From Mesostigma viride (Eukaryota; Streptophyta; Mesostigmatophyceae; Mesostigmatales; Mesostigmataceae): a DNA stretch of 64,000 bases. This document shows positions 1 through 64,000 of this stretch, piece after piece; position 1 is the stretch's first letter, and every line of letters begins with the position of its first letter. A model generated the notes under the pieces. It saw nothing but the letters and a program-made list of their open reading frames with translations. It had not been told where the DNA came from and ran no database searches. The translations under genes and the position numbers were made by a program. The stretch covers positions 1,223,176 through 1,287,175 of the forward strand of contig RPFO01000114.1 of the NCBI GenBank assembly GCA_009746045.1, given 5' to 3'.

Positions 1-275
1 CGTCGGGGCGGCAGCGTCCTTGTTGCCGCCAGCGGCGTTACCCTGGGTTGCATCATGCGATGAGGCGTTGCGAGACCCCCCTTGGTTCCTGCTAGCACCG
101 TGGCCGCCTTGCGGGCGCGCTTGTCTTGTGGCAGACGACTCACCCGACTTGGCCTTGGTCAGCGCGTCGACCTTGGCCTGCAGCTCGGCCACCACCGTGC
201 TTACCGAGATCCGGCCTTGCGCGTGTCGTCGCATCATGGCCCTGACCTCAATGCACAGTGACCGCAATCGCCACT
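1..275 (-). pseudogene. Gypsy (element H) gag, distal fragment
   Basis: Read on the minus strand from 275 down to 1, this stretch is one open frame of hydrophilic, Gln/Gly/Ser/Ala-rich sequence, typical of the C-terminal part of a retrotransposon Gag. The frame runs off the left edge of the window, so zinc knuckles and pol would lie outside. It is the continuation of the gag that stops abruptly at 7125: between them lies the complete C1 element. That the two pieces are one gene is inferred from strand, composition and position at both ends of the insertion. The product would be a capsid-like structural protein of a Gypsy LTR retrotransposon. Confidence 0.55.
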
Positions 276-438
276 CCCTATGCATGTCTCAACTCGTTCA
301 CTCCATCACTGAGGGCTCCAGACATTATTTTTTACAAAATACGTTTACGCACAAGAGACTCTTGGACCAAAGTCGCATAATTGGTGAATAAAGCATCTGC
401 AGGCCCCCCCAGCCAGCTGATGCTGCCATCTCACTTCC
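276..438 (-). repeat. B2 repeat of C1
   Basis: Near-identical to 4711-4875 (B1 of the same element) and to 21890-22057 and 22789-22950 in C2. Its outer edge abuts the H gag. Confidence 0.8.
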
Positions 439-442
439 CTCA

Positions 443-458
443 GGGTGGGTTGGGTGGG
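443..458 (+). other. G-quadruplex-type tract at C1 A2/B2 junction
   Basis: GGGTGGGTTGGGTGGG on the plus strand, which is the non-coding strand of C1. It lies between A2 and B2 and is absent from the B1/A2 junction and from the A1/internal junction. Equivalent tracts are present in elements A, B and C2. Confidence 0.7.
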
Positions 459-1953
459 CTAATAAAAACGAATACCAGCACAGGCACACCTCGGCTGGTT
501 ATATGCCAGCACTTTTTCTCAGACTTGGGCCGGCGGCGGCCCAGGTCCTTCTAATTCGGGTCGAAACACAATTCCGTGACCCATACAATATTCGTACACC
601 ATGCTAAGTGGCAGCGTACTTGCCCACTGTGGCGGATGCAAGTCCGGTACACCTGGTTTTGGCGCCAAAAGCACCCTTGGCCAGTTGTACTACAAGGAAC
701 CCATCCCTACTAATTCTTTTGACTTTGTACTACGTTTAGTCTTGGTCTACTACACCCCAGTAGGTCCGTTCACCTCCTGAGCGTCCAGTGCTACGCCGAA
801 GCACGTCAGCACTGGTTTGAACTAGAATGAACTAGTTTGAAGTAGATTGAAGTAGACTGTACTACCCTGTAGGCCAAGTGAAGTACTTGGAACAACATCC
901 AAGTACTTAGTGTCCAAAAACCAAATGTCCTCATTTGAGGACATAGTCCTCGTTTGAGACGGGGGGGGTCAGAGGCGCGGTTTTGGCGCCAAATTTGGTC
1001 CTAGGGTCACTTGGTGGGTTTTGGCGCGAAACTGGGATAGGTACTGAGCGCGCCAAGCCCCTGGGGTCGACAGGGGTCGACCGTACCTGGAAAATATGAG
1101 GCGACGAAAAGTACCTACAAAAGCAAGAACATCGCAATGCAATCGAGTGTTTTGTCGAGTGGCGGCTATGGGGTCGTGCCAGTTCCGAGGCTTGCCTGAA
1201 TGTTATAGGGCATTATTTTGCCCCGGACGAAGACAGCATTTTAGATCGTCATCCAGTGATTTCGAAGATGCTATTCTTCACGTGCAGGTGCTTTGTATAT
1301 GTCGAAAATTTTGTTCATGAACGGATTTTGGCATTGTTGAAGAAAATCTGAGAGCTACGTAGATCGCATGATAGGTCAGTTCGCAGTTCGGTTTTACAAT
1401 TTCTTTTTCCGCCCAGGCGCTGCGGATATCGCGAGTATGGGTTATGGTACGCTTCAGGGCTTATGGGCGACATGGGGAGAAGAGGGACCTGGGCAGTTGC
1501 ATGCGTCAAAGAGTCTCTATTTTTTCGTCGTGATGTCGCAGTCGCGCCTGGCGAAAACCAGGGCGAGCGCGAGCCATATTTTTCTTTTGCCGCAAGGCTG
1601 GGTGCTTCCCACGCGTCACCGTCCTTTAATATATATTTCTTGAGCTGGCCCGCGCAGCTGGCGGCCTGGGCGCACGTCAAGAGCAAGGTTCCGACTGTCA
1701 TTCTCAACCGCATCGTTCTAAGTAAGCGTGTTAAGCGGATTGTAACCTATAACTCTCGCAGACGTGATCATTCCGGTTGCTTTCAATGCCCAACTTCGTG
1801 GTTTTGATTACGTTTATGTCCGGGGAATAACGGAAGTTTGCTGGGCAGTACTTTCTTTTCCCGCTGCGTCACTGAAAAGGTAAACGGCCTTGCGTTATCA
1901 AAACAGCAGCGACTAGAAAGTCGCTGTGCTTAATGTCCATCTTCCCAGTAAAA

Positions 1954-3691
1954 GTCCTAAATTTAGGACCAAGTGGAATTAAAAAATGTATATGCAAACA
2001 TTAAAATTTGACCCTGGCATTCGTGCCCATGACAGATAACACACTTTTTTAGTTTCTATCAAAAACCTGGGGTCAAATAATTACATTTAGTGCATGAATG
2101 GGCCCTGCCACCTGCCAGACCTCAAAGCGCGAATTTGGCCAAAATGTGGGTTTTAGGACCATTAGGACCAATTATTGTCAACGCATGACCATGCTATCCA
2201 CACGGTCCCTTGAGCATCTTACAAGCGCTAGGGGACCCTACGAGGCCTTGGGATGGCGGGGCAGCGTATAACAAGGCCATACCCTGCTGTGGCTGCCTCT
2301 ATATATACGCGTGATTAACGGTGTCACAGATGGTGCAGGTAATGCAATATAGGGTTGCATGGTTGCTGAGGTTGCCCGGCTTGAACATGGCCCACCCCTT
2401 GCGGTAAACTTTCTCTAAGCATATGCCAAACCTTCTTTGACATCACGGACATGCTGGCCACCACCCAGCGATGAAAAAACATTGCATTTGCATTGCAACT
2501 AACACATGAATGCAGCCAAATCAAGTTACAAAACAACGTTGTGCTAACATGCAACGCTTTGTGAGCGAATTCAGGGTGCATGTAACACGTAAACCATACT
2601 GTATATACTGTCTGAGAACACCCTGAACGACTGCAGGCCATAGGACCATGGTTTATAACTAACACATGAGTAAAACTGCTCTTACGCATGTGTGTTTTAG
2701 CTGCAGCGGACGACGAAGATAGAGACGTAAAAAATTGTATGACGTAAACCAACTATGTGTGACAGTTATGTGCACAGAGAGCGTCCCCTCTTTTTAGGCA
2801 TAGCTGGCTGACTCAAAACACCACGACAGCGTTGCCAGTTACACTCATGATCTAGGACAACCCGGCACTTACCTGCTACTTACGTCGCCTCATTCCAGAT
2901 GGTTGCAAAAAAGTCGCTGAAATCCGCAGCGAGGTCAGCTTTCCGAGAGCTGAGCGCACCAAAGCTGGCCAACCGGTTCGACAATGATATAAACCACGCT
3001 TGTGCTGCGTTCTAGGTCCAAGAAATACCGAAAGTGAAGACCTATAAGGTGCGCTCGCTGCCCAGCCTGAACGTCCCTAAAACATGGTCGACAATGGAAA
3101 TCGGGCAAGAATATCACGGCCCAGGCGCTCCCATGTCAAATACTCCGTTTCTAAACTCCAGACTATAATAAAAATCGTCCACAAAAATTTCCTGGCTTGA
3201 TTCGCACCACCATTGCTAATACACTAACATGTTTGTGCCAAAATCGACCCTCCGCGAGCAGGCGATCTGCGACCCATTTGTGTTGTGCCGCTGTGATACA
3301 GCGCTACACATAAAAACTTGCGCAGAAAATATTCACAGCCTTTAAGCATAACTAACAACCTTTCGTTTTTGCTACTGGGCGCCCGAAATGATAAACGCAC
3401 GTGAAAACGCCGGCCACCATTGTCAGGTCGCCATATCCACCTCACTTCATTCCCGCACCCACTTTTTCGCTCCAAAATCGGTTATATTTTTGGTCGAGGT
3501 ACCTACTTTCCCGCCATTATACCCGGTACCCGGGTACGGAATCCGGGTACCATGTGCCGGTACCACGGGTCGGGTACATCATGCCGGGTACGGTCCACAT
3601 GGGGTACGGTGCATATAGTGACCCCCCCCCCCCGGTACCTCGGTTATAGTGACCACTAGGACGATTTAGGACAAAGTCCTAAATTTAGGAC
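1954..3691. mobile_element. Possible second palindrome-ended element nested in the TIR element
   Basis: The 16-bp perfect palindrome GTCCTAAATTTAGGAC occurs at 1954-1969 and again at 3676-3691, bounding about 1.7 kb of AT-richer sequence. The outer element also has palindromic ends built on GTCCT...AGGAC, so this may be a related nested insertion or an internal repeat pair. No target duplication was recognised and no gene is visible inside. Confidence 0.35.
3518..3646. repeat. GGTACC/GGGTAC-rich repeat tract
   Basis: Many degenerate copies of GGGTAC/GGTACC lie between 3518 and 3646, ending in a C10 run. This is low-complexity sequence; the short open frames across it are not genes. Confidence 0.6.
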
Positions 3692-4710
3692 CGTGGGATG
3701 ATTAACATTAATTGCGATGTGGTAGTTTGATTCAACACATATACTGCCTTGTTGCTGAGAAGTTTTTCAAGGCTTGCTGGTATGTTGCCCATATGTTTCT
3801 AATGCTTCAACTCATGTCCACGTGATCAAGACTGGCTTGGAAACTTGAGCTTGTCATGTTTACATTGTGCTTGTGTTACAACTTGTGCCTCTTTGCAGTA
3901 TATGTTTCATATATAACGTAAGGGTTCAGCATCATGGTTTAGCACCGTGGTGGCAGCCGAGCCTCTACCAACGATCATGGACCTAACCTTGGCGAGTATT
4001 TGCTTCATATTTCACTCGTTGGACTGAGCTAGCTTTACACCTGCTGTATGGCCTGCACCATGGTCCCTGGTTGCCAGTTACATTTTGTCCCCCCACCCTG
4101 GCCGGCTGCAGGGTCTAGGACTGCGAGGGTGTAACATAGACATGGTGTGGGCACCCTGGGTGCATGTTCAGGGCCAGCCATGACCTGGCCATGCCTTCTT
4201 TCTTGGCATATTGTTGACTTGAGTGCTATTTGGTCACTCGCGTAGCGACCCCCCTGCATTCATAAATCGTAAACAATTATACAATGAGCATATTTCATGG
4301 ATGTTAAGCATTGCTACTCTTGAACATATCATAAATGAACATGGTTCCATGCCGTACCCATGGATGTGTTGACATGTGTTAGTTATTACAAATGGTATCC
4401 ATGCTTAAAAATGTCCTCATTTGAGGACATTTTCTTGGTGATTAGACATTAGAACTAGTTTACAAGTTACTTGTACGGACTTACACCCTATTAGAGGGCA
4501 GATCTCGTACCACCACACTGGCGCCCCTTATTAAATTCCAGGGCCCTTATACATTGTGACTACTGCCCCTTATAAAAGACCAGGGCCTATTATAAAATAT
4601 TAAATGCTGTATTTATTTTTTATATGTGTGCTGTCACCCAGCGGCGTCTCTCGCCTCCTTCGCTCCCTCCGCCCCGACAAATCAGGGAATCCAGATCGAG
4701 GGAGATCAAC

Positions 4711-4875
4711 CATCCCTATGCATGTCTCAACTCGTTCACTCCATCACTGAGGGCTCCAGACATTATTTTTTACAAAATACGTTTACGCACAAGAGACTCT
4801 TGGACCAAAGTCGCATAATTGGTGAATAAAGCATCTGCAGGCCCCCCCAGCCAGCTGATGCTGCCATCTCACTTC
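4711..4875 (-). repeat. B1 repeat of C1
   Basis: Direct repeat of 276-438. The junction with A2 joins the two outer ends of the element, as expected if the element passed through a circular intermediate. Confidence 0.8.
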
Positions 4876-4931
4876 CCCCTTCCCCCAGCCTGGCCATTCT
4901 GGCCGTGGAGGACCCGTCACCACTAGTGAAG

Positions 4932-4951
4932 GCCTAGCATGCCTGCTAGAG
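4932..4951 (-). other. Conserved YR-element stem-loop, C1 copy b
   Basis: Coding-sense strand forms CTCTAGC - AGGCAT - GCTAGGC: six pairs (one G-U) with a 6-nt loop; the outermost C-C pair is lost. See the finding on covariation. Confidence 0.6.
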
Positions 4952-4998
4952 TGCCCCTCACTTACTGGTCGCGGGGAAGCCTGTCACCAACAGTGGGG

Positions 4999-5018
4999 CC
5001 CCAGCTTGTCTGCTGGAG
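4999..5018 (-). other. Conserved YR-element stem-loop, C1 copy a
   Basis: Coding-sense strand forms CTCCAGC - AGACAA - GCTGGGG, a 7-bp stem (one G-U) with a 6-nt loop, preceded by GGCGCA. Confidence 0.65.
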
Positions 5019-6414
5019 TGCGCCCCACTAGCGAAGTCTCAAACAATGCCTTGATCCCCCGCGGATAGGAGAGATCAGCGTCCAACCAAAGGTACGGTCA
5101 ATCAATCCCCCACACCTTTCCCCCCTCCTCGTCCAGCGAAAATAGCTGGCACGTCTGCCAACTTCCACCCTACACCATCCTCCTCGCGCTCCTCATGCCA
5201 TAACTGTCACGATCCAGTGCTATGGCCCAGCGACTCGCCAAAAGTCACATGCCACAAGCTGCCGCTACGGTCACAACCCTCTGTTTGCAGGGCGTAACCC
5301 GGGGTGCAAGCATCCCCAGGTACTCGCCCTAGAGGGCTGCCGGCGGCATACATAGCAAGGTGTAATCTCCATTCCATTCTCAGGACAGCTAGCCGGTCAC
5401 TTAGGCTATCTTGAGCAAGCGCCCCTGCTCTTAGCCCTCACAACCGTCAAAACCAGCCGGTCTCACCAGGCTCCCCCCATTGCCTGCCCACCTCTTGGAT
5501 GCCATTACAGATGTCATCCCAAAGCTCTCAGGGTACTAGCCTGGCAGCGCCCAAAAGTCTTTTTACGTAGGCCGCTCATTTTGCCTCCCCCCAGTTCCAA
5601 AACACCACAGTCCTTAGCTCCCCAAAGCCGTCAAGAAAGGCACCTCCCCCAACCGGCCACCACTGGCCCAAGGCCGCCGAGCCGCCCTACCACCACGTAA
5701 GCCCTCGAGAAATAAAATCCAGGGAGCCACACCCAGCGCTCCTCCAGCCACCGGTTTTCCCCATAAAATTCGGCTCCACATATTCTTTTTCACGTTACCA
5801 TCACGTAATGGACCAGCCGACCCGCTCCTTCAAAGCCATCGGGCTGTGACGCGGTATGCCCTGCCCGCAAAGCCCCGAGAGCCAAAGGTAGCTAATGATG
5901 CCGCATTCAGATCTTGGGCAGCCGGCATTGCAGCCTACTATATTTTTTACACTGCTCGTCGTTGAGGGTCATCACGCAAGGCAGTATCAAACGTAAAACA
6001 GCTCGAACAAGCACGCCCAGGGCCGAAATAAAATTTTCGTTCCCTTACCGCACTTTCCGGCCTTGCGACTCAATTTCGGGTCAAAATTTCTATGCCCACC
6101 CCTCAAACGACGGGACAGCAGCCGGCCACCTTTGCTCGTCGTTTAGGACCATCGTAACAGGTCCAAGCAACCTTTATTCGCCTCGTCCCAGGTCAGTTAA
6201 GGCCGAAAAAGTTTGCCGGCACCCTACCACAGATTTCGGCACTAAATCCGCAATTTCTGCCCCGATTTTCAACGACTGGCCCTCAAACGACCGCTTGGAC
6301 GCCGACCACCGTCGCGCGTCTCTAAATAAAATTCATTCCCAGCCCCCCCGGACTCGGGGAGGCCTTTTGCATTCATTTAAATCATTGCCAGCCACCATGG
6401 CTGGCCGTCACCAC

Positions 6415-7124
6415 TAATAAAAACGAATACCAGCACAGGCACACCTCGGCTGGTTATATGCCAGCACTTTTTCTCAGACTTGGGCCGGCGGCGGCCCAGG
6501 TCCTTCTAATTCGGGTCGAAACACAATTCCGTGACCCATACAATATTCGTACACCATGCGAAGTGGCAGCGTACTTGCCCACTGTGGCGGATGCAAGTCC
6601 GGTACACCTGGTTTTGGCGCCAAAAGCACCCTTGGCCAGTTGTACTACAAGGAACCCATCCCTACTAATTCTTTTGACTTTGTACTACGTTTAGTCTTGG
6701 TCTACTACACCCCAGTAGGTCCGTTCACCTCCTGAGCGTCCAGTGCTACGCCGAAGCACGTCAGCACTGGTTTGAACTAGAATGAACTAGTTTGAAGTAG
6801 ATTGAAGTAGACTGTACTACCCTGTAGGCCAAGTGAAGTACTTGGAACTACATCCAAGTACTTAGAACTAGTTTACAAGTTACTTGTACGGACTTACACC
6901 CTATTAGAGGGCAGATCTCGTACCACCACACTGGCGCCCCTTATTAAATTCCAGGGCCCTTATACATTGTGACTACTGCCCCTTATAAAAGACCAGGGCC
7001 TATTATAAAATATTAAATGCTCTATTTATTTTTTATATGTGTGCTGTCACCCAGCGGCGTCCCTCGCCTCCTTCGCTCCCTCCGCCCCGACAAATCAGGG
7101 AATCCAGATCGAGGGAGATCAACC
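6415..7124 (-). repeat. A1 terminal repeat of C1
   Basis: Uninterrupted 710-bp A repeat whose outer end (GGGAGATCAACC at 7113-7124) abuts the H gag. It serves as the reference for the interrupted A2 copy. Confidence 0.8.
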
Positions 7125-8507
7125 AGGCTGGCCGTTGGGCGGCGTGGGCAGCTCCATCTCCTTGGAGCCTAGCGCTTGCAGCCATTTTTGACACGCCAGC
7201 TTTTCGGACCAGTCCTCCACTTCGCCGGCGAACTCCATGAGGCGCTCGTAAGATTGCCCCGGGGTTTCACCCTCGGCTATCTTGAAACTGCGCCATTCAC
7301 GCTCTGCCTTGATGGTCTCCACCGGGTATTCCTGGCGAAGGAGGTCCCACAGTTCCTCAGCAGGGTCGACACCATACATGATGTTGTAGTCGGGCTGGCC
7401 ACGCCCGTCGAAGCCGAACCACACGTCCGTGTGACGCGTGTACAGCGAGACCTCTCTCCAGTGCTCCACCAGCCTAGCCACTCGCCTCAGCGTAAGGCCG
7501 TGAAAGAAGAAATGCATGTTGTTCATCACAAACTCATGCATTACAGCGCCTTGCGTAGTCATGTATTGCAGATCAATCCATGACTTGTACGCGTTGTAGG
7601 CCTGCGCCAGCGTGGCCAGATTGCCGGTTGTGGAGAACTTCTCGCGCATGTCCACCCGTGGTAGGGTGGGCATCTTCGCGCCTTCAGGTATGAGGCGCAC
7701 CCTTTGCGGGTACTGCACCCCATCGGCATCCTCCGGCGGTCGCTGAGCTGCGCGTCCCTGCGCCAGCGTGCTTGGGCGTGCTGCCTCCCGTACTCGGAAA
7801 GCCAGCGGCGTGGTTATGTCCTCCATGGGCGGAATGCGCCCGATTGGCACACTTGACCATCGTGCAGTCGACCCGCCGGTCAGCGCCCCACCGCCTCGCC
7901 CAAACGGAATTGAGACCCCGCCTGGCAGCATGCGTCCTGGTGCACCCCTGCGTGGGTCCATCGCGCGCGCTAGCCCTGCCCCGTTCTCCTCGTGCAATCC
8001 GTCTCGCGCTTGATCGAAAGGCAGGCGCCTGGGCGCCAGCGTATACTCGCCCCGTGGCTGACCATCCGCCTCACCAAGCAAGTCGTGTTGGGTTAGCGAC
8101 CCAGCCAAACCCCCCGGTTCCATCGAAGCCCTTCCCGCCGCATTACCTGAGGTTGGCGGCTGGTCCCGCTCCCTCGGCTCCGCGGTAACACCATTGGGGC
8201 CCGGCATCGATGCCTGCCCGTCCCATGGTGTGGACTGCAGATGACGACCCTCTACGGCCACCAATCTGTCGGTCACTTCCCGCATTTGCAGCGCCAGCTG
8301 CTGCTGCAACTGTTGCGACTGTTGCTGCATCTGCGCTTGCATCTGCGCGAACAGCGCCGCCATACTCAGCGGCGCTTCTTGGTCGCGACTCCCACCCACT
8401 GCGGGTACGGCGGGGGGAATCCCGCCATTCGACCCCGGAGCGGACGTGTTGGCATCTGCTCTATTTGCATCCGCCATGGCTCGAGTCTGCGCTCGCGTCA
8501 GTGGCAT
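7125..8507 (-). pseudogene. Gypsy (element H) gag, N-terminal part
   Basis: Minus-strand frame from an ATG at 8507 (MPLTRAQTR; the longer frame to 8534 uses a TTG) down to the C1 insertion at 7125. It begins with a Gln-rich coiled stretch (QMQAQMQQQSQQLQQQ). A helical, Trp-rich region follows, resembling the retrotransposon Gag capsid domain; AEREWRSFKIAEGETPGQSY is the region around its conserved Trp/Phe. The frame is open throughout but is cut by C1, and its remainder is at 275-1. Role: structural Gag of an LTR retrotransposon. It is oriented the same way as the pol fragment at 17063-19750, but lies on that fragment's 3' side. Confidence 0.7.
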
Positions 8508-9636
8508 GCACCAGCTGACCGATGGGCAAAACAAGAACCAACAAGCCTAGGTTAGCCTGCCAGAAAAAGACAAGAGCCAGCAAATTCTGGCTAGTTCTAT
8601 TTTCTTAAAATCTGTCTCAAGACACTTCCTTTACAAACTGTCAGCCAGGCCGTTCCCTGTACTGCTGATGGTTGATAAACACTAAAGCCAACGTCTTGGC
8701 TTCGAACAGAAGGAAGCAGACTACCGGGTAGTCTCTTCGAGTAACGAAAGGAGGGCTCTCAGCCGAGGACAAGGAACTGTCCCTCGTGCCTGATGACCAC
8801 CTTATTGCCTCCCCTGCTATAGAAGAATGCTTTCACAACACACACTTTGCACAGTCTGATGATGAAGCCGCACATGCGGAATTTATTGAGAAAGTTAATA
8901 CAATTACAACACGTTGATAGTCTCAATATCGATGCACTCCATGCTCACGAGCCCGCAGTTAGGCAGCGCTCCATGACATGCTACCGGCCTTGCTCCCAAG
9001 GAAAGGGAGAAACACGAAGGCCACTAACGAGAGACTCGAAGAGACTACACGCTACGTGAGAGTCCTCTTCGACTATGAACCAAACCATTCGTCATGCCAC
9101 ACGCATGACACACGCCACACTTGTCAGTCCAGCCAGGAATGCCCAAACTATCTTGCTGTCTGAACCATGCAAATAGAAACTGCATTCCAGTTGCCGTCCT
9201 GGCTTTCTACCACACATGCCAACAAAAGCAGGAAGGCATCCCGACAAATCTAAATTGCTACCCTGTTGCCGATCTCATCTCCTAGAGGCTCCGGCATTTC
9301 TGTCCCTGGGAATGTCCGGCATTGAGTCACGACCACCAAGGTCGAAGCATAATATCCTTCAAACAATCTGCACGCTCACACCTTGCGTGTGAGTGGCCCA
9401 GCAAACATTGCTTCTAATCTTTCCTTTCTAGAAGAAATCCCTTTATAGGGCTGCCAGCGATTTCGCATTCATTCCAGCGATCTGGCTCCGCACCGCAAAT
9501 TTTCCTTTTCCATTTTCTGTCCAGTCCTCATAACGTTGACCCGCTATTCTACACCACAAAGACACCTGGCCTGTCAATAGCCTCGGCGCTGTTGAAGTCC
9601 AGCAGTCCAGCTCCAGCTCCAGCTCCAGCTCCAGCT
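8508..9636 (-). other. Element H 5' leader and probable LTR portion
   Basis: About 1.1 kb without a supported gene, upstream of gag on the minus strand. A TATAAAG lies on the minus strand at 9441-9447, flanked by CCC...GGG, and is the best promoter candidate. With 16738-17062 (rejoined when element A is removed) this forms about 1.45 kb between a pol stop and a gag start, the expected place of an LTR plus leader. A possible LTR with TGTCA...TGACA ends (17008 to about 8643) can be drawn, but there is no second copy to prove it. A (CCAGCT)n tract lies at 9607-9638. Confidence 0.4.
9441..9447 (-). promoter_or_regulatory. TATA-box candidate for element H
   Basis: TATAAAG on the minus strand, about 930 bp upstream of the gag ATG and inside the probable LTR. 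Position and sequence fit a pol II LTR promoter; nothing else supports it. Confidence 0.4.
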
Positions 9637-9789
9637 CCTCTGTGCATGCTTTCAGGTTCACTTTGTTTGAGAAGGCACCAGAACTTGTTTATTGCAAAAT
9701 TATATGCTTAAGCCGCTTGCAGGCCTTGGTAGACCGAGAGACTGGCAAATTGTGCGCAAGTCCCAGGCGGCTGCCACCATATAACACCC
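9637..9789 (-). repeat. B2 repeat of element A
   Basis: Near-identical direct repeat of 10315-10467. It contains CACCAGAACTTGTTTATT, which is also found (reverse-complemented) in the B repeats of element B, so the two families share an ancestral B repeat. Confidence 0.85.
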
Positions 9790-9838
9790 CCAGAGACAAC
9801 AAACAAACAAACAAACAAAAGAGGGTGGGTGGGTGGGG
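9790..9838 (-). other. A2/B2 spacer with G4 motif, element A
   Basis: The plus strand reads GGGTGGGTGGGTGGGG at 9823-9838, next to (CAAA)n at 9797-9820 and a C4 run at the B2 side. The same layout (C-run, CCCACCC repeats, T-rich, G-run in coding sense) is found at 29348-29382 in element B. Confidence 0.75.
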
Positions 9839-10314
9839 AAAACTGATAAAGCATGCGCCGCCATGTCTTCCTCAATAAATTGGCTGCATTGCATGCGCAC
9901 GGTGACGAATGCAAGTCCGGTACAGTACTGGCGCGGCGCCCAGGTGCCACTGACCAGTTGTACTACAAAGAACCCACTTGTACTGATTCTTTCGACATTG
10001 TACTACGTTTAGTCACTGTCTACTTCAACCCAGGTGGTCATACCACCTCCTAGGCAGGTTGTGCTACACCTGAACGAATCTTTACTAGCCTGAGCTAGTT
10101 TGAACTAGTTTGAAGTAGATTGTACTACCCTGTAGTACCAATGAAGTACTTTGAACTACATCCAAGTACTTGGAAACAGTCCAGAGGTCATTTGCAGGGA
10201 CTTTCACCCTTTCCAGGAGCATTTCTCGCAGATCAGCCATGAGGCAGCGGCACCGACTCGCACTCCGCTCCCCTTAGTCGCAAATCAGGGAATCCAGATC
10301 GTAAGATCAACCAT
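9839..10314 (-). repeat. A2 repeat of element A
   Basis: Near-identical to A1 at 16261-16737. The inner part contains TAGTTTGAA iterons around 10090-10170. The outer end carries GATCGTAAGATC, the palindromic terminal block shared with element B. Confidence 0.85.
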
Positions 10315-10467
10315 CCTCTGTGCATGCTTTCAGGTTCACTTTGTTTGAGAAGGCACCAGAACTTGTTTATTGCAAAATTATATGCTTAAGCCGCTTGCAG
10401 GCCTTGGTAGACCGAGAGACTGGCAAATTGTGCGCAAGTCCCAGGCGGCTGCCACCATATAACACCC
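10315..10467 (-). repeat. B1 repeat of element A
   Basis: Direct repeat of B2. It adjoins A2 so that the two outer element ends are fused. Confidence 0.85.
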
Positions 10468-10522
10468 GCATCTCCAACCTGGCCGTCCCCGGCCGCATCT
10501 GGAGTGGTTGTAGAGGGGGAAG

Positions 10523-10542
10523 CCCTAGCGTGGCTGCTAGAG
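10523..10542 (-). other. Conserved YR-element stem-loop, element A copy 3
   Basis: Coding sense CTCTAGC - AGCCAC - GCTAGGG, 7-bp stem with one G-U pair, 6-nt loop. Confidence 0.65.
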
Positions 10543-10582
10543 TGCGCCTCCCCTGCACCTGTCAACGCAGGTACCCGCAGAG

Positions 10583-10602
10583 CCCTAGTGTATCCACTAG
10601 AG
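10583..10602 (-). other. Conserved YR-element stem-loop, element A copy 2
   Basis: Coding sense CTCTAGT - GGATAC - ACTAGGG. The loop-closing pair is changed from C-G to T-A on both sides relative to the other copies. Confidence 0.65.
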
Positions 10603-10695
10603 TGCGCCCCGCCGGCTCTGTCCAAGGCAGGATACGGTCGAAGGTGAGCCAAACTGGAAATCAGGATGATGGCGCGACGCCCAAAACCAGCAGGG

Positions 10696-10715
10696 CCCCA
10701 GCGTGTCCGCTGGAG
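10696..10715 (-). other. Conserved YR-element stem-loop, element A copy 1
   Basis: Coding sense CTCCAGC - GGACAC - GCTGGGG. The fourth stem pair is C-G instead of T-A. Confidence 0.65.
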
Positions 10716-10803
10716 TGCGCCCTGCCGACTCCTCCAACGGAGCTGCATCGTTTTATACTGCGCCCCCCCGGCCTAGTCCGGGGTAGGCGCATCCCCACAC
10801 TGG

Positions 10804-13460
10804 CTACTGCCAGTGTGAACTCCACTGAGCGGGGGGGAAATCCTCAGCCAGCAACCACACCCACCGCGGCACTTGCACCGCTAGAGCACGGTGCAGGCCC
10901 ACGTAGTGGTCCACCGACTTGAACTGGCGCCAACGCCCGCGCTTCTGGATGTCTGGGAGTGAAACGCCCTGCAGGTAGTCGTACGTTGCCCCACCATGTC
11001 GCATGGAGTAGGGCGGAAACATCCCCCGCAGGCCCAGAACATCCCACGCCGCGTGCCACCGACGAGAGAACTGGCTGTAGTTGAGGCTCCCAAACAAGGG
11101 CTCCTCGGGCTCCCGCCCAGCGCACAGGCGCTCGAGCACGTACAGCGAGAGGGGGTCCTGCACCACCACCGCCTGTGCACCCCCCTTGGCTGTCTTGGGA
11201 TCCCGCAGAAGAAGCGCGCCCAGGCCTCGCTGCCCCAGGCGACGGTCGCCGCGCAGCGCCACGTCCCCCACTCGGAGCTTGAAGGCCTCCCCGATGCGCA
11301 GGTATTGCTGGAAAGTGATGACGCACACGGCTGCTGCCATGGGCGCCCCCTGCCAGCGGAGGATCTGCACCACCAGGTAGAGCAGCTCCCACGGCACCGG
11401 ATTGGGGCTATGGGTTTGCACGCGTCGCTGCCACCCGTACAGGAGTCGGCGGGCCTCGCGCCACCCCTGCACTTGGCTGGGGTAGTACAGTTGCAGCCCA
11501 CACAGCGCCCTCATGCACATGGAACGCCCTGCTCCCCCTCCATCCTCGTAGACAGACACGAGCCACTCGCAGAACACGCTCTCCGCTTCCTCCGGCGGTA
11601 CAGCACCATAGGGCTCAGCCCAAAGAAGGTACGCGATCACTGCGCGATGGTAGCTGCGCAGGGTCGCGGGCAGCACGGTGCTCTCCAGTAGCTCCTGCCG
11701 CCCTCCCGGCCCCGGGTTACTCTCCACATCGCCATCGGCGGTAAGGTCCCGCACCCACCGGCCCCGGCTGGGCGCGTCCGCGGGGTTTCGCTCCGAGCGG
11801 ATGTACACCCAGTGGTACCTGGTGTTGCTGGCACAGCCCAGGGCGGCAGCGCGGCGGCACCACGTGTTGAGGCGGTAAGATGATGACCGCCCCTTCACCA
11901 GTGCGCCCAGAACGGCGGAGCTATCCACCAGCCGTACGTGCCGTCGCCCCCACCGGGCCCGCGTGCGCAGCCCCCACTCCAGGCTCTGCACGGCTGCGCG
12001 CGCCTCTTTCTCATTGATGTGCGCACCCGCGTCCCTCCACCGGTGTTTCACCGCCACACGCCAGCGGGCGGTCGCCACCGCCCGATGTTCCCTCTCCCCC
12101 GTTCGCTCCACACCGACCTCTTCCGACCCGACACACAGAGTCTTCCACCCCTTCATCTCACGGCAGTTGGACAAAGCTTTCACGTCTGCCTCTGCCAGAC
12201 GGGCGTACACCACACCGGAGCCCCGGCTCGACGCGTCACTGGCCACGACGGTGGTGTCCAGCGGCTGGTTGCGCTGCGCATGCACCAGGGGAGCCAGGCA
12301 GACAGCCGCCCAGAGCTCCCGGCGCACACTTGCCCAGAGTTGGAAGCGTCCTCCCTTGCGGAGGGCCAGCACTTGGTGGAGCATCCTGTAGGCATGGAAC
12401 CAGATGCTTAGCAGACTCCTGCGAAGCAGTTGGATCCATACCCAGCGTCCCAGTAGGGAGGCCAGCTCATGGTAGCTTGCTCGTCCCCGGGCCAGCACCG
12501 CCTCAGTGTCATGGACGAGGAGGGCTAGTCGCTTCGCTGACGGCCACAAGCTCCCATCTTGGTGAAACTCGATGCCCAGGATCTCCACAGCTTGGCCCTC
12601 CCGCGCCCGCTCGACCTTTTTCTCATTCACCACCAGGCCAGCTGGCGCGTAGCACTCAGTGCATGCGCGGTCCAGCAGCGCGTTCGCCTCCGCTGCGCTG
12701 CGCGCGTGTGTGGTGCCCAGATCGTCGATCATGACCAACTGCGCCGGCCGAGGAGGGTCCTCGGGCAGCAGCTGCCAGTCAAGCTCGGCGGCCCCCACCA
12801 ACTCCATCCACTCCCGTCCTCCCTCACGCACTGTGCGCACCCCGAGCTGATGCATCGGGACGCTCACACTCAGCCCGGGGTTCAGCTTCCCCGGCCCGAA
12901 CAGGGTCTGCATGTGCGCCACCTGCGCCAGCAGGACCGAGTGGGACCACCCCATCACCAGAACACGGAACCTGGGATAGAGCCGGCGGCGCTCCCCTGGT
13001 TGGCCGACCTCGTCTGACCAGACTGGGGGCAGCGCGAACCACTTCCGCCACTCCGTTGGCACAGAGAAGCGGTAGTAGTACGTCTCCAGGTCCGTTTTAC
13101 TCGAGTAGCTGGGCGCGCCCCCGGCCATCTCGGCCACCGCCCCCACATCTGGCAGGTAACAGCTGCCAGGGGTGAGGAACTTGTCGTTGCTCTGCACCAT
13201 GTTGCAGATGAGTCGCTGGCGCTGGGCTGACGGGTCCACCACCCCTGGATCGCGCTTGGGCACGCCGAACAGGCCGTTGGTGACCGGTGGTTCCTCCTCG
13301 CTATACTCTGTCATCCCGGTCTCCGCCAGCCGCACGCTCAGGCGCGCGTACTCCGTGTCGCTCGCACAGCCATGCGTTACTCGCCGTCGACGCCCTGGCT
13401 GCGCTGCCTCTTCCCTCAAAATATTTTTTATATTGCCATATACCTCCCTCCACTGGGGGG
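10804..13460 (-). CDS. YR retrotransposon polyprotein: RT - RNase H - 2A - tyrosine recombinase (element A)
   Basis: Numbering is from the TTG at 13419 (871 codons to the stop); the frame is open upstream to about 13460, so the true start lies earlier. RT: catalytic MIDD at residues 230-233. RNase H: ASDASSRGSG, INEKEAR, LVDSSAV and NPADAPS supply the D-E-D-D residues. A 2A peptide, GDVESNPGP, has its G570/P571 scission point at 11710/11709. Tyrosine recombinase: Arg708 (YLRIGEAF), Arg807-His808 (MRHGGAT) and nucleophile Tyr839 (DHYVGLH). The protein copies element RNA to DNA and integrates it by site-specific-type recombination. 2A would release the recombinase as a separate protein. A G7 run near 13456-13462 shifts the frame relative to the N-terminal part; this may be a sequencing error. 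Confidence 0.9.
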
Positions 13461-13900
13461 GAGGCAGTCCATCAGCGGCACGCTGCCCGCCACTCCGCCC
13501 GCGGGCAGCGCAAGTCTCTCCGGGGCAATTATTTCATATTGCCCGTCGGGCCCATAGGGCCCAGACTCAACGTCATGCACCAGGTCCTCTGCCGCTACGG
13601 CTCTCAGCCGGCGCTCATGGACCTGGGCGGCAATCTCCAGCCCTTGTAGGGCCGCCTGCTGGGCCGCAGTGCAGGGGGTCACTAAGGACACCCCGCTGGT
13701 ACCGCAACCCGCGGGCTCCTGGGCAACAGGTGCGGGCAAAGCCATCCGCATGCCACCGACAGGACCCGTTTCAGGCGGTTCCTGTGCTCCCTCCACAACC
13801 AGTTGAGGCCATCCACGATTCGCGCGCTGCGCAGGAGCAGGGCCCGCCGCCGCATGGCCCGCTGATACCTACGTCGGGACCGTAGGCGCGCGCGGTCGAG
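13461..13900 (-). CDS. N-terminal region of element A pol, in shifted frames
   Basis: Read on the minus strand, this holds a basic segment (RSRRRYQRAMRRR, then GLNWLWREHRNRL) followed by a segment containing YGPDGQYEIIAPERLALP and ending MDCLPP. The same order is found in element B at 25500-25900 (GLNWLWGRTRERS, then YGPGGQYEIIDPERLALP, then LDCLPE). It is therefore the conserved N-terminal extension of pol rather than a separate gene. No known domain was recognised. The frame changes at about 13690 and at the G-run near 13456-13462. Confidence 0.6.
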
Positions 13901-13944
13901 GGGCTTGATGGCCACCTCTGGGAGGGGGAATACACCTCGCCCTC

Positions 13945-14751
13945 TCACTTCTTCTGGGAAGAGCCCGCCACTCCTCCCTCCGCCTTGTCCTCCTTTCCTC
14001 GCGCCGACGCCAACGCATCGCGCTCCTTCTTGTGTGCCCGCAGCGCTCGTCGAGCCGCCCGCGTGCGGACACCCCCTGCCGGCCGGTAGGGCAGCATGTA
14101 CCCGGACGCGTTCCAAGACCCGCTGGTCTCCACCAGCAGGAGAGCCTCCACGCAGAGCGCCAGGTACTCCACGCCCGCCAGCTCGCTGCACACGTTGGGA
14201 CTGAGCTCCTTGTTGAGCGTATCCCAGACGTGGCACAGGTTCTGGGCCAGCTCCATCCTCTCCTTGGATGCCCACCCAAGTCCCGTCCCCTCCTTCTGCT
14301 GGCGCAGCACGGGGGCCCTTTGCACGTTCAGCCAGGCCACCATGTTGCCGTTGTGGCCCTGTATGGCGGTCTCCATGTGCTTGGGGGCCGTGCGCTGGTG
14401 GTACTTGTGGTCTTCCACGTCCCACACCACGCTGAGCGCCCGCCCCGCCGGCAGGTACTCGAGCAGGTTGACCCCGCGGGTAACTGGCAGGTCGGTCAAC
14501 CTCCCACCTGTGCCCCGGCCACCCGCGCGCCCTCGCCCGCTCCCCTCCGAGTCGCTGCTCGTGCTGTCGCTGGACGTGCACCGGCAGTGCCGATGCCCGC
14601 ACTCGCGGCACTTGGACCGCTTGCTCTCCCGTTTCCTCTGCCCACCTTGGGCTGCTGCGAACGCCATGTGGTACGGGGTTCCAGCCGCTGGCACCCAGGT
14701 ACCGTACGCGGTACCCGCTGGTGGGTAGGGCTGAGGCCAGGCTGCACCCAT
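13945..14751 (-). CDS. Gag-like protein, C-terminal part (element A)
   Basis: Start set at the ATG at 14751; the frame is open further upstream from a GTG and the real start is uncertain because of a G9 run near 14868. Features in order: a Pro/Tyr/Gly-rich N terminus, a short Cys/His cluster (CRECGHRHCRC), a Ser/Asp-rich linker, then a conserved helical region (NLCHVWDTLN, VCSELAGVEYLALCVEALLLVE). That helical region aligns with the C-terminal half of element B Gag (NLTYILDVAI, VTELACFEYLARVVEAFLMVE). The C terminus is Lys/Arg/Ala-rich. Role: RNA-binding structural protein. It lies between ORF1 and pol. Confidence 0.65.
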   Translation of the reverse strand: MGAAWPQPYPPAGTAYGTWVPAAGTPYHMAFAAAQGGQRKRESKRSKCRECGHRHCRCTSSDSTSSDSEGSGRGRAGGRGTGGRLTDLPVTRGVNLLEYLPAGRALSVVWDVEDHKYHQRTAPKHMETAIQGHNGNMVAWLNVQRAPVLRQQKEGTGLGWASKERMELAQNLCHVWDTLNKELSPNVCSELAGVEYLALCVEALLLVETSGSWNASGYMLPYRPAGGVRTRAARRALRAHKKERDALASARGKEDKAEGGVAGSSQKK

Positions 14752-14793
14752 CTGCCCTGGGTAAGCGTACGCTGGGCCCTGCGTTCTTTCCAC

Positions 14794-15152
14794 GCCTGTC
14801 GGTGTGCCCGGGTACCCATGGGGCCCGCTTGTCCACCCGGCAGGGCTGGGCCCTGCTGCCCCCGCCCCCCCCCATGCGCCCCCTCACTACAATACGGTTC
14901 TTAGGAGACGCGAAATGAGTGAGAATGTTACCCGAGCTGTACCGAGGATTCGCACCGTTGATTCAACAATTGTTGGTTCGTTTTGCGCCATTTGGCGAGC
15001 ATCGACTGGAGCCTGAACCTAGCGGGGGGAATCATGCGGGGGAATCTTGCGAGAGAATCTTGCGGGGAAATTTTCCGAACGTGACTTTAGCGAAGTCCTA
15101 CTACATTTTGACTGGCTACACGGTACTACATTTCCGTTACTGAAAATTTTCT
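14794..15152 (-). other. Gap between ORF1 and the gag-like ORF of element A
   Basis: About 360 bp with G-rich (14850-14880) and AT-rich parts and no supported gene. In element B the equivalent Gag is a single frame, so this could be an intron or an insertion that splits gag here; no clear splice pair was established. Confidence 0.35.
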
Positions 15153-16169
15153 CTAGTTGCGTTTGTGGATCGTGCGTTCCGCTGAAATTTTCGTGTTCAG
15201 TGACCAGATCACAATTTGATCCTGGCGCAAAATGATTGGCTGTACGGTACCAACCAAAAACGAAATTTTAGTATCTAAGTTCCGCAGCACTTGCTGAATT
15301 TGCTCCGGAAGCCCGGGGGCACTTTCCCCGCTGAAAAAGGTGTCCGCGGAAGCGTATTGTAGTGCTTCCTGCACGCTGGGTGCTGGCACCCGTACTGCGG
15401 CTCCCAACCCCTGGGCGCCGCCAATCCCCAGCTGTTGGAAGCCCCCCATGAGGGCATTCATCTGCGCCATCATTTCGGGGCTCAGTCCCATTCCGGCCGC
15501 CCCGTCCCCCTTGGCACTGCGCGGGAGACCTGCTTTCTCCTCCTTGCCTCCCCCGCGCGCGCCCGCTTTTAAAGTGCCTGAGCGTGGCACTGCAGACACC
15601 CCCTCGCCTCCCCCAAAACTAGCGCCAGCCGCGTTTGCCAAGCTCCTCCCTGCATTTGCAAGCTGTTTCCTGCCATCCCCTCCGACGACAGGCGCCATAT
15701 GACCAAAAACGGTGGGAAAAACGGCACCTGGTGCGCCAGCAACTGTGCTAGCACCTGGGGGGCGAAATCCCTGCGCCTGCTCCTCTTTGGCCCCCGCCAA
15801 AGCTTCCCCGACATCAGTGTCCTCCTCTGAGGAGTCCCCGTTCGGTTCCTCATCGTTTGTAATGCCTGTTGTACCTTGTGCTAACATTTTCGCCACCTTG
15901 GCTGAAATATTTTGCGCCAGCTCCTCACGAGTGTCATACCCATTGATTTCAAACCCAAAGATCCGAAGCTTTTCTGCCAAACTTCGTAACTTGTTTTCCG
16001 AGCTACGCAACAATATTTTAGGGTATTCAGAGCCGAGTTCTGCCGCTATAAAATAGGCGACAGCTGAGGCGTTCCTGCCATGGTTCACATAGATTTCCTC
16101 CACACGACTCGCAAATCCGCGCGGTAAATCCCCCGTCTCGCTAGCGTTTTCATCCCCGCTAGCCATCAT
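15153..16169 (-). CDS. ORF1 (Gag N-terminal-like), element A
   Basis: 338 codons from tandem ATGs at 16169/16166. The N-terminal about 120 residues are helical (VEEIYVNHGRNASAVAYF, LLRSSENKLRSLAEKLRIFG). They match in spacing, not closely in sequence, the N-terminal region of element B Gag (LTEYLGPNWAQRL, SEGRLTSLGQFLKTAG). An acidic stretch (NGDSSEEDTD) and a Gly/Ala-rich low-complexity region follow. No catalytic motif is present. It is the first coding frame after A1, so it is probably the N-terminal Gag segment. Product function is not otherwise recognised. Confidence 0.6.
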   Translation of the reverse strand: MMASGDENASETGDLPRGFASRVEEIYVNHGRNASAVAYFIAAELGSEYPKILLRSSENKLRSLAEKLRIFGFEINGYDTREELAQNISAKVAKMLAQGTTGITNDEEPNGDSSEEDTDVGEALAGAKEEQAQGFRPPGASTVAGAPGAVFPTVFGHMAPVVGGDGRKQLANAGRSLANAAGASFGGGEGVSAVPRSGTLKAGARGGGKEEKAGLPRSAKGDGAAGMGLSPEMMAQMNALMGGFQQLGIGGAQGLGAAVRVPAPSVQEALQYASADTFFSGESAPGLPEQIQQVLRNLDTKISFLVGTVQPIILRQDQIVIWSLNTKISAERTIHKRN

Positions 16170-16260
16170 ATTCGTAAAGAGGAAGTCGTTAGCTTTAAAA
16201 CGGATCTATTCCGAGGTAAAACGGCCAAAAGATGGCTTAGAAAACCGAAAAACGAATTTG

Positions 16261-16737
16261 AAAACTGATAAAGCATGCGCCGCCATGTCTTCCTCAATAA
16301 ATTGGCTGCATTGCATGCGCACGGTGACGAATGCAAGTCCGGTACAGTACTGGCGCGGCGCCCAGGTGCCACTGACCAGTTGTACTACAAAGAACCCACT
16401 TGTACTGATTCTTTCGACATTGTACTACGTTTAGTCACTGTCTACTTCAACCCAGGTGGTCATACCACCTCCTAGGCAGGTTGTGCTACACCTGAACGAA
16501 TCTTTACTAGCCTGAGCTAGTTTGAACTAGTTTGAAGTAGATTGTACTACCCTGTAGTACCAATGAAGTACTTTGAACTACATCCAAGTACTTGGAAACA
16601 GTCCAGAGGTCATTTTCAGGGACTTTCACCCTTTCCAGGAGCATTTCTCGCAGATCAGCCATGAGGCAGCGGCACCGACTCGCACTCCGCTCCCCTTAGT
16701 CGCAAATCAGGGAATCCAGATCGTAAGATCAACCATC
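16261..16737 (-). repeat. A1 terminal repeat of element A
   Basis: Direct repeat of 9839-10314. Its outer end at 16737 is followed by CAGCTCCAGCT, matching the (CCAGCT)n flank at the other end of the element. Confidence 0.85.
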
Positions 16738-17062
16738 CAGCTCCAGCTGTCCACTAACTCGCGTATGATCCTCTCGACGCTGCGCACTTGTGCTGCCGTC
16801 CGCTCAAGTACGTCAGTGCTGCGCGCCCAGCCGTGCCTGGCCCGGCGCGCGCGCACGTGCACTTTCGTCCGCTCTTATGCTGCAAGTGCTAGTGTCCCCC
16901 CCCCGGTCACTAGCCTTTGTCGAAAATGCGCAGAAAACAAATTCCTTGCGCACGTCACCGGTATTGTGCATAGTGGGCGCCCGGATGACATAGCTCGCGT
17001 CCGTGACAGCTGTCGCGTCTGCGTACCACAATCTCCGGCGCCACCATGGCGGCTGGCCATGC
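16738..17062 (-). other. Element H sequence downstream of pol (probable LTR start)
   Basis: 325 bp between element A and the pol stop. No gene is supported. Removing element A rejoins it to 9636. The part 17011-17062 belongs to a segment duplicated at 19917 onward. Confidence 0.4.
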
Positions 17063-17143
17063 TCAGCTTTGGTAAAACCCAAATGAGCTGAGCTGACGTG
17101 CCTGCCTTAACTGCATGCCCGGTGGGGTGGGCGAGGACCTGTC
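17011..17143. repeat. Direct repeat of the H pol 3' end, copy 1
   Basis: Near-identical to 19917-20056 in the same orientation (the second copy has one extra GGGTG unit). It covers the last about 27 codons of pol and 52 bp beyond the stop. Confidence 0.8.
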
Positions 17144-19750
17144 CCATGATTCCCCCCCTCGCTGGCTCTCATGGCTCCTCACATGGCCATGCAGCGACCG
17201 TGCCAACACCACAGCAGCTAAGGAAATGGTGACGCTACTGGTTGCGAAACGGGCAGCGACACAAACTGGGCAAAACCACTGGCCCGCTGGCACGGTGGTG
17301 AGCGCTGGCTGCAAGCAGTGCATGTGCCACCCACAATTACAGTGATCACACAGCAACATGGTATCCCCCTGGTCTACGCGATGGCAAACCTGACACTGTG
17401 CGTCCTTGACCCGCCTGGCCGTGTGCGGGGCGAGGTCAGGCAATAAGTTGGGCAACGAACACGGACTGAGGTTGCTTACGTTATCGGTGGTGCGACTGCC
17501 GTCGACGCCCTCCAGAATGGCGACCCCAGATGGCTTGATGGCGACGATCCGCAAGATGGTCGGCCCCGCAGTCACGTCAAGAGTGTCGGTCAGCTGCGTG
17601 CGGAGAAATACGAACTGCCCCGGACGAAAATGCAGCTGACGGGCCATGTAAGCGCCCCCCCGGCGCTGAGCGTAGCGCAGGGTATCTCGGTGCTGGGCGA
17701 TGAACAAGTTGTTCATGGCGATGGGCATAACCTTGCGGAAAGTAGCCGCCCGTGCGGTCACCTCAGCCAGAAACTGACTGGCGTTGTCAAACGCCATAGG
17801 GGTGGGGTGTGCACTCTGCGCCTCCGTGGGGAGCAAGGGTGCGCGCCCAAACAACAGGAAATACGGGGAGAAACAGGCGAGCGACTCCCAGTCCTCCTGG
17901 GGTGACATTCGGTAACCCATGGCTATCCACGCCAGTTCACGATCCCACATAGTGAATGATGCTGACTGCAGGCTCCACTTGCGCAAAGCCTGCTTGACAG
18001 TCTGAACCAATCTCTCAGCCAAACCATTGGCCTGAGGATGCTCCCGAGAAGTGCGACGGTGATCAATGAGACATGCATCCAACAATTCCTGAAATTCCCC
18101 CCGAAACTCCCCGCCCTGGTCGGTGACCACCTCCGCGAGGGCGCCAAACCTGGCGATGATGTCGGCGAAGTGCTTGGCGGTGGTGGCGGCCTGCTTGTCA
18201 GCAATGGGGATGAGCTCGACCCACTTGCTAAAACTTTCGACACACACCATGACATACTTGTGGCCATCTGCACTTTCATCAAAGGGCCCACACAGGTCTA
18301 CGTGCCAGCGGTAGAAGAGCCCTCTGATGGGTAGGCTCATCAATTCTTTTGCATCGTGGTCCACATTGAACCGGGCCTTCACCCGGGCACACTGCGCGCA
18401 GCGAGCAACGACCTGCGCGACTGTGGCACGCATGCCGTTCCACCAATAAGAGGCGCGCACTAGCGCCAAAGTGCGGTTACCACCCAGGTGGCCATACCGC
18501 TCATGGGCTTGCTGGACGATGGCGACCCGCTTGTGAGGCGGCGGCACCACCACTTTGCGCTTGCCGATCATTTTGTGGAGGACCCCGGCATCCCACGAGT
18601 AGGTGACCGCCCTATGTTGCACCCTATTCAACTCAGCGTCACGCTGGGCTGAGGACCAATCAACCGGGGTGGGGGTGAGAGCTATCCCTTGGAACTGCTC
18701 CAACACACGCCCATCGAGCCACACATCACCCATGTTGCATTCCACTGTGAGATGGCCAACCAACACCACCTGGAGTGCTAGGTATCGTGCCAAGGTATTG
18801 TCAATGTCAAAGGACGGAGAATTACCTTCCTCCAACGCGAGGAGGCCAGCGGCAGGGGTGAAGGGAGAAGGGTGAACTGCATTGCAGCTTGCCGCAAAGT
18901 CTGCGACTGTATACTCGACTGCGCGCCAGTCTGCCTCGGCGTCGGCGTCAGCGAAGCCTGCAGCATTAACAAAAACCACAGACCCAGGCGAGCTCTCGGC
19001 CCCTAGGGCCCGCGCACCAGTGTTGTCAACAGTGGTTGGTAGAGCATACCTGGACAGGACGTCCGCGTTGGAGTGATCCACACCTGGCCGATGGACGATT
19101 GTCAGGTGGTACTCCTGAATGATCATTGCCCACCGGGCCAGCTTACCCGTGAGTTTGTCGCTGGTCATCAACCACAATAAGGGCTGGTGATCAGTGACAA
19201 GTGTGAACACCCGCCCAAAGAGATATGGCCTGAAGTGCTTGATGGCCCACACAACGGCTAACGCTTCCCCCTCGTAGGAAGAGTACCGACTCTCGGCAGA
19301 GTTGTTACTCCGACTAGCGTACGCGATAACATGCTCGCGCCCCGCATTGTCCTTTTGTGCTAGCACAGCCCCTAGGCCTACCTTGGACCAATCGGTGTAA
19401 AGAATGAAGGGCAGAGCATAGTCGGGGGCGCGTAGGATAGGAGCGGCAGTCAGTTCCTGTTTGATGGTATCGATGGCTCGCTGCTGAGCCGGACCCCACG
19501 CCCAGACATTGCCCTTCTTCAACAACTCAGTCAGGGGTTTGACTTTGGTGCTGAAATTCTGAATATATCCTCGATAATAGCCAGCTAGCCCGAGATACGC
19601 GCGCACCCCCGAGATGTCGATGGGCACTGCGGCGTTGCTGATGGCTTCCACTTTGGCTGCCTCAGGGGTCCGGCCACCTGGTACAATCTGATGACCAAGA
19701 AACCCTATGGTCTGTTGGGCGAACTTGCACTTTTCAGGGTGCAGCCGCAG
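17063..19750 (-). pseudogene. Gypsy pol 3' half: RT end - RNase H - integrase - PHD finger (element H)
   Basis: The frame is open from about 19757 (LRLHPEKCKFAQQTIGFLGH, the RT thumb/connection) to a stop at 17063; no true start exists because the gene is broken here. RNase H: ILYTDWSKVG, YEGEALAVVWA, VTDHQPLLWL. Integrase zinc finger: HERYGH with CAQC. Integrase core: WHVDLCGPF, VVTDQGGEF and NGLAERLVQ supply the D-D-E triad. Chromovirus-like Gypsy elements often end in a chromodomain. Here the C terminus carries instead a complete C4HC3 PHD finger (17261-17395: CQVC, CDHC, HMHC, CPVC), a histone-tail reader fold. The matching RT N-terminal half lies on the other strand at 20057-21245. Confidence 0.9.
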
Positions 19751-19756
19751 GTAGCC

Positions 19757-19915
19757 TGGCAGCGCCCAAAAGTCTTTTTACGTAGGCCGCTCATTTTGCC
19801 TCCCCCCAGTTCCAAAACACCACAGTCCTTAGCTCCCCAAAGCCGTCAAGAAAGGCACCTCCCCCAACCGGCCACCACTGGCCCTAGGCCGCCGAGCCGC
19901 CCTACCACCACGTAA
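19757..19915. repeat. C-element internal fragment in the broken Gypsy
   Basis: 159 bp nearly identical to 5542-5700 of C1, same orientation on the plus strand and opposite to the rest of C2. It lies exactly at the point where the Gypsy pol changes strand. Confidence 0.75.
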
Positions 19916-19916
19916 T

Positions 19917-20056
19917 GTCGCGTCTGCGTACCACAATCTCCGGCGCCACCATGGCGGCTGGCCATGCTCAGCTTTGGTAAAACCCAAATGAGCTGAGCTG
20001 ACGTGCCTGCCTTAACTGCATGCCCGGTGGGGTGGGGTGGGCGAGGACCTGTCCCA
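19917..20056. repeat. Direct repeat of the H pol 3' end, copy 2
   Basis: Second copy of 17011-17143. It encodes, on the minus strand, the last residues of pol and abuts the plus-strand methyltransferase/RT fragment. Confidence 0.8.
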
Positions 20057-21245
20057 GCAGCTGCAGGACCAGCCACTAGCGTATCTTTTTGAGAACGTGG
20101 TGGCTGACGACAGCCCTCACGAGGTAGTGAGGAAGGACTGGGCCCAGATCGTGGACATCTTAGGGGCACCAGTCACGTGCGACAATGCAGGATTGGGCGG
20201 GCTCACCCACAGGTACCGCGCATTCTGGACCAACCTTGCACTCACCACCACCATCCAGGCAGTGGTAGATGCGATCACACGACAGCACGGCGGCACTGGG
20301 TCGCCATGGAGATCGCGGCTGCTTCAACTATGGAGCGTTATCCTCATGACGTCCTTGTTGTCCAGCACGGTGTTCGCTGGAGCGCCCACCCTGCAGCAAT
20401 CGGTCGGTCGCGCAGTCCGTGCCATTCAGCAGGTGAGCGTCACACCCGGTGTAGCCGCATTTTCCCTTTTCCACGATGCCGCTGTCCGGGGGCCTTGTCT
20501 CGACAGTAGGAGTGCCGCAGTCGCAGATCCTGCTGCCTCTCACATATGGGCCATAGGTGAGCACCTCACCGCCACGCAACGCAAGGCTATGGAGCACTGG
20601 TTGCATTCTGCACGCTCAGTATTCGCTTTCAGCAGTGAAGAACTAGGGTGCTACAACGGGGGCTGCATGGGGGTCCCACTAGATACGGATCAGCCCTTAT
20701 TCAGGCGGCAGCATAGGCTGAGCTTGGCTGAGCTGGAATTCGTAGATGCTAACTGTCGAGAGCTAGAGGCAGCTGGGATCATCCGCGCTTCATCCTCCAG
20801 TTATGCAGCTGCCACGGTGGTCGCACCCAAGAAGGATACCATCACAGTCGAGTGGACAGGAATGCGCATGGCCACTGACCTGCGTCAGCTGAACGCGCAC
20901 ACTCCTGTTGATAGGTACCCCATGCCTCGGGTCGATGATGTTTTGGATAAAATATCTCCCCAGGTCAAGTATGTGTCGTCGCTAGATTTGCGTAGCGGCT
21001 TCCATCAGATCAAGGTCGTAGAGGCAGATCAGCGCAAGCTGGCCTTTTGGGGTGGGACCCGTCTGTACGAGTGGGTTCGCATGCCATTCGGACATCGCAA
21101 CGCTAGTGCGGTGTTCCAACGTGCCATGGACCAGGTGCTGGCAGGGTTGCCATTTGCAGCCTGCTACATAGACGATGTCATTGTCTTTAGCGAGACATTT
21201 GACCAGCACTTAGCTCACCTCGATCAGGTTCGGATCGCCCTAGAT
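20057..21245 (+). pseudogene. Gypsy pol 5' half: DNMT3-like cytosine methyltransferase end - RT (element H)
   Basis: One open plus-strand frame. Residues at 20079-20260 match the second half of a C5 DNA methyltransferase of DNMT3 type. LFENVVA (ENV at 20091-20099) is motif VI. The segment 20169-20243, with GAPVTCDNAG, THRYRAFWTNLA, matches the motif VIII region of DNMT3 enzymes. LLQLWSVILM around 20320-20345 may correspond to motif X. Motifs I and IV (SAM binding, PCQ) are missing because the frame is cut at 20056. A Gypsy RT follows: AAATVVAPKKD, MATDLRQLN, SSLDLRSGFHQI, then catalytic YIDDVIVFS (21165-21191). The frame then breaks into C2 sequence after HLAHLDQV. In an intact element this would be a methyltransferase-RT fusion acting on element DNA or RNA-DNA copies in the nucleus. 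Confidence 0.8.
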
Positions 21246-21750
21246 TGGCCTTATCTACCTGCGCAGGTATCCAAGAGGTGGCAATTTTAATGGGGGGAGC
21301 CTGGTGAGACCGGCTGGTTTTGACGGTTGTGAGGGCTAAGAGCAGGGGCGCTTGCTCAAGATAGCCTAAGTGACCGGCTAGCTGTCCTGAGAATGGAATG
21401 GAGATTACACCTTGCTATGTATGCCGCCGGCAGCCCTCTAGGGCGAGTACCTGGGGATGCTTGCACCCCGGGTTACGCCCTGCAAACAGAGGGCTGTGAC
21501 CGTAGCGGCAGCTTGTGGCATGTGACTTTTGGCGAGTCGCTGGGCATAGCACTGGATCGTGACAGTTATGGCATGAGGAGCGCGAGGAGGATGGTGTAGG
21601 GTGGAAGTTGGCAGACGTGCCAGCTATTTTCGCTGGACGAGGAGGGGGGAAAGGTGTGGGGGATTGATTGACCGTACCTTTGGTTGGACGCTGTTCTCTC
21701 CTATCCAAGGGGGATCAAGGCATTGTTTGAGACTTCGCTAGTGGGGCGCA

Positions 21751-21770
21751 CTCCAGCAGACAAGCTGGGG
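21751..21770 (+). other. Conserved YR-element stem-loop, C2 copy a
   Basis: CTCCAGC - AGACAA - GCTGGGG, preceded by GGCGCA. Confidence 0.65.
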
Positions 21771-21817
21771 CCCCACTGTTGGTGACAGGCTTCCCCGCGA
21801 CCAGTAAGTGAGGGGCA

Positions 21818-21837
21818 CTCTAGCAGGCATGCTAGGC
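21818..21837 (+). other. Conserved YR-element stem-loop, C2 copy b
   Basis: CTCTAGC - AGGCAT - GCTAGGC; outermost pair lost as in the C1 copy. Confidence 0.6.
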
Positions 21838-21889
21838 CTTCACTATTGGTGACGGGTCCTCCACGGCCAGAATGGCCAGGCTGGGGGAA

Positions 21890-22057
21890 GCGGGAAGTGA
21901 GATGGCAGCATCAGCTGGCTGGGGGGGCCTGCAGATGCTTTATTCACCAATTATGCGACTTTGGTCCAAGAGTCTCTTGTGCGTAAACGTATTTTGTAAA
22001 AAATAATGTCTGGAGCCCTCAGTGATGGAGTGAACGAGTTGAGACATGCATAGGGAT
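21890..22057 (+). repeat. B1 repeat of C2
   Basis: Direct repeat of 22789-22950 within C2; inverted relative to the C1 B repeats. Confidence 0.8.
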
Positions 22058-22765
22058 GGTTGATCTCCCTCGATCTGGATTCCCTGATTTGTCGGGGCGG
22101 AGGGAGCGAAGGAGGCGGGGGACGCCGCTGGGAGACAGCACATATAAAAAATAAATAGAGCATTTAATATTTTATAATAGGCCCTGGTCTTTTATAAGGG
22201 GCAGTAGTCACAATTTATGAGGGCCCTGGAATTTAATAAGGGGCGCCAGTGTGGTGGTACGAGATCTGCCCTCTAATAGGGTGTAAGTCCGTACAAGTAA
22301 CTTGTAAACTAGTTCTAAGTACTTGGATGTAGTTCCAAGTACTTCACTTGGCCTACAGGGTAGTACAGTCTACTTCAATCTACTTCAAACTAGTTCATTC
22401 TAGTTCAAACCAGTGCTGACGTGCTTCGGCGTAGCACTGGACGCTCAGGAGGTGAACGGACTTACTGGGGTGTAGTAGACCAAGACTAAACGTAGTACAA
22501 TGTCAAAAGAATTAGTAGGGATGGGTTCCTTGTAGTACAACTGGCCAAGGGTGCTTTTGGCGCCAAAACCAGGTGTACCGGACTTGCATCCGCCACAGTG
22601 GGCAAGTACGCTGCCACTTCGCATGGTGTACGAATATTGTATGGGTCACGGAATTGTGTTTCAACCCGAATTAGAAGGACCTGGGCCGCCGCCGGCCCAA
22701 GTCTGAGAAAAAGTGCTGGCATATAACCAGCCGAGGTGTGCCTGTGCTGGTATTCGTTTTTATTA
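22058..22765 (+). repeat. A2 repeat of C2
   Basis: Reverse complement of 6415-7124 of C1, uninterrupted. Confidence 0.8.
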
Positions 22766-22766
22766 G

Positions 22767-22782
22767 CCCACCCAACCCACCC
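22767..22782 (-). other. G4-type tract at C2 A2/B2 junction
   Basis: CCCACCCAACCCACCC on the coding (plus) strand; G-rich on the minus strand. Same position as in C1, A and B. Confidence 0.7.
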
Positions 22783-22788
22783 TGAGGG

Positions 22789-22950
22789 AAGTGAGATGGC
22801 AGCATCAGCTGGCTAGGGGGGCCTGCAGATGCTTTATTCACCAATTATGCGACTTTGGTCCAAGAGTCTCTTGTGCGTAAACGTATTTTGTAAAAAATAA
22901 TGTCTGGAGCCCTCAGTGATGGAGTGAACGAGTTGAGACATGCATAGGGA
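22789..22950 (+). repeat. B2 repeat of C2
   Basis: Direct repeat of 21890-22057; outer end of C2. Confidence 0.8.
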
Positions 22951-23130
22951 ATCTCTTCCTTGTTATAACCGCTAGGGCGCTGAATTGTGGGCTCCTCATT
23001 GATACCCAGGCCCAGGTCTCTATTATCGGGGCCAATTGTGTAGACTTTCCTTTGCTGCCCTCTCATTGGACTCAGGTCACTGATTTTGCTATAGGTCAGG
23101 GTCCTACAAGGTCCTGGGGGAATTAGTTAA
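22951..23130 (+). pseudogene. Copia-like element G: protease fragment
   Basis: The plus-strand frame contains LLIDTQAQVSIIG and HWTQVTDFA, matching the retropepsin region of elements D (MLVDTQARTSIVS, HWECVTDFA) and E. An in-frame TAG (23124-23126) lies just before TTAAC, and the frame continues, after the 28-kb insertion, at 51060 (LTEFPILG). Everything upstream, including integrase, is lost at the C2 boundary. This is a dead remnant. Confidence 0.75.
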
Positions 23131-23213
23131 CGTTCTTAGCAAACGCAATGTGAAGGATATGGTTGCAATGCAGCAATGTGTGAATATGGTTGGAAACGGA
23201 GCTTTGTTAAAAT

Positions 23214-23720
23214 GATTGATCTTACGATCGGGATTCCCTGATTTTGCCTGGGGGAGCGGAGGGATGGAGGTGCGCCGCTACCTTGGAGGCGCTACACCGT
23301 TGCCCAGTGGTGCAAGTCGACATGCGGGAGCCAAACGGGGTGGCCACGCCCTCTTTGGAGGGTCTGACAGCCTTGGATGGGCCTCAGATGTAGTTCGAAC
23401 TAGTTCAAAGTTAGTACAGGTAGTACCAACTAGTTCAAACTAGTTCAATCTACTTCAACTAGTATCCAGCGACCCTCAAGATATGCCAGGTGGTTGCTGA
23501 ACGGTTCTGACATGACAGAACATGTGTGACATCATAAAAATGTAGTACAATGTTGAAAAAAGTAGTATCAGGGTCCTAGATCTAGTACAGTAGTATTCTG
23601 AGGTCATTCTTACATGGAGCGCCGCGCCAGCGGGGCGCCGCACTTGCGTGTGTCACGGATGCAACGTTGATGCGATGTATTTCAAGGTGGTGATGGCTGC
23701 CAAGCCAGCTTATCAGTTTT
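23214..23720 (+). repeat. A1 terminal repeat of element B
   Basis: Direct repeat of 28841-29347. It starts GATTGATCTTACGATC, the terminal block conserved in element A. It contains CTAGTTCAA iterons at 23395-23465. Confidence 0.85.
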
Positions 23721-23962
23721 CAACACAACTAGAGCAATACTTCACCGTTTTTGACAAAGTTGGTGTCAAACTAATCGTGAGACAATAGCCGACAACATTT
23801 TGACGGTTTTCGCACCAAGTTTTGACGGGTTTGCGCAACGGGAGTAAAAGTCCGCAAGGTAGAACTGAGTGACAAATTTTCAGTCCGAAATTTTTCTCAG
23901 TCTCCAAGATTGCGGAATATTGAGCCTAGTTGTGAGAAATTTCTTCATCTTTGAATTCTATA

Positions 23963-24673
23963 ATGGCTAGTGATCACGAAGACACCACCCTTGAGGCAGT
24001 AGACCGAGATTTCTTATTAAATGTGAAAAAATCGTATTTTCAGGGGGGCAAGGAGCTGTTAACGACTTTGAAGTTCTTGACTGAGTATCTCGGTCCAAAC
24101 TGGGCCCAAAGGCTTACTACTATGTCTGAGGGTCGTTTGACATCCTTGGGACAGTTTCTCAAGACTGCAGGGCTCCAGATTAGTGAGGGGTCAAGTGATT
24201 CCGACATGGGTTCCATGTTGTGCAAGGCCATTACTCTAGAGATGAAGAAGCCCCCAGTGGCCACTGGGGGCAAGGGGAAGACTGGTCCAGCCAGGGGCGA
24301 AAGGACCCGAAAGGATCCTCCCAGCAACGGCACCGACGAGGAAGAGGAGGACGCGACGAGCTCTGAGGATTTTTTGGACGCGCGCGAGCAGCTGGCCCCT
24401 GCTGCTGCTCGCGCCAAGGGAAAGAAGTCTCAGGGCAGGAACCGAAAGCTGGCAGAGAATGCTGCCCTTCTGGCGGGCGTCCGCGAGCTCATCGGAGCGG
24501 AGTTGCAAGCCCTGGCGCGGGGGAAGAGGAGGGACGCGAGGAAAGGGAAGAGCCAGCGCGAGGACAAGGGGGGCAAGGGCCATCCGAAGAGCAAGCGCCA
24601 GGAGAAGAGACGCGCGCGGCGCGGGAGCAGCCCAGGCTCGACAGACACCAGCAGTGGGAGCGACGAGAGTCGC

Positions 24674-24727
<54 letters not shown>

Positions 24728-25468
24728 TCCGACAGCGAGAGCAGAGGCCGTGGCAGGGGCAGGGGTGGCGCTCGGTCGCGCCGCGACAAGTCCCGGGAGC
24801 GACGTGGGCATGGCAGGGGCCGTTCTGCGGAGCCCAAGGGGCGTCGGGATCGCTCCCGCGAGCGTCGCAAGGAGCGGCAGCGGTCCAGCAGCCGGAGCAC
24901 GAGTCGGGACTCCTCCCAGCGGAGCTCGCGTCGATCGCGGGAGCGTGTGAGGGAGAGAGACCTGCGCCGAACCACCAAGGGGGTGCGTCTCCCCCGGCGA
25001 GCTTTCAAAGTGGCCTGGCGCCTGTTGGTCAAGGACCGCGACGACAGGGTGCTGCCGCTGCAGGTGCTGGATGCGCGCCAGGTCGCGCACGGGAGCCTGC
25101 AGGCCCGCTTGGCCCTTCGCAAGGAGCAGGAGGGCGTTGGGGCTGCACCGGGAGCCCCCCGCGGGTGGAAGAACAGCACGCACCATCTGGTGTGCAACAA
25201 CCTGACCTACATTCTGGATGTGGCCATCCAAGAGCTGGGGGAGGATGTGGTGACGGAGCTGGCCTGCTTCGAGTACCTGGCGCGTGTGGTCGAGGCGTTC
25301 CTCATGGTGGAGAAGACCAGCGGCTGGAACAACGGGGCGATGCACCTGCTGCCACTGGTGGAGGGCAGTACTATTGGAAGCGCAGCAGCCCGGGCAGCGC
25401 GGAAGGCGGCTCGCCAGGAGGCGGAGCTGGCATCGGCGGCGGCGGCGGCGGCCAAAAAGGACAAGTGA
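23963..25468 (+). CDS. Gag with RS domain (element B)
   Basis: 501 codons from the ATG at 23963 (MASDHEDT; a longer frame uses a TTG). The N-terminal about 80 residues are helical. An acidic DEEEEDATSSED segment and a Lys/Arg-rich segment follow. A pure Ser run encoded by (AGC)n lies at about 24673-24720. A long Arg/Ser domain (RSRRDKSRERR, RDRSRERRKERQR) resembles those of splicing factors. The C-terminal about 160 residues (FKVAWRLLVKDRDD, LACFEYLARVVEAFLMVEK) are conserved with the element A gag-like ORF. There are no CCHC knuckles, so the RS/Arg-rich part probably binds RNA. Role: particle/RNA-binding protein. Confidence 0.75.
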
Positions 25469-25489
25469 GGGGCAGGGGTGTGCTCCCGC

Positions 25490-26087
25490 TGCCAGTGAAG
25501 ATGGTCCCCCGCTCGACCGCAGCCGCCTGCGATCCAACCGCAGGCTGCAGCGCGCTCTGCGTGCCAGAGCAAGGCTGCGGTGTCAAGAGCGGGCCACAAG
25601 GGGCCTGAACTGGCTGTGGGGCAGGACCCGGGAACGGTCCGGTGGACCGGCGGTGCAGCAGCAGGCTATTACTGCGAGCCCCTGCACCGTCGCCCAAAGG
25701 GCCGCCCTACAAGGGATGGAGGATGCTGCCCGCGTCTACAACCGCCGGCTTACCGCCGTAGCGGAGGCGACAGACACGGGGGACGCAGAGCCCGCGCCAT
25801 ACGGGCCGGGCGGTCAATACGAAATTATTGACCCGGAGAGGCTGGCACTGCCAAAAGGAGGAGCTGCAGGTAGTGTCAAGCTGCTGGACTGCCTGCCGGA
25901 GGCATGGCAGAGGACGTATGAGGACATAAACAACATTCTACAAAGATGCGACGCGGAGGCGGGGGCGTGGATGCGGCGGGGCCGGGTGTCTCATGGTTGT
26001 GCAAGCGATGCGGCGTACGCACGACTGAGCATCAGGCTGGCGGAGACGCGGATGATCGAGTACAGTGAGGAGGCGCCCCTGTGGTGA
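25490..26087 (+). CDS. Element B pol, N-terminal extension and RT start (frame 1)
   Basis: Conserved with element A: GLNWLWGRTRERS, AQRAALQGMEDAARVYNRRL, YGPGGQYEIIDPERLALP, LDCLPEAWQRTYEDINNI, SHGCASDAAYARLSIRLAET. The frame ends at EEAPLW; the continuation is in a second frame from 26081. The true start is not resolvable. No known domain was recognised before the RT. Confidence 0.6.
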
Positions 26088-26518
26088 ACGGCTGTTTTGC
26101 CGTCCCCAAGAAAGACCCCGGGGTTGTGGAGCCCAGCGAACGACGGCAGCGGTTTATAGGGAATATGGTGCCGTGCAACCGGCGCTTCCTCAAGCCGCCT
26201 ACCTGTTACCTGCCTAACTTGGGCGAGGTCGCTGAGCTGAGTGTGGGGGCGCCATGCTATTCGGGCAAGACAGACCTTGACACCTACTATTACCGGTTCG
26301 AGGTACCTGAGAGCTGGCGCCCCTATTTCTCGCTGCCCCCCGTGTGGTCCGATGAGGTCGGCCAGCTGGGACGACGGCGAAAGTTGTACCCCAGGTTCCG
26401 GGTCCTTGTCATGGGCTGGAGCCACTCGGTGGTCCTTGCACAGGTTGCCCACCTGCACTGTCTCTACGGGGCGGGGTGCTCGATGCCAAGAGAGGGCTGT
26501 CATATCCCATGCACTTGA
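26081..26518 (+). CDS. Element B pol, RT fingers region (frame 2)
   Basis: Begins NGCFAVPKKDPGVVEPS and contains GKTDLDTYYYRF, LPPVWSDEVGQLG and FRVLVMGWSHSVVLAQVAH, matching the RT of element A (NGLFGVPKRDPGVVDPS, KTDLETYYYRF). The frame is lost about 26475, where the next frame takes over. Two small indels thus disrupt pol of this copy unless recoding occurs. Confidence 0.7.
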   Translation: MVNGCFAVPKKDPGVVEPSERRQRFIGNMVPCNRRFLKPPTCYLPNLGEVAELSVGAPCYSGKTDLDTYYYRFEVPESWRPYFSLPPVWSDEVGQLGRRRKLYPRFRVLVMGWSHSVVLAQVAHLHCLYGAGCSMPREGCHIPCT

Positions 26519-28626
26519 TGGGGGTGCGCACAGTGCGCGGGGATGGCATGGACCGGCTGGAGTTGGTGGAGAGCGCAGCCAGTGCAGCGTGGCGGCTGCT
26601 GCCGGAGGATCCCCCACATCCCGCTCAGCTGGTCATGATCGATGATCTGGGGGTCACCCATGGGCGGAGCGCGGAGGAGACCAACGCCGTGCTCACCAAG
26701 GCGTGCGAGGAGAGCTACGGTCCCAAGGGGTTGGTGGTCAACGAGAAGAAGGTGGAGAGAGCTGAGGAGGGGCGCCCGGTGGAAATCTTGGGGATTGAGT
26801 TCTGCCAGGACGGGTCCATGCGGCCGAGCGCGGCCCGGATGGCGGCCTTGGTGCGCGACACGCAGGCAATGCTGGGGCGTGGACGGGCCACTTACCACCA
26901 ACTGGCCTCGTTGCTGGGACGGTGGGTGTGGGTCCACTTGCTGCGTCGGGGTCTACTGTCCATCTGGTTTCACGCCTACCGCTTGCTGCAGCAAGTCCTG
27001 GTGCACAAGCGGGGCTGGAGCTATCGGCTGTGGGGTAGTGTAAGGGAAGAGCTCCAGGCTGCAATGGACTTGGCCCCGCTGGTGCATGCGCAGCGCGACC
27101 AGCCCCTGAGCTGCACCGTGGTGGCCACTGATGCGTCAACCCACGGTTCTGGGGTGGTGTACAGCCGGTGGGAGGCGCCTGCGGTGCGTGGCCTGTCCAA
27201 CTGTCGGGAGCGGAAGGGCTGGAAGACGCTCTGTGTGGACTCTGAGACGGCCAGCGTGGAGCGCACAGGGGAGATTGAGCACCGAGCCATGGCAGCGGCG
27301 CAGTGGCGCACCGCTCTTGCCCACCGGTGGCTCGATCCCTCGGCCCACATCAACGAGAAGGAGATTCGTGCGGCTGTGCAAGGGATCGAGTGGGGCCTGC
27401 GCTCACAGGTTCACTGGCAGCAACGTCACGTGCGGCTGGTGGACAATTCGGCAGTTGTCGGTGCGCTCGTCAAAGGGCGTTCGTCGTCCTACCGGCTGAA
27501 CGCCTGGTGCCGCCGGGCGATCGCGCTAGGGCTGGCCAGCAACACCCGCTACCACTGGGTGTATGTGAGGTCGGAGCGCAACCCGGCCGACGCGCCCAGT
27601 CGTGGTCGATGGGTGCGCAACCTCACTGCGGATGGCGACGTGGAGAGCAATCCGGGGCCACATGGGCGGCAGGAATTGCTGGAGGCCACTGTGCAGCCCA
27701 GCACGCTAGCTGCATATCACCGAGCGCTGAGGGCGTACGTGGAGTATGGTCAACCCCTCGCTCCCGTGGCCAAGACGGAGGCGGAAGGCGTCTTTTGTGA
27801 GTGGCTGGTCAGCGTGTATGAGGAAGGGGGAAGCCGGACCATGGTTGTGCGCGCATTATGCGGGCTGCAGCTGTACTTCCCCAACGAGATTAAGGGGTGG
27901 TACGAGGCGCGTCGCTTGCTGGCCGGCTGGGCGCGACGAGTTCCCGTGCAGAGCCCTCACCCCGTCCCGTGGCAGCTACTGTACCTCGTGGCAAACATTC
28001 TTCGTGCACAAGGCTCGATATTAGCTGCCTGCTGCTGCATCATTGTTTTTCAGCAATACTTGCGCATCGGAGAAGCGTTCAAGCTTCGCGTGGGGGACGT
28101 GGCTCTGCGCGGGGACTTCCGCCTGGGGCCCAGTAACCAGGGTGCGCTGCTGCTACGCGACCCCAAGACAGCCAAGGGCCAGGCCCAGGCAGTGGTGGTT
28201 GTTGAGCCCCTTTCACTCACGTTGCTTGGCGCCCTGTGTGCTGGGCGGGCGCACGAGGAGCTGCTCTTTGGCGCACTCAGCTACAGCCGTTTCTTGCGGC
28301 GGTGGCACGCCGCCTGGGACCTCCTTGGCTTGCGGGGGATGTTTTCACCCTACAGCATGCGCCACGGGGGGGCCACCCATGACTACCTGCGCGGGGTACC
28401 AATCGCGGACATCCAAAAGCGTGGCCGGTGGCGCCAGTTTTCGTCCGTGGACCATTACGTGGGGCTCCACCGCGCCCTGCAGGTGCGGGTGCCCCAGGTG
28501 GTGTGGGACCTCGCGGGCAGACTGCCCCCCGTGACTGGCGTCGTCACTTTGGGCCGTAGATTTCGGCCATACTTCGGTGAGGCGCACTCTAGCGGACACG
28601 CTAGGGCTTCACCAGCTGGAGGGTAA
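26476..28626 (+). CDS. Element B pol: RT palm - RNase H - 2A - tyrosine recombinase (frame 3)
   Basis: 716 codons. RT catalytic MIDD at residues 54-57. RNase H motifs: ATDASTHGSG, INEKEIRAAV, LVDNSAV, NPADAPS. 2A motif GDVESNPGP with G394/P395 scission (27655-27660). Tyrosine recombinase: YLRIGEAFKLR, MRHGGATHDYL, GRWRQF, and nucleophile Tyr661 in DHYVGLH. It is homologous to element A pol throughout. The conservation of the 2A motif in both families, while its flank downstream (HGRQELLEAT versus GGRQELLEST) varies, argues for function. Confidence 0.9.
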   Translation: MLDAKRGLSYPMHLMGVRTVRGDGMDRLELVESAASAAWRLLPEDPPHPAQLVMIDDLGVTHGRSAEETNAVLTKACEESYGPKGLVVNEKKVERAEEGRPVEILGIEFCQDGSMRPSAARMAALVRDTQAMLGRGRATYHQLASLLGRWVWVHLLRRGLLSIWFHAYRLLQQVLVHKRGWSYRLWGSVREELQAAMDLAPLVHAQRDQPLSCTVVATDASTHGSGVVYSRWEAPAVRGLSNCRERKGWKTLCVDSETASVERTGEIEHRAMAAAQWRTALAHRWLDPSAHINEKEIRAAVQGIEWGLRSQVHWQQRHVRLVDNSAVVGALVKGRSSSYRLNAWCRRAIALGLASNTRYHWVYVRSERNPADAPSRGRWVRNLTADGDVESNPGPHGRQELLEATVQPSTLAAYHRALRAYVEYGQPLAPVAKTEAEGVFCEWLVSVYEEGGSRTMVVRALCGLQLYFPNEIKGWYEARRLLAGWARRVPVQSPHPVPWQLLYLVANILRAQGSILAACCCIIVFQQYLRIGEAFKLRVGDVALRGDFRLGPSNQGALLLRDPKTAKGQAQAVVVVEPLSLTLLGALCAGRAHEELLFGALSYSRFLRRWHAAWDLLGLRGMFSPYSMRHGGATHDYLRGVPIADIQKRGRWRQFSSVDHYVGLHRALQVRVPQVVWDLAGRLPPVTGVVTLGRRFRPYFGEAHSSGHARASPAGG
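28587..28606 (+). other. Conserved YR-element stem-loop, element B
   Basis: CTCTAGC - GGACAC - GCTAGGG, preceded by GGCGCA and lying inside the last codons of pol. Confidence 0.65.
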
Positions 28627-28693
28627 GGATGTGCCCTCCCATGGCTCCTGACGCGGTTTCCAGATGTACGGCCTGCGGCCAGGTTGGAGATGC

Positions 28694-28840
28694 GGGTCAA
28701 GTGGAAGCGGCGGCCAGGGACTGCCAAAAAATATTTTATGTCTCTCTGTCTACTAAGTCCGGTCGGCTTCAACATATAGTGTAATAAACAAGTTCTGGTG
28801 CCCTTCAACCAGAAGTGGACCTAGGCAATGCACAGTGGAT
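28694..28840 (+). repeat. B1 repeat of element B
   Basis: Direct repeat of 29383-29529. Contains AATAAA (28783-28788), a possible poly(A) signal. Confidence 0.85.
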
Positions 28841-29347
28841 GATTGATCTTACGATCGGGATTCCCTGATTTTGCCTGGGGGAGCGGAGGGATGGAGGTGC
28901 GCCGCTACCTTGGAGGCGCTACACCGTTGCCCAGTGGTGCAAGTCGACATGCGGGAGCCAAACGGGGTGGCCACGCCCTCTCTGGAGGGTCTGACAGCCT
29001 TGGATGGGCCTCAGATGTAGTTCGAACTAGTTCAAAGTTAGTACAGGTAGTACAAACTAGTTCAAACTAGTTCAATCTACTTCAACTAGTATCCAGGGAC
29101 CCTCAAGATATGCCAGGTGGTTGCTGAACGGTTCTGGCATGACAGAACATGTGTGACATCATAAAAATGTAGTACAATGTTGAAAAAAGTAGTATCAGGG
29201 TCCTAGATCTAGTACAGTAGTATTCTGAGGTCATTCTTACATGGAGCGCCGCGCCAGCGGGGCGCCGCACTTGCGTGTGTCACGGATGCAACGTTGATGC
29301 AATGTATTTCAAGGTGGTGATGGCTGCCAAGCCAGCTTATCAGTTTT
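28841..29347 (+). repeat. A2 repeat of element B
   Basis: Direct repeat of A1 with only scattered single-base differences. Confidence 0.85.
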
Positions 29348-29382
29348 CCCCACCCACCCACCCTTTTCTGTTTTGTCTTGGG
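29348..29382 (+). other. A2/B2 spacer with G4 motif, element B
   Basis: CCCCACCCACCCACCC at 29348-29363, then a T-rich stretch and a G-run at 29380-29385. The layout is near-identical to the element A spacer although the surrounding repeats differ. Confidence 0.75.
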
Positions 29383-29529
29383 GGGTCAAGTGGAAGCGGC
29401 GGCCAGGGACTGCCAAAAAATATTTTATGTCTCTCTGTCTACTAAGTCCGGTCGGCTTCAACATATAGTGTAATAAACAAGTTCTGGTGCCCTTCAACCA
29501 GAAGTGGACCTAGGCAATGCACAGTGGAT
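29383..29529 (+). repeat. B2 repeat of element B
   Basis: Direct repeat of 28694-28840; right end of element B. Confidence 0.85.
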
Positions 29530-29952
29530 TGGATAATGTTACAGCGCTCACACACTTGAGGCTTGTACACGCGTTTGCCAAGTCAAGGCAACACACATGA
29601 GGCGGGCTCGCAAGAGATATGCCCAATTGGCACTGGCCTATTCTTTATATACTTGTGCACTGTGCTTGCTAGTCCTGAGCAGCCTAGGAGGCCTGCTCAG
29701 TAATAACACCCCCGGTACAGTATTCACTACCTGTACAGCGCCCACTTCCTATACAGTAGGTCTGCCATACAGGCACAGTGACCACAGAGTACAGTCACCA
29801 CAGTGATTATTGCATCTGCACCTACTAGAAGTCCAGGACTAGGCCTGCGGTACCACCAGACCACAGGTTAAGGTTCCTATTTCCTGCGTACGACGTATTA
29901 ACCCAATACCGTCGTAGGTTCAGCACCTAATTCCTGTCAGCCCAGGAATTAC

Positions 29953-30549
29953 TGTCGACCCCATATGCCGTCGGCAAATATTCACGTCCGACTTAGAAGA
30001 ACAGCCGGCTCGCGCTCGCGCGCGACCGGGAAGTCGGAACGCCATAACTTTCTTGATACTTGTCGGAATGAACTCGTTCCGGTGCCGCTGGAATCGCAGA
30101 GAAATGCCGAATCAGGATCACGCCAATGCGCTTGGCGTTAACTTTAACGCCAAGCGCATTGGCGTGATCCTGATTCGGCATTTCTCTGCGATTCCAGCGG
30201 CACCGGAACGAGTTCATTCCGACAAGTATCAAGAAAGTTATGGCGTTCCGACTTCCCGGTCGCGCGCGAGCGCGAGCCGGCTGTTCTTCTAAGTCGGACG
30301 TGAATATTTGCCGACGACATATGGGGTCGACACCTAATTCCTGTCAGCCCAGGAATTACTGTCGACCCCATATGTCGTCGGCAAATATTCACGTCCGACT
30401 TAGAAGAACAGCCGGCTCGCGCTCGCGCGCGACCGGGAAGTCGGAACGCCATAACTTTCTTGATACTTGTCGGAATGAACTCGTTCCGGTGCCGCTGGAA
30501 TCGCAGAGAAATGCCGAATCAGGATCACGCCAATGCGCTTGGCGTTAAC
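29953..30549. repeat. Triple alternating palindrome of the E LTR end
   Basis: A unit of about 190 bp (the 3' end of the E LTR, from GTCGACCCCATATG to GTTAAC) occurs three times: plus (29953-30142), minus (30144-30331) and plus (30361-30549). A 29-bp spacer separates the last two. The arms are nearly perfect, so both strands show the same short open frames; these are not genes. Confidence 0.8.
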
Positions 30550-31356
30550 TCCAATCCTTTCTTTTCTTGAGCTGTAGCAGCTCACACAAGTCTACATACA
30601 AACACACACAATGGGTACTGGACATCCTCCCCGACTACAAGTCACAACCCACTGGGCATGACAGCCAGCTTGGATTCCTGGACATCCTCCCTGACTACAA
30701 GTCACCACCCACTGGGCATGACAGTCAGCTTGGATTCCTTATTATATGTACATAGCACCCATACTGGTTCAGGAGCACAAACAAATTACAATGAGTCCCT
30801 ATCCCTTCACGGGAGGCTCGTTGTGTTACCCATGTACAAGAGGTTGGCCAACTGTGGCAGCCCATAGGTGTTCAGTAAGAACTTGAGAAGTATGTACAAC
30901 CTTCAGGACCTTAGGCGAAACCCCACAGATCACCCACAACAGCTCATCAGAAAACATTGCTGACCCCCAGACGGGAGTCGGCGCCGGTCTGCTGCCCCTT
31001 ATCGAACCAGACACAACATCTACGCGAAGCACATGCAAAACACAAGCTCCCATACTCGTTCCAACCGTGGAAAATCAGGGGACCTGTCGCCACCTCACCA
31101 GCATGGTGGATGGGTCAGCCAGTCCGTGAAACTCCGCCTTAAGACGGCACCAGGGAATCGAACCCCGCCCACAAACCACAGATCTGGGGAAACCTCAGAC
31201 TGAGATGAAAACCCCAGATAGACATCTCTCCATCAGAGACAATGTCAGACATTCCCACACCAGAGACATGTCTCACCCCTCAAGGTGTGCTCAGGATTAT
31301 GTACAATCAAGCTCCCAGCCTGATATCCAGAGACTTAAGCACCCAGCTCTCAGCTT

Positions 31357-34300
31357 TTAGACAGATAGACCGACTTGACAGTCAGCATTCATGAGCTTCC
31401 TCAGTACATTGTACTGGGCTGGGGCCTTGTGTGGCAGCTTTGTCAATGCATCAGCAGGGTTCTCCTCGCCAGGGATATGCTTCAAGTCAACCAAACTGGC
31501 CAACTCCTTCAGCAACAAATAATCCAGGTCCCGGCTTCTGGCCAGCTGCTTGTGAACAAACTGGACCATACCCATGCTGTCTGTTAGCAACAACGTCTCC
31601 ATCTGCAAGGTCCAAGGGGTAACTGAAGCCAGCTCCAGCATTAACTCCTTTATGTACAGGCTGGACTGGATCCCCTCGCATATGGCCCTGCATTCTGCCA
31701 CATCTGAACTGATACAGACCCTCTTCTGCAGTCTGCTGTACCAGCTGAACAAACTTGCCCTGCTCTGATAAAAAGCAAACAGAGCAGCAGATCTCCCCCT
31801 GACCTTGGTAACCTGGCGAGCATCCATGGAACTGTCAACAAAGATCTCCAAGGTGATAGGCTGGGCAAAGTCAATCCCAGACAAAATCAGATCAGGGGTA
31901 CTCTCCACCAACCGGGCTATGACTCGAGGCTTCTCATCCTCAAGCACCTCATCAGGCATTCTGCTATGGACCATCAAAGACGGACCACAGATGCTGGCAA
32001 ACCAGGCCCACATGCCTCTCAACTCAGGTCCTGCAGCCTGGGTGATCTTCTCTGGCAAGGCCTTCACAATGGTCTGTTTATAATCTCCTCCAGCCTGAAG
32101 CCTGATACTCCACTCCCCGTCCCTCCTGAACAGGGTAGCCTGCATTCCACAGAACACTACAGGCTTGTTGGGCTCCTGCCACAGCTCCTTGCCCAGTGAA
32201 AACTTGCCACTGATGACAGGAATAAACTTCTTCAGCCAGGTCGTGGGGGCTAGCAAATGCAGATCATCTCCATGCAAACTAGCATACACTGGCAGACCCT
32301 CCCATTGGGCCAGCAGCAAACAGGGATCAACTGAAGACACTCTCAAGCCACACTCACTGATCAGAGCTTCCTGCAGCGTGAGTCTCCAGATGATTGGGCT
32401 CGACCTGAGTCCTTCCAGGCCCTTCAGAATAACCAGGAATTGTTGATGCAGCTCCAGCTTCCAGATGGCAGGCACCTCAACACAGTAAGGCTCATCCTGC
32501 TTCCACACCCTCCTGGCCACTTCTGGATCAGATTTTAAAAATGCCCTCTTGAAGTCCAGCAGCACTGATGACATAGCTGCTCCCCTGTTCAGCAACCCCA
32601 CGTAGAGACATAGCAAAATTCTCCATGTGTCGTGTAGCATCCCTGGCGTGTACAGCTCCTCTCCTGGCAGACTCCCCGTGCCGTGATACTCATTCAGGAC
32701 AGGCCTGACATGGGGCACTGATACCTCATCCACAACCTTCCTCTTCAGCACAAATCTCAAAGCAAGCTTCCTTGATGCTGGGGGACGTCTGTCTGTTGGT
32801 GCAGCACACTCAAACTGCAACCACTCCTCCAATGCCTTGGAGAAGGCGAGCTTCCAAGCCTCAAACAAAGTAGGCGAGCTCATCTCTTGGACCAGCTGGT
32901 CATATGTCAAAGGAGAGTGTGCAGCAAGGCTCCTGTGAGTTATGCCAATACTGCTGGGGTGCAACACAGCTGGAATCACCAAACTGGCCGCTGGGGGCAC
33001 CTCCCCTTCATCCCATTTTACACCCTTGACCGGCTTGGCCCTGCACCTGACTGGAAATGTTGTCCTGAAATTTTCTAGGGGAATCATCCCCCAGCCATCT
33101 CTTCTCAGAGCTGTAGCTCTGATAGAAATCCCAGGATTGCCCAGAAAATTCTGACCCAAAATCACAGGGCCATCATAGTCCTCTAGGACAAGGAAGGTCA
33201 CATCCACACCCATGACAGGGGCAGTAACCTCTCCCAACACCCTTAGATGCGTCCTACCACTGAAATCAGACACCCAGGGGCAACTTGGTTCTCCGACCAG
33301 CAGTTCTCCTGTATGCTGAGGTCCCATGACAGAAACCTGTGCATTGGTATCTATCTCCATGGCAGCTACCTCAGGTTCATCCAACTGGACAAGCTTGGAC
33401 ACCTTAGGCTCCTTCTTGGCTCTTTGCAAAGCCTGTACAATATCTGATAGACGCACACCCCTAGGCCTGGTGTCGGGCCGTTCCGGAGGTGCAGCCTGTC
33501 CGCCTGCTTGCCCAACCACCGTATGTGAAGGTACCCCAGGGGCCGGGCCAGGGTCACCCTGAGGGCTCGATACAGCTGTAGCACCCTGATCAGGAAGCTC
33601 CACGTCACCCCCGCCTTGTACACCAGCGGGCACCTGGAAGAGGTCTCCTTGATTACCTCCCCGGGGACGGATCTTTGACCAGGACAGACGGTGCACTGCT
33701 TGGGAGCCATCAATGGCCACCCAGCACTTATGGCCAGCGGCTTCTACTCGGGTCACCACCCCATCATGCCAGCTGCCACGTTTCCCTGGAAAGCTTGGTT
33801 CCTTCCACACAACAACCTGTTGTCCAACGTTAGGTTCTAGGACACTCCAGCCCTTGTCTTTCTGCCTCAGCTTGAGGAACTTGGCCTCTAGCTTCTCCTT
33901 CCATGCCTGCTCAGCATCAGCTGGCAGCATCCTGGTATGCAGCATAAGAGGATTGATGGCAATGTCACCAAAGAACATGGGAGTCCTGAGGTTCAGCCTA
34001 TCCTCCACAGAACGTAGCCATGCAGATGTCACAATGGCAGATGACGTCCTTGGAATCCTCTCCACCAGCAGCACAGTCTTGATCTCTTGGATGGCTCTCT
34101 CCACCACCCCTTGCTGGCCGTGGCTCTCCCTGGGTGTAATCAGCAACTCTGGAAACTCTGGCAGGTTCTCACAGCACTCAAACTGAATGTCACACTGCAA
34201 CAACTCCAACCCAGGGTACCTGCTCCTTGTCAACTTCAGAGCAGCAATTAATGTAGGCTTCTCCATGTCAGGCAGGATCTCTAGGGTCTTGTACTTGGTA

Positions 34301-34947
34301 TATCTGTCCACTGCCACCAGCAGCTTCAAACCCCTGATTCTCTGAATATCTACCTGCACATGGCCTGGCTGCAAAATAGGAGTCCTGGCATGAGACTGCT
34401 TGGGCTTTCTAGCAACTAGCCTGCACTTGCAAGCTTGAGCAACCTGTTGGCAGATGGAGTACAACTCACTTCCTCCCAGCCGTCTAGCAACTTGCAAAGA
34501 CTGAGCTGCATGGCCAAACATGGTATGCAACCTTGAGGCAATGTCATACAAGAGAGAAAATCTTTTATTGTCATTATTAGCACTCAAGGTATGTACAGAT
34601 CCCTTATGTACAGGAGGCACCAGGGTCGTGCCTGTCAGACTGTCTCCAGCCCTATCCTCATCCTGACCATCCTGTGCCAGTCCTGCACGGTCAGAATGCT
34701 TCTGAGATCCACCTGGGTCCACATCACCAGGTCCTACCTCAGGCTCAGCACCGCCATGGCGGGCACGTTGGCGAGTAACCACTGCAGCTACAGCTGGCAT
34801 ACTCTCTGTGGTAACCAAGCTTGCCCCATCGTGTCCAATAGGCTCTTTCACTAGAGCATGGGGCTGCCCCTCACTGCCGTCACTAGCAGCTACATTACAC
34901 ACCCCTGGGGGCACCCTCCAGGGTTCAGGGATGTGTGCAGGCTCAAG
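31357..34947 (-). CDS. Copia-like Pol, order integrase-protease-RT-RNase H (E1)
   Basis: Open frame directly after the gag TGA (34948-34950), with no ATG near its start; residue numbers count from the GTG at 34914. Integrase: HTMFGH at 130-135, C155/C162/C164, then D189, D242, E272. Protease-like: IDTNAQVS (521-528) and VILGQNF (584-590), placed after integrase. RT: VLLDFKRAFL (D787) and catalytic HGDD (881-884), where Copia normally has YVDD. RNase H: D1027, E1074, D1112, D1155 (HIPGEENPADALTKL). The E2 copy is virtually identical. It would give replication, processing and integration of the element. Access by ribosomes probably needs readthrough of the TGA. Confidence 0.85.
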   Translation of the reverse strand, partial: LEPAHIPEPWRVPPGVCNVAASDGSEGQPHALVKEPIGHDGASLVTTESMPAVAAVVTRQRARHGGAEPEVGPGDVDPGGSQKHSDRAGLAQDGQDEDRAGDSLTGTTLVPPVHKGSVHTLSANNDNKRFSLLYDIASRLHTMFGHAAQSLQVARRLGGSELYSICQQVAQACKCRLVARKPKQSHARTPILQPGHVQVDIQRIRGLKLLVAVDRYTKYKTLEILPDMEKPTLIAALKLTRSRYPGLELLQCDIQFECCENLPEFPELLITPRESHGQQGVVERAIQEIKTVLLVERIPRTSSAIVTSAWLRSVEDRLNLRTPMFFGDIAINPLMLHTRMLPADAEQAWKEKLEAKFLKLRQKDKGWSVLEPNVGQQVVVWKEPSFPGKRGSWHDGVVTRVEAAGHKCWVAIDGSQAVHRLSWSKIRPRGGNQGDLFQVPAGVQGGGDVELPDQGATAVSSPQGDPGPAPGVPSHTVVGQAGGQAAPPERPDTRPRGVRLSDIVQALQRAKKEPKVSKLVQLDEPEVAAMEIDTNAQVSVMGPQHTGELLVGEPSCPWVSDFSGRTHLRVLGEVTAPVMGVDVTFLVLEDYDGPVILGQNFLGNPGISIRATALRRDGWGMIPLENFRTTFPVRCRAKPVKGVKWDEGEVPPAASLVIPAVLHPSSIGITHRSLAAHSPLTYDQLVQEMSSPTLFEAWKLAFSKALEEWLQFECAAPTDRRPPASRKLALRFVLKRKVVDEVSVPHVRPVLNEYHGTGSLPGEELYTPGMLHDTWRILLCLYVGLLNRGAAMSSVLLDFKRAFLKSDPEVARRVWKQDEPYCVEVPAIWKLELHQQFLVILKGLEGLRSSPIIWRLTLQEALISECGLRVSSVDPCLLLAQWEGLPVYASLHGDDLHLLAPTTWLKKFIPVISGKFSLGKELWQEPNKPVVFCGMQATLFRRDGEWSIRLQAGGDYKQTIVKALPEKITQAAGPELRGMWAWFASICGPSLMVHSRMPDEVLEDEKPRVIARLVESTPDLILSGIDFAQPITLEIFVDSSMDARQVTKVRGRSAALFAFYQSRASLFSWYSRLQKRVCISSDVAECRAICEGIQSSLYIKELMLELASVTPWTLQMETLLLTDSMGMVQFVHKQLARSRDLDYLLLKELASLVDLKHIPGEENPADALTKLPHKAPAQYNVLRKLMNADCQVGLSV

Positions 34948-35953
34948 TCAATGATCAGCAGCCTTGCCCTTGCCCTTATCCTGGGATGGACCAGCCTTGT
35001 CCTTGCTGCCACCCTGAGCTGGCTTGCTCTGACCTTCCTGCCTCAGGTACGAGGGACACTCATTCCTGAAGTGACCCTTCCCTGGCAGAAATAACATTCC
35101 ACCTGACTGATGTCCCGTGAGGTCCCACTGCTGGGCCCAGCCTTGGGAGGACCACCCACCCTCTTGAAGTCAAACTGGGACTGTGGATGTCCCGACTTCG
35201 GCGGGGTCCCCCGTCCAGCCCTTCTGTCACGCCCCCTCCTGGACCTTCCTCGACCCCTTGAAGAGGTCTCAGGCCCTCTCGAGGGCGCTGGGCCCCCGTG
35301 GCCCGATCCCCTCATGGACTTAACCGCAGGTTCAGCGGCCTCCTCGTCCCCTTGACGAGGGCGCTTACCACCCACGTACTTGCCGCTGAAACACTCATAC
35401 AACTGGTCCGTCATGGCTGCCCAGCCATGGACCTGTCGCATGTGGATGGTCACATTATCCATGGTGACCGGATCCAGCTGCAGCGACTTGAGAAAGTCGC
35501 CCATGGCCATCCGATCTGCGACGAAGAATCCCTTGGCCATGGCGTCCTCCCTCAGCTTGACGAAGTCTTCAAAGGCGTGGACCACTAGCTGCCCCTTGAT
35601 GGGCTTGTAGTCCAGGTATTCTTGCTTCAGGTGGGACCCATCTATGGTCCTCTTGTCACTCAGGAACACCCTGAGTCGCGTCATAAACGCCGCCCAGGTG
35701 TCCCCCGCCGCGTGTCGCTCCCGAACAAACTTGAACAGCCGCCTCGCCGACTGCCTTATGTAGGCACTAGACGCCAGGATGCGAAGCTTGTCACCGGTGT
35801 ATATCTCCGTGTACAAGTTCATGTCCTCTAACATCCTCTCAGCGTCCCGGGGCTGCCAATTGTCCTTGATGGACTGAAACTGGCCTAGCACCGCGTACCC
35901 CTCAGCCACGGTCGGTCGCTTAGGCGCCGCTTGATCTGCGGCTGGCGCGTTCT
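34948..35953 (-). pseudogene. E1 gag, 3' part with zinc-knuckle frameshift
   Basis: Matches E2 gag (48081-49263) up to CYFCQG. One C is missing at about 35079-35083, so the CCHC knuckle and tail are out of frame. The 5' end of the gene is separated by element D and lies at 41849-42015. It shares the frame of pol with E2, apart from the indel. Confidence 0.8.
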
Positions 35954-35958
35954 GACCG

Positions 35959-36234
35959 AGTTGCAATAATGTGTTTTGGATACCAACGCTCTTCGTCGAG
36001 AGGCAAGTGCTTTGGTGCTACGCAGAGGAACACGCAGGCGGCTACCTCGTCCGCCGTCACGTTGCATTTATTTCTCATTAACTTATCATCGTGCATTGGA
36101 CTTGCTTAACATAGTCCGAGATTCCTCGGCGCGACGCTAGATGCCGTTCACAAGATTCCGTCGCAGCAAAGATGCTGACGGCGCGGCGTCCACACTAGGA
36201 TTTAGGGTACTGAGTAGAACTACACAGTACAACT
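35959..36234 (-). repeat. 3' LTR of element D
   Basis: 276 bp, same as 41568-41843. Confidence 0.9.
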
Positions 36235-36651
36235 CCGACTTCTTTTTCTTTGTGAGTCGGTACGGACAGGGATGTACTCAAGATGATCGGTACGGCCGCA
36301 TCCCAGTCACCGACTTCACAATCCTAGTAGTGGCAAAGTCTTGTTGGGAAACAACACCAACAAGCATAGCGGTCGCATGAACTTGGATGCATGTGCAAGA
36401 CACACATCATTATGGCAAGTCATTTATTCATCGTACCACACTGGGGAAACCCGGAAACATAGTATGCCGGCCACCGCCAAGCATCAACGGGTGAAAACCC
36501 AGACAAGAGCCCATTACATAGTATGCAACTCTCCCGCAGAGAGAAGCATCAAGGCCATGGTCAATGCCAATTTTAAATAGGAAATTCAGAAAAGAGTGAA
36601 AACACACATCAGCCAGGGCAAGATGTAACCCTGAAATCAGACAGGGACAAT

Positions 36652-39600
36652 TTAAAGTGTCGCCTGAACTAGACGAAGCTTGTCATACTGAGGCCTAGCC
36701 TTGGCATACAGCTTGGTCAAAGCATCTGAAATGTTATCATTGTCGCGAACATGGTACAGCGAAACAGCGTCACTATATTCTTTGGCACGAAGGAAGTCGA
36801 GCTTGCGCGTGCGCGCATAAGGATCAGCCAAAAAGTCAATCAGCGACTGCGAATCCGTGAAGATGGTGGTATCAACCTGTGGAATGACACGGCAAAACTT
36901 CAAACACCACCGAAGAACCGCACGGAAATACATCAACTCCTCAGCAGTCTCGCAGAAGGCACGAGCCTCTGCAGTGTCACTACCCACATACACCCGCCGA
37001 TGTAAGCGAGAAAACCACGCAAAGGGTGAAGGGGAAGATTCAGGGACATGGACAGTGGCAGAATTACTCAAAAGCACCACAGCGGCACAGCGCCCACGGA
37101 GCTTAGAGATATTAGCACTATCCAAACTGCTATCACAATACGCGGACAAGTGAATAGGCCGCTCATAGTCCACCCCATGTAAGACCAACCCAGGGGAGGC
37201 AGAAATGTACTTACACATGACATTGCGGGAAAGAGAGCACATCAAGTCATCTGGCAACCGAGCAAGCACCGCCAAGTCAGGGGAGACGGTAGAGACCAGC
37301 CAGTTCAGCTTACCCCGCAGAGAACCACACTCAGCAGGCTGAATATACTGACTAGTAAGGGATGAAAGCTGAGTGATGAGCTCCTGAACATAGTCCCCCG
37401 CTGCACGCAGCTTCATCACATATCTGCCAGAGGCATCCTTGGTGAGCATAGTGTCGACGCCACAGAACTTGACATACTTGTCCAAGACGCGGCGAATGAC
37501 CTTGCCGACCGGGAAGTGCTGAGCAACAGTGGCACAAAACCAGTCTAGCCACGGTGTGGGGCCCATGCAGTCCACATCATCGACATGAATGAACACAAAA
37601 ACTGGCTGCCCCTCCCATGAGCCAACAAACAGAGAGGGGTCCAGGTCATGATAGTACATGTGCATCACATCAAGCAAAAGACGCTCGAGGCAAAGGCGCC
37701 AAATCCGAGGACCTGTCACAGTACCGTCAACACCCTTCAAGAGACGGAGAAACTTCTTGCCCATGATAGGCTGCCACAAGGGAGGACAGCGCACATACAA
37801 GCGGGTCGTGCCAGCCCACACATTCTCAGCGAGCTTGGGATCACCATTCAAAAAAGCTTTGCTGAAATCCATGAGGGCTGACTCATACGGAAGTCCCTTG
37901 TTGAGCTGGCCTAGGTAGAAGGACAGGACCATGCGCCAATTATCCTTGATCAACCCAGGTGCTGAGATGGCATTGTCCGGAAGATCACTAGTACCTGAAA
38001 ATTCTAGGACCACCGGGCGAACAAAAGGCACCCTAGTTGTTGTGTCAGGCACCAACTTACGCTCCAAAGTCCACTTGTGGCGCAAAAGGCGAGCACCACT
38101 GGGCACTTCATCAACCGGTTCAACAGCACGGTATGCAAGCCACCTTTCACCTGACGCAATAATGGCCTTAGTCCACCCATCTAGCCCCTCCTCCGTTTGA
38201 CACTCCACGTCAGCATCATGGTAAGAGATAGGGCTTTGGGTAGCAACATCATGACGTCCAATGCCGAGACTAGCCAAGCTAGGACGTTTAGGAAGCAACA
38301 ACTGAGTTACCAACGGCACATCACTCTCACGGGCATAGTTCACGTGCCGAATGTTGCCTATGACAGCAACAAGTTGGCAGTCAGACATGACAGCATAGTC
38401 CTCAAGAGGCAGATCAGCATGCCCCTCCCGCCGCAAGCAGGTGGAGTTGACCCAGACATCCTCCCGTACAAGGAAGTTCTGACCAAGGATTGGTGGACCA
38501 CTATACCCTTCCACCACGCAAAACTCAACTAGCACCCCCATCACATTGACATCAATGACACCAAGGACAGGGAACTTCGTTGAGCCAGCAAAATCAGTCA
38601 CACACTCCCAGTGCACTGAGGGTCTCACAGGATTGTAGTGCAGGGATGAGACAATGGAGGTTCTCGCCTGCGTATCTACCAACATCCTCATACCATGCTG
38701 ATCACCCAGGGTACCAAATGCGGATACCATCGCTGCCTTGACGGGATTTTGCAAAGCGTCTGTAGGAGGTTTACGCATCAACCTTTCTACAGCAAGGGTG
38801 AGAAAGCCCTTACGGCTTGGGCGCTCAAGACAGGAACTGCCCTGAGTACTATCCCTACCAACGCAGGGATCCTCCCGACCAACGCCAGAAGGGGGGAGGT
38901 TAGGCAAGCTGTCGCGCAAGCTCTCTGCCTGTTCTACCCCTAGGGTGTGTAAGTGGTGTGCTACCACAGCAACATCATCATCATAGTCCCCACTCTGCAA
39001 CTCCAACTCAGCTTCCCCACTAGGCGCGCTAGTACCACTGTCCCCTGCATTGTCACATACAGGAGCCGAAGAGGAAGGAGGAGTCACAGTGCTAGAGAGC
39101 CTGCTAGGGTCGGAGTACAACTCCAACACTCTAGACCAAGCCTCCACATCACGCATGTAGGGCTTCACCCTATTCCAAGCCATAGTGACCTCAGTGCCCT
39201 CATAGTCCACCACGCATTTACGCATAGCAGCATCACAAGAAATTACCTTGGCTGGACCAAGCCACCTGCCACGCTTACCCAGGGCACCTTCCTTGTGCAG
39301 CCAAACATCATGCCCCACACTGGGCTCATAAGCCCCACGTCGCCTATCCAACTGGACAAGGCGCTGAAAACGGGATGCTAGGTGGTCTTTGTACACATCC
39401 ACCACCACATCGTGATATTGGCCAAACTGCAAACCCTCGGCAGTCACCAACACCCCATCCTGTGTCGACATCAGCACACGGTTGTTCAAACTTCGACACA
39501 CGGCAAGTGCCCACAAGAGCCGACTAGAGAATTCACTGTGTGGCATGTGGTCCCCACGTCGGGTAGCAAGCAGCTTAAACTCCTGTACCGCTCTCTCCGC

Positions 39601-40313
39601 TATCCCTTGTGACTCGTGGTCCTCACGCCCCACTGTTCCCACAAACTCATATCCAGGTTCCTTGGCAGCCCACTTGAATTGCTGATCAAACTGCATCCCT
39701 GTAACCATGCTAAACATGGAGTCCAACAGGTCTATCCCCTCAAGGAGGTCCCCAACATGCTGTGACTTGAGTGGGACAACTGAAACAAAATGGGAAAATC
39801 TGTCTATTCCCAGCAAGTAGACAGCCTGGTCCTGGAACAAAATGTCACACACCAAGTGACCACGCTCAAGGGGTGGGTGTTTGACATGCCTACGTGCACG
39901 CTTAGGCGCAGTGGACTGACACTGGTGACAACCACTGTACATGGACTGCACCGTGCTAGCCAACTTAGTCCCCGGTGCCAGTGCCCGTGCAAAACGGATA
40001 GCGTGGGTCCCATGGCCTAACACATGATGCAAGCGTGCAGCAACAGCAGTCAAGGAAAGGACTTCACCTGGTGTGGCCAGTGACCCCCCATCGTCACGGT
40101 CGACGTGCATGAGTCCAGCTTGCATAGTACCAGCATTACTGGTCGGTGGGGGTTCATGGTCCCGCGTTGCCGCAGGCGTAACAATGTCTGTGCACAAGCC
40201 GCTACGCAACACAGCAGCAATGCACGCAGCAGAATTGTTGTCTACACAACTACCCAGCTCATCACATGCAGCTAGATTAGTGGTAAACACATCATCGTCC
40301 CAACATGGGCTAT
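36652..40313 (-). CDS. Copia-like Pol, order integrase-protease-RT-RNase H (element D)
   Basis: Numbering from the GTG at 40290; no ATG starts the frame. Integrase: LHHVLGH (87-93), CHQC (121-124), D149, D202, E232. Protease-like: LVDTQARTS (538-546) and PPILGQNF. RT: ALMDFSKAFL (D808), then HVDD (902-905) in the catalytic position. RNase H: D1053, E1108, D1146, D1189 (ISDALTKLY). It is a single unbroken frame of 1212 residues. Its frame is -1 relative to gag, whose stop TAG lies at 40314-40316, immediately after AAAC. Same unusual domain order as E, at low sequence identity. Confidence 0.88.
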
Positions 40314-41540
40314 CTAGTTTGCTGCAGAGGGAGCAGGGACAGGCACATGAGTGTTAGCAGGTGTGGCCTGGGTGTTCCCCTGCCTCTGCCATTTGTTCCA
40401 CTTGGCCTTCTTGGGCCGCATGTTGCCAGCCGGCTTGGGCGGGCGCTTCTTGCCCTGCGGACCGCGTGTGTGCTTGCAGTCCTTGGCGAAGTGCCCTGGC
40501 TGGTGGCAGGCGCCACACAGCCGCACATTCGGACCAGCCTTCGTGTTGGCTGGGCAATCCGACCACACATGCCCGGTGCCCTGGCATCGGCCACACTTCT
40601 CTTCACCTGCACCATGAATTCTTGCAATGGGCGCTGCAGCAGAGGAAAGAGGGTCAGAAATGCCCGCTGCCACCAATGCCTTGGCGGCAGCCGGCACAGC
40701 AACAGAATTGCGAATAATCTGGAAAGCCTCTGCCCTATTTGCTAGCTTGTCGACAGTCAGTGTTCCCGACATGCCCTGGAGGGCGGACTCAGACAGGCTA
40801 CCAGACATGATGCCCTTTGCCAGAAACATTACCACCGAGAAGGCGTCACCTGGCGAGCAGGACGACAACGCCAGTTTCTGCTCGTAGTCGAGCGTTGCCT
40901 GGCTGATGTCTACCTTCCGATTCAGATCAAACTTTAGAATACTCACTGCATCTGCGACGAGGCGCATTAGCCCCGTCTTCAGGAGATTCTTCTCAAGGCT
41001 AGCCATGAATTCTTCCCAGCTCCGGTCCTCCTTGTAGGCTATCTCGATCAGGTCGGATACGACCTTGTAACCCTCGGTGGCCAGCCGATTGCGCCTCAGC
41101 AATTCGATAGGCTTGGCTACCATGTCTTGGACATCACTGTGCCACTTGCGCAGGTTCAAAATAAACTGTTCTTTCACCTTCTCTGATGGCTCAGGAGCCG
41201 CTGGAATCGGCGCAGGAATTCGCTCCTCGATCACCTTTTGCTCCTTCATCCAGAGGATGCGGGCAGCACGGTCTAGGCTTGCAGTGCGCAGCCCAGCCGC
41301 CTGTGATCCACTTGGCAGCTCCGCTGCACGGGCAGCTGCAGGTGCAGTTTCCTCCGCCGCAGTGTCCACCACTGCGGGGCTATCCTGCTTGGCAAATTCT
41401 TCGTTCAGATTCCTCTGAATCTCGCTCGCGGTGGGCTTGCGAAGTGTGCCCACGCCCTTCGAGCCCAGGGCTCCGAGATTCGGCAGCTTGATTTTGTGTT
41501 TGATTTTCGACGACGGCGTTGTCAGGCCCGTCCGGAACAT
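40314..41540 (-). CDS. Gag with two CCHC zinc knuckles (element D)
   Basis: Start set at the ATG at 41540 (MFRTGLTTPSS), 28 bp inside the 5' LTR edge; the longer open frame to 41705 would be encoded by the LTR and begins with ATG as well. A capsid-like helical region is followed by CGRCQGTGHVWSDC and CGACHQPGHFAKDC, two classic CX2CX4HX4C nucleic-acid binding knuckles, and a Lys-rich tail. The stop is next to the pol frame (see pol). Role: particle assembly and RNA packaging. Confidence 0.85.
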   Translation of the reverse strand: MFRTGLTTPSSKIKHKIKLPNLGALGSKGVGTLRKPTASEIQRNLNEEFAKQDSPAVVDTAAEETAPAAARAAELPSGSQAAGLRTASLDRAARILWMKEQKVIEERIPAPIPAAPEPSEKVKEQFILNLRKWHSDVQDMVAKPIELLRRNRLATEGYKVVSDLIEIAYKEDRSWEEFMASLEKNLLKTGLMRLVADAVSILKFDLNRKVDISQATLDYEQKLALSSCSPGDAFSVVMFLAKGIMSGSLSESALQGMSGTLTVDKLANRAEAFQIIRNSVAVPAAAKALVAAGISDPLSSAAAPIARIHGAGEEKCGRCQGTGHVWSDCPANTKAGPNVRLCGACHQPGHFAKDCKHTRGPQGKKRPPKPAGNMRPKKAKWNKWQRQGNTQATPANTHVPVPAPSAAN

Positions 41541-41567
41541 TTTTGAAAATGTTCTTTCTTGAGTACA

Positions 41568-41843
41568 AGTTGCAATAATGTGTTTTGGATACCAACGCTC
41601 TTCGTCGAGAGGCAAGTGCTTTGGTGCTACGCAGAGGAACACGCAGGCGGCTACCTCGTCCGCCGTCACGTTGCATTTATTTCTCATTAACTTATCATCG
41701 TGCATTGGACTTGCTTAACATAGTCCGAGATTCCTCGGCGCGACGCTAGATGCCGTTCACAAGATTCCGTCGCAGCAAAGATGCTGACGGCGCGGCGTCC
41801 ACACTAGGATTTAGGGTACTGAGTAGAACTACACAGTACAACT
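41568..41843 (-). repeat. 5' LTR of element D
   Basis: 276 bp, starts AGTTG and ends CAACT in coding sense. Confidence 0.9.
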
Positions 41844-41848
41844 GACCG

Positions 41849-42015
41849 CCCTGCGATCCTTGGCTCTGATCATCTGGCACCGCAGCCTGGTCTCCCAGCG
41901 CCTGGCCGTCCCCGCGTCCATCGCGTCCACCGCGTCCATCTCGTCCATCCATCCCAGCGCCGCGCCGCGCAAAGCCCATAAAGCGTGCTTGTTGGTCAAT
42001 AGCTCCCTCATCCAT
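41849..42015 (-). pseudogene. E1 gag, 5' fragment
   Basis: Frame from the ATG at 42015 (MDEGAIDQQARFMG) through GMDGRDGRGGRDGR repeats to the D insertion. Together with 34948-35953 it makes up the E1 gag. The start is intact here, unlike in E2. Confidence 0.75.
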
Positions 42016-42117
42016 GATGGCCTCTGTTCAGATCTGCTACAGCCAGCCAAGTGGCCAAGCAGCAATTAAAGCAATATAAGCTACTGAACAAGAAAGGAAA
42101 GTGCCAAGTGTTACCAC

Positions 42118-43095
42118 TCAGGCAAGACCACCACGGTTGGCCCCAGGCGCGTCCTGGTTCTCCTTGTCGCTGTCGCTGTCGCTGTCGCTCACCACAATCA
42201 GCTCTGGCACCCTGCTACCCGCTGCGCCGTCGTCGACCCGCTGTCGGCCCGCGATGACAGAATCGTCACCGTTGGTATAGTAGACAGGTGACAACCCGTC
42301 GTTGGCACCCCGCGGATTGTATCTTGGCACCTCGTGGTCGCCAAGTGCCTCGTCGCCTAGCCCAGCGACGCCCCCTGCTCCCAACTCAAAGTCACTATCG
42401 TAACCAAGAGGGGCAAACTCTTCCCAACGCGTCACACGAACGCGAAGGGGTTGGGGCAGTTCCTGAAAAGGAACCCTTGCTCGCTCCGGAAACCTGCCGA
42501 CTCTTGCCGCGCGCTGTCCTCCGGTGATGGCTTCCGCTGTCGCCCCGACCTCTGCAAGCCGCCTGTAATGCTCCGCTCCGCGTCGTTCACGCCTAACTGG
42601 TCCCGCTGCAACACCCTCGTCGCCGATTACGCCTGCGAAAGTACGTGGTACACCCGCAACCGCTGCTGCCGGCACGAACTCGTGTCGCACTGCGCCAGCT
42701 GCCTCCGCAGCCTCTCCTCGCCTCGCCGCCAACTCCGTCCGCACCCGCTCAGCTACTGCTGTAATCACCGTATGGATGCCGACCAAACCGTGAAGCTCTT
42801 GCTCGAGGTCGTCGATGCTCCGGTGCTCCGGAATGACGATGGTTTGGACGTGCCGCAGAATTCGCTCCCAATCTTCGACCTGGTCGTCGACGAATTGCAC
42901 GAAGCTGCGATTAACAGGCGGACGATCTGCAAGCAATAAAGATAGATCCCGAACGACACGACGCAATTCAGGCGAAATCGAACCCCCAGCAGACTGCCGA
43001 AACCGGAAATCCTGCTGCCGTTGTTCTTGAATCCTGCACCATTCACCACCGGACGAGCTCCTCGCGTCGTCAACGCTGCACACCGCAACCGGCAA
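42118..43095 (-). CDS. ORF0, unknown protein upstream of gag (E1)
   Basis: 325-codon open frame upstream of gag, without any internal Met; the frame begins at a TTG, so the initiation site is unknown. Contents: charged helices (VVRDLSLLLADRPPVNRS, DDLEQELHGLVG), an Ala/Arg/Glu-rich middle, and an acidic C terminus with a (Ser-Asp)n run followed by KENQ. I recognise no family. A homologous but frameshifted sequence occupies the same place in E2. It might be an extra structural or accessory protein, or a 5' exon. Confidence 0.5.
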   Translation of the reverse strand: MPVAVCSVDDARSSSGGEWCRIQEQRQQDFRFRQSAGGSISPELRRVVRDLSLLLADRPPVNRSFVQFVDDQVEDWERILRHVQTIVIPEHRSIDDLEQELHGLVGIHTVITAVAERVRTELAARRGEAAEAAGAVRHEFVPAAAVAGVPRTFAGVIGDEGVAAGPVRRERRGAEHYRRLAEVGATAEAITGGQRAARVGRFPERARVPFQELPQPLRVRVTRWEEFAPLGYDSDFELGAGGVAGLGDEALGDHEVPRYNPRGANDGLSPVYYTNGDDSVIAGRQRVDDGAAGSRVPELIVVSDSDSDSDKENQDAPGANRGGLA

Positions 43096-43135
43096 CGACC
43101 CTCCTGGCCGTTCCGCTGAGACTGGTTGTAATTTG

Positions 43136-43734
43136 AGTTAACGCTATTTGCTAGGAACGCGAGCGCGAGCCGGCTGTTCTTCTAAGTCGGACGTGAATAT
43201 TTGCCGACGACATATGGGGTCGACAGTAATTCCTGGGCTGACAGGAATTAGGTGCTGAGCCTACGACGGTATTGGGTTAATACGTCGTACGCAGGAAATA
43301 GGAACCTTAACCTGTGGTCTGGTGGTACCGCAGGCCTAGTCCTGGACTTCTAGGTGCAGATGCAATAATCACTGTGGTGACTGTACTCTGTGGTCACTGT
43401 GCCTGTATGGCAGACCTACTGTATAGGAACTGGGCACTGTACAGGTAGTGAATACTGTACCGGGGGTGTTATTACTGAGCAGGCCTCCTAGGTTGCTCAG
43501 GACTAGCAAGCACAGTGCACAAGTATATAAACAATAGGCCAGTGCCATTTGGGCAGTTCTCTTGCGAGCCCGCCTCACGTGTTGTGCCTTGACTTGGCAA
43601 ACGCGTGTACAAGCCTCAAGTGTGTGAGCGCTGTAACATTATCCAATTTTAACAAAGCTCCGTTTCCAACCATATCCACACATTGCTGCATTGCAACCAT
43701 ATCCTTCACATTGCGTTTGCTAGGAACGTTAACT
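43136..43734 (-). repeat. Middle LTR of the E composite
   Basis: Shared as the 5' LTR of E1 and the 3' LTR of E2, both on the minus strand. It is inverted relative to the outer LTRs and lacks about 100 bp at the R-unit end (junction near 43150-43160). Confidence 0.7.
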
Positions 43735-44489
43735 GTTAACTCCAATCCTTTCTTTTCTTGAGCTGTAGCAGCTCACACAAGTCTACATACAAACACACAC
43801 AATGGGTACTGGACATCCTCCCTCGACTACAAGTCACAACCCGCTGGGCATGACAGTCAGCTTGGATTCCTTATTATATGTACATAGCACCCATACTGGC
43901 TCAGGAGCACAAACAAATTACAATGAGTCCCTATCCCTTCACGGGAGGCTCGTTGTGTTACCCATGTACAAGAGGTTGGCCAACTGTGGCAGCCCATAGG
44001 TGTTCAGTGAAGAACTTGAGAAGTATGTACAACCTTCAGGACCTTAGGCGAAACCCCACAGATCACCCACAACAGCTCATCAGAAAACATTGCTGACCCC
44101 CAGACGGGAGTCGGCGCCGGTCTGCTGCCCCTTATCGAACCAGACACAACATCTACGCGAAGCACATGCAAAACACAAGCTCCCATACTCGTTCCAACCG
44201 TGGAAAATCAGGGGACCTGTCGCCACCTCACCAGCATGGTGGATGGGTCAGCCAGTCCGTGAAACTCCGCCTTAAGACGGCACCAGGGAATCGAACCCCG
44301 CCCACAAACCACAGATCTGGGGAAACCTCAGACTGAGATGAAAACCCCAGATAGACATCTCTCCATCAGAGACAATGTCAGACATTCCCACACCAGAGAC
44401 ATGTCTCACCCCTCAAGGTGTGCTCAGGATTATGTACAATCAAGCTCCCAGCCTGATATCCAGAGACTTAAGCACCCAGCTCTCAGCTT

Positions 44490-47400
44490 TTAGACAGATA
44501 GACCGACTTGACAGTCAGCATTCATGAGCTTCCTCAGTACATTGTACTGGGCTGGGGCCTTGTGTGGCAGCTTTGTCAATGCATCAGCAGGGTTCTCCTC
44601 GCCAGGGATATGCTTCAAGTCAACCAAACTGGCCAACTCCTTCAGCAACAAATAATCCAGGTCCCGGCTTCTGGCCAGCTGCTTGTGAACAAACTGGACC
44701 ATACCCATGCTGTCTGTTAGCAACAACGTCTCCATCTGCAAGGTCCAAGGGGTAACTGAAGCCAGCTCCAGCATTAACTCCTTTATGTACAGGCTGGACT
44801 GGATCCCCTCGCATATGGCCCTGCATTCTGCCACATCTGAACTGATACAGACCCTCTTCTGCAGTCTGCTGTACCAGCTGAACAAACTTGCCCTGCTCTG
44901 ATAAAAAGCAAACAGAGCAGCAGATCTCCCCCTGACCTTGGTAACCTGGCGAGCATCCATGGAACTGTCAACAAAGATCTCCAAGGTGATAGGCTGGGCA
45001 AAGTCAATCCCAGACAAAATCAGATCAGGGGTACTCTCCACCAACCGGGCTATGACTCGAGGCTTCTCATCCTCAAGCACCTCATCAGGCATTCTGCTAT
45101 GGACCATCAAAGACGGACCACAGATGCTGGCAAACCAGGCCCACATGCCTCTCAACTCAGGTCCTGCAGCCTGGGTGATCTTCTCTGGCAAGGCCTTCAC
45201 AATGGTCTGTTTATAATCTCCTCCAGCCTGAAGCCTGATACTCCACTCCCCGTCCCTCCTGAACAGGGTAGCCTGCATTCCACAGAACACTACAGGCTTG
45301 TTGGGCTCCTGCCACAGCTCCTTGCCCAGTGAAAACTTGCCACTGATGACAGGAATAAACTTCTTCAGCCAGGTCGTGGGGGCTAGCAAATGCAGATCAT
45401 CTCCATGCAAACTAGCATACACTGGCAGACCCTCCCATTGGGCCAGCAGCAAACAGGGATCAACTGAAGACACTCTCAAGCCACACTCACTGATCAGAGC
45501 TTCCTGCAGCGTGAGTCTCCAGATGATTGGGCTCGACCTGAGTCCTTCCAGGCCCTTCAGAATAACCAGGAATTGTTGATGCAGCTCCAGCTTCCAGATG
45601 GCAGGCACCTCAACACAGTAAGGCTCATCCTGCTTCCACACCCTCCTGGCCACTTCTGGATCAGATTTTAAAAATGCCCTCTTGAAGTCCAGCAGCACTG
45701 ATGACATAGCTGCTCCCCTGTTCAGCAACCCCACGTAGAGACATAGCAAAATTCTCCATGTGTCGTGTAGCATCCCTGGCGTGTACAGCTCCTCTCCTGG
45801 CAGACTCCCCGTGCCGTGATACTCATTCAGGACAGGCCTGACATGGGGCACTGATACCTCATCCACAACCTTCCTCTTCAGCACAAATCTCAAAGCAAGC
45901 TTCCTTGATGCTGGGGGACGTCTGTCTGTTGGTGCAGCACACTCAAACTGCAACCACTCCTCCAATGCCTTGGAGAAGGCGAGCTTCCAAGCCTCAAACA
46001 AAGTAGGCGAGCTCATCTCTTGGACCAGCTGGTCATATGTCAAAGGAGAGTGTGCAGCAAGGCTCCTGTGAGTTATGCCAATACTGCTGGGGTGCAACAC
46101 AGCTGGAATCACCAAACTGGCCGCTGGGGGCACCTCCCCTTCATCCCATTTTACACCCTTGACCGGCTTGGCCCTGCACCTGACTGGAAATGTTGTCCTG
46201 AAATTTTCTAGGGGAATCATCCCCCAGCCATCTCTTCTCAGAGCTGTAGCTCTGATAGAAATCCCAGGATTGCCCAGAAAATTCTGACCCAAAATCACAG
46301 GGCCATCATAGTCCTCTAGGACAAGGAAGGTCACATCCACACCCATGACAGGGGCAGTAACCTCTCCCAACACCCTTAGATGCGTCCTACCACTGAAATC
46401 AGACACCCAGGGGCAACTTGGTTCTCCGACCAGCAGTTCTCCTGTATGCTGAGGTCCCATGACAGAAACCTGTGCATTGGTATCTATCTCCATGGCAGCT
46501 ACCTCAGGTTCATCCAACTGGACAAGCTTGGACACCTTAGGCTCCTTCTTGGCTCTTTGCAAAGCCTGTACAATATCTGATAGACGCACACCCCTAGGCC
46601 TGGTGTCGGGCCGTTCCGGAGGTGCAGCCTGTCCGCCTGCTTGCCCAACCACCGTATGTGAAGGTACCCCAGGGGCCGGGCCAGGGTCACCCTGAGGGCT
46701 CGATACAGCTGTAGCACCCTGATCAGGAAGCTCCACGTCACCCCCGCCTTGTACACCAGCGGGCACCTGGAAGAGGTCTCCTTGATTACCTCCCCGGGGA
46801 CGGATCTTTGACCAGGACAGACGGTGCACTGCTTGGGAGCCATCAATGGCCACCCAGCACTTATGGCCAGCGGCTTCTACTCGGGTCACCACCCCATCAT
46901 GCCAGCTGCCACGTTTCCCTGGAAAGCTTGGTTCCTTCCACACAACAACCTGTTGTCCAACGTTAGGTTCTAGGACACTCCAGCCCTTGTCTTTCTGCCT
47001 CAGCTTGAGGAACTTGGCCTCTAGCTTCTCCTTCCATGCCTGCTCAGCATCAGCTGGCAGCATCCTGGTATGCAGCATAAGAGGATTGATGGCAATGTCA
47101 CCAAAGAACATGGGAGTCCTGAGGTTCAGCCTATCCTCCACAGAACGTAGCCATGCAGATGTCACAATGGCAGATGACGTCCTTGGAATCCTCTCCACCA
47201 GCAGCACAGTCTTGATCTCTTGGATGGCTCTCTCCACCACCCCTTGCTGGCCGTGGCTCTCCCTGGGTGTAATCAGCAACTCTGGAAACTCTGGCAGGTT
47301 CTCACAGCACTCAAACTGAATGTCACACTGCAACAACTCCAACCCAGGGTACCTGCTCCTTGTCAACTTCAGAGCAGCAATCAATGTAGGCTTCTCCATG

Positions 47401-48080
47401 TCAGGCAGGATCTCTAGGGTCTTGTACTTGGTATATCTGTCCACTGCCACCAGCAGCTTCAAACCCCTGATTCTCTGAATATCTACCTGCACATGGCCTG
47501 GCTGCAAAATAGGAGTCCTGGCATGAGACTGCTTGGGCTTTCTAGCAACTAGCCTGCACTTGCAAGCTTGAGCAACCTGTTGGCAGATGGAGTACAACTC
47601 ACTTCCTCCCAGCCGTCTAGCAACTTGCAAAGACTGAGCTGCATGGCCAAACATGGTATGCAACCTTGAGGCAATGTCATACAAGAGAGAAAATCTTTTA
47701 TTGTCATTATTAGCACTCAAGGTATGTACAGATCCCTTATGTACAGGAGGCACCAGGGTCGTGCCTGTCAGACTGTCTCCAGCCCTATCCTCATCCTGAC
47801 CATCCTGTGCCAGTCCTGCACGGTCAGAATGCTTCTGAGATCCACCTGGGTCCACATCACCAGGTCCTACCTCAGGCTCAGCACCGCCATGGCGGGCACG
47901 TTGGCGAGTAACCACTGCAGCTACAGCTGGCATACTCTCTGTGGTAACCAAGCTTGCCCCATCGTGTCCAATAGGCTCTTTCACTAGAGCATGGGGCTGC
48001 CCCTCACTGCCGTCACTAGCAGCTACATTACACACCCCTGGGGGCACCCTCCAGGGTTCAGGGATGTGTGCAGGCTCAAG
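44490..48080 (-). CDS. Copia-like Pol, order integrase-protease-RT-RNase H (E2)
   Basis: Second copy of the E Pol, with the predicted 1185-residue product matching E1 throughout. It begins in frame directly after the gag stop TGA (48081-48083, next base C), without a nearby ATG. Key residues are those listed for E1: integrase D189/D242/E272, protease IDTNAQ, RT HGDD, RNase H D1027/E1074/D1112/D1155. Intact despite the damage in ORF0 of this copy. Confidence 0.85.
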   Translation of the reverse strand, partial: LEPAHIPEPWRVPPGVCNVAASDGSEGQPHALVKEPIGHDGASLVTTESMPAVAAVVTRQRARHGGAEPEVGPGDVDPGGSQKHSDRAGLAQDGQDEDRAGDSLTGTTLVPPVHKGSVHTLSANNDNKRFSLLYDIASRLHTMFGHAAQSLQVARRLGGSELYSICQQVAQACKCRLVARKPKQSHARTPILQPGHVQVDIQRIRGLKLLVAVDRYTKYKTLEILPDMEKPTLIAALKLTRSRYPGLELLQCDIQFECCENLPEFPELLITPRESHGQQGVVERAIQEIKTVLLVERIPRTSSAIVTSAWLRSVEDRLNLRTPMFFGDIAINPLMLHTRMLPADAEQAWKEKLEAKFLKLRQKDKGWSVLEPNVGQQVVVWKEPSFPGKRGSWHDGVVTRVEAAGHKCWVAIDGSQAVHRLSWSKIRPRGGNQGDLFQVPAGVQGGGDVELPDQGATAVSSPQGDPGPAPGVPSHTVVGQAGGQAAPPERPDTRPRGVRLSDIVQALQRAKKEPKVSKLVQLDEPEVAAMEIDTNAQVSVMGPQHTGELLVGEPSCPWVSDFSGRTHLRVLGEVTAPVMGVDVTFLVLEDYDGPVILGQNFLGNPGISIRATALRRDGWGMIPLENFRTTFPVRCRAKPVKGVKWDEGEVPPAASLVIPAVLHPSSIGITHRSLAAHSPLTYDQLVQEMSSPTLFEAWKLAFSKALEEWLQFECAAPTDRRPPASRKLALRFVLKRKVVDEVSVPHVRPVLNEYHGTGSLPGEELYTPGMLHDTWRILLCLYVGLLNRGAAMSSVLLDFKRAFLKSDPEVARRVWKQDEPYCVEVPAIWKLELHQQFLVILKGLEGLRSSPIIWRLTLQEALISECGLRVSSVDPCLLLAQWEGLPVYASLHGDDLHLLAPTTWLKKFIPVISGKFSLGKELWQEPNKPVVFCGMQATLFRRDGEWSIRLQAGGDYKQTIVKALPEKITQAAGPELRGMWAWFASICGPSLMVHSRMPDEVLEDEKPRVIARLVESTPDLILSGIDFAQPITLEIFVDSSMDARQVTKVRGRSAALFAFYQSRASLFSWYSRLQKRVCISSDVAECRAICEGIQSSLYIKELMLELASVTPWTLQMETLLLTDSMGMVQFVHKQLARSRDLDYLLLKELASLVDLKHIPGEENPADALTKLPHKAPAQYNVLRKLMNADCQVGLSV

Positions 48081-49263
48081 TCAATGATCAGCAGCCTTGC
48101 CCTTGCCCTTATCCTGGGATGGACCAGCCTTGTCCTTGCTGCCACCCTGAGCTGGCTTGCTCTGACCTTCCTGCCTCAGGTACGAGGGACACTCATTCCT
48201 GAAGTGACCCTTCCCCTGGCAGAAATAACATTCCACCTGACTGATGTCCCGTGAGGTCCCACTGCTGGGCCCAGCCTTGGGAGGACCACCCACCCTCTTG
48301 AAGTCAAACTGGGACTGTGGATGTCCCGACTTCGGCGGGGTCCCCCGTCCAGCCCTTCTGTCACGCCCCCTCCTGGACCTTCCTCGACCCCTTGAAGAGG
48401 TCTCAGGCCCTCTCGAGGGCGCTGGGCCCCCGTGGCCCGATCCCCTCATGGACTTAACCGGGTTCAGCGGCCTCCTCATCCCCTGACGAGGGCGCTTACC
48501 ACCCACGTACTTGCCGCTGAAACACTCATACAACTGGTCCGTCATGGCTGCCCAGCCATGGACCTGTCGCATGTGGATGGTCACATTATCCATGGTGACC
48601 GGATCCAGCTGCAGCGACTTGAGAAAGTCGCCCATGGCCATCCGATCTGCGACGAAGAAGCCCTTGGCCATGGCGTCCTCCCTCAGCTTGACGAAGTCTT
48701 CAAAGGCGTGGACCACTAGCTGCCCCTTGATGGGCTTGTAGTCCAGGTATTCTTGCTTCAGGTGGGACCCATCTATGGTCCTCTTGTCACTCAGGAACAC
48801 CCTGAGTCGCGTCATAAACGCCGCCCAGGTGTCCCCCGCCGCGTGTCGCTCCCGAACAAACTTGAACAGCCGCCTCGCCGACTGCCTTATGTAGGCACTA
48901 GACGCCAGGATGCGAAGCTTGTCACCGGTGTATATCTCCGTGTACAAGTTCATGTCCTCTAACATCCTCTCAGCATCCCGGGGCTGCCAATTGTCCTTGA
49001 TGGACTGAAACTGGCCTAGCACCGCGTACCCCTCAGCCACGGTCGGTCGCTTAGGCGCCGCTTGATCTGCGGCTGGCGCGTTCTGACCGCCCTGCGATCC
49101 TTGGCTCTGATTATCTGGCACCGCAGCCTGGTCTCCCAGCGCCTGGCCGTCCCCGCGTCCATCGCGTCCACCGCGTCCATCGCGTCCATCTCGTCCATCC
49201 ATCCCAGCGCCGCGCCGCGCAAAGCCCATAAGCCGCTTGTTGGTCAATAGCTCCCTCACTCAT
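48081..49263 (-). CDS. Gag with one CCHC zinc knuckle (E2)
   Basis: Contains a capsid-like helical region (LYTEIYTGDKLRILASSAYI, HAAGDTWAAFMTRL). A Gly/Arg-rich RGRGRSRRGRDRRAGRG region follows, then the knuckle CYFCQGKGHFRNEC and a Lys-rich tail. The stop TGA is in the same frame as pol. The E1-type start (ATG 49263, MSEGAIDQQ) is shifted by a 2-bp difference near 49233, so this copy has a damaged N terminus; E1 instead has a damaged knuckle. Confidence 0.8.
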
Positions 49264-49365
49264 GATGGCCTCTGTTCAGATCTGCTACAGCCAGCCAAGT
49301 GGCCAAGCAGCAATTAAAGCAATATAAGCTACTGAACAAGAAAGGAAAGTGCCAAGTGTTACCAC

Positions 49366-49412
49366 TCAGGCAAGACCACCACGGCTGGCCCCAGGCGCGT
49401 CCTGGTTCTCCT

Positions 49413-49443
<31 letters not shown>

Positions 49444-50286
49444 CACCACAATCAGCTCTGGCACCCTGCTACCCGCTGCGCCGTCGTCGACCCGCTGTCG
49501 GCCCGCGATGACAGAATCGTCACCGTTGGTATAGTAGACAGGTGACAACCCGTCGTTGGCACCCCGCGGATTGTATCTTGGCACCTCGTGGTCGCCAAGT
49601 GCCTCGTCGCCTAGCCCAGCGACGCCCCTGCTCCCACCTCAAGGTCACTATCGTACCAAGAGGGCAAACTCTTCCCAACGCGTCACACGAACGCGAAGGG
49701 GTTGGGGCAGTTCCTGAAAAGGAACCCTTGCTCGCTCCGGAAACCTGCCGACTCTTGCCGCGCTGTCCTCCGGTGATGGCTTCCGCTGTCGCCCCGACCT
49801 CTGCAAGCCGCCTGTAGTGCTCCGCTCCGCGTCGTTCACGCCTAACTGGTCCCGCTGCAACACCCTCGTCGCCGATTACGCCTGCGAAAGTACGTGGTAC
49901 ACCCGCACCCGCTGCTGCCGGCACGAACTCGTGTCGCACTGCACCAGCTGCCTCCGCAGCCTCTCCTCGCCTAGCCGCCAACTCCGCACGCACCGCTCAG
50001 CTACTGCTGTAATCACCGTCTGGATGCCGACCAAACCGTGAAGCTCTTGCTCGAGGTCGTCGATGCTCCGGTGCTCCGGAATGACGATGGTTTGGACGTG
50101 TCGCAGAATTCGCTCCCAATCTTCGACCTGGTCGTCGACGAATTGCACGAAGCTGCGATTAACAGGCGGACGATCTGCAAGCAATAAAGATAGATCTCGA
50201 ACGACACGACGCAATTCAGGCGAAATTGAACCCCCAGCAGACTGCCGAAACCGGAAATTCTGCTGCCGTTGTTCTTCCTGCACCAT
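49366..50286 (-). pseudogene. ORF0, frameshifted copy (E2)
   Basis: Three overlapping frames (49366-49584, 49520-49993, 49876-50286) together match E1 ORF0. There are several small deletions (for example near 49630, 49660, 49765 and 49995). The (Ser-Asp)n run has one more unit than E1. Confidence 0.7.
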
Positions 50287-50379
50287 TCACCACCGGACGA
50301 GCTCCTCGCGTCGTCAACGTTGCACACCGCAACCAGCAACGACCCTCCTGGCCGTTCCGCTGAGACTGTTTGTAATTTG

Positions 50380-51064
50380 AGTTAACGTTCTTAGCAAACG
50401 CAATGTGAAGGATATGGTTGCAATGCAGCAATGTGTGAATATGGTTGGAAACGGAGCTTTGTTTAAATTGGATAATGTTACAGCGCTCACACACTTGAGG
50501 CTTGTACACGCGTTTGCCAAGTCAAGGCAACACACATGAGGCGTGCTCGCAAGAGAGATGCCCAATTGGCACTGGCCTATTCTTTATATACTTGTGCACT
50601 GTGCTTGCTAGTCCTGAGCAGCCTAGGAGGCCTGCTCAGTAATAACACCCCCGGTACAGTATTCACTACCTGTACAGCGCCCAGTTCCTATACAGTAGGT
50701 CTGCCATACAGGCACAGTGACCACAGAGTACAGTCACCACAGTGATTATTGCATCTGCACCTAGAAGTCCAGGACTAGGCCTGCGGTACCACCAGACCTA
50801 TTTCCTGCGTACGACGTATTAACCCAATACCGTCGTAGGTTCAGCACCTAATTCCTGTCAGCCCAGGAATTATTGTCGACCCCATATGCCGTCGGCAAAT
50901 ATTCACGTCCGACTTAGAAGAACAGCCGGCTCGCGCTCGCGCGCGACCGGGAAGTCGGAACGCCATAACTTTCTTGATACTTGTCGGAATGAACTCGTTC
51001 CGGTGCCGCTGGAATCGCAGAGATATGCCGAATCAGGATCACGCCAATGCGCTTGGCGTTAACT
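50380..51064 (+). repeat. Right outer LTR of the E composite
   Basis: 685 bp from AGTTAACG to CGTTAACT, the most complete copy. Contains TTTATATA at about 50582 as a TATA-box candidate. Its right end adjoins element G pol through the TTAAC duplication. Confidence 0.75.
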
Positions 51065-51774
51065 GAATTTCCCATACTCGGCGCAGACACGCCCATGTGT
51101 GTGGTAGAGGGGTATGATGGGCCCGCCTTATTAGGGCACCCGTTCTTGACGCTACCCGGGGTTACAGTGAGCAGCATACAGCTGTCCCGAGCGGGGTTTG
51201 GCTGCATGCGATTGAACAATTTTTCCCTCGATGTCGCTGCTCGGGGTCTCTCATTGCCTATGGTGGCTGCCATGAAAGGGGTAGAGTACAAGGATTCTGA
51301 ATTGCCTCCTGCACGCGATCTTCTCACCCCTAAAGCCCTCACACCTGACAGTTTGGGGATTAGCTTCCACGATGTTACCACTGAAAGCCCCATATCCTTC
51401 CATGATGTTGCCAGGCACGTCTCAACCGAGGAAGGGCTAGACAATACCCAAGGGGCTATGCTGGCTGCAGGGGAACGATGGTTAGGACTGGGTTGTGTGG
51501 AGCCAGTGGACCTATTCCCAAGGGATGGCCGGTTGCTTCGTTTCAAATGGACCTTCCAGATGAAGCTGGTTCCCGGCACTGACAGGAAAGTAGAGTTTGC
51601 TAGACCTGTGGTGCTAGAATTTTCTGGATCTTCTGACCTGCCCTCCTCAGCCCTGACTGCCCCGGGCTTAAATAAAGACACTTGGCGATTGTTAGTGTGC
51701 TTTCATCTCGGGCGCCTCAACAAAGGCTTGCCGCATGGCTCCGCGGTGCTGGATTTTTCTAAGGCCTTCCTTAA
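51060..51774 (+). pseudogene. Copia-like element G: protease end and RT N-terminal part
   Basis: Continues the frame of 22951-23130: LTEFPILG, MCVVEGYDGPALLGHPFL (protease ILG-type motif), then RT fingers (LLRFKWTFQMKLVP, VVLEFSGSSDLP, SAVLDFSKAFL with the first catalytic Asp). It is interrupted by a TTAA-flanked insertion after AFL. It aligns with element D pol residues about 570-814. Confidence 0.85.
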
Positions 51775-53670
51775 GGGGAGGGTCCCATAGAAATATATCA
51801 AAACTTACCCCCCCTAATAACTACAGAAATGCAACTGACAACCACCACTGAATGATGTTTGGGGTCCATAAACATGATGTTTGGGCATGCATACCACCAC
51901 TTGTTGGGGGTACTACCCCCAGCCATACACCGGCTATGAGCTAAAAATAGAAAAAAATGCTGTCCGGGGCACATCTTGCCCAGAACAGTGGGAGAACCAG
52001 TTGCATGAAAAAAGCACACCCCATATAAAAATGTCATGGGACATTGTTTCTACCTAATTGGATCAACAAAATCAGCACATCCCTTTGAGTTATTAATTTT
52101 TGGGCCAAAAATACGCTTTTTTAGGCGGGGCGTCCCCATACACACTCATAACACATCAATTAGGCCTGAAAAGCACAAGTCGAATTCTGTCATGACCATA
52201 GAAGGCACTGTCAAAGTTTGGTGGCATTCTGAGCTCAGCTGTAGCAGTTATTAATTTTGGCAGTTGGCCACCTGTGCAGACGCTAAGGAAGGCATTAGTG
52301 AGTATTAAGGCACACTAACACTTCCTATGCCATCCAAAAGGCTCCTGACCATGCCCAATTCGACCACAAGGTACAAGGAGGTGGCTGGGCACGTCATGTG
52401 CCCTTGCCTTACCTCGACACGGGCAACCTGTTGCGTGTGTGCACAACAACGAGGCAGGTAGCTCTACATGCCTAGCCAACACTTCTAAAGCATATTCCAG
52501 GTTTATGGTGTGGGCATCATCCCAAAACCAAGCTCAAACACACCCTAGAAAGCCATATCCACTAATTGCCCAACAAGGGTAACAACAGACAGTCCACAGA
52601 GAAAGCAGAATTATCATACATGCTGCTTGCCAAGGCTTCTTACCATGGTTACCTTGCCTTGCTAGCATATGAATTAGGGCTCTCCCATTTTAGTGGGAGA
52701 AAGGCCAACAAGACAACGATAACCCCTACCTATGTGCAGTTCCACCCATGCAGTATGCCCCTCAGAAAAACCACTGCCACCTTTCTTTCCAACGCAATTG
52801 TTTGCCAAGAAACAAACTCAAGCTTGTGAGCCTCTAACCACAATGAAGCCTCTGCTAAGAAAGGCCGCGTCAATATTCACACAAAACTGAGTGCTGTTAG
52901 CAATCTCCTTCCAAGAAACCACTCAGCAAATCCCTGACAACTTGACGATATGCCACGGTCACGCTTTGACACATCCCAGCCATGCAACGTACATAAAAAC
53001 CACTGAAAGGTGCCAGGAATCTGGCGATGCGCAGCACGGAATGGCATTATACATGGCGCTAACTGCACGGAAAGAAGCCGAAAACTTGCGTTGATAACCC
53101 ATAAAGGAAGCGAAACATTCATAGGGTCACGTTGATCACACGATCGTACCATTACCGGAATTGTCCTTCGCCCAGCGGCGCAAGAAAGAACAACCTTCCA
53201 TGGAATAATAAGACGCGCATCCCGCGAGCCTGGAGAGTGTCTTACCGATCATGACGGAAATCTTGCCGAAACCCAGCAAATTTTTTAAAGCTTTACCAAT
53301 AACAATTTAAACGCATCCTTGACGCTAGGTAAATCCCATAAAACCTGACAATCACCGCCGCCAGCGTGCATTCTGATTTATTCCTCTCGACGAAAACATC
53401 AGATTGGACCCCCGTGGCGATGGTCATTAATAAAATCATCGACACTGCAAAAAACGCGAACTCCGCTACGAAGTAGTATCATTTACTCATCGTCTTTAAG
53501 ATTCGCTCAGTTTCTCTGCATTCCGCGAGCTATCTTTTTCTACTCTGCCTGAAAGCACGTCGCCATGGCCAGCTCCGGTAGGGGTGCGCGCCCCGTGCAC
53601 CACTTTTTCACGGTACGGACGGGCACCGCGAATTTTTCGGCGCCAAAATATTCGCGCCGGGACCGTCCCC
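51775..53670. mobile_element. TTAA-flanked TIR DNA element (piggyBac-like target)
   Basis: 1896 bp flanked by TTAA (51771-51774, 53671-53674). Ends are inverted repeats: GGGGAGGGTCCC on the left and GGGACCGTCCCC on the right (one mismatch over 12). Removing it restores the AFLNGD context of Copia RT seen in element D. No transposase is recognisable; the ATG frame near 53565 runs out of the element into pol and is a chance fusion. TTAA duplication is typical of piggyBac, but the G-start is not. Confidence 0.75.
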
Positions 53671-54874
53671 TTAACGGGGATTCAGATGAGACGGCTAAAT
53701 TGTGGGAGGGCACCACACCACTGTATGTTAGGACACCCAAGATGTGGGAACCTATTGTGGGCAAGAAGTTCATGAGGTTGGTGAAGGCTGTGGATGGGAC
53801 CGTGGCCGGGCCGCGGGCGTGGCGCAAGAGTTTAGAGCGCCTTCTACTTAACCGCGCACGCATGATGTACAGCGACCTGGACCCCTCCTTGTTTGTTGGT
53901 GTCTGGAAGGGGGAGCTCGTGTTTGTTTTCGTGCATGCCGATGACTGTGACTGCCTGGGGCCACGGGAGTGGATTGTGTGGTTCCATTCGCTCGTGCACT
54001 CAGTGTACCCTGTGGGCAAGCTCGTCTTTAGGGAGCCGGGCAAGATCGTGCCCTTCATGGGCATGGACACTATTCTCGATCACGACGAGCCAGGGCAGTG
54101 GGTCATGTTGCTGCATCCTAAGGGTAGCTATGTCCCCGACCTGGTCAAGGAGGTCATGGCCCGCACTGGGCCTATCCTTCCCTCTGAGTGTGGTGCGCTG
54201 CGTGGCAAACTCAATTGGCTTGCGTGTACCACGAGCCCTGACTTGGCTGTCCTTAGTCGGTTGACAGACGATGTTCTCTGCTTGTTGGCCCGCCCGGTTG
54301 TAGCTGAGTATGTGCAGGCCTCACCGGGGTTGGTCCTGCAGGGTGTTGACTGGGACAGGCCCATCGAGCTAGGGGCTTATTGTGACAGTTCTTTGGATGC
54401 GCGGGTGCTCACCAAGATGCGTGGTAGGTGTGCGGCTGTTAGCTATATCTCAAACGCTGACCAATCTGCGCCATCCTCCATCTTTGCGTGGTTCTCACGT
54501 CTCCACCGCCGTGTGTATGTGGGGTCGGACACCGCCGAGGGCGTGCGTACTGCGAGGCTGCAAGTGAGCTCGCGTATTTCCACGCGCTACTCTGCTGGAT
54601 CCTCAAGCTGGGCGGTCTCACCACACGCATCGATCGCGTCCTGCGCACCGACAGCCAAGCGCTGGTGGACTTCATTGAGAACCCCTACGCTCGCACGAGA
54701 GACCTTGACTTCCTCCGGGTGAAGGAATTTTCTGATGCGCTCCATACCGAGCACGTGGCAGGCGACCAGAATTGCTCGGATGCTCTTACCAAGCTCTATA
54801 GCTCCGCCAAGGCACAGTATACTCTTCTTAGGCACCAAATGAACAATATGTCGCTGGGTCAGCCACGGCACTAG
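53671..54874 (+). pseudogene. Copia-like element G: RT C-terminal part and RNase H
   Basis: Continues element G pol: LYVRTPKMWEPIVGKKFMRL, MMYSDLDPSLFVG, catalytic HADD at 53934-53945, CGALRGKLNWL, YCDSSLDARVLTKMRGR (RNase H Asp), RRVYVGSDTAE. One extra base near 54540-54548 shifts the frame. The remainder is in the next frame: CEAASELAYF, TDSQALVDFIENPYARTRDL, SDALTKLY, stop at 54872-54874. Closest in this window to element D. Confidence 0.85.
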
Positions 54875-55091
54875 TTGAGATGTCGTGGAGTGTGAATGGC
54901 CCCTTGACTCAGGTTTTACCTTGGTAGGTTTTCCCGGTAGCGATGCTCTGGTGTAATTTGTTTGGCTGGGGATTACCCTCCAAAACCATGTGGGGCCTAA
55001 GGTGCGTTCATGATGGCAAGGCCTGCGCGGCCGTAGTTCTTACAGATTTGAGTACGCAGTCCTATTGCCACATGAAAAAAGAAAGGGCTGG
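54875..55091 (+). other. Element G 3' untranslated region with purine tract
   Basis: No gene. Ends in a purine tract AAAAAAGAAAGGGCTGG (55075-55091), the probable polypurine primer site for plus-strand synthesis, directly before AGTTG. Confidence 0.5.
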
Positions 55092-55596
55092 AGTTGCAAT
55101 CTGTTGCATGACCGAAATGCGTGTATATGTAAACTGGTGCATGCATAATGGAATGTAAATCTGTAAAACAATACTCACAATTGCTGCACACAGCTTGTGT
55201 GCATGACCATGGTGGCAGTATAGCCAAATTGATGCATTATAGTTAGTGGTCACGCTGACTGTCGAGCACTGACTGTCGGTCAGGCTGTTGAAGTCGTGCC
55301 AAGGATTGATGAGATAAAACACCCCTTCAGCGGGCAGAAAAATACGGCAATATTCCCTGCTAATGGATATTTGTAAATGGTTCTAGAAGCGTCTAGAAGC
55401 ATTGTGCAACGCTGGCGTAACGCTAGTTCAGTGCGCCTCTTGGAAATCGCTAATGCACATGAAATGTGATTGGTGCAATGTCGATAAGGCCTATCGCAAT
55501 CTTGGGGTTGCACACATGACTTGTAAACATATAAATTGATAATAAACCCAGGCACCTAGTGCCGCATTCTTGCAAACATCATTCTCATTCTCAACT
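55092..55596 (+). repeat. Probable 3' LTR of element G
   Basis: Starts AGTTGCAAT after the purine tract and ends TTCTCAACT, matching the AGTTG...CAACT LTR ends of element D. Contains AATAAA at about 55540. No 5' partner is present in the window, so the right edge is a guess from the terminal motif. Confidence 0.45.
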
Positions 55597-56291
55597 CTAC
55601 CGGCCTAGTGGTGGAAAGAGGTTGTTGCTTAGCCTTCAAAAGCATCTGAAGAGGTTAGGCTTTTCCCTGTAAAAAGCCATTGAAGGGGTTATTGCTAAGC
55701 CTTTCAAAGCATGCATGTTAAGGTTGTTGCTGATCCTTGAAAAGCATGGTTTTCTTCTTGCACCCAGCTGAGGGCTGGGGGGGGGTATCACCCCTTTTTT
55801 TTTTTTTTCCCCTTTGGACAGCGCAGCCTGTGCGCTTGTTTCTTCATGGCCCCTCCCTTCTTTGTCGCTCGCGTTGAGGCTGCTCGCGAGGGGGGGTGAA
55901 AAGGGAGGCCTACTGAGCTTGGCTGATCTTGTTTGACTATGCTAGGGAGGCATAGAGCCATGTTATTTGGTTCCCTGAATTATAATTGGTCTTTGCCCGC
56001 ATGGTAATTGCAGTGGATATGCATTTAGACCGCGCATGGGGCCAAGGGGGGAGGCTTCGGCACGGTAGGCGACATAAGGACTACTACTAAAGTACGCGGC
56101 GTGACGCCAAAAGCATCCAATGCACCACGGTACTGTTACGAGGACAACAATGTCCACCAGTACAAACTACACGTAAACCTAGGGACGACCGAGGCAAAGG
56201 ACCTAATTTACGTCCGTAACTACGACAGATTGTTACGCGACGTAACACTATCCAGTTGACAGAATTCTGCTAGATCAGCAGTTCTCTTGTC
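55597..56291. other. Intergenic host sequence
   Basis: Contains three degenerate GCCTTTCAAAAGCAT-like units (about 55633-55750), a G9 run and T14 tract near 55778-55808, and no supported gene. Confidence 0.4.
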
Positions 56292-56651
56292 TCATAACAT
56301 GACATAACTGCCTTGTCTCTTGGCCTGGACCGCTGCCTCGCTTCCCAGCAGGCCATTCTTGATGACGAGCTGTGCTGGAGAGAGCAGGTCGTCGATGCTG
56401 GGTTTGCCTTTCCCACCCAAGAGCTTGCGGGCCTGCAGTACTTTCACCTTGCAGGCAACACTCGTGAAGGTCACCCGGATGGGGCCAGGTTGGCCTGCCA
56501 TCCATGTGCGAATGCGTTCATTGCCCGGGTGAAACAATTTAGCGATGAGTTCCTTGTGCAGGCGATGGGCAAGCATGGTGTCTGTCTTCTGGTAGCCCCC
56601 CACCGGGAAGTAACGTACCACAATACTGCGTGAGAGATGATCCTCTTCCAT
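56292..56651 (-). pseudogene. Short frame resembling retroelement RNA-binding protein
   Basis: 119 codons ending at 56292. It contains ARKLLGGKGKPSIDDLLSPA followed by a Gln/Lys-rich tail. The pattern (short RNA-binding-like fold, then a ...DLSPAQ... segment) recalls ORF1-type proteins of non-LTR elements. Family assignment is weak and no RT lies nearby, so it is probably a fragment. Confidence 0.3.
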
Positions 56652-56671
56652 TGCAGTCTTGCTCTGGACAA

Positions 56672-56703
56672 TTAAATAATTAATTAATTAATTAATTAAT
56701 TAA
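56672..56703. repeat. (TTAA)n microsatellite
   Basis: About eight TTAA units; a shorter TTAATTAAT block recurs at 56905-56915. Confidence 0.8.
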
Positions 56704-56714
56704 TAGACACGTGA

Positions 56715-57140
56715 CTGACCATGGGGCAGCTTTACTGCATCCGCCACGCTTTTACACCCACAGTTGCGACTGCACTGTGATGCGGAGAGAGCGCTCAGTG
56801 GCCTGTCCACTTAGGGCAGTGAGAAGCTAGGGCGCCCTCCCTGCTCATTGTGTATAGGGGTTGAAGGTTCCATTATTGGTACCCACGTGACGCAGTCTAC
56901 AGGATAATTAATTAATCTGTGGCCTCTGGACGACGGAGCAGCCTTACCGCATTCGCTATGCTTTTGCTACTTCTTGTCGTATTGCACCCACAGCTGGGCC
57001 TGCACCGTGATGCAGACAGAGAAAGTCCTGTGTGGCCCATGCCCACTGGGGGCAGTGAGAGAAGCTAGGGCACCCAACTTCCATCTCGTTGTGTATAGGG
57101 GTTGAAAGCTCCTTTATTGGTACCCATGTGACGCGATTTG
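56715..57140. repeat. Diverged tandem duplication of about 210 bp
   Basis: Units 56715-56906 and 56927-57140 share blocks such as GCAGTGAGA...AGCTAGGGC, TGTGTATAGGGGTTGAA and TTATTGGTACCCA. No coding frame is common to both. Confidence 0.65.
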
Positions 57141-57403
57141 ATTGATTAATTTCAGGCGACGAGGGAAGCCATGCTCCCCAATGTGCTCGACTTCCCTGAA
57201 GGCAAACGTGATCACTGAAAAAAAATTTCTTAATTATTCAGTTGAGGGAAGCCGACTGGCGCTAAATATGCTTCTAGATGGGGTTGGAAACGCCGTGTGA
57301 TTCCCGCGTAAACCATTGCCTGAAACACTATGGCAGGCAAGGCTTTGGCCGCGCACAACTGGTTGTGAGAGGATGCTCCCGCGGTCCACCACCCTGCCGA
57401 TCA

Positions 57404-59793
57404 TCACTTAAGCAACTCCCGCTTCAGCGACCGCAGGAACTGCGTTTGGCCCATCTCCCCAAATGTGCGCAGCACTGCTGCCTGCATCTTGCGGCCCAGC
57501 TGTTCCAGGTCCACGATGCCCGTCACCAGCATCCGGCACACACTCTCCCTCGTCTCACGCCGCAGCATGCCCAGCAGCGCCTCGAGCTGCACGTCGTGCC
57601 GCTGGAAGGAGAACCACTCGCGCACCACCCAGGGCTGCCCGTGCTCGTGCCGCAGGTGGCGTGCGTTCAGCAGGCGCGCCTTGGTCACGCCGAACAGCGC
57701 CAGCACCGCGTCTGCGTCGCCGTGCTCCATGTCGCGCACCGCCGCAATCTGCCACGCGGGGGTTGGTGGCGGCAGCGCGCAGCGTGGTGGGCACAAGCAC
57801 ACATACGCCGTTAGAGGGACAGGAGACAGGCAGGCAGCGGCCACACATTTGCTCCTTCACACCAAGGGGGAGCCGGACCTGTCTACGAGTGCAGGCTGTG
57901 ATCACCAGTCACGGAGCGTAATGCCTTGCACCCAATGTATGTCGCAACCACGGCCTGATAGTGAGCCGCGAGGCAAGCCACCAAGGTGAGCGCGCCCAGC
58001 ATTGTGCACACAAGACAACGCGGGGGCAGGGAGGGTGGAATATGAGTGCAGATGCCAGCACTTTTGGGGGGAAGCAGGCGGGCTGGCCCCCGAGAAGTAC
58101 CACGATGCCACCCACGGGTATGGGCCACACATGCTACTGCCACACGTAACACAACCACAGCGCGGCGCTGCTCGCAACTGACACGCATGCCACTAGTCAT
58201 CCGCGCCCCCCCCCTACCCCCTTGCAAGGCGCCTATATGCAAGTAGCCGGATCCGCTTTGCTAGCCCCCCCCTGCCATGCGCCTGCAGGGTGCCCCCCTC
58301 TGCCATCACGCGGCGCGCACCTGCAGGCTGTCCAGAAACGCCTCCTCGAGCATCTCCCCGTTCTCCACCACGACGTCGTAGTAGGCAAGCGGCTTGAGGC
58401 CCGCGCGGCCGCCGCCGTCGCCATAGCCGCCCACCTGGCACAGTCCCTTGGTGAAGACCTCCGAGAGCACCTGCATGCCACACGTGGCGCGCGGGGGAGC
58501 AGCGGTCGACAGGTGGATAGGGTGCAGTGAGTGTGTGCCACAGGTGGATAGGGTGCAGTGAGTGTGTGCCACAGGGATGCCGAGCGCCAGAATGAGATGG
58601 CTCAACATCAAAACTTGTTGCACCGTGGGTGCGTGCATGGAAAAGTCGGGGCGCATGCGTGATGAGGCGTTCAAGATGGCGCGCGCTCGACCGTCCGAAC
58701 ACACGCCACAAGCCCTCCCCTCGTGATGTCCTCACGATGCCACATGGGGTGGACGAACCGCCACGCTAAGCGCCACCTGGCATGACCACGCGGGTGCCAT
58801 CGACGAGCGCAGGAGGTGCTGCAATGGTGGGTGACGGCTGCCAGCGTGGCTGCTGCGCATGGGGTAGCGTGTGTGCACACACCTGGAGACTCTTCTGGTT
58901 GGCGCCACCCAGCGCCCGCTTGGCGCGCGACCACAGCCAGGGGAAGCCCTCCGCCACCTTGAGCCCAAACTCGGCAAAGTAGGGGTGGCCGCCATGGCCA
59001 GGGGCCCCAGGTGTGGCCCCGTTGGCAGCGGCCTCCGCGCGCGCCTTGTCAGAGGATGAGGGTGGCATGTCGGGCAAGATCTCCCACTTCTTGTCCACGC
59101 GGTGGAAGAAGGCGATCTCGCGCAGTACAGAGGAGAGCGCCTGGCAGGGGCGCGGCGCACGCACGAACAGACACAGAAGCACAAACACATGTGACAAGTC
59201 CAACACCACCATGTCAGATGGAACAGGGCGAGCAAATGCGCTCTGGCCACAAGGGGCACACGAGGGGCAGCCAGGTTGGGTGTCTCTGCCATCCATGGGT
59301 GCGGGTGGACCGCAATCCACGGACAATCAGCCCGCTGCTGGCCCCACCCAGCCCAAACCGGCTTGGCCGCACCCATGGGGTGCGTACGCGCAGCCAACCA
59401 AAAGTGGTAAGGTTGCGCACGGCAGAAGCCAGGGGAGATGTGCCTGTCCCAGCCATCCCCACGCGGCCCCATCCCACCCTGCGCGTGCAGGCACTAAAAG
59501 CACCCCCATGCCCCCCTTCCCATCTCCCAACCCCCACCCACGTGAATAGGACCCCCCACCCATGTGCATTGCCAGCACATGTCTACGCGGCAGCATGGCG
59601 CGAGGCCGTGGCACAAGACAACGTGTCGCCCCCCCCCCCCCACACACACCTGCTCGTTCACGTCCGCATGCCCTGCGGCGGCGTTGTCCTGCAGCACCGC
59701 CTCCACTGCCGCCATGTCGTCCGCGCCCACGTTGTCCTCCATCGAGCGTGCGATGCGGGAGGCGAGGTAGCCGGGCTGCGATGAGATGAGCGT
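57404..59793 (-). CDS. Host multi-exon gene, exons 2-5 (unknown protein)
   Basis: Exons on the minus strand: 59793-59650 (48 codons), 59140-58883 (86), 58470-58321 (50), 57748-57404 (114 plus stop). All junctions have GT donors and AG acceptors and all are phase 0. Protein segments in order: ISSQPGYLASRIARSMEDN; REIAFFHRVDKKWEILPDMP and FAEFGLKVAEGFPWLWSRAK; LKPLAYYDVVVENGEMLEEA; DMEHGDADAVLALFGVTKAR to a Lys-ending C terminus. Codon use and phase consistency make this a real gene. I do not recognise the family. It may share a transcript with 60709-61176. Confidence 0.65.
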
Positions 59794-60708
59794 CTGGGGG
59801 GTGAGGGGTCAAGGAAGAGGGAAAGGCCGGGGCGGTACACCATGCATCCACAGGCAGCACGAATGAAGGGGCATGGAAGGGGCGGCAGACCACGGGTTGG
59901 CGCAACTGGATTTGGTGGACAAGAGAGTGGGGGCGGATGCGCGCACGCGGGGCATGGGATGGACAGGTGGCGGCAATGGGGAGGGTGGCCGAGGTAGAGG
60001 GTGGCGTAGGGAAAAGACATGGGGTGGAGGGGAGGCAGGAGGCAGGGTCTGACAGCGCGAGAGGAGCCTGTGGATGTGACAAGGCGGGGGATGGCCGCGA
60101 GCCAGCGACGCGCGACCATCCCCTGTCGAAGCGATGTGCGACCGGGCACGCGGCCAGGACAAGAGGAAGGCAACACAGACAGGTGGACAAGAGGACAAGC
60201 AAACAAGCACAGCTGGCAGGTGCCAGCATGGGTGAGCGTGCATGGTGGACGCTCGCAACCAAAGACGCGACCAAGGCGGCCGCGGTGGTGGGCAGGCCAA
60301 TGCCTGAGTGCCTCACGTCAGGATGGGCAGGGAGGGGCCCTGGTGGTGGGGTACCCCACGCTGGCTGGTGGGGCACCGGGCAGCGTGCAATATAGCCCCC
60401 GCTTTGAGTGCACGGTCTCTGCAACGTTGGGTGACGGGGAAAGGATAACCCAGGAAGTGTCATGCAGTGGCGCAGGTGCCAGCATCAATGTATACTAAGA
60501 TCCAAACGCTCACCTTGGAAATTCTCCGTATCAGGTCCTGCAGTCAGTGACAAGGTCCATGAGAACAAGAATGGATCACGTCAGACGTCGGACGTCGGAA
60601 ACCACACTCGAAGCGTGACAAGTATTAGACTATGGCCAGGTAGCAGACAAGCGGAGCGAAATATTTAGCACTGAGATTCGGAAGGTGATACCCCTGAGGA
60701 ATACTCAC

Positions 60709-61176
60709 CCGTTGCTGGATGCTGGCATCCTCGTACCCCCCATCGATGAAACGGCAAACGTGCCCCCATGCTCGCAGGCCCCTGTCCGTCATGACCTTTA
60801 GGCACTCATCCCTGGCATCCCTAAAGCCCAGTCGCCAGGCAACTACTAGGCAAGCGGACGCTATTTCATCGGATGCGAGTGCGTACAGTGGGAAGCTCTC
60901 CGTATACAGGCGTTGCAAAACCAGTTGCACGCTTTCGACGCTGGCAAAGTGACCCAGGATCGTCTCAATATTTCCGACATAGGGAGGAAGGTTACTACAT
61001 CTATGAATTACGTCGACATGTAGGGTAATCGACGACGTTTTGTAGGACAACGTTACCCCGGGCCCCTTCAGAGCCCTTGTCAACCGCTCCCACAGCACTG
61101 ACACGGTTCCATCCGTTTCGGCTATCCGTTGGGGCGCCCCGCCATTTTGCGATGTTGGCATCGGAGTCCGAGACAT
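60709..61176 (-). CDS. Host gene, probable exon 1 (BTB/POZ-like)
   Basis: 156 codons from the ATG at 61176 (MSRTPMPTS) to a GTGAGT donor after codon phase 0. The pattern TLHVDVIHRCSNLPP, SVQLVLQRLYTESFPL, LASDEIASACLVVAWRLGF, RDECLKVM resembles the core of a BTB/POZ fold (dimerisation/adaptor domain). Phase and strand fit splicing to 59793 across a 915-bp intron, which would give a protein of about 454 residues. The intron contains a long minus-strand open frame that lacks codon character. The BTB assignment is tentative. Confidence 0.5.
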
Positions 61177-61741
61177 CAATTACGAGAAAACCATGTTCTG
61201 ATTCTCAAATATGATTCATTCCCAATCGCCAGGACTACACAACAAGGACACGCGCGTTGTCCTGCATTCCACGCCCAATCTAGCGAAAAAACGACGCATT
61301 GCGTGCACTGGGTAAGATTAAATAACAGAGAACAACCTTGCTCCGTTGCTTCAGCCTTTATGGAATAGCCACAAGCTCGGCATTAAGCTCATCCTCGTTA
61401 ATCTTGAAATTGGCCCCCTACGCGTGCGATCGCGAGTGCAGGGCATTGTCGCATCGCACGCTGGGCACTTGTCTCGTGCCAACTCGGATCGTTGTACATC
61501 TCGGCACCACTTTTGCTGGCAGCCTGGCACCACGGCCCACGATCACCGCTTTTGTACTGTGAAATAGTACTTTGGTACCACCCTGGTACCACACAGGATT
61601 CGAACACATTGCACCCGTGAGGCCGTAACCCGTCACCCGATGTCTTTTTGGCCCCAACATCCCACTGACCACTGCATGCAAATTGCAAGGGGTGCGCAGC
61701 CGGAATTGTCCAGGGAGGCGACCGTTGACAAGGAGATCTAC

Positions 61742-61786
<45 letters not shown>

Positions 61787-62094
61787 GTCCCACGCCGCAC
61801 ATGGGCAGCAGAGAATCTATAGTGGCCCAGGGCCGGATATATATAGTATCGGTGGTACTATCGGGGCACTAGACATGGAGATCTACTGTACAGTGAATAT
61901 CCCCTGATTCCGAAGTCCCAAACTCATCAATACAGTGCTGTACTGTATGCCCCCGTACTGTACTGTACTGTATGTCCCAGTGCCCCGATAGTACCACCGA
62001 TACTAAATATATCCGGCCCTCGGCCACTATAGATTCTCTGCTGCCCATGGGCGGCGTGGGACACAAGTCACACAACAACAACAACAACAACAAC
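61742..62094. repeat. Foldback element with trinucleotide-repeat tips
   Basis: Arms 61787-61870 and 61979-62063 are inverted copies (few mismatches) around a 108-bp loop that contains a GTACT repeat. The arms are flanked outside by (TTG)n at 61743-61787 and (CAA)n at 62073-62094, which also pair. No coding capacity. Candidate MITE or hairpin-RNA source. Confidence 0.7.
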
Positions 62095-62533
62095 TGTACT
62101 GAAGAAATTGTTCTTGCGGGTAAATGTGACGGTAAATAGGTAATTTTATTTACCAAGACGTAGACCTGATCCGAGTCAACTGGCTCAGTGGCTTGCCTGG
62201 TGCCCTGGTCAGTGGTCACATAATGCTCCATTCTAAACCTGTCACCTGCCACATCATTCACACAAATGACACAATCACACTGTTCCCCGGACGCGGGAAT
62301 AAACTCAACTCTCTCAACTCAACGCCCCGGACTGTAACCTCACTTCAACACGACGGGGTGCCGGATCATCCGCACCGGCCGTATCAGGCGGGCATCCCAT
62401 TCGTGCGGCACTTGGCAGCCATATCCATAAAACTTAAACACCGCTTTGCTAGTATCAGTGCAAAGGGCCCGACAAGAAGCGGGCAGAACGAAAAGGAGGA
62501 GCTCGCCAAACCCACGCAAATAATAATTCAATC

Positions 62534-62958
62534 ATGGCTGCTTGCAAAGTCGCAACTACAACTGCCATTGGTGCTGCTTTTTCCTGCCATGCGAGCCAAT
62601 CCGCCAAGTTCGCCCAAGGACACCATATTCGTCCGGTTCCGGCTGCATCATTGCAGCATGCTAAATCCTTCGCAACAGGCAATGGGGGACAGCATTTCCG
62701 GTTGTTTTCCTCATCTGGAAAAAATATAAGTTACCTGAGGAAACGTATCATTTGTGCTCCCTTGGCGGCTGCTGGAGAGGAAGGCTCGGCTGCCACGGTT
62801 GACAAACGGACGCCGGAGGAATTAGCAGAGGATGCACGATACGTGGAATCGGTGAAGGAGGGACTACGGCTGCTCAAGGCAAAACGCGATATGGTCTTCA
62901 ACGAAGTGAAGTTGACTATGTGGATTGAGGATCCCAGGGAGGCGGAGCGTAGAAGCAG
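62534..62958 (+). CDS. Plastid-targeted protein, exon 1
   Basis: ATG at 62534 (MAACKVATTTAIGAAFSCHA), 141 codons plus 2 bases to a GT donor at 62959. The first about 75 residues are Ala/Ser-rich and nearly without acidic residues, as in chloroplast transit peptides. The mature part is RTPEELAEDARYVESVKEG then RLLKAKRDMVFNEVKLTMWI and EDPREAERR. From memory this resembles the plastid photosystem I assembly factor family Y3IP1/CGL59, but I cannot verify it. Later exons were not identified before the window ends. Confidence 0.6.
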
Positions 62959-64000
62959 GTATTGACTGACTTCATGGCAGCTTCTAATGCTATCGTGAAT
63001 GCAGGTGGTTTGCGGCGCATGCTTCATAGTTTATCGGCTCCATTTCCGAGGAAATGCACTAATGGCGCTTAACTAGTTGAAAATTTGCTTTATGCTGTTG
63101 AGTTTGCGGTTTGATCAGAAAAAATGGGAGGGACGCCTGGTAGCATGTGCTAGAGCAGCGAGTGTCCCTTGTCCCGTGCTTCCCGCCTGCATTTTCGGTA
63201 ATCCTGCATCGCAGACTGTTGCGCATCACTTCTTTCATTGTCGCATTGATACACGTGCAAAAGGATTGGAACAGGCGAGGGCGCTTTTTCCCCTTTCTAC
63301 AGACCTTGCACTGACTAGGATGGGCTGATAGGTGGCGCATCAAACAGCCCGCAGCAGCCGGGGCATCCCTGCTCTAGGCATGACGATTGCACCTAGTGTC
63401 GCTGCACATGCTCTTTTTCCTACCATAAAAGCTTGTTTCTCGGCCGCTTGGTAGCTGTTTGTAGCGTGTGCTAGTCGCCCATGAATGTACGTCTCGCCCC
63501 GCCAGGCGCGGCAGCATGAGGCATGTGCTTCTCGGAAGGGACGGCTCTACTGTGCTCTAGGCGGTGATGTGGCGCGTGCCCTCAGGACAGGGCCTCCTCC
63601 CTGGTGGCGCTGACCAGGGAGGCATGGTGCCGCACTGTGGCTGGTCGTGGCCCCGTGTGTCCCTGTGGGAGGACTGCGTAGCGCGTGCCTCCAATCGCAT
63701 GCGCGTGAAGCGGTGGGTCATGACACACATCTAGCCCCGCGCCACCCGTGTCACCGCCACCGGCCACAGGCTTTGAATCCCATCATCATCGTGCATGGTG
63801 GCAGCGCACCGTGGTGGCGCGGTAGCCCAGACAGGGCTTTGTGATGGCCTTTGTGGCGCCACTTGTGGCGATGTGAGTGTCCTCTGGCGCGCCGTTGCCT
63901 CACGGCCCCACGCCATGCAACGGCTGGTGTACGCGTTGGCTTGCAATGCAGCACACATCATGCATGCACTGGTGCACGCATCATGCATGCATTGTGCATG
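62959..64000. other. Intron/intergenic sequence
   Basis: GC-rich toward the right, with short open frames on both strands that lack supporting features. Further exons of the plastid protein gene may be here but none could be identified. Confidence 0.3.

Follow-up and report, generated by a model that had tools for sequence, protein, structure and literature searches.

The 64,000-nt stretch of DNA analysed here (the window) contains a dead copy, of a family that we call A, of a Ty3/Gypsy-type retrotransposon whose Pol polyprotein includes a DNMT3-class methyltransferase (MTase), and the reading that we favour, as reasonably probable, is that this putative enzyme acts on the element's own DNA. 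Unbroken copies elsewhere in the genome carry the MTase in frame with RT, RNase H and a DDE integrase, have TG/CA-type ends and 4-bp target duplications and, judged from their sequences, have amplified recently.

Results

An MTase half fused to a Gypsy RT

An open plus-strand frame of 424 aa (20016-21287) joins the C-terminal half of an MTase to a Gypsy RT. Its RT part matches Pfam RVT_1 (E 2.1e-19, aa 271-409) and holds YIDD at 21165-21176; upstream, motif VI (FENV) lies at 20088-20099 and motif VIII (HRYRAFWTN) at 20208-20234. An earlier, sequence-only reading had called these three motifs and proposed a Gypsy polymerase fused to a DNMT3-like MTase at 20057..21245. All three were located, and the coordinates were good, family A DNA spanning 20055 to 21245 (Table 1).

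That reading had staked its case on an MTase profile match to 20079-20260, which the public libraries did not give: Pfam DNA_methylase was absent from the list at E<=10 for the frame 20016-21287, NCBIfam returned no family for it at E<=1, phmmer against the PDB with the window fragment found no match, and a protein search with frame residues 17-100 gave none (44 candidates). An HMM built from 11 Closterium MTase domains, with the window sequence left out, did find it: among 1320 window frames, 20016-21287 scored 38.8 bits (E 3.8e-11), the runner-up having an E of 0.16. With the RVT_1 match, this upholds the proposed fusion. Close copies in the same genome hold the whole MTase domain, with Pfam matches of 40.8-42.1 bits against a cut-off of 22 (three frames).

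The best profile and fold match of the MTase is the DNMT3A / DNMT3B catalytic domain. Its predicted fold is DNMT3-like, with 16-20% identity in structural alignments against DNMT3A / DNMT3B, and its motifs run in the canonical order I-IV-VI-VIII-IX-X, without the DRM rearrangement (in the L015 frame, I at aa 551, IV at 642, VI at 687, VIII at 727, IX at about 830 and X at 852). By profile and predicted fold the MTase is nearest to DNMT3, as the earlier reading had it, and a DRM origin was rejected on the weaker profile match and the canonical motif order. The PDB search listed 52 sequences at E<=1, none of them a DNMT1, DNMT2 or CMT chain. For the database proteins P0035, P0036 and P0045, described below, the dcm superfamily was the sole MTase that NCBIfam listed, at 22.9-33.4 bits against a cut-off of 100.65. 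The MTase tree orders its four groups with low support (45/11).

Motif IV reads GWECQ, not PCQ, in families A and B and in 13/13 database proteins in which it is visible. The catalytic Cys is present in all 13 and Glu replaces Pro, so the PC dipeptide is lost, and with GWECQ in this position MTase activity is not to be presumed. Of 18 database proteins, 15 showed the motif VI Glu and 13 the motif VIII pattern HRxRxxWxN. A loose PCQ pattern matched 28 frames, which proved to be two unrelated reading frames recurring across copies and were rejected.

The window copy is broken

The remaining half of this type of pol lies in the open minus-strand frame 19777-17063, in the orientation opposite to the MTase-RT fragment (Pfam: RT_RNaseH, E 2e-38; Integrase_H2C2, 1e-16; rve, 6e-11; PHD, 6e-9). 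In the family A copy L014 the counterparts of 16736-19752 (-) and 20055-21245 (+) form one continuous stretch, which indicates that the RT of the window copy has been split by an inversion. Comparison with L014 also confirmed that the N-terminal half of the MTase is missing, as had been noticed from the sequence, and revealed that a further 145 aa, between TRQH and GGTGSPWRS, are deleted, so that the target-recognition part and motifs IX-X are gone. Inverted, truncated and short of these residues, the window copy is dead as its sequence reads. A reading of motifs IX/X in the window spacer (about 20330-20450) was rejected because L014 and L015 place motif X in the deleted stretch.

Around the fragments, the B-repeat piece at 19916-20056 lies where the MTase fragment is cut off on its 5' side, and 19752-19915 duplicates 5537-5700 of the window. 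The ORF1 piece reads like the ORF1 start of L015, and another insertion breaks ORF1 at 7125. The best PDB match of the window PHD finger is BAZ2B (E 1.6e-15). A hydrophobic stretch in the MTase-RT spacer (20331-20381; WSVILMTSLLSSTVFAG in family A, WTIILMTALLTSTVLAG in family B) is kept in the L014 and L015 pol although the rest of the spacer is loose. Scans of the window for tRNA genes and Rfam families gave no matches, and a Pfam scan of ten further window frames gave no pointer to host genes.

Two DIRS-like elements also lie in the window, at 10804-13533 (-) and 26356-28626 (+), with Phage_integrase matches below the cut-off in the former (E 4e-4) and above it in the latter (E 6e-7). Both have a 2A-like motif, DVESNPGP, upstream of the recombinase part (11707-11730 (-) and 27637-27660 (+)).

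Table 1. Features of the window copy (nucleotide positions in the window) and of family B ORF2 (amino acid positions)
Feature	Position	Strand	Basis or remark
C-terminal MTase fragment	20055..20295	+	99.2% nt vs family A copy L014; Closterium HMM E 3.8e-11
MTase-RT spacer, then Gypsy RT N-terminal part	20288..21245	+	RVT_1; 99.7% nt vs L014
RT end, RNase H, integrase, PHD finger, B repeat, A repeat start	16736..19752	-	99.1% nt vs L014
PHD finger, integrase-frame C-terminus	17261..17395	-	PF00628 E 6.2e-9, aa 795-839 of minus frame
B repeat, family A element	17005..17151	-	98.6% over 147 nt vs one L027 B copy
Second copy of most of B repeat	19916..20056		Direct repeat of 17011-17146
A repeat start	16738..17008	-	Family B A repeat aligns to 17008-16738, resumes at 9624
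A repeat, remainder past DIRS-like insertion	8739..9638	-	99.1% vs L014/L027
DIRS-like element inserted in A repeat	about 9636-16738		
ORF1 first part (gag by position), family-B-like copy	7126..8546	-	Inside 95.5% nt match to L018
zf-CCHC	ORF2 aa 32-48		18.7 bits, cut-off 20.8
Weak protease match	ORF2 aa 310-400		E 0.1
MTase	ORF2 aa 550-860		
RVT_1	ORF2 aa 1079-1243		
RNase H	ORF2 aa 1331-1435		
Integrase H2C2	ORF2 aa 1625-1681		
rve integrase	ORF2 aa 1702-1794		
PHD	ORF2 aa 2005-2049		

Unbroken copies elsewhere in the genome

A copy search of the 440-Mb assembly (2243 contigs) scored 99 RT places, which fall into two families: family A, the window type, with at least 30 places at 88-100% identity, and family B, with at least 69 places at 75% identity (both hand counts from the search listing). 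At least 28 family B places (hand count) have a frame that is unbroken and exactly 2074 aa long, so the intact relatives that had been expected do exist. In the L015 frame motifs I and IV are present, as had been foreseen, with GWECQ in the place of the forecast PCQ. Unrelated sequence upstream of RT, named beforehand as a sign against the fusion, was not encountered: MTase sequence lay there in 39/39 places examined of the 99 (14 of family A, the window included, and 25 of family B), some of these sequences being truncated or frameshifted.

Family B has a 615-aa ORF1, gag by position and with no Pfam match, and a 2074-aa ORF2 that runs in the order CCHC, weak protease, MTase, RT, RNase H, DDE integrase and PHD finger (Table 1). 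The RT-RNase H-integrase order and the rve-type integrase are those of Ty3/Gypsy, and the 14 Pfam families that ORF2 matches at E<=1 do not include Phage_integrase; beside the MTase, Pfam lists no ADD or PWWP domain. In place of two identical terminal LTRs, the family B elements on C1646, C1391 and C111 have DIRS-like split direct repeats, A-coding-B-A-B. That on C1646 (606433-617159) consists of A1 (1138 nt), the ORFs, B1 (143), preceded by a GGGGGG tract, A2 (1140) and B2 (143). Its ends are TGTC...GACA, of TG/CA type, and its inner B1|A2 junction is GACA-GC-TGTC. Two B copies also stand at the 3' end of one family A copy.

A 4-bp target duplication flanks 8/12 copies whose ends were inspected; among the other four, C998 lacks a duplication, C133 abuts an apparent tandem neighbour, the C1646 copy lies at an assembly gap and C1469 has no ends at the forecast place. 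Together with the permuted repeats, the duplications suggest that a DDE-type integrase apparently inserts repeat-permuted DNA. Two family B copies on one strand of C111 (C111:14817 and C111:24266) lie 9449 nt apart, and the repeat regions between and beside them are 99.9% identical, as expected of a head-to-tail tandem.

Of the copies with the 2074-aa frame, 11 were compared: ten show no difference over 6222 nt and the eleventh has 4, which points, at the level of sequence, to a recent amplification of family B; where read, flanks and target duplications differ between copies, and assembly polishing may explain part of the identity. Among 12 further copies, five share one substitution and one frameshift in the MTase, a sixth has a frameshift of its own and three others are truncated within the MTase. 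The shared lesions suggest that copies with a broken pol have multiplied, probably in trans, and they would count against a strict need of the MTase in cis. Shortened family B frames also recur (1356, 861 and 1701 aa at at least 6, 4 and 3 places, respectively, by hand count), and this recurrence of length suggests that copies sharing a lesion probably multiplied with proteins supplied in trans.

Conservation of the MTase and probable methylation-type decay

Comparing one copy of each family, the MTases of A and B are 76.6% identical in amino acids, with synonymous sites saturated (pS 0.765, pN 0.17), and RT-RNase H is 84.5% identical; the neighbours of the MTase reach 36.6% (protease/linker) and 53.9% (MTase-RT spacer). 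By this comparison the MTase is conserved almost as strictly as RT.

Among 13 family A copies, compared as 78 non-independent pairs over the best aligned stretch of each pair, 324/527 transitions were in CpG context, against 23.7% of the C+G sites. Decay of the methylation (5-methylcytosine) type among these copies is the likely cause, and host enzymes may be the source of the CpG excess. The unbroken family B ORF2 is not depleted of CpG, with an observed/expected ratio of 0.82 against 0.73 for the window. The window also holds two Copia-like copies (31357-34947 and 44490-48080 (-)), 99.75% identical over 5284 nt, in which a frame of 1196 aa is open; for the copy at 31357-34947 the CpG observed/expected ratio is only 0.22, in sharp contrast to the 0.82 of the MTase-Gypsy element.

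Relatives in databases

A protein search with the whole frame found 32 proteins, in three of which the upstream MTase stretch continues: the metagenome proteins P0002 and P0007 and the Closterium protein P0003. P0003 has motif IV, and its Pfam DNA_methylase match of 22.1 bits is just above the cut-off of 22. A search with the MTase part of P0003 gave 14 proteins: a single metagenome protein and 13 Closterium ones, among them P0003 itself. In several of the 14, one frame encodes both MTase and RT. Zinc knuckles were seen in P0042; a protease match, weak and under the cut-off, was seen in P0033-P0035, P0038 and P0042. Nine database proteins were compared with families A and B, and their MTases share 30-39% identity with those of the two families. 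In P0045, a metagenome protein of 950 aa, a GWECQ-type MTase sits after RNase H and not before RT, an arrangement indicating that domain order in the MTase-RT group is not fixed.

An RT tree of 20 rows set the families of this genome, the Closterium rows and the metagenome MTase rows apart, as a single clade (100/99), from sponge, tick and other Gypsy rows; some rows of the clade are fragments without a visible MTase region, and its inner order is uncertain owing to long branches. By its nearest RT relatives the host would be a green alga. No relative was confirmed in viral contigs searched with A2, the window frame and A4 via a few peptide patterns, nor in prokaryote contigs searched with A4 via a few peptide patterns (VAGWECQ, L[LV]VAGWEC).

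Discussion

Comparison with published elements

Compared by description, the element is of the kind published as KnitGypsy-Dnmt3 of the charophyte Klebsormidium nitens, which has a Dnmt3-class MTase in a Gypsy Pol ORF, Gypsy domains and DIRS-like repeats (de Mendoza et al. 2018, PMC5890265). Recruitment of MTases into retrotransposons of dinoflagellates and a charophyte, which the sequence-only reading had mentioned, is documented by published cases (PMC5890265). According to that account, the KnitGypsy MTase is under purifying selection with key residues conserved, it gave no activity in yeast, where, as its authors caution, human DNMT3B failed too, and the K. nitens element has fewer copies than that of Symbiodinium; for SymbioDIRS-Dnmt3 of Symbiodinium, de novo CG methylation was demonstrated in yeast (PMC5890265). 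A 2019 opinion mentions Gypsy and DIRS elements encoding adenine and cytosine methylases in green algae, charophytes and others (PMC6338049), and a 2025 paper citing the 2018 work mentions that streptophytes and dinoflagellates have DNMT3 members within 'LTR Copia and DIRS' retrotransposons (PMC12344493). A literature search on K. nitens dnmt3 gypsy retrotransposons found only the 2018 paper (PMC5890265), and one on Closterium retrotransposon DNA methyltransferases found none.

The element shares with KnitGypsy-Dnmt3 the Dnmt3 in a Gypsy Pol ORF, the A-coding-B-A-B repeats and purifying selection on the MTase, and differs from it, as described, in its C-terminal PHD finger, GWECQ, 4-bp duplications and dozens of near-identical copies. 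SymbioDIRS-Dnmt3 likewise has Dnmt3 in Pol and A-coding-B-A-B repeats, but it has a tyrosine recombinase, whereas a DDE integrase accompanied by 4-bp duplications is seen here. Proteins of Closterium sp. (NIES-53, -54, -65) and metagenome proteins P0002, P0007 and P0045 carry a GWECQ MTase (where motif IV is present) on a related Gypsy RT; they differ in the MTase itself, at the 30-39% identity given above, and the pieces scanned for PHD mostly end before that point. DNMT3A / DNMT3B have the same canonical motif order, whereas here Glu stands for Pro before the catalytic Cys and Pfam lists neither of the flanking domains ADD and PWWP. GWECQ in motif IV, the PHD finger, the 4-bp duplications and the recent amplification are apparently new relative to the published elements.

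Possible roles of the MTase

If the MTase acts on the element, then, being part of one polyprotein with RT, it would do so after second-strand synthesis and before integration, and methylation would serve to hide or shield the newly made DNA, or to fix its chromatin state where it has inserted. The integrase-borne PHD finger could steer insertion to chromatin of a given histone H3 state. As to the repeats, a linear cDNA of the form BA-coding-BA might be joined end to end into a circle, which integrase would cut at the internal B|A junction; this would account for A-coding-B-A-B repeats with TGTC...GACA ends.

The fusion could be real and maintained and the MTase nevertheless have as its main target not the DNA before integration but the chromatin of the host, or other copies, where the element inserts, perhaps helping it to settle in silent methylated regions. 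Such a role would fit the CpG-context decay among integrated copies and the PHD finger of the window, which matches the PHDs of BAZ2B, CHD4, WSTF, BAZ2A, KDM5-type and ATXR5 proteins; the PHDs of those proteins recognise the tail of histone H3, and in animals a PHD-like domain, ADD, guides DNMT3. Yet the union of MTase and RT in one polyprotein favours action within the particle, and the PHD finger sits at the far end from the MTase, on the integrase, and we consider this role unlikely. We would also give a low probability to the domain having been kept for something other than DNA methylation, with ECQ altering or abolishing C5 transfer to DNA and the domain binding nucleic acid or modifying RNA or RNA-DNA hybrids. 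The constancy of GWECQ, in families A and B and in every database protein with a visible motif IV, and the lack of a confirmed relative in viral/prokaryotic contigs by the patterns VAGWECQ and L[LV]VAGWEC are in line with it, but every motif IV found retains the catalytic Cys and every motif VI found its Glu, and the predicted fold is that of a DNMT3. The negative Pfam, NCBIfam, PDB and region searches with the window fragment would agree with 20079-20260 being no MTase, that is, a chance resemblance or a host DNMT3 fragment beside a Gypsy fragment; this is refuted, to near certainty, by the E of 3.8e-11 with the Closterium profile, by the MTase sequence in all 39 places examined and by the same fusion in Closterium and metagenome proteins.

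Action on the element's own DNA is the reading we retain. A bolder version, possible though we doubt it, is that of a currently amplifying retrotransposon with its own epigenetic writer, an ECQ DNMT3 working on the element's circular or linear DNA or on RNA-DNA hybrids, and with a PHD-tipped integrase that inserts circularly permuted DNA. This combination of writer and reader, if true, would represent a replication route between those of DIRS and LTR elements. The 2018 cases came from dinoflagellates and one charophyte (PMC5890265), and the element poses again the puzzle of a parasite that carries its host's own silencing enzyme: why would it methylate itself? That ECQ is constant raises the question of whether the PCQ of textbooks is required, and the coexistence of permuted repeats and a DDE integrase that of how such DNA arises. 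Because this one genome holds many near-identical copies that appear unbroken, methylation could be measured directly on fresh copies, on extrachromosomal DNA and at target sites.
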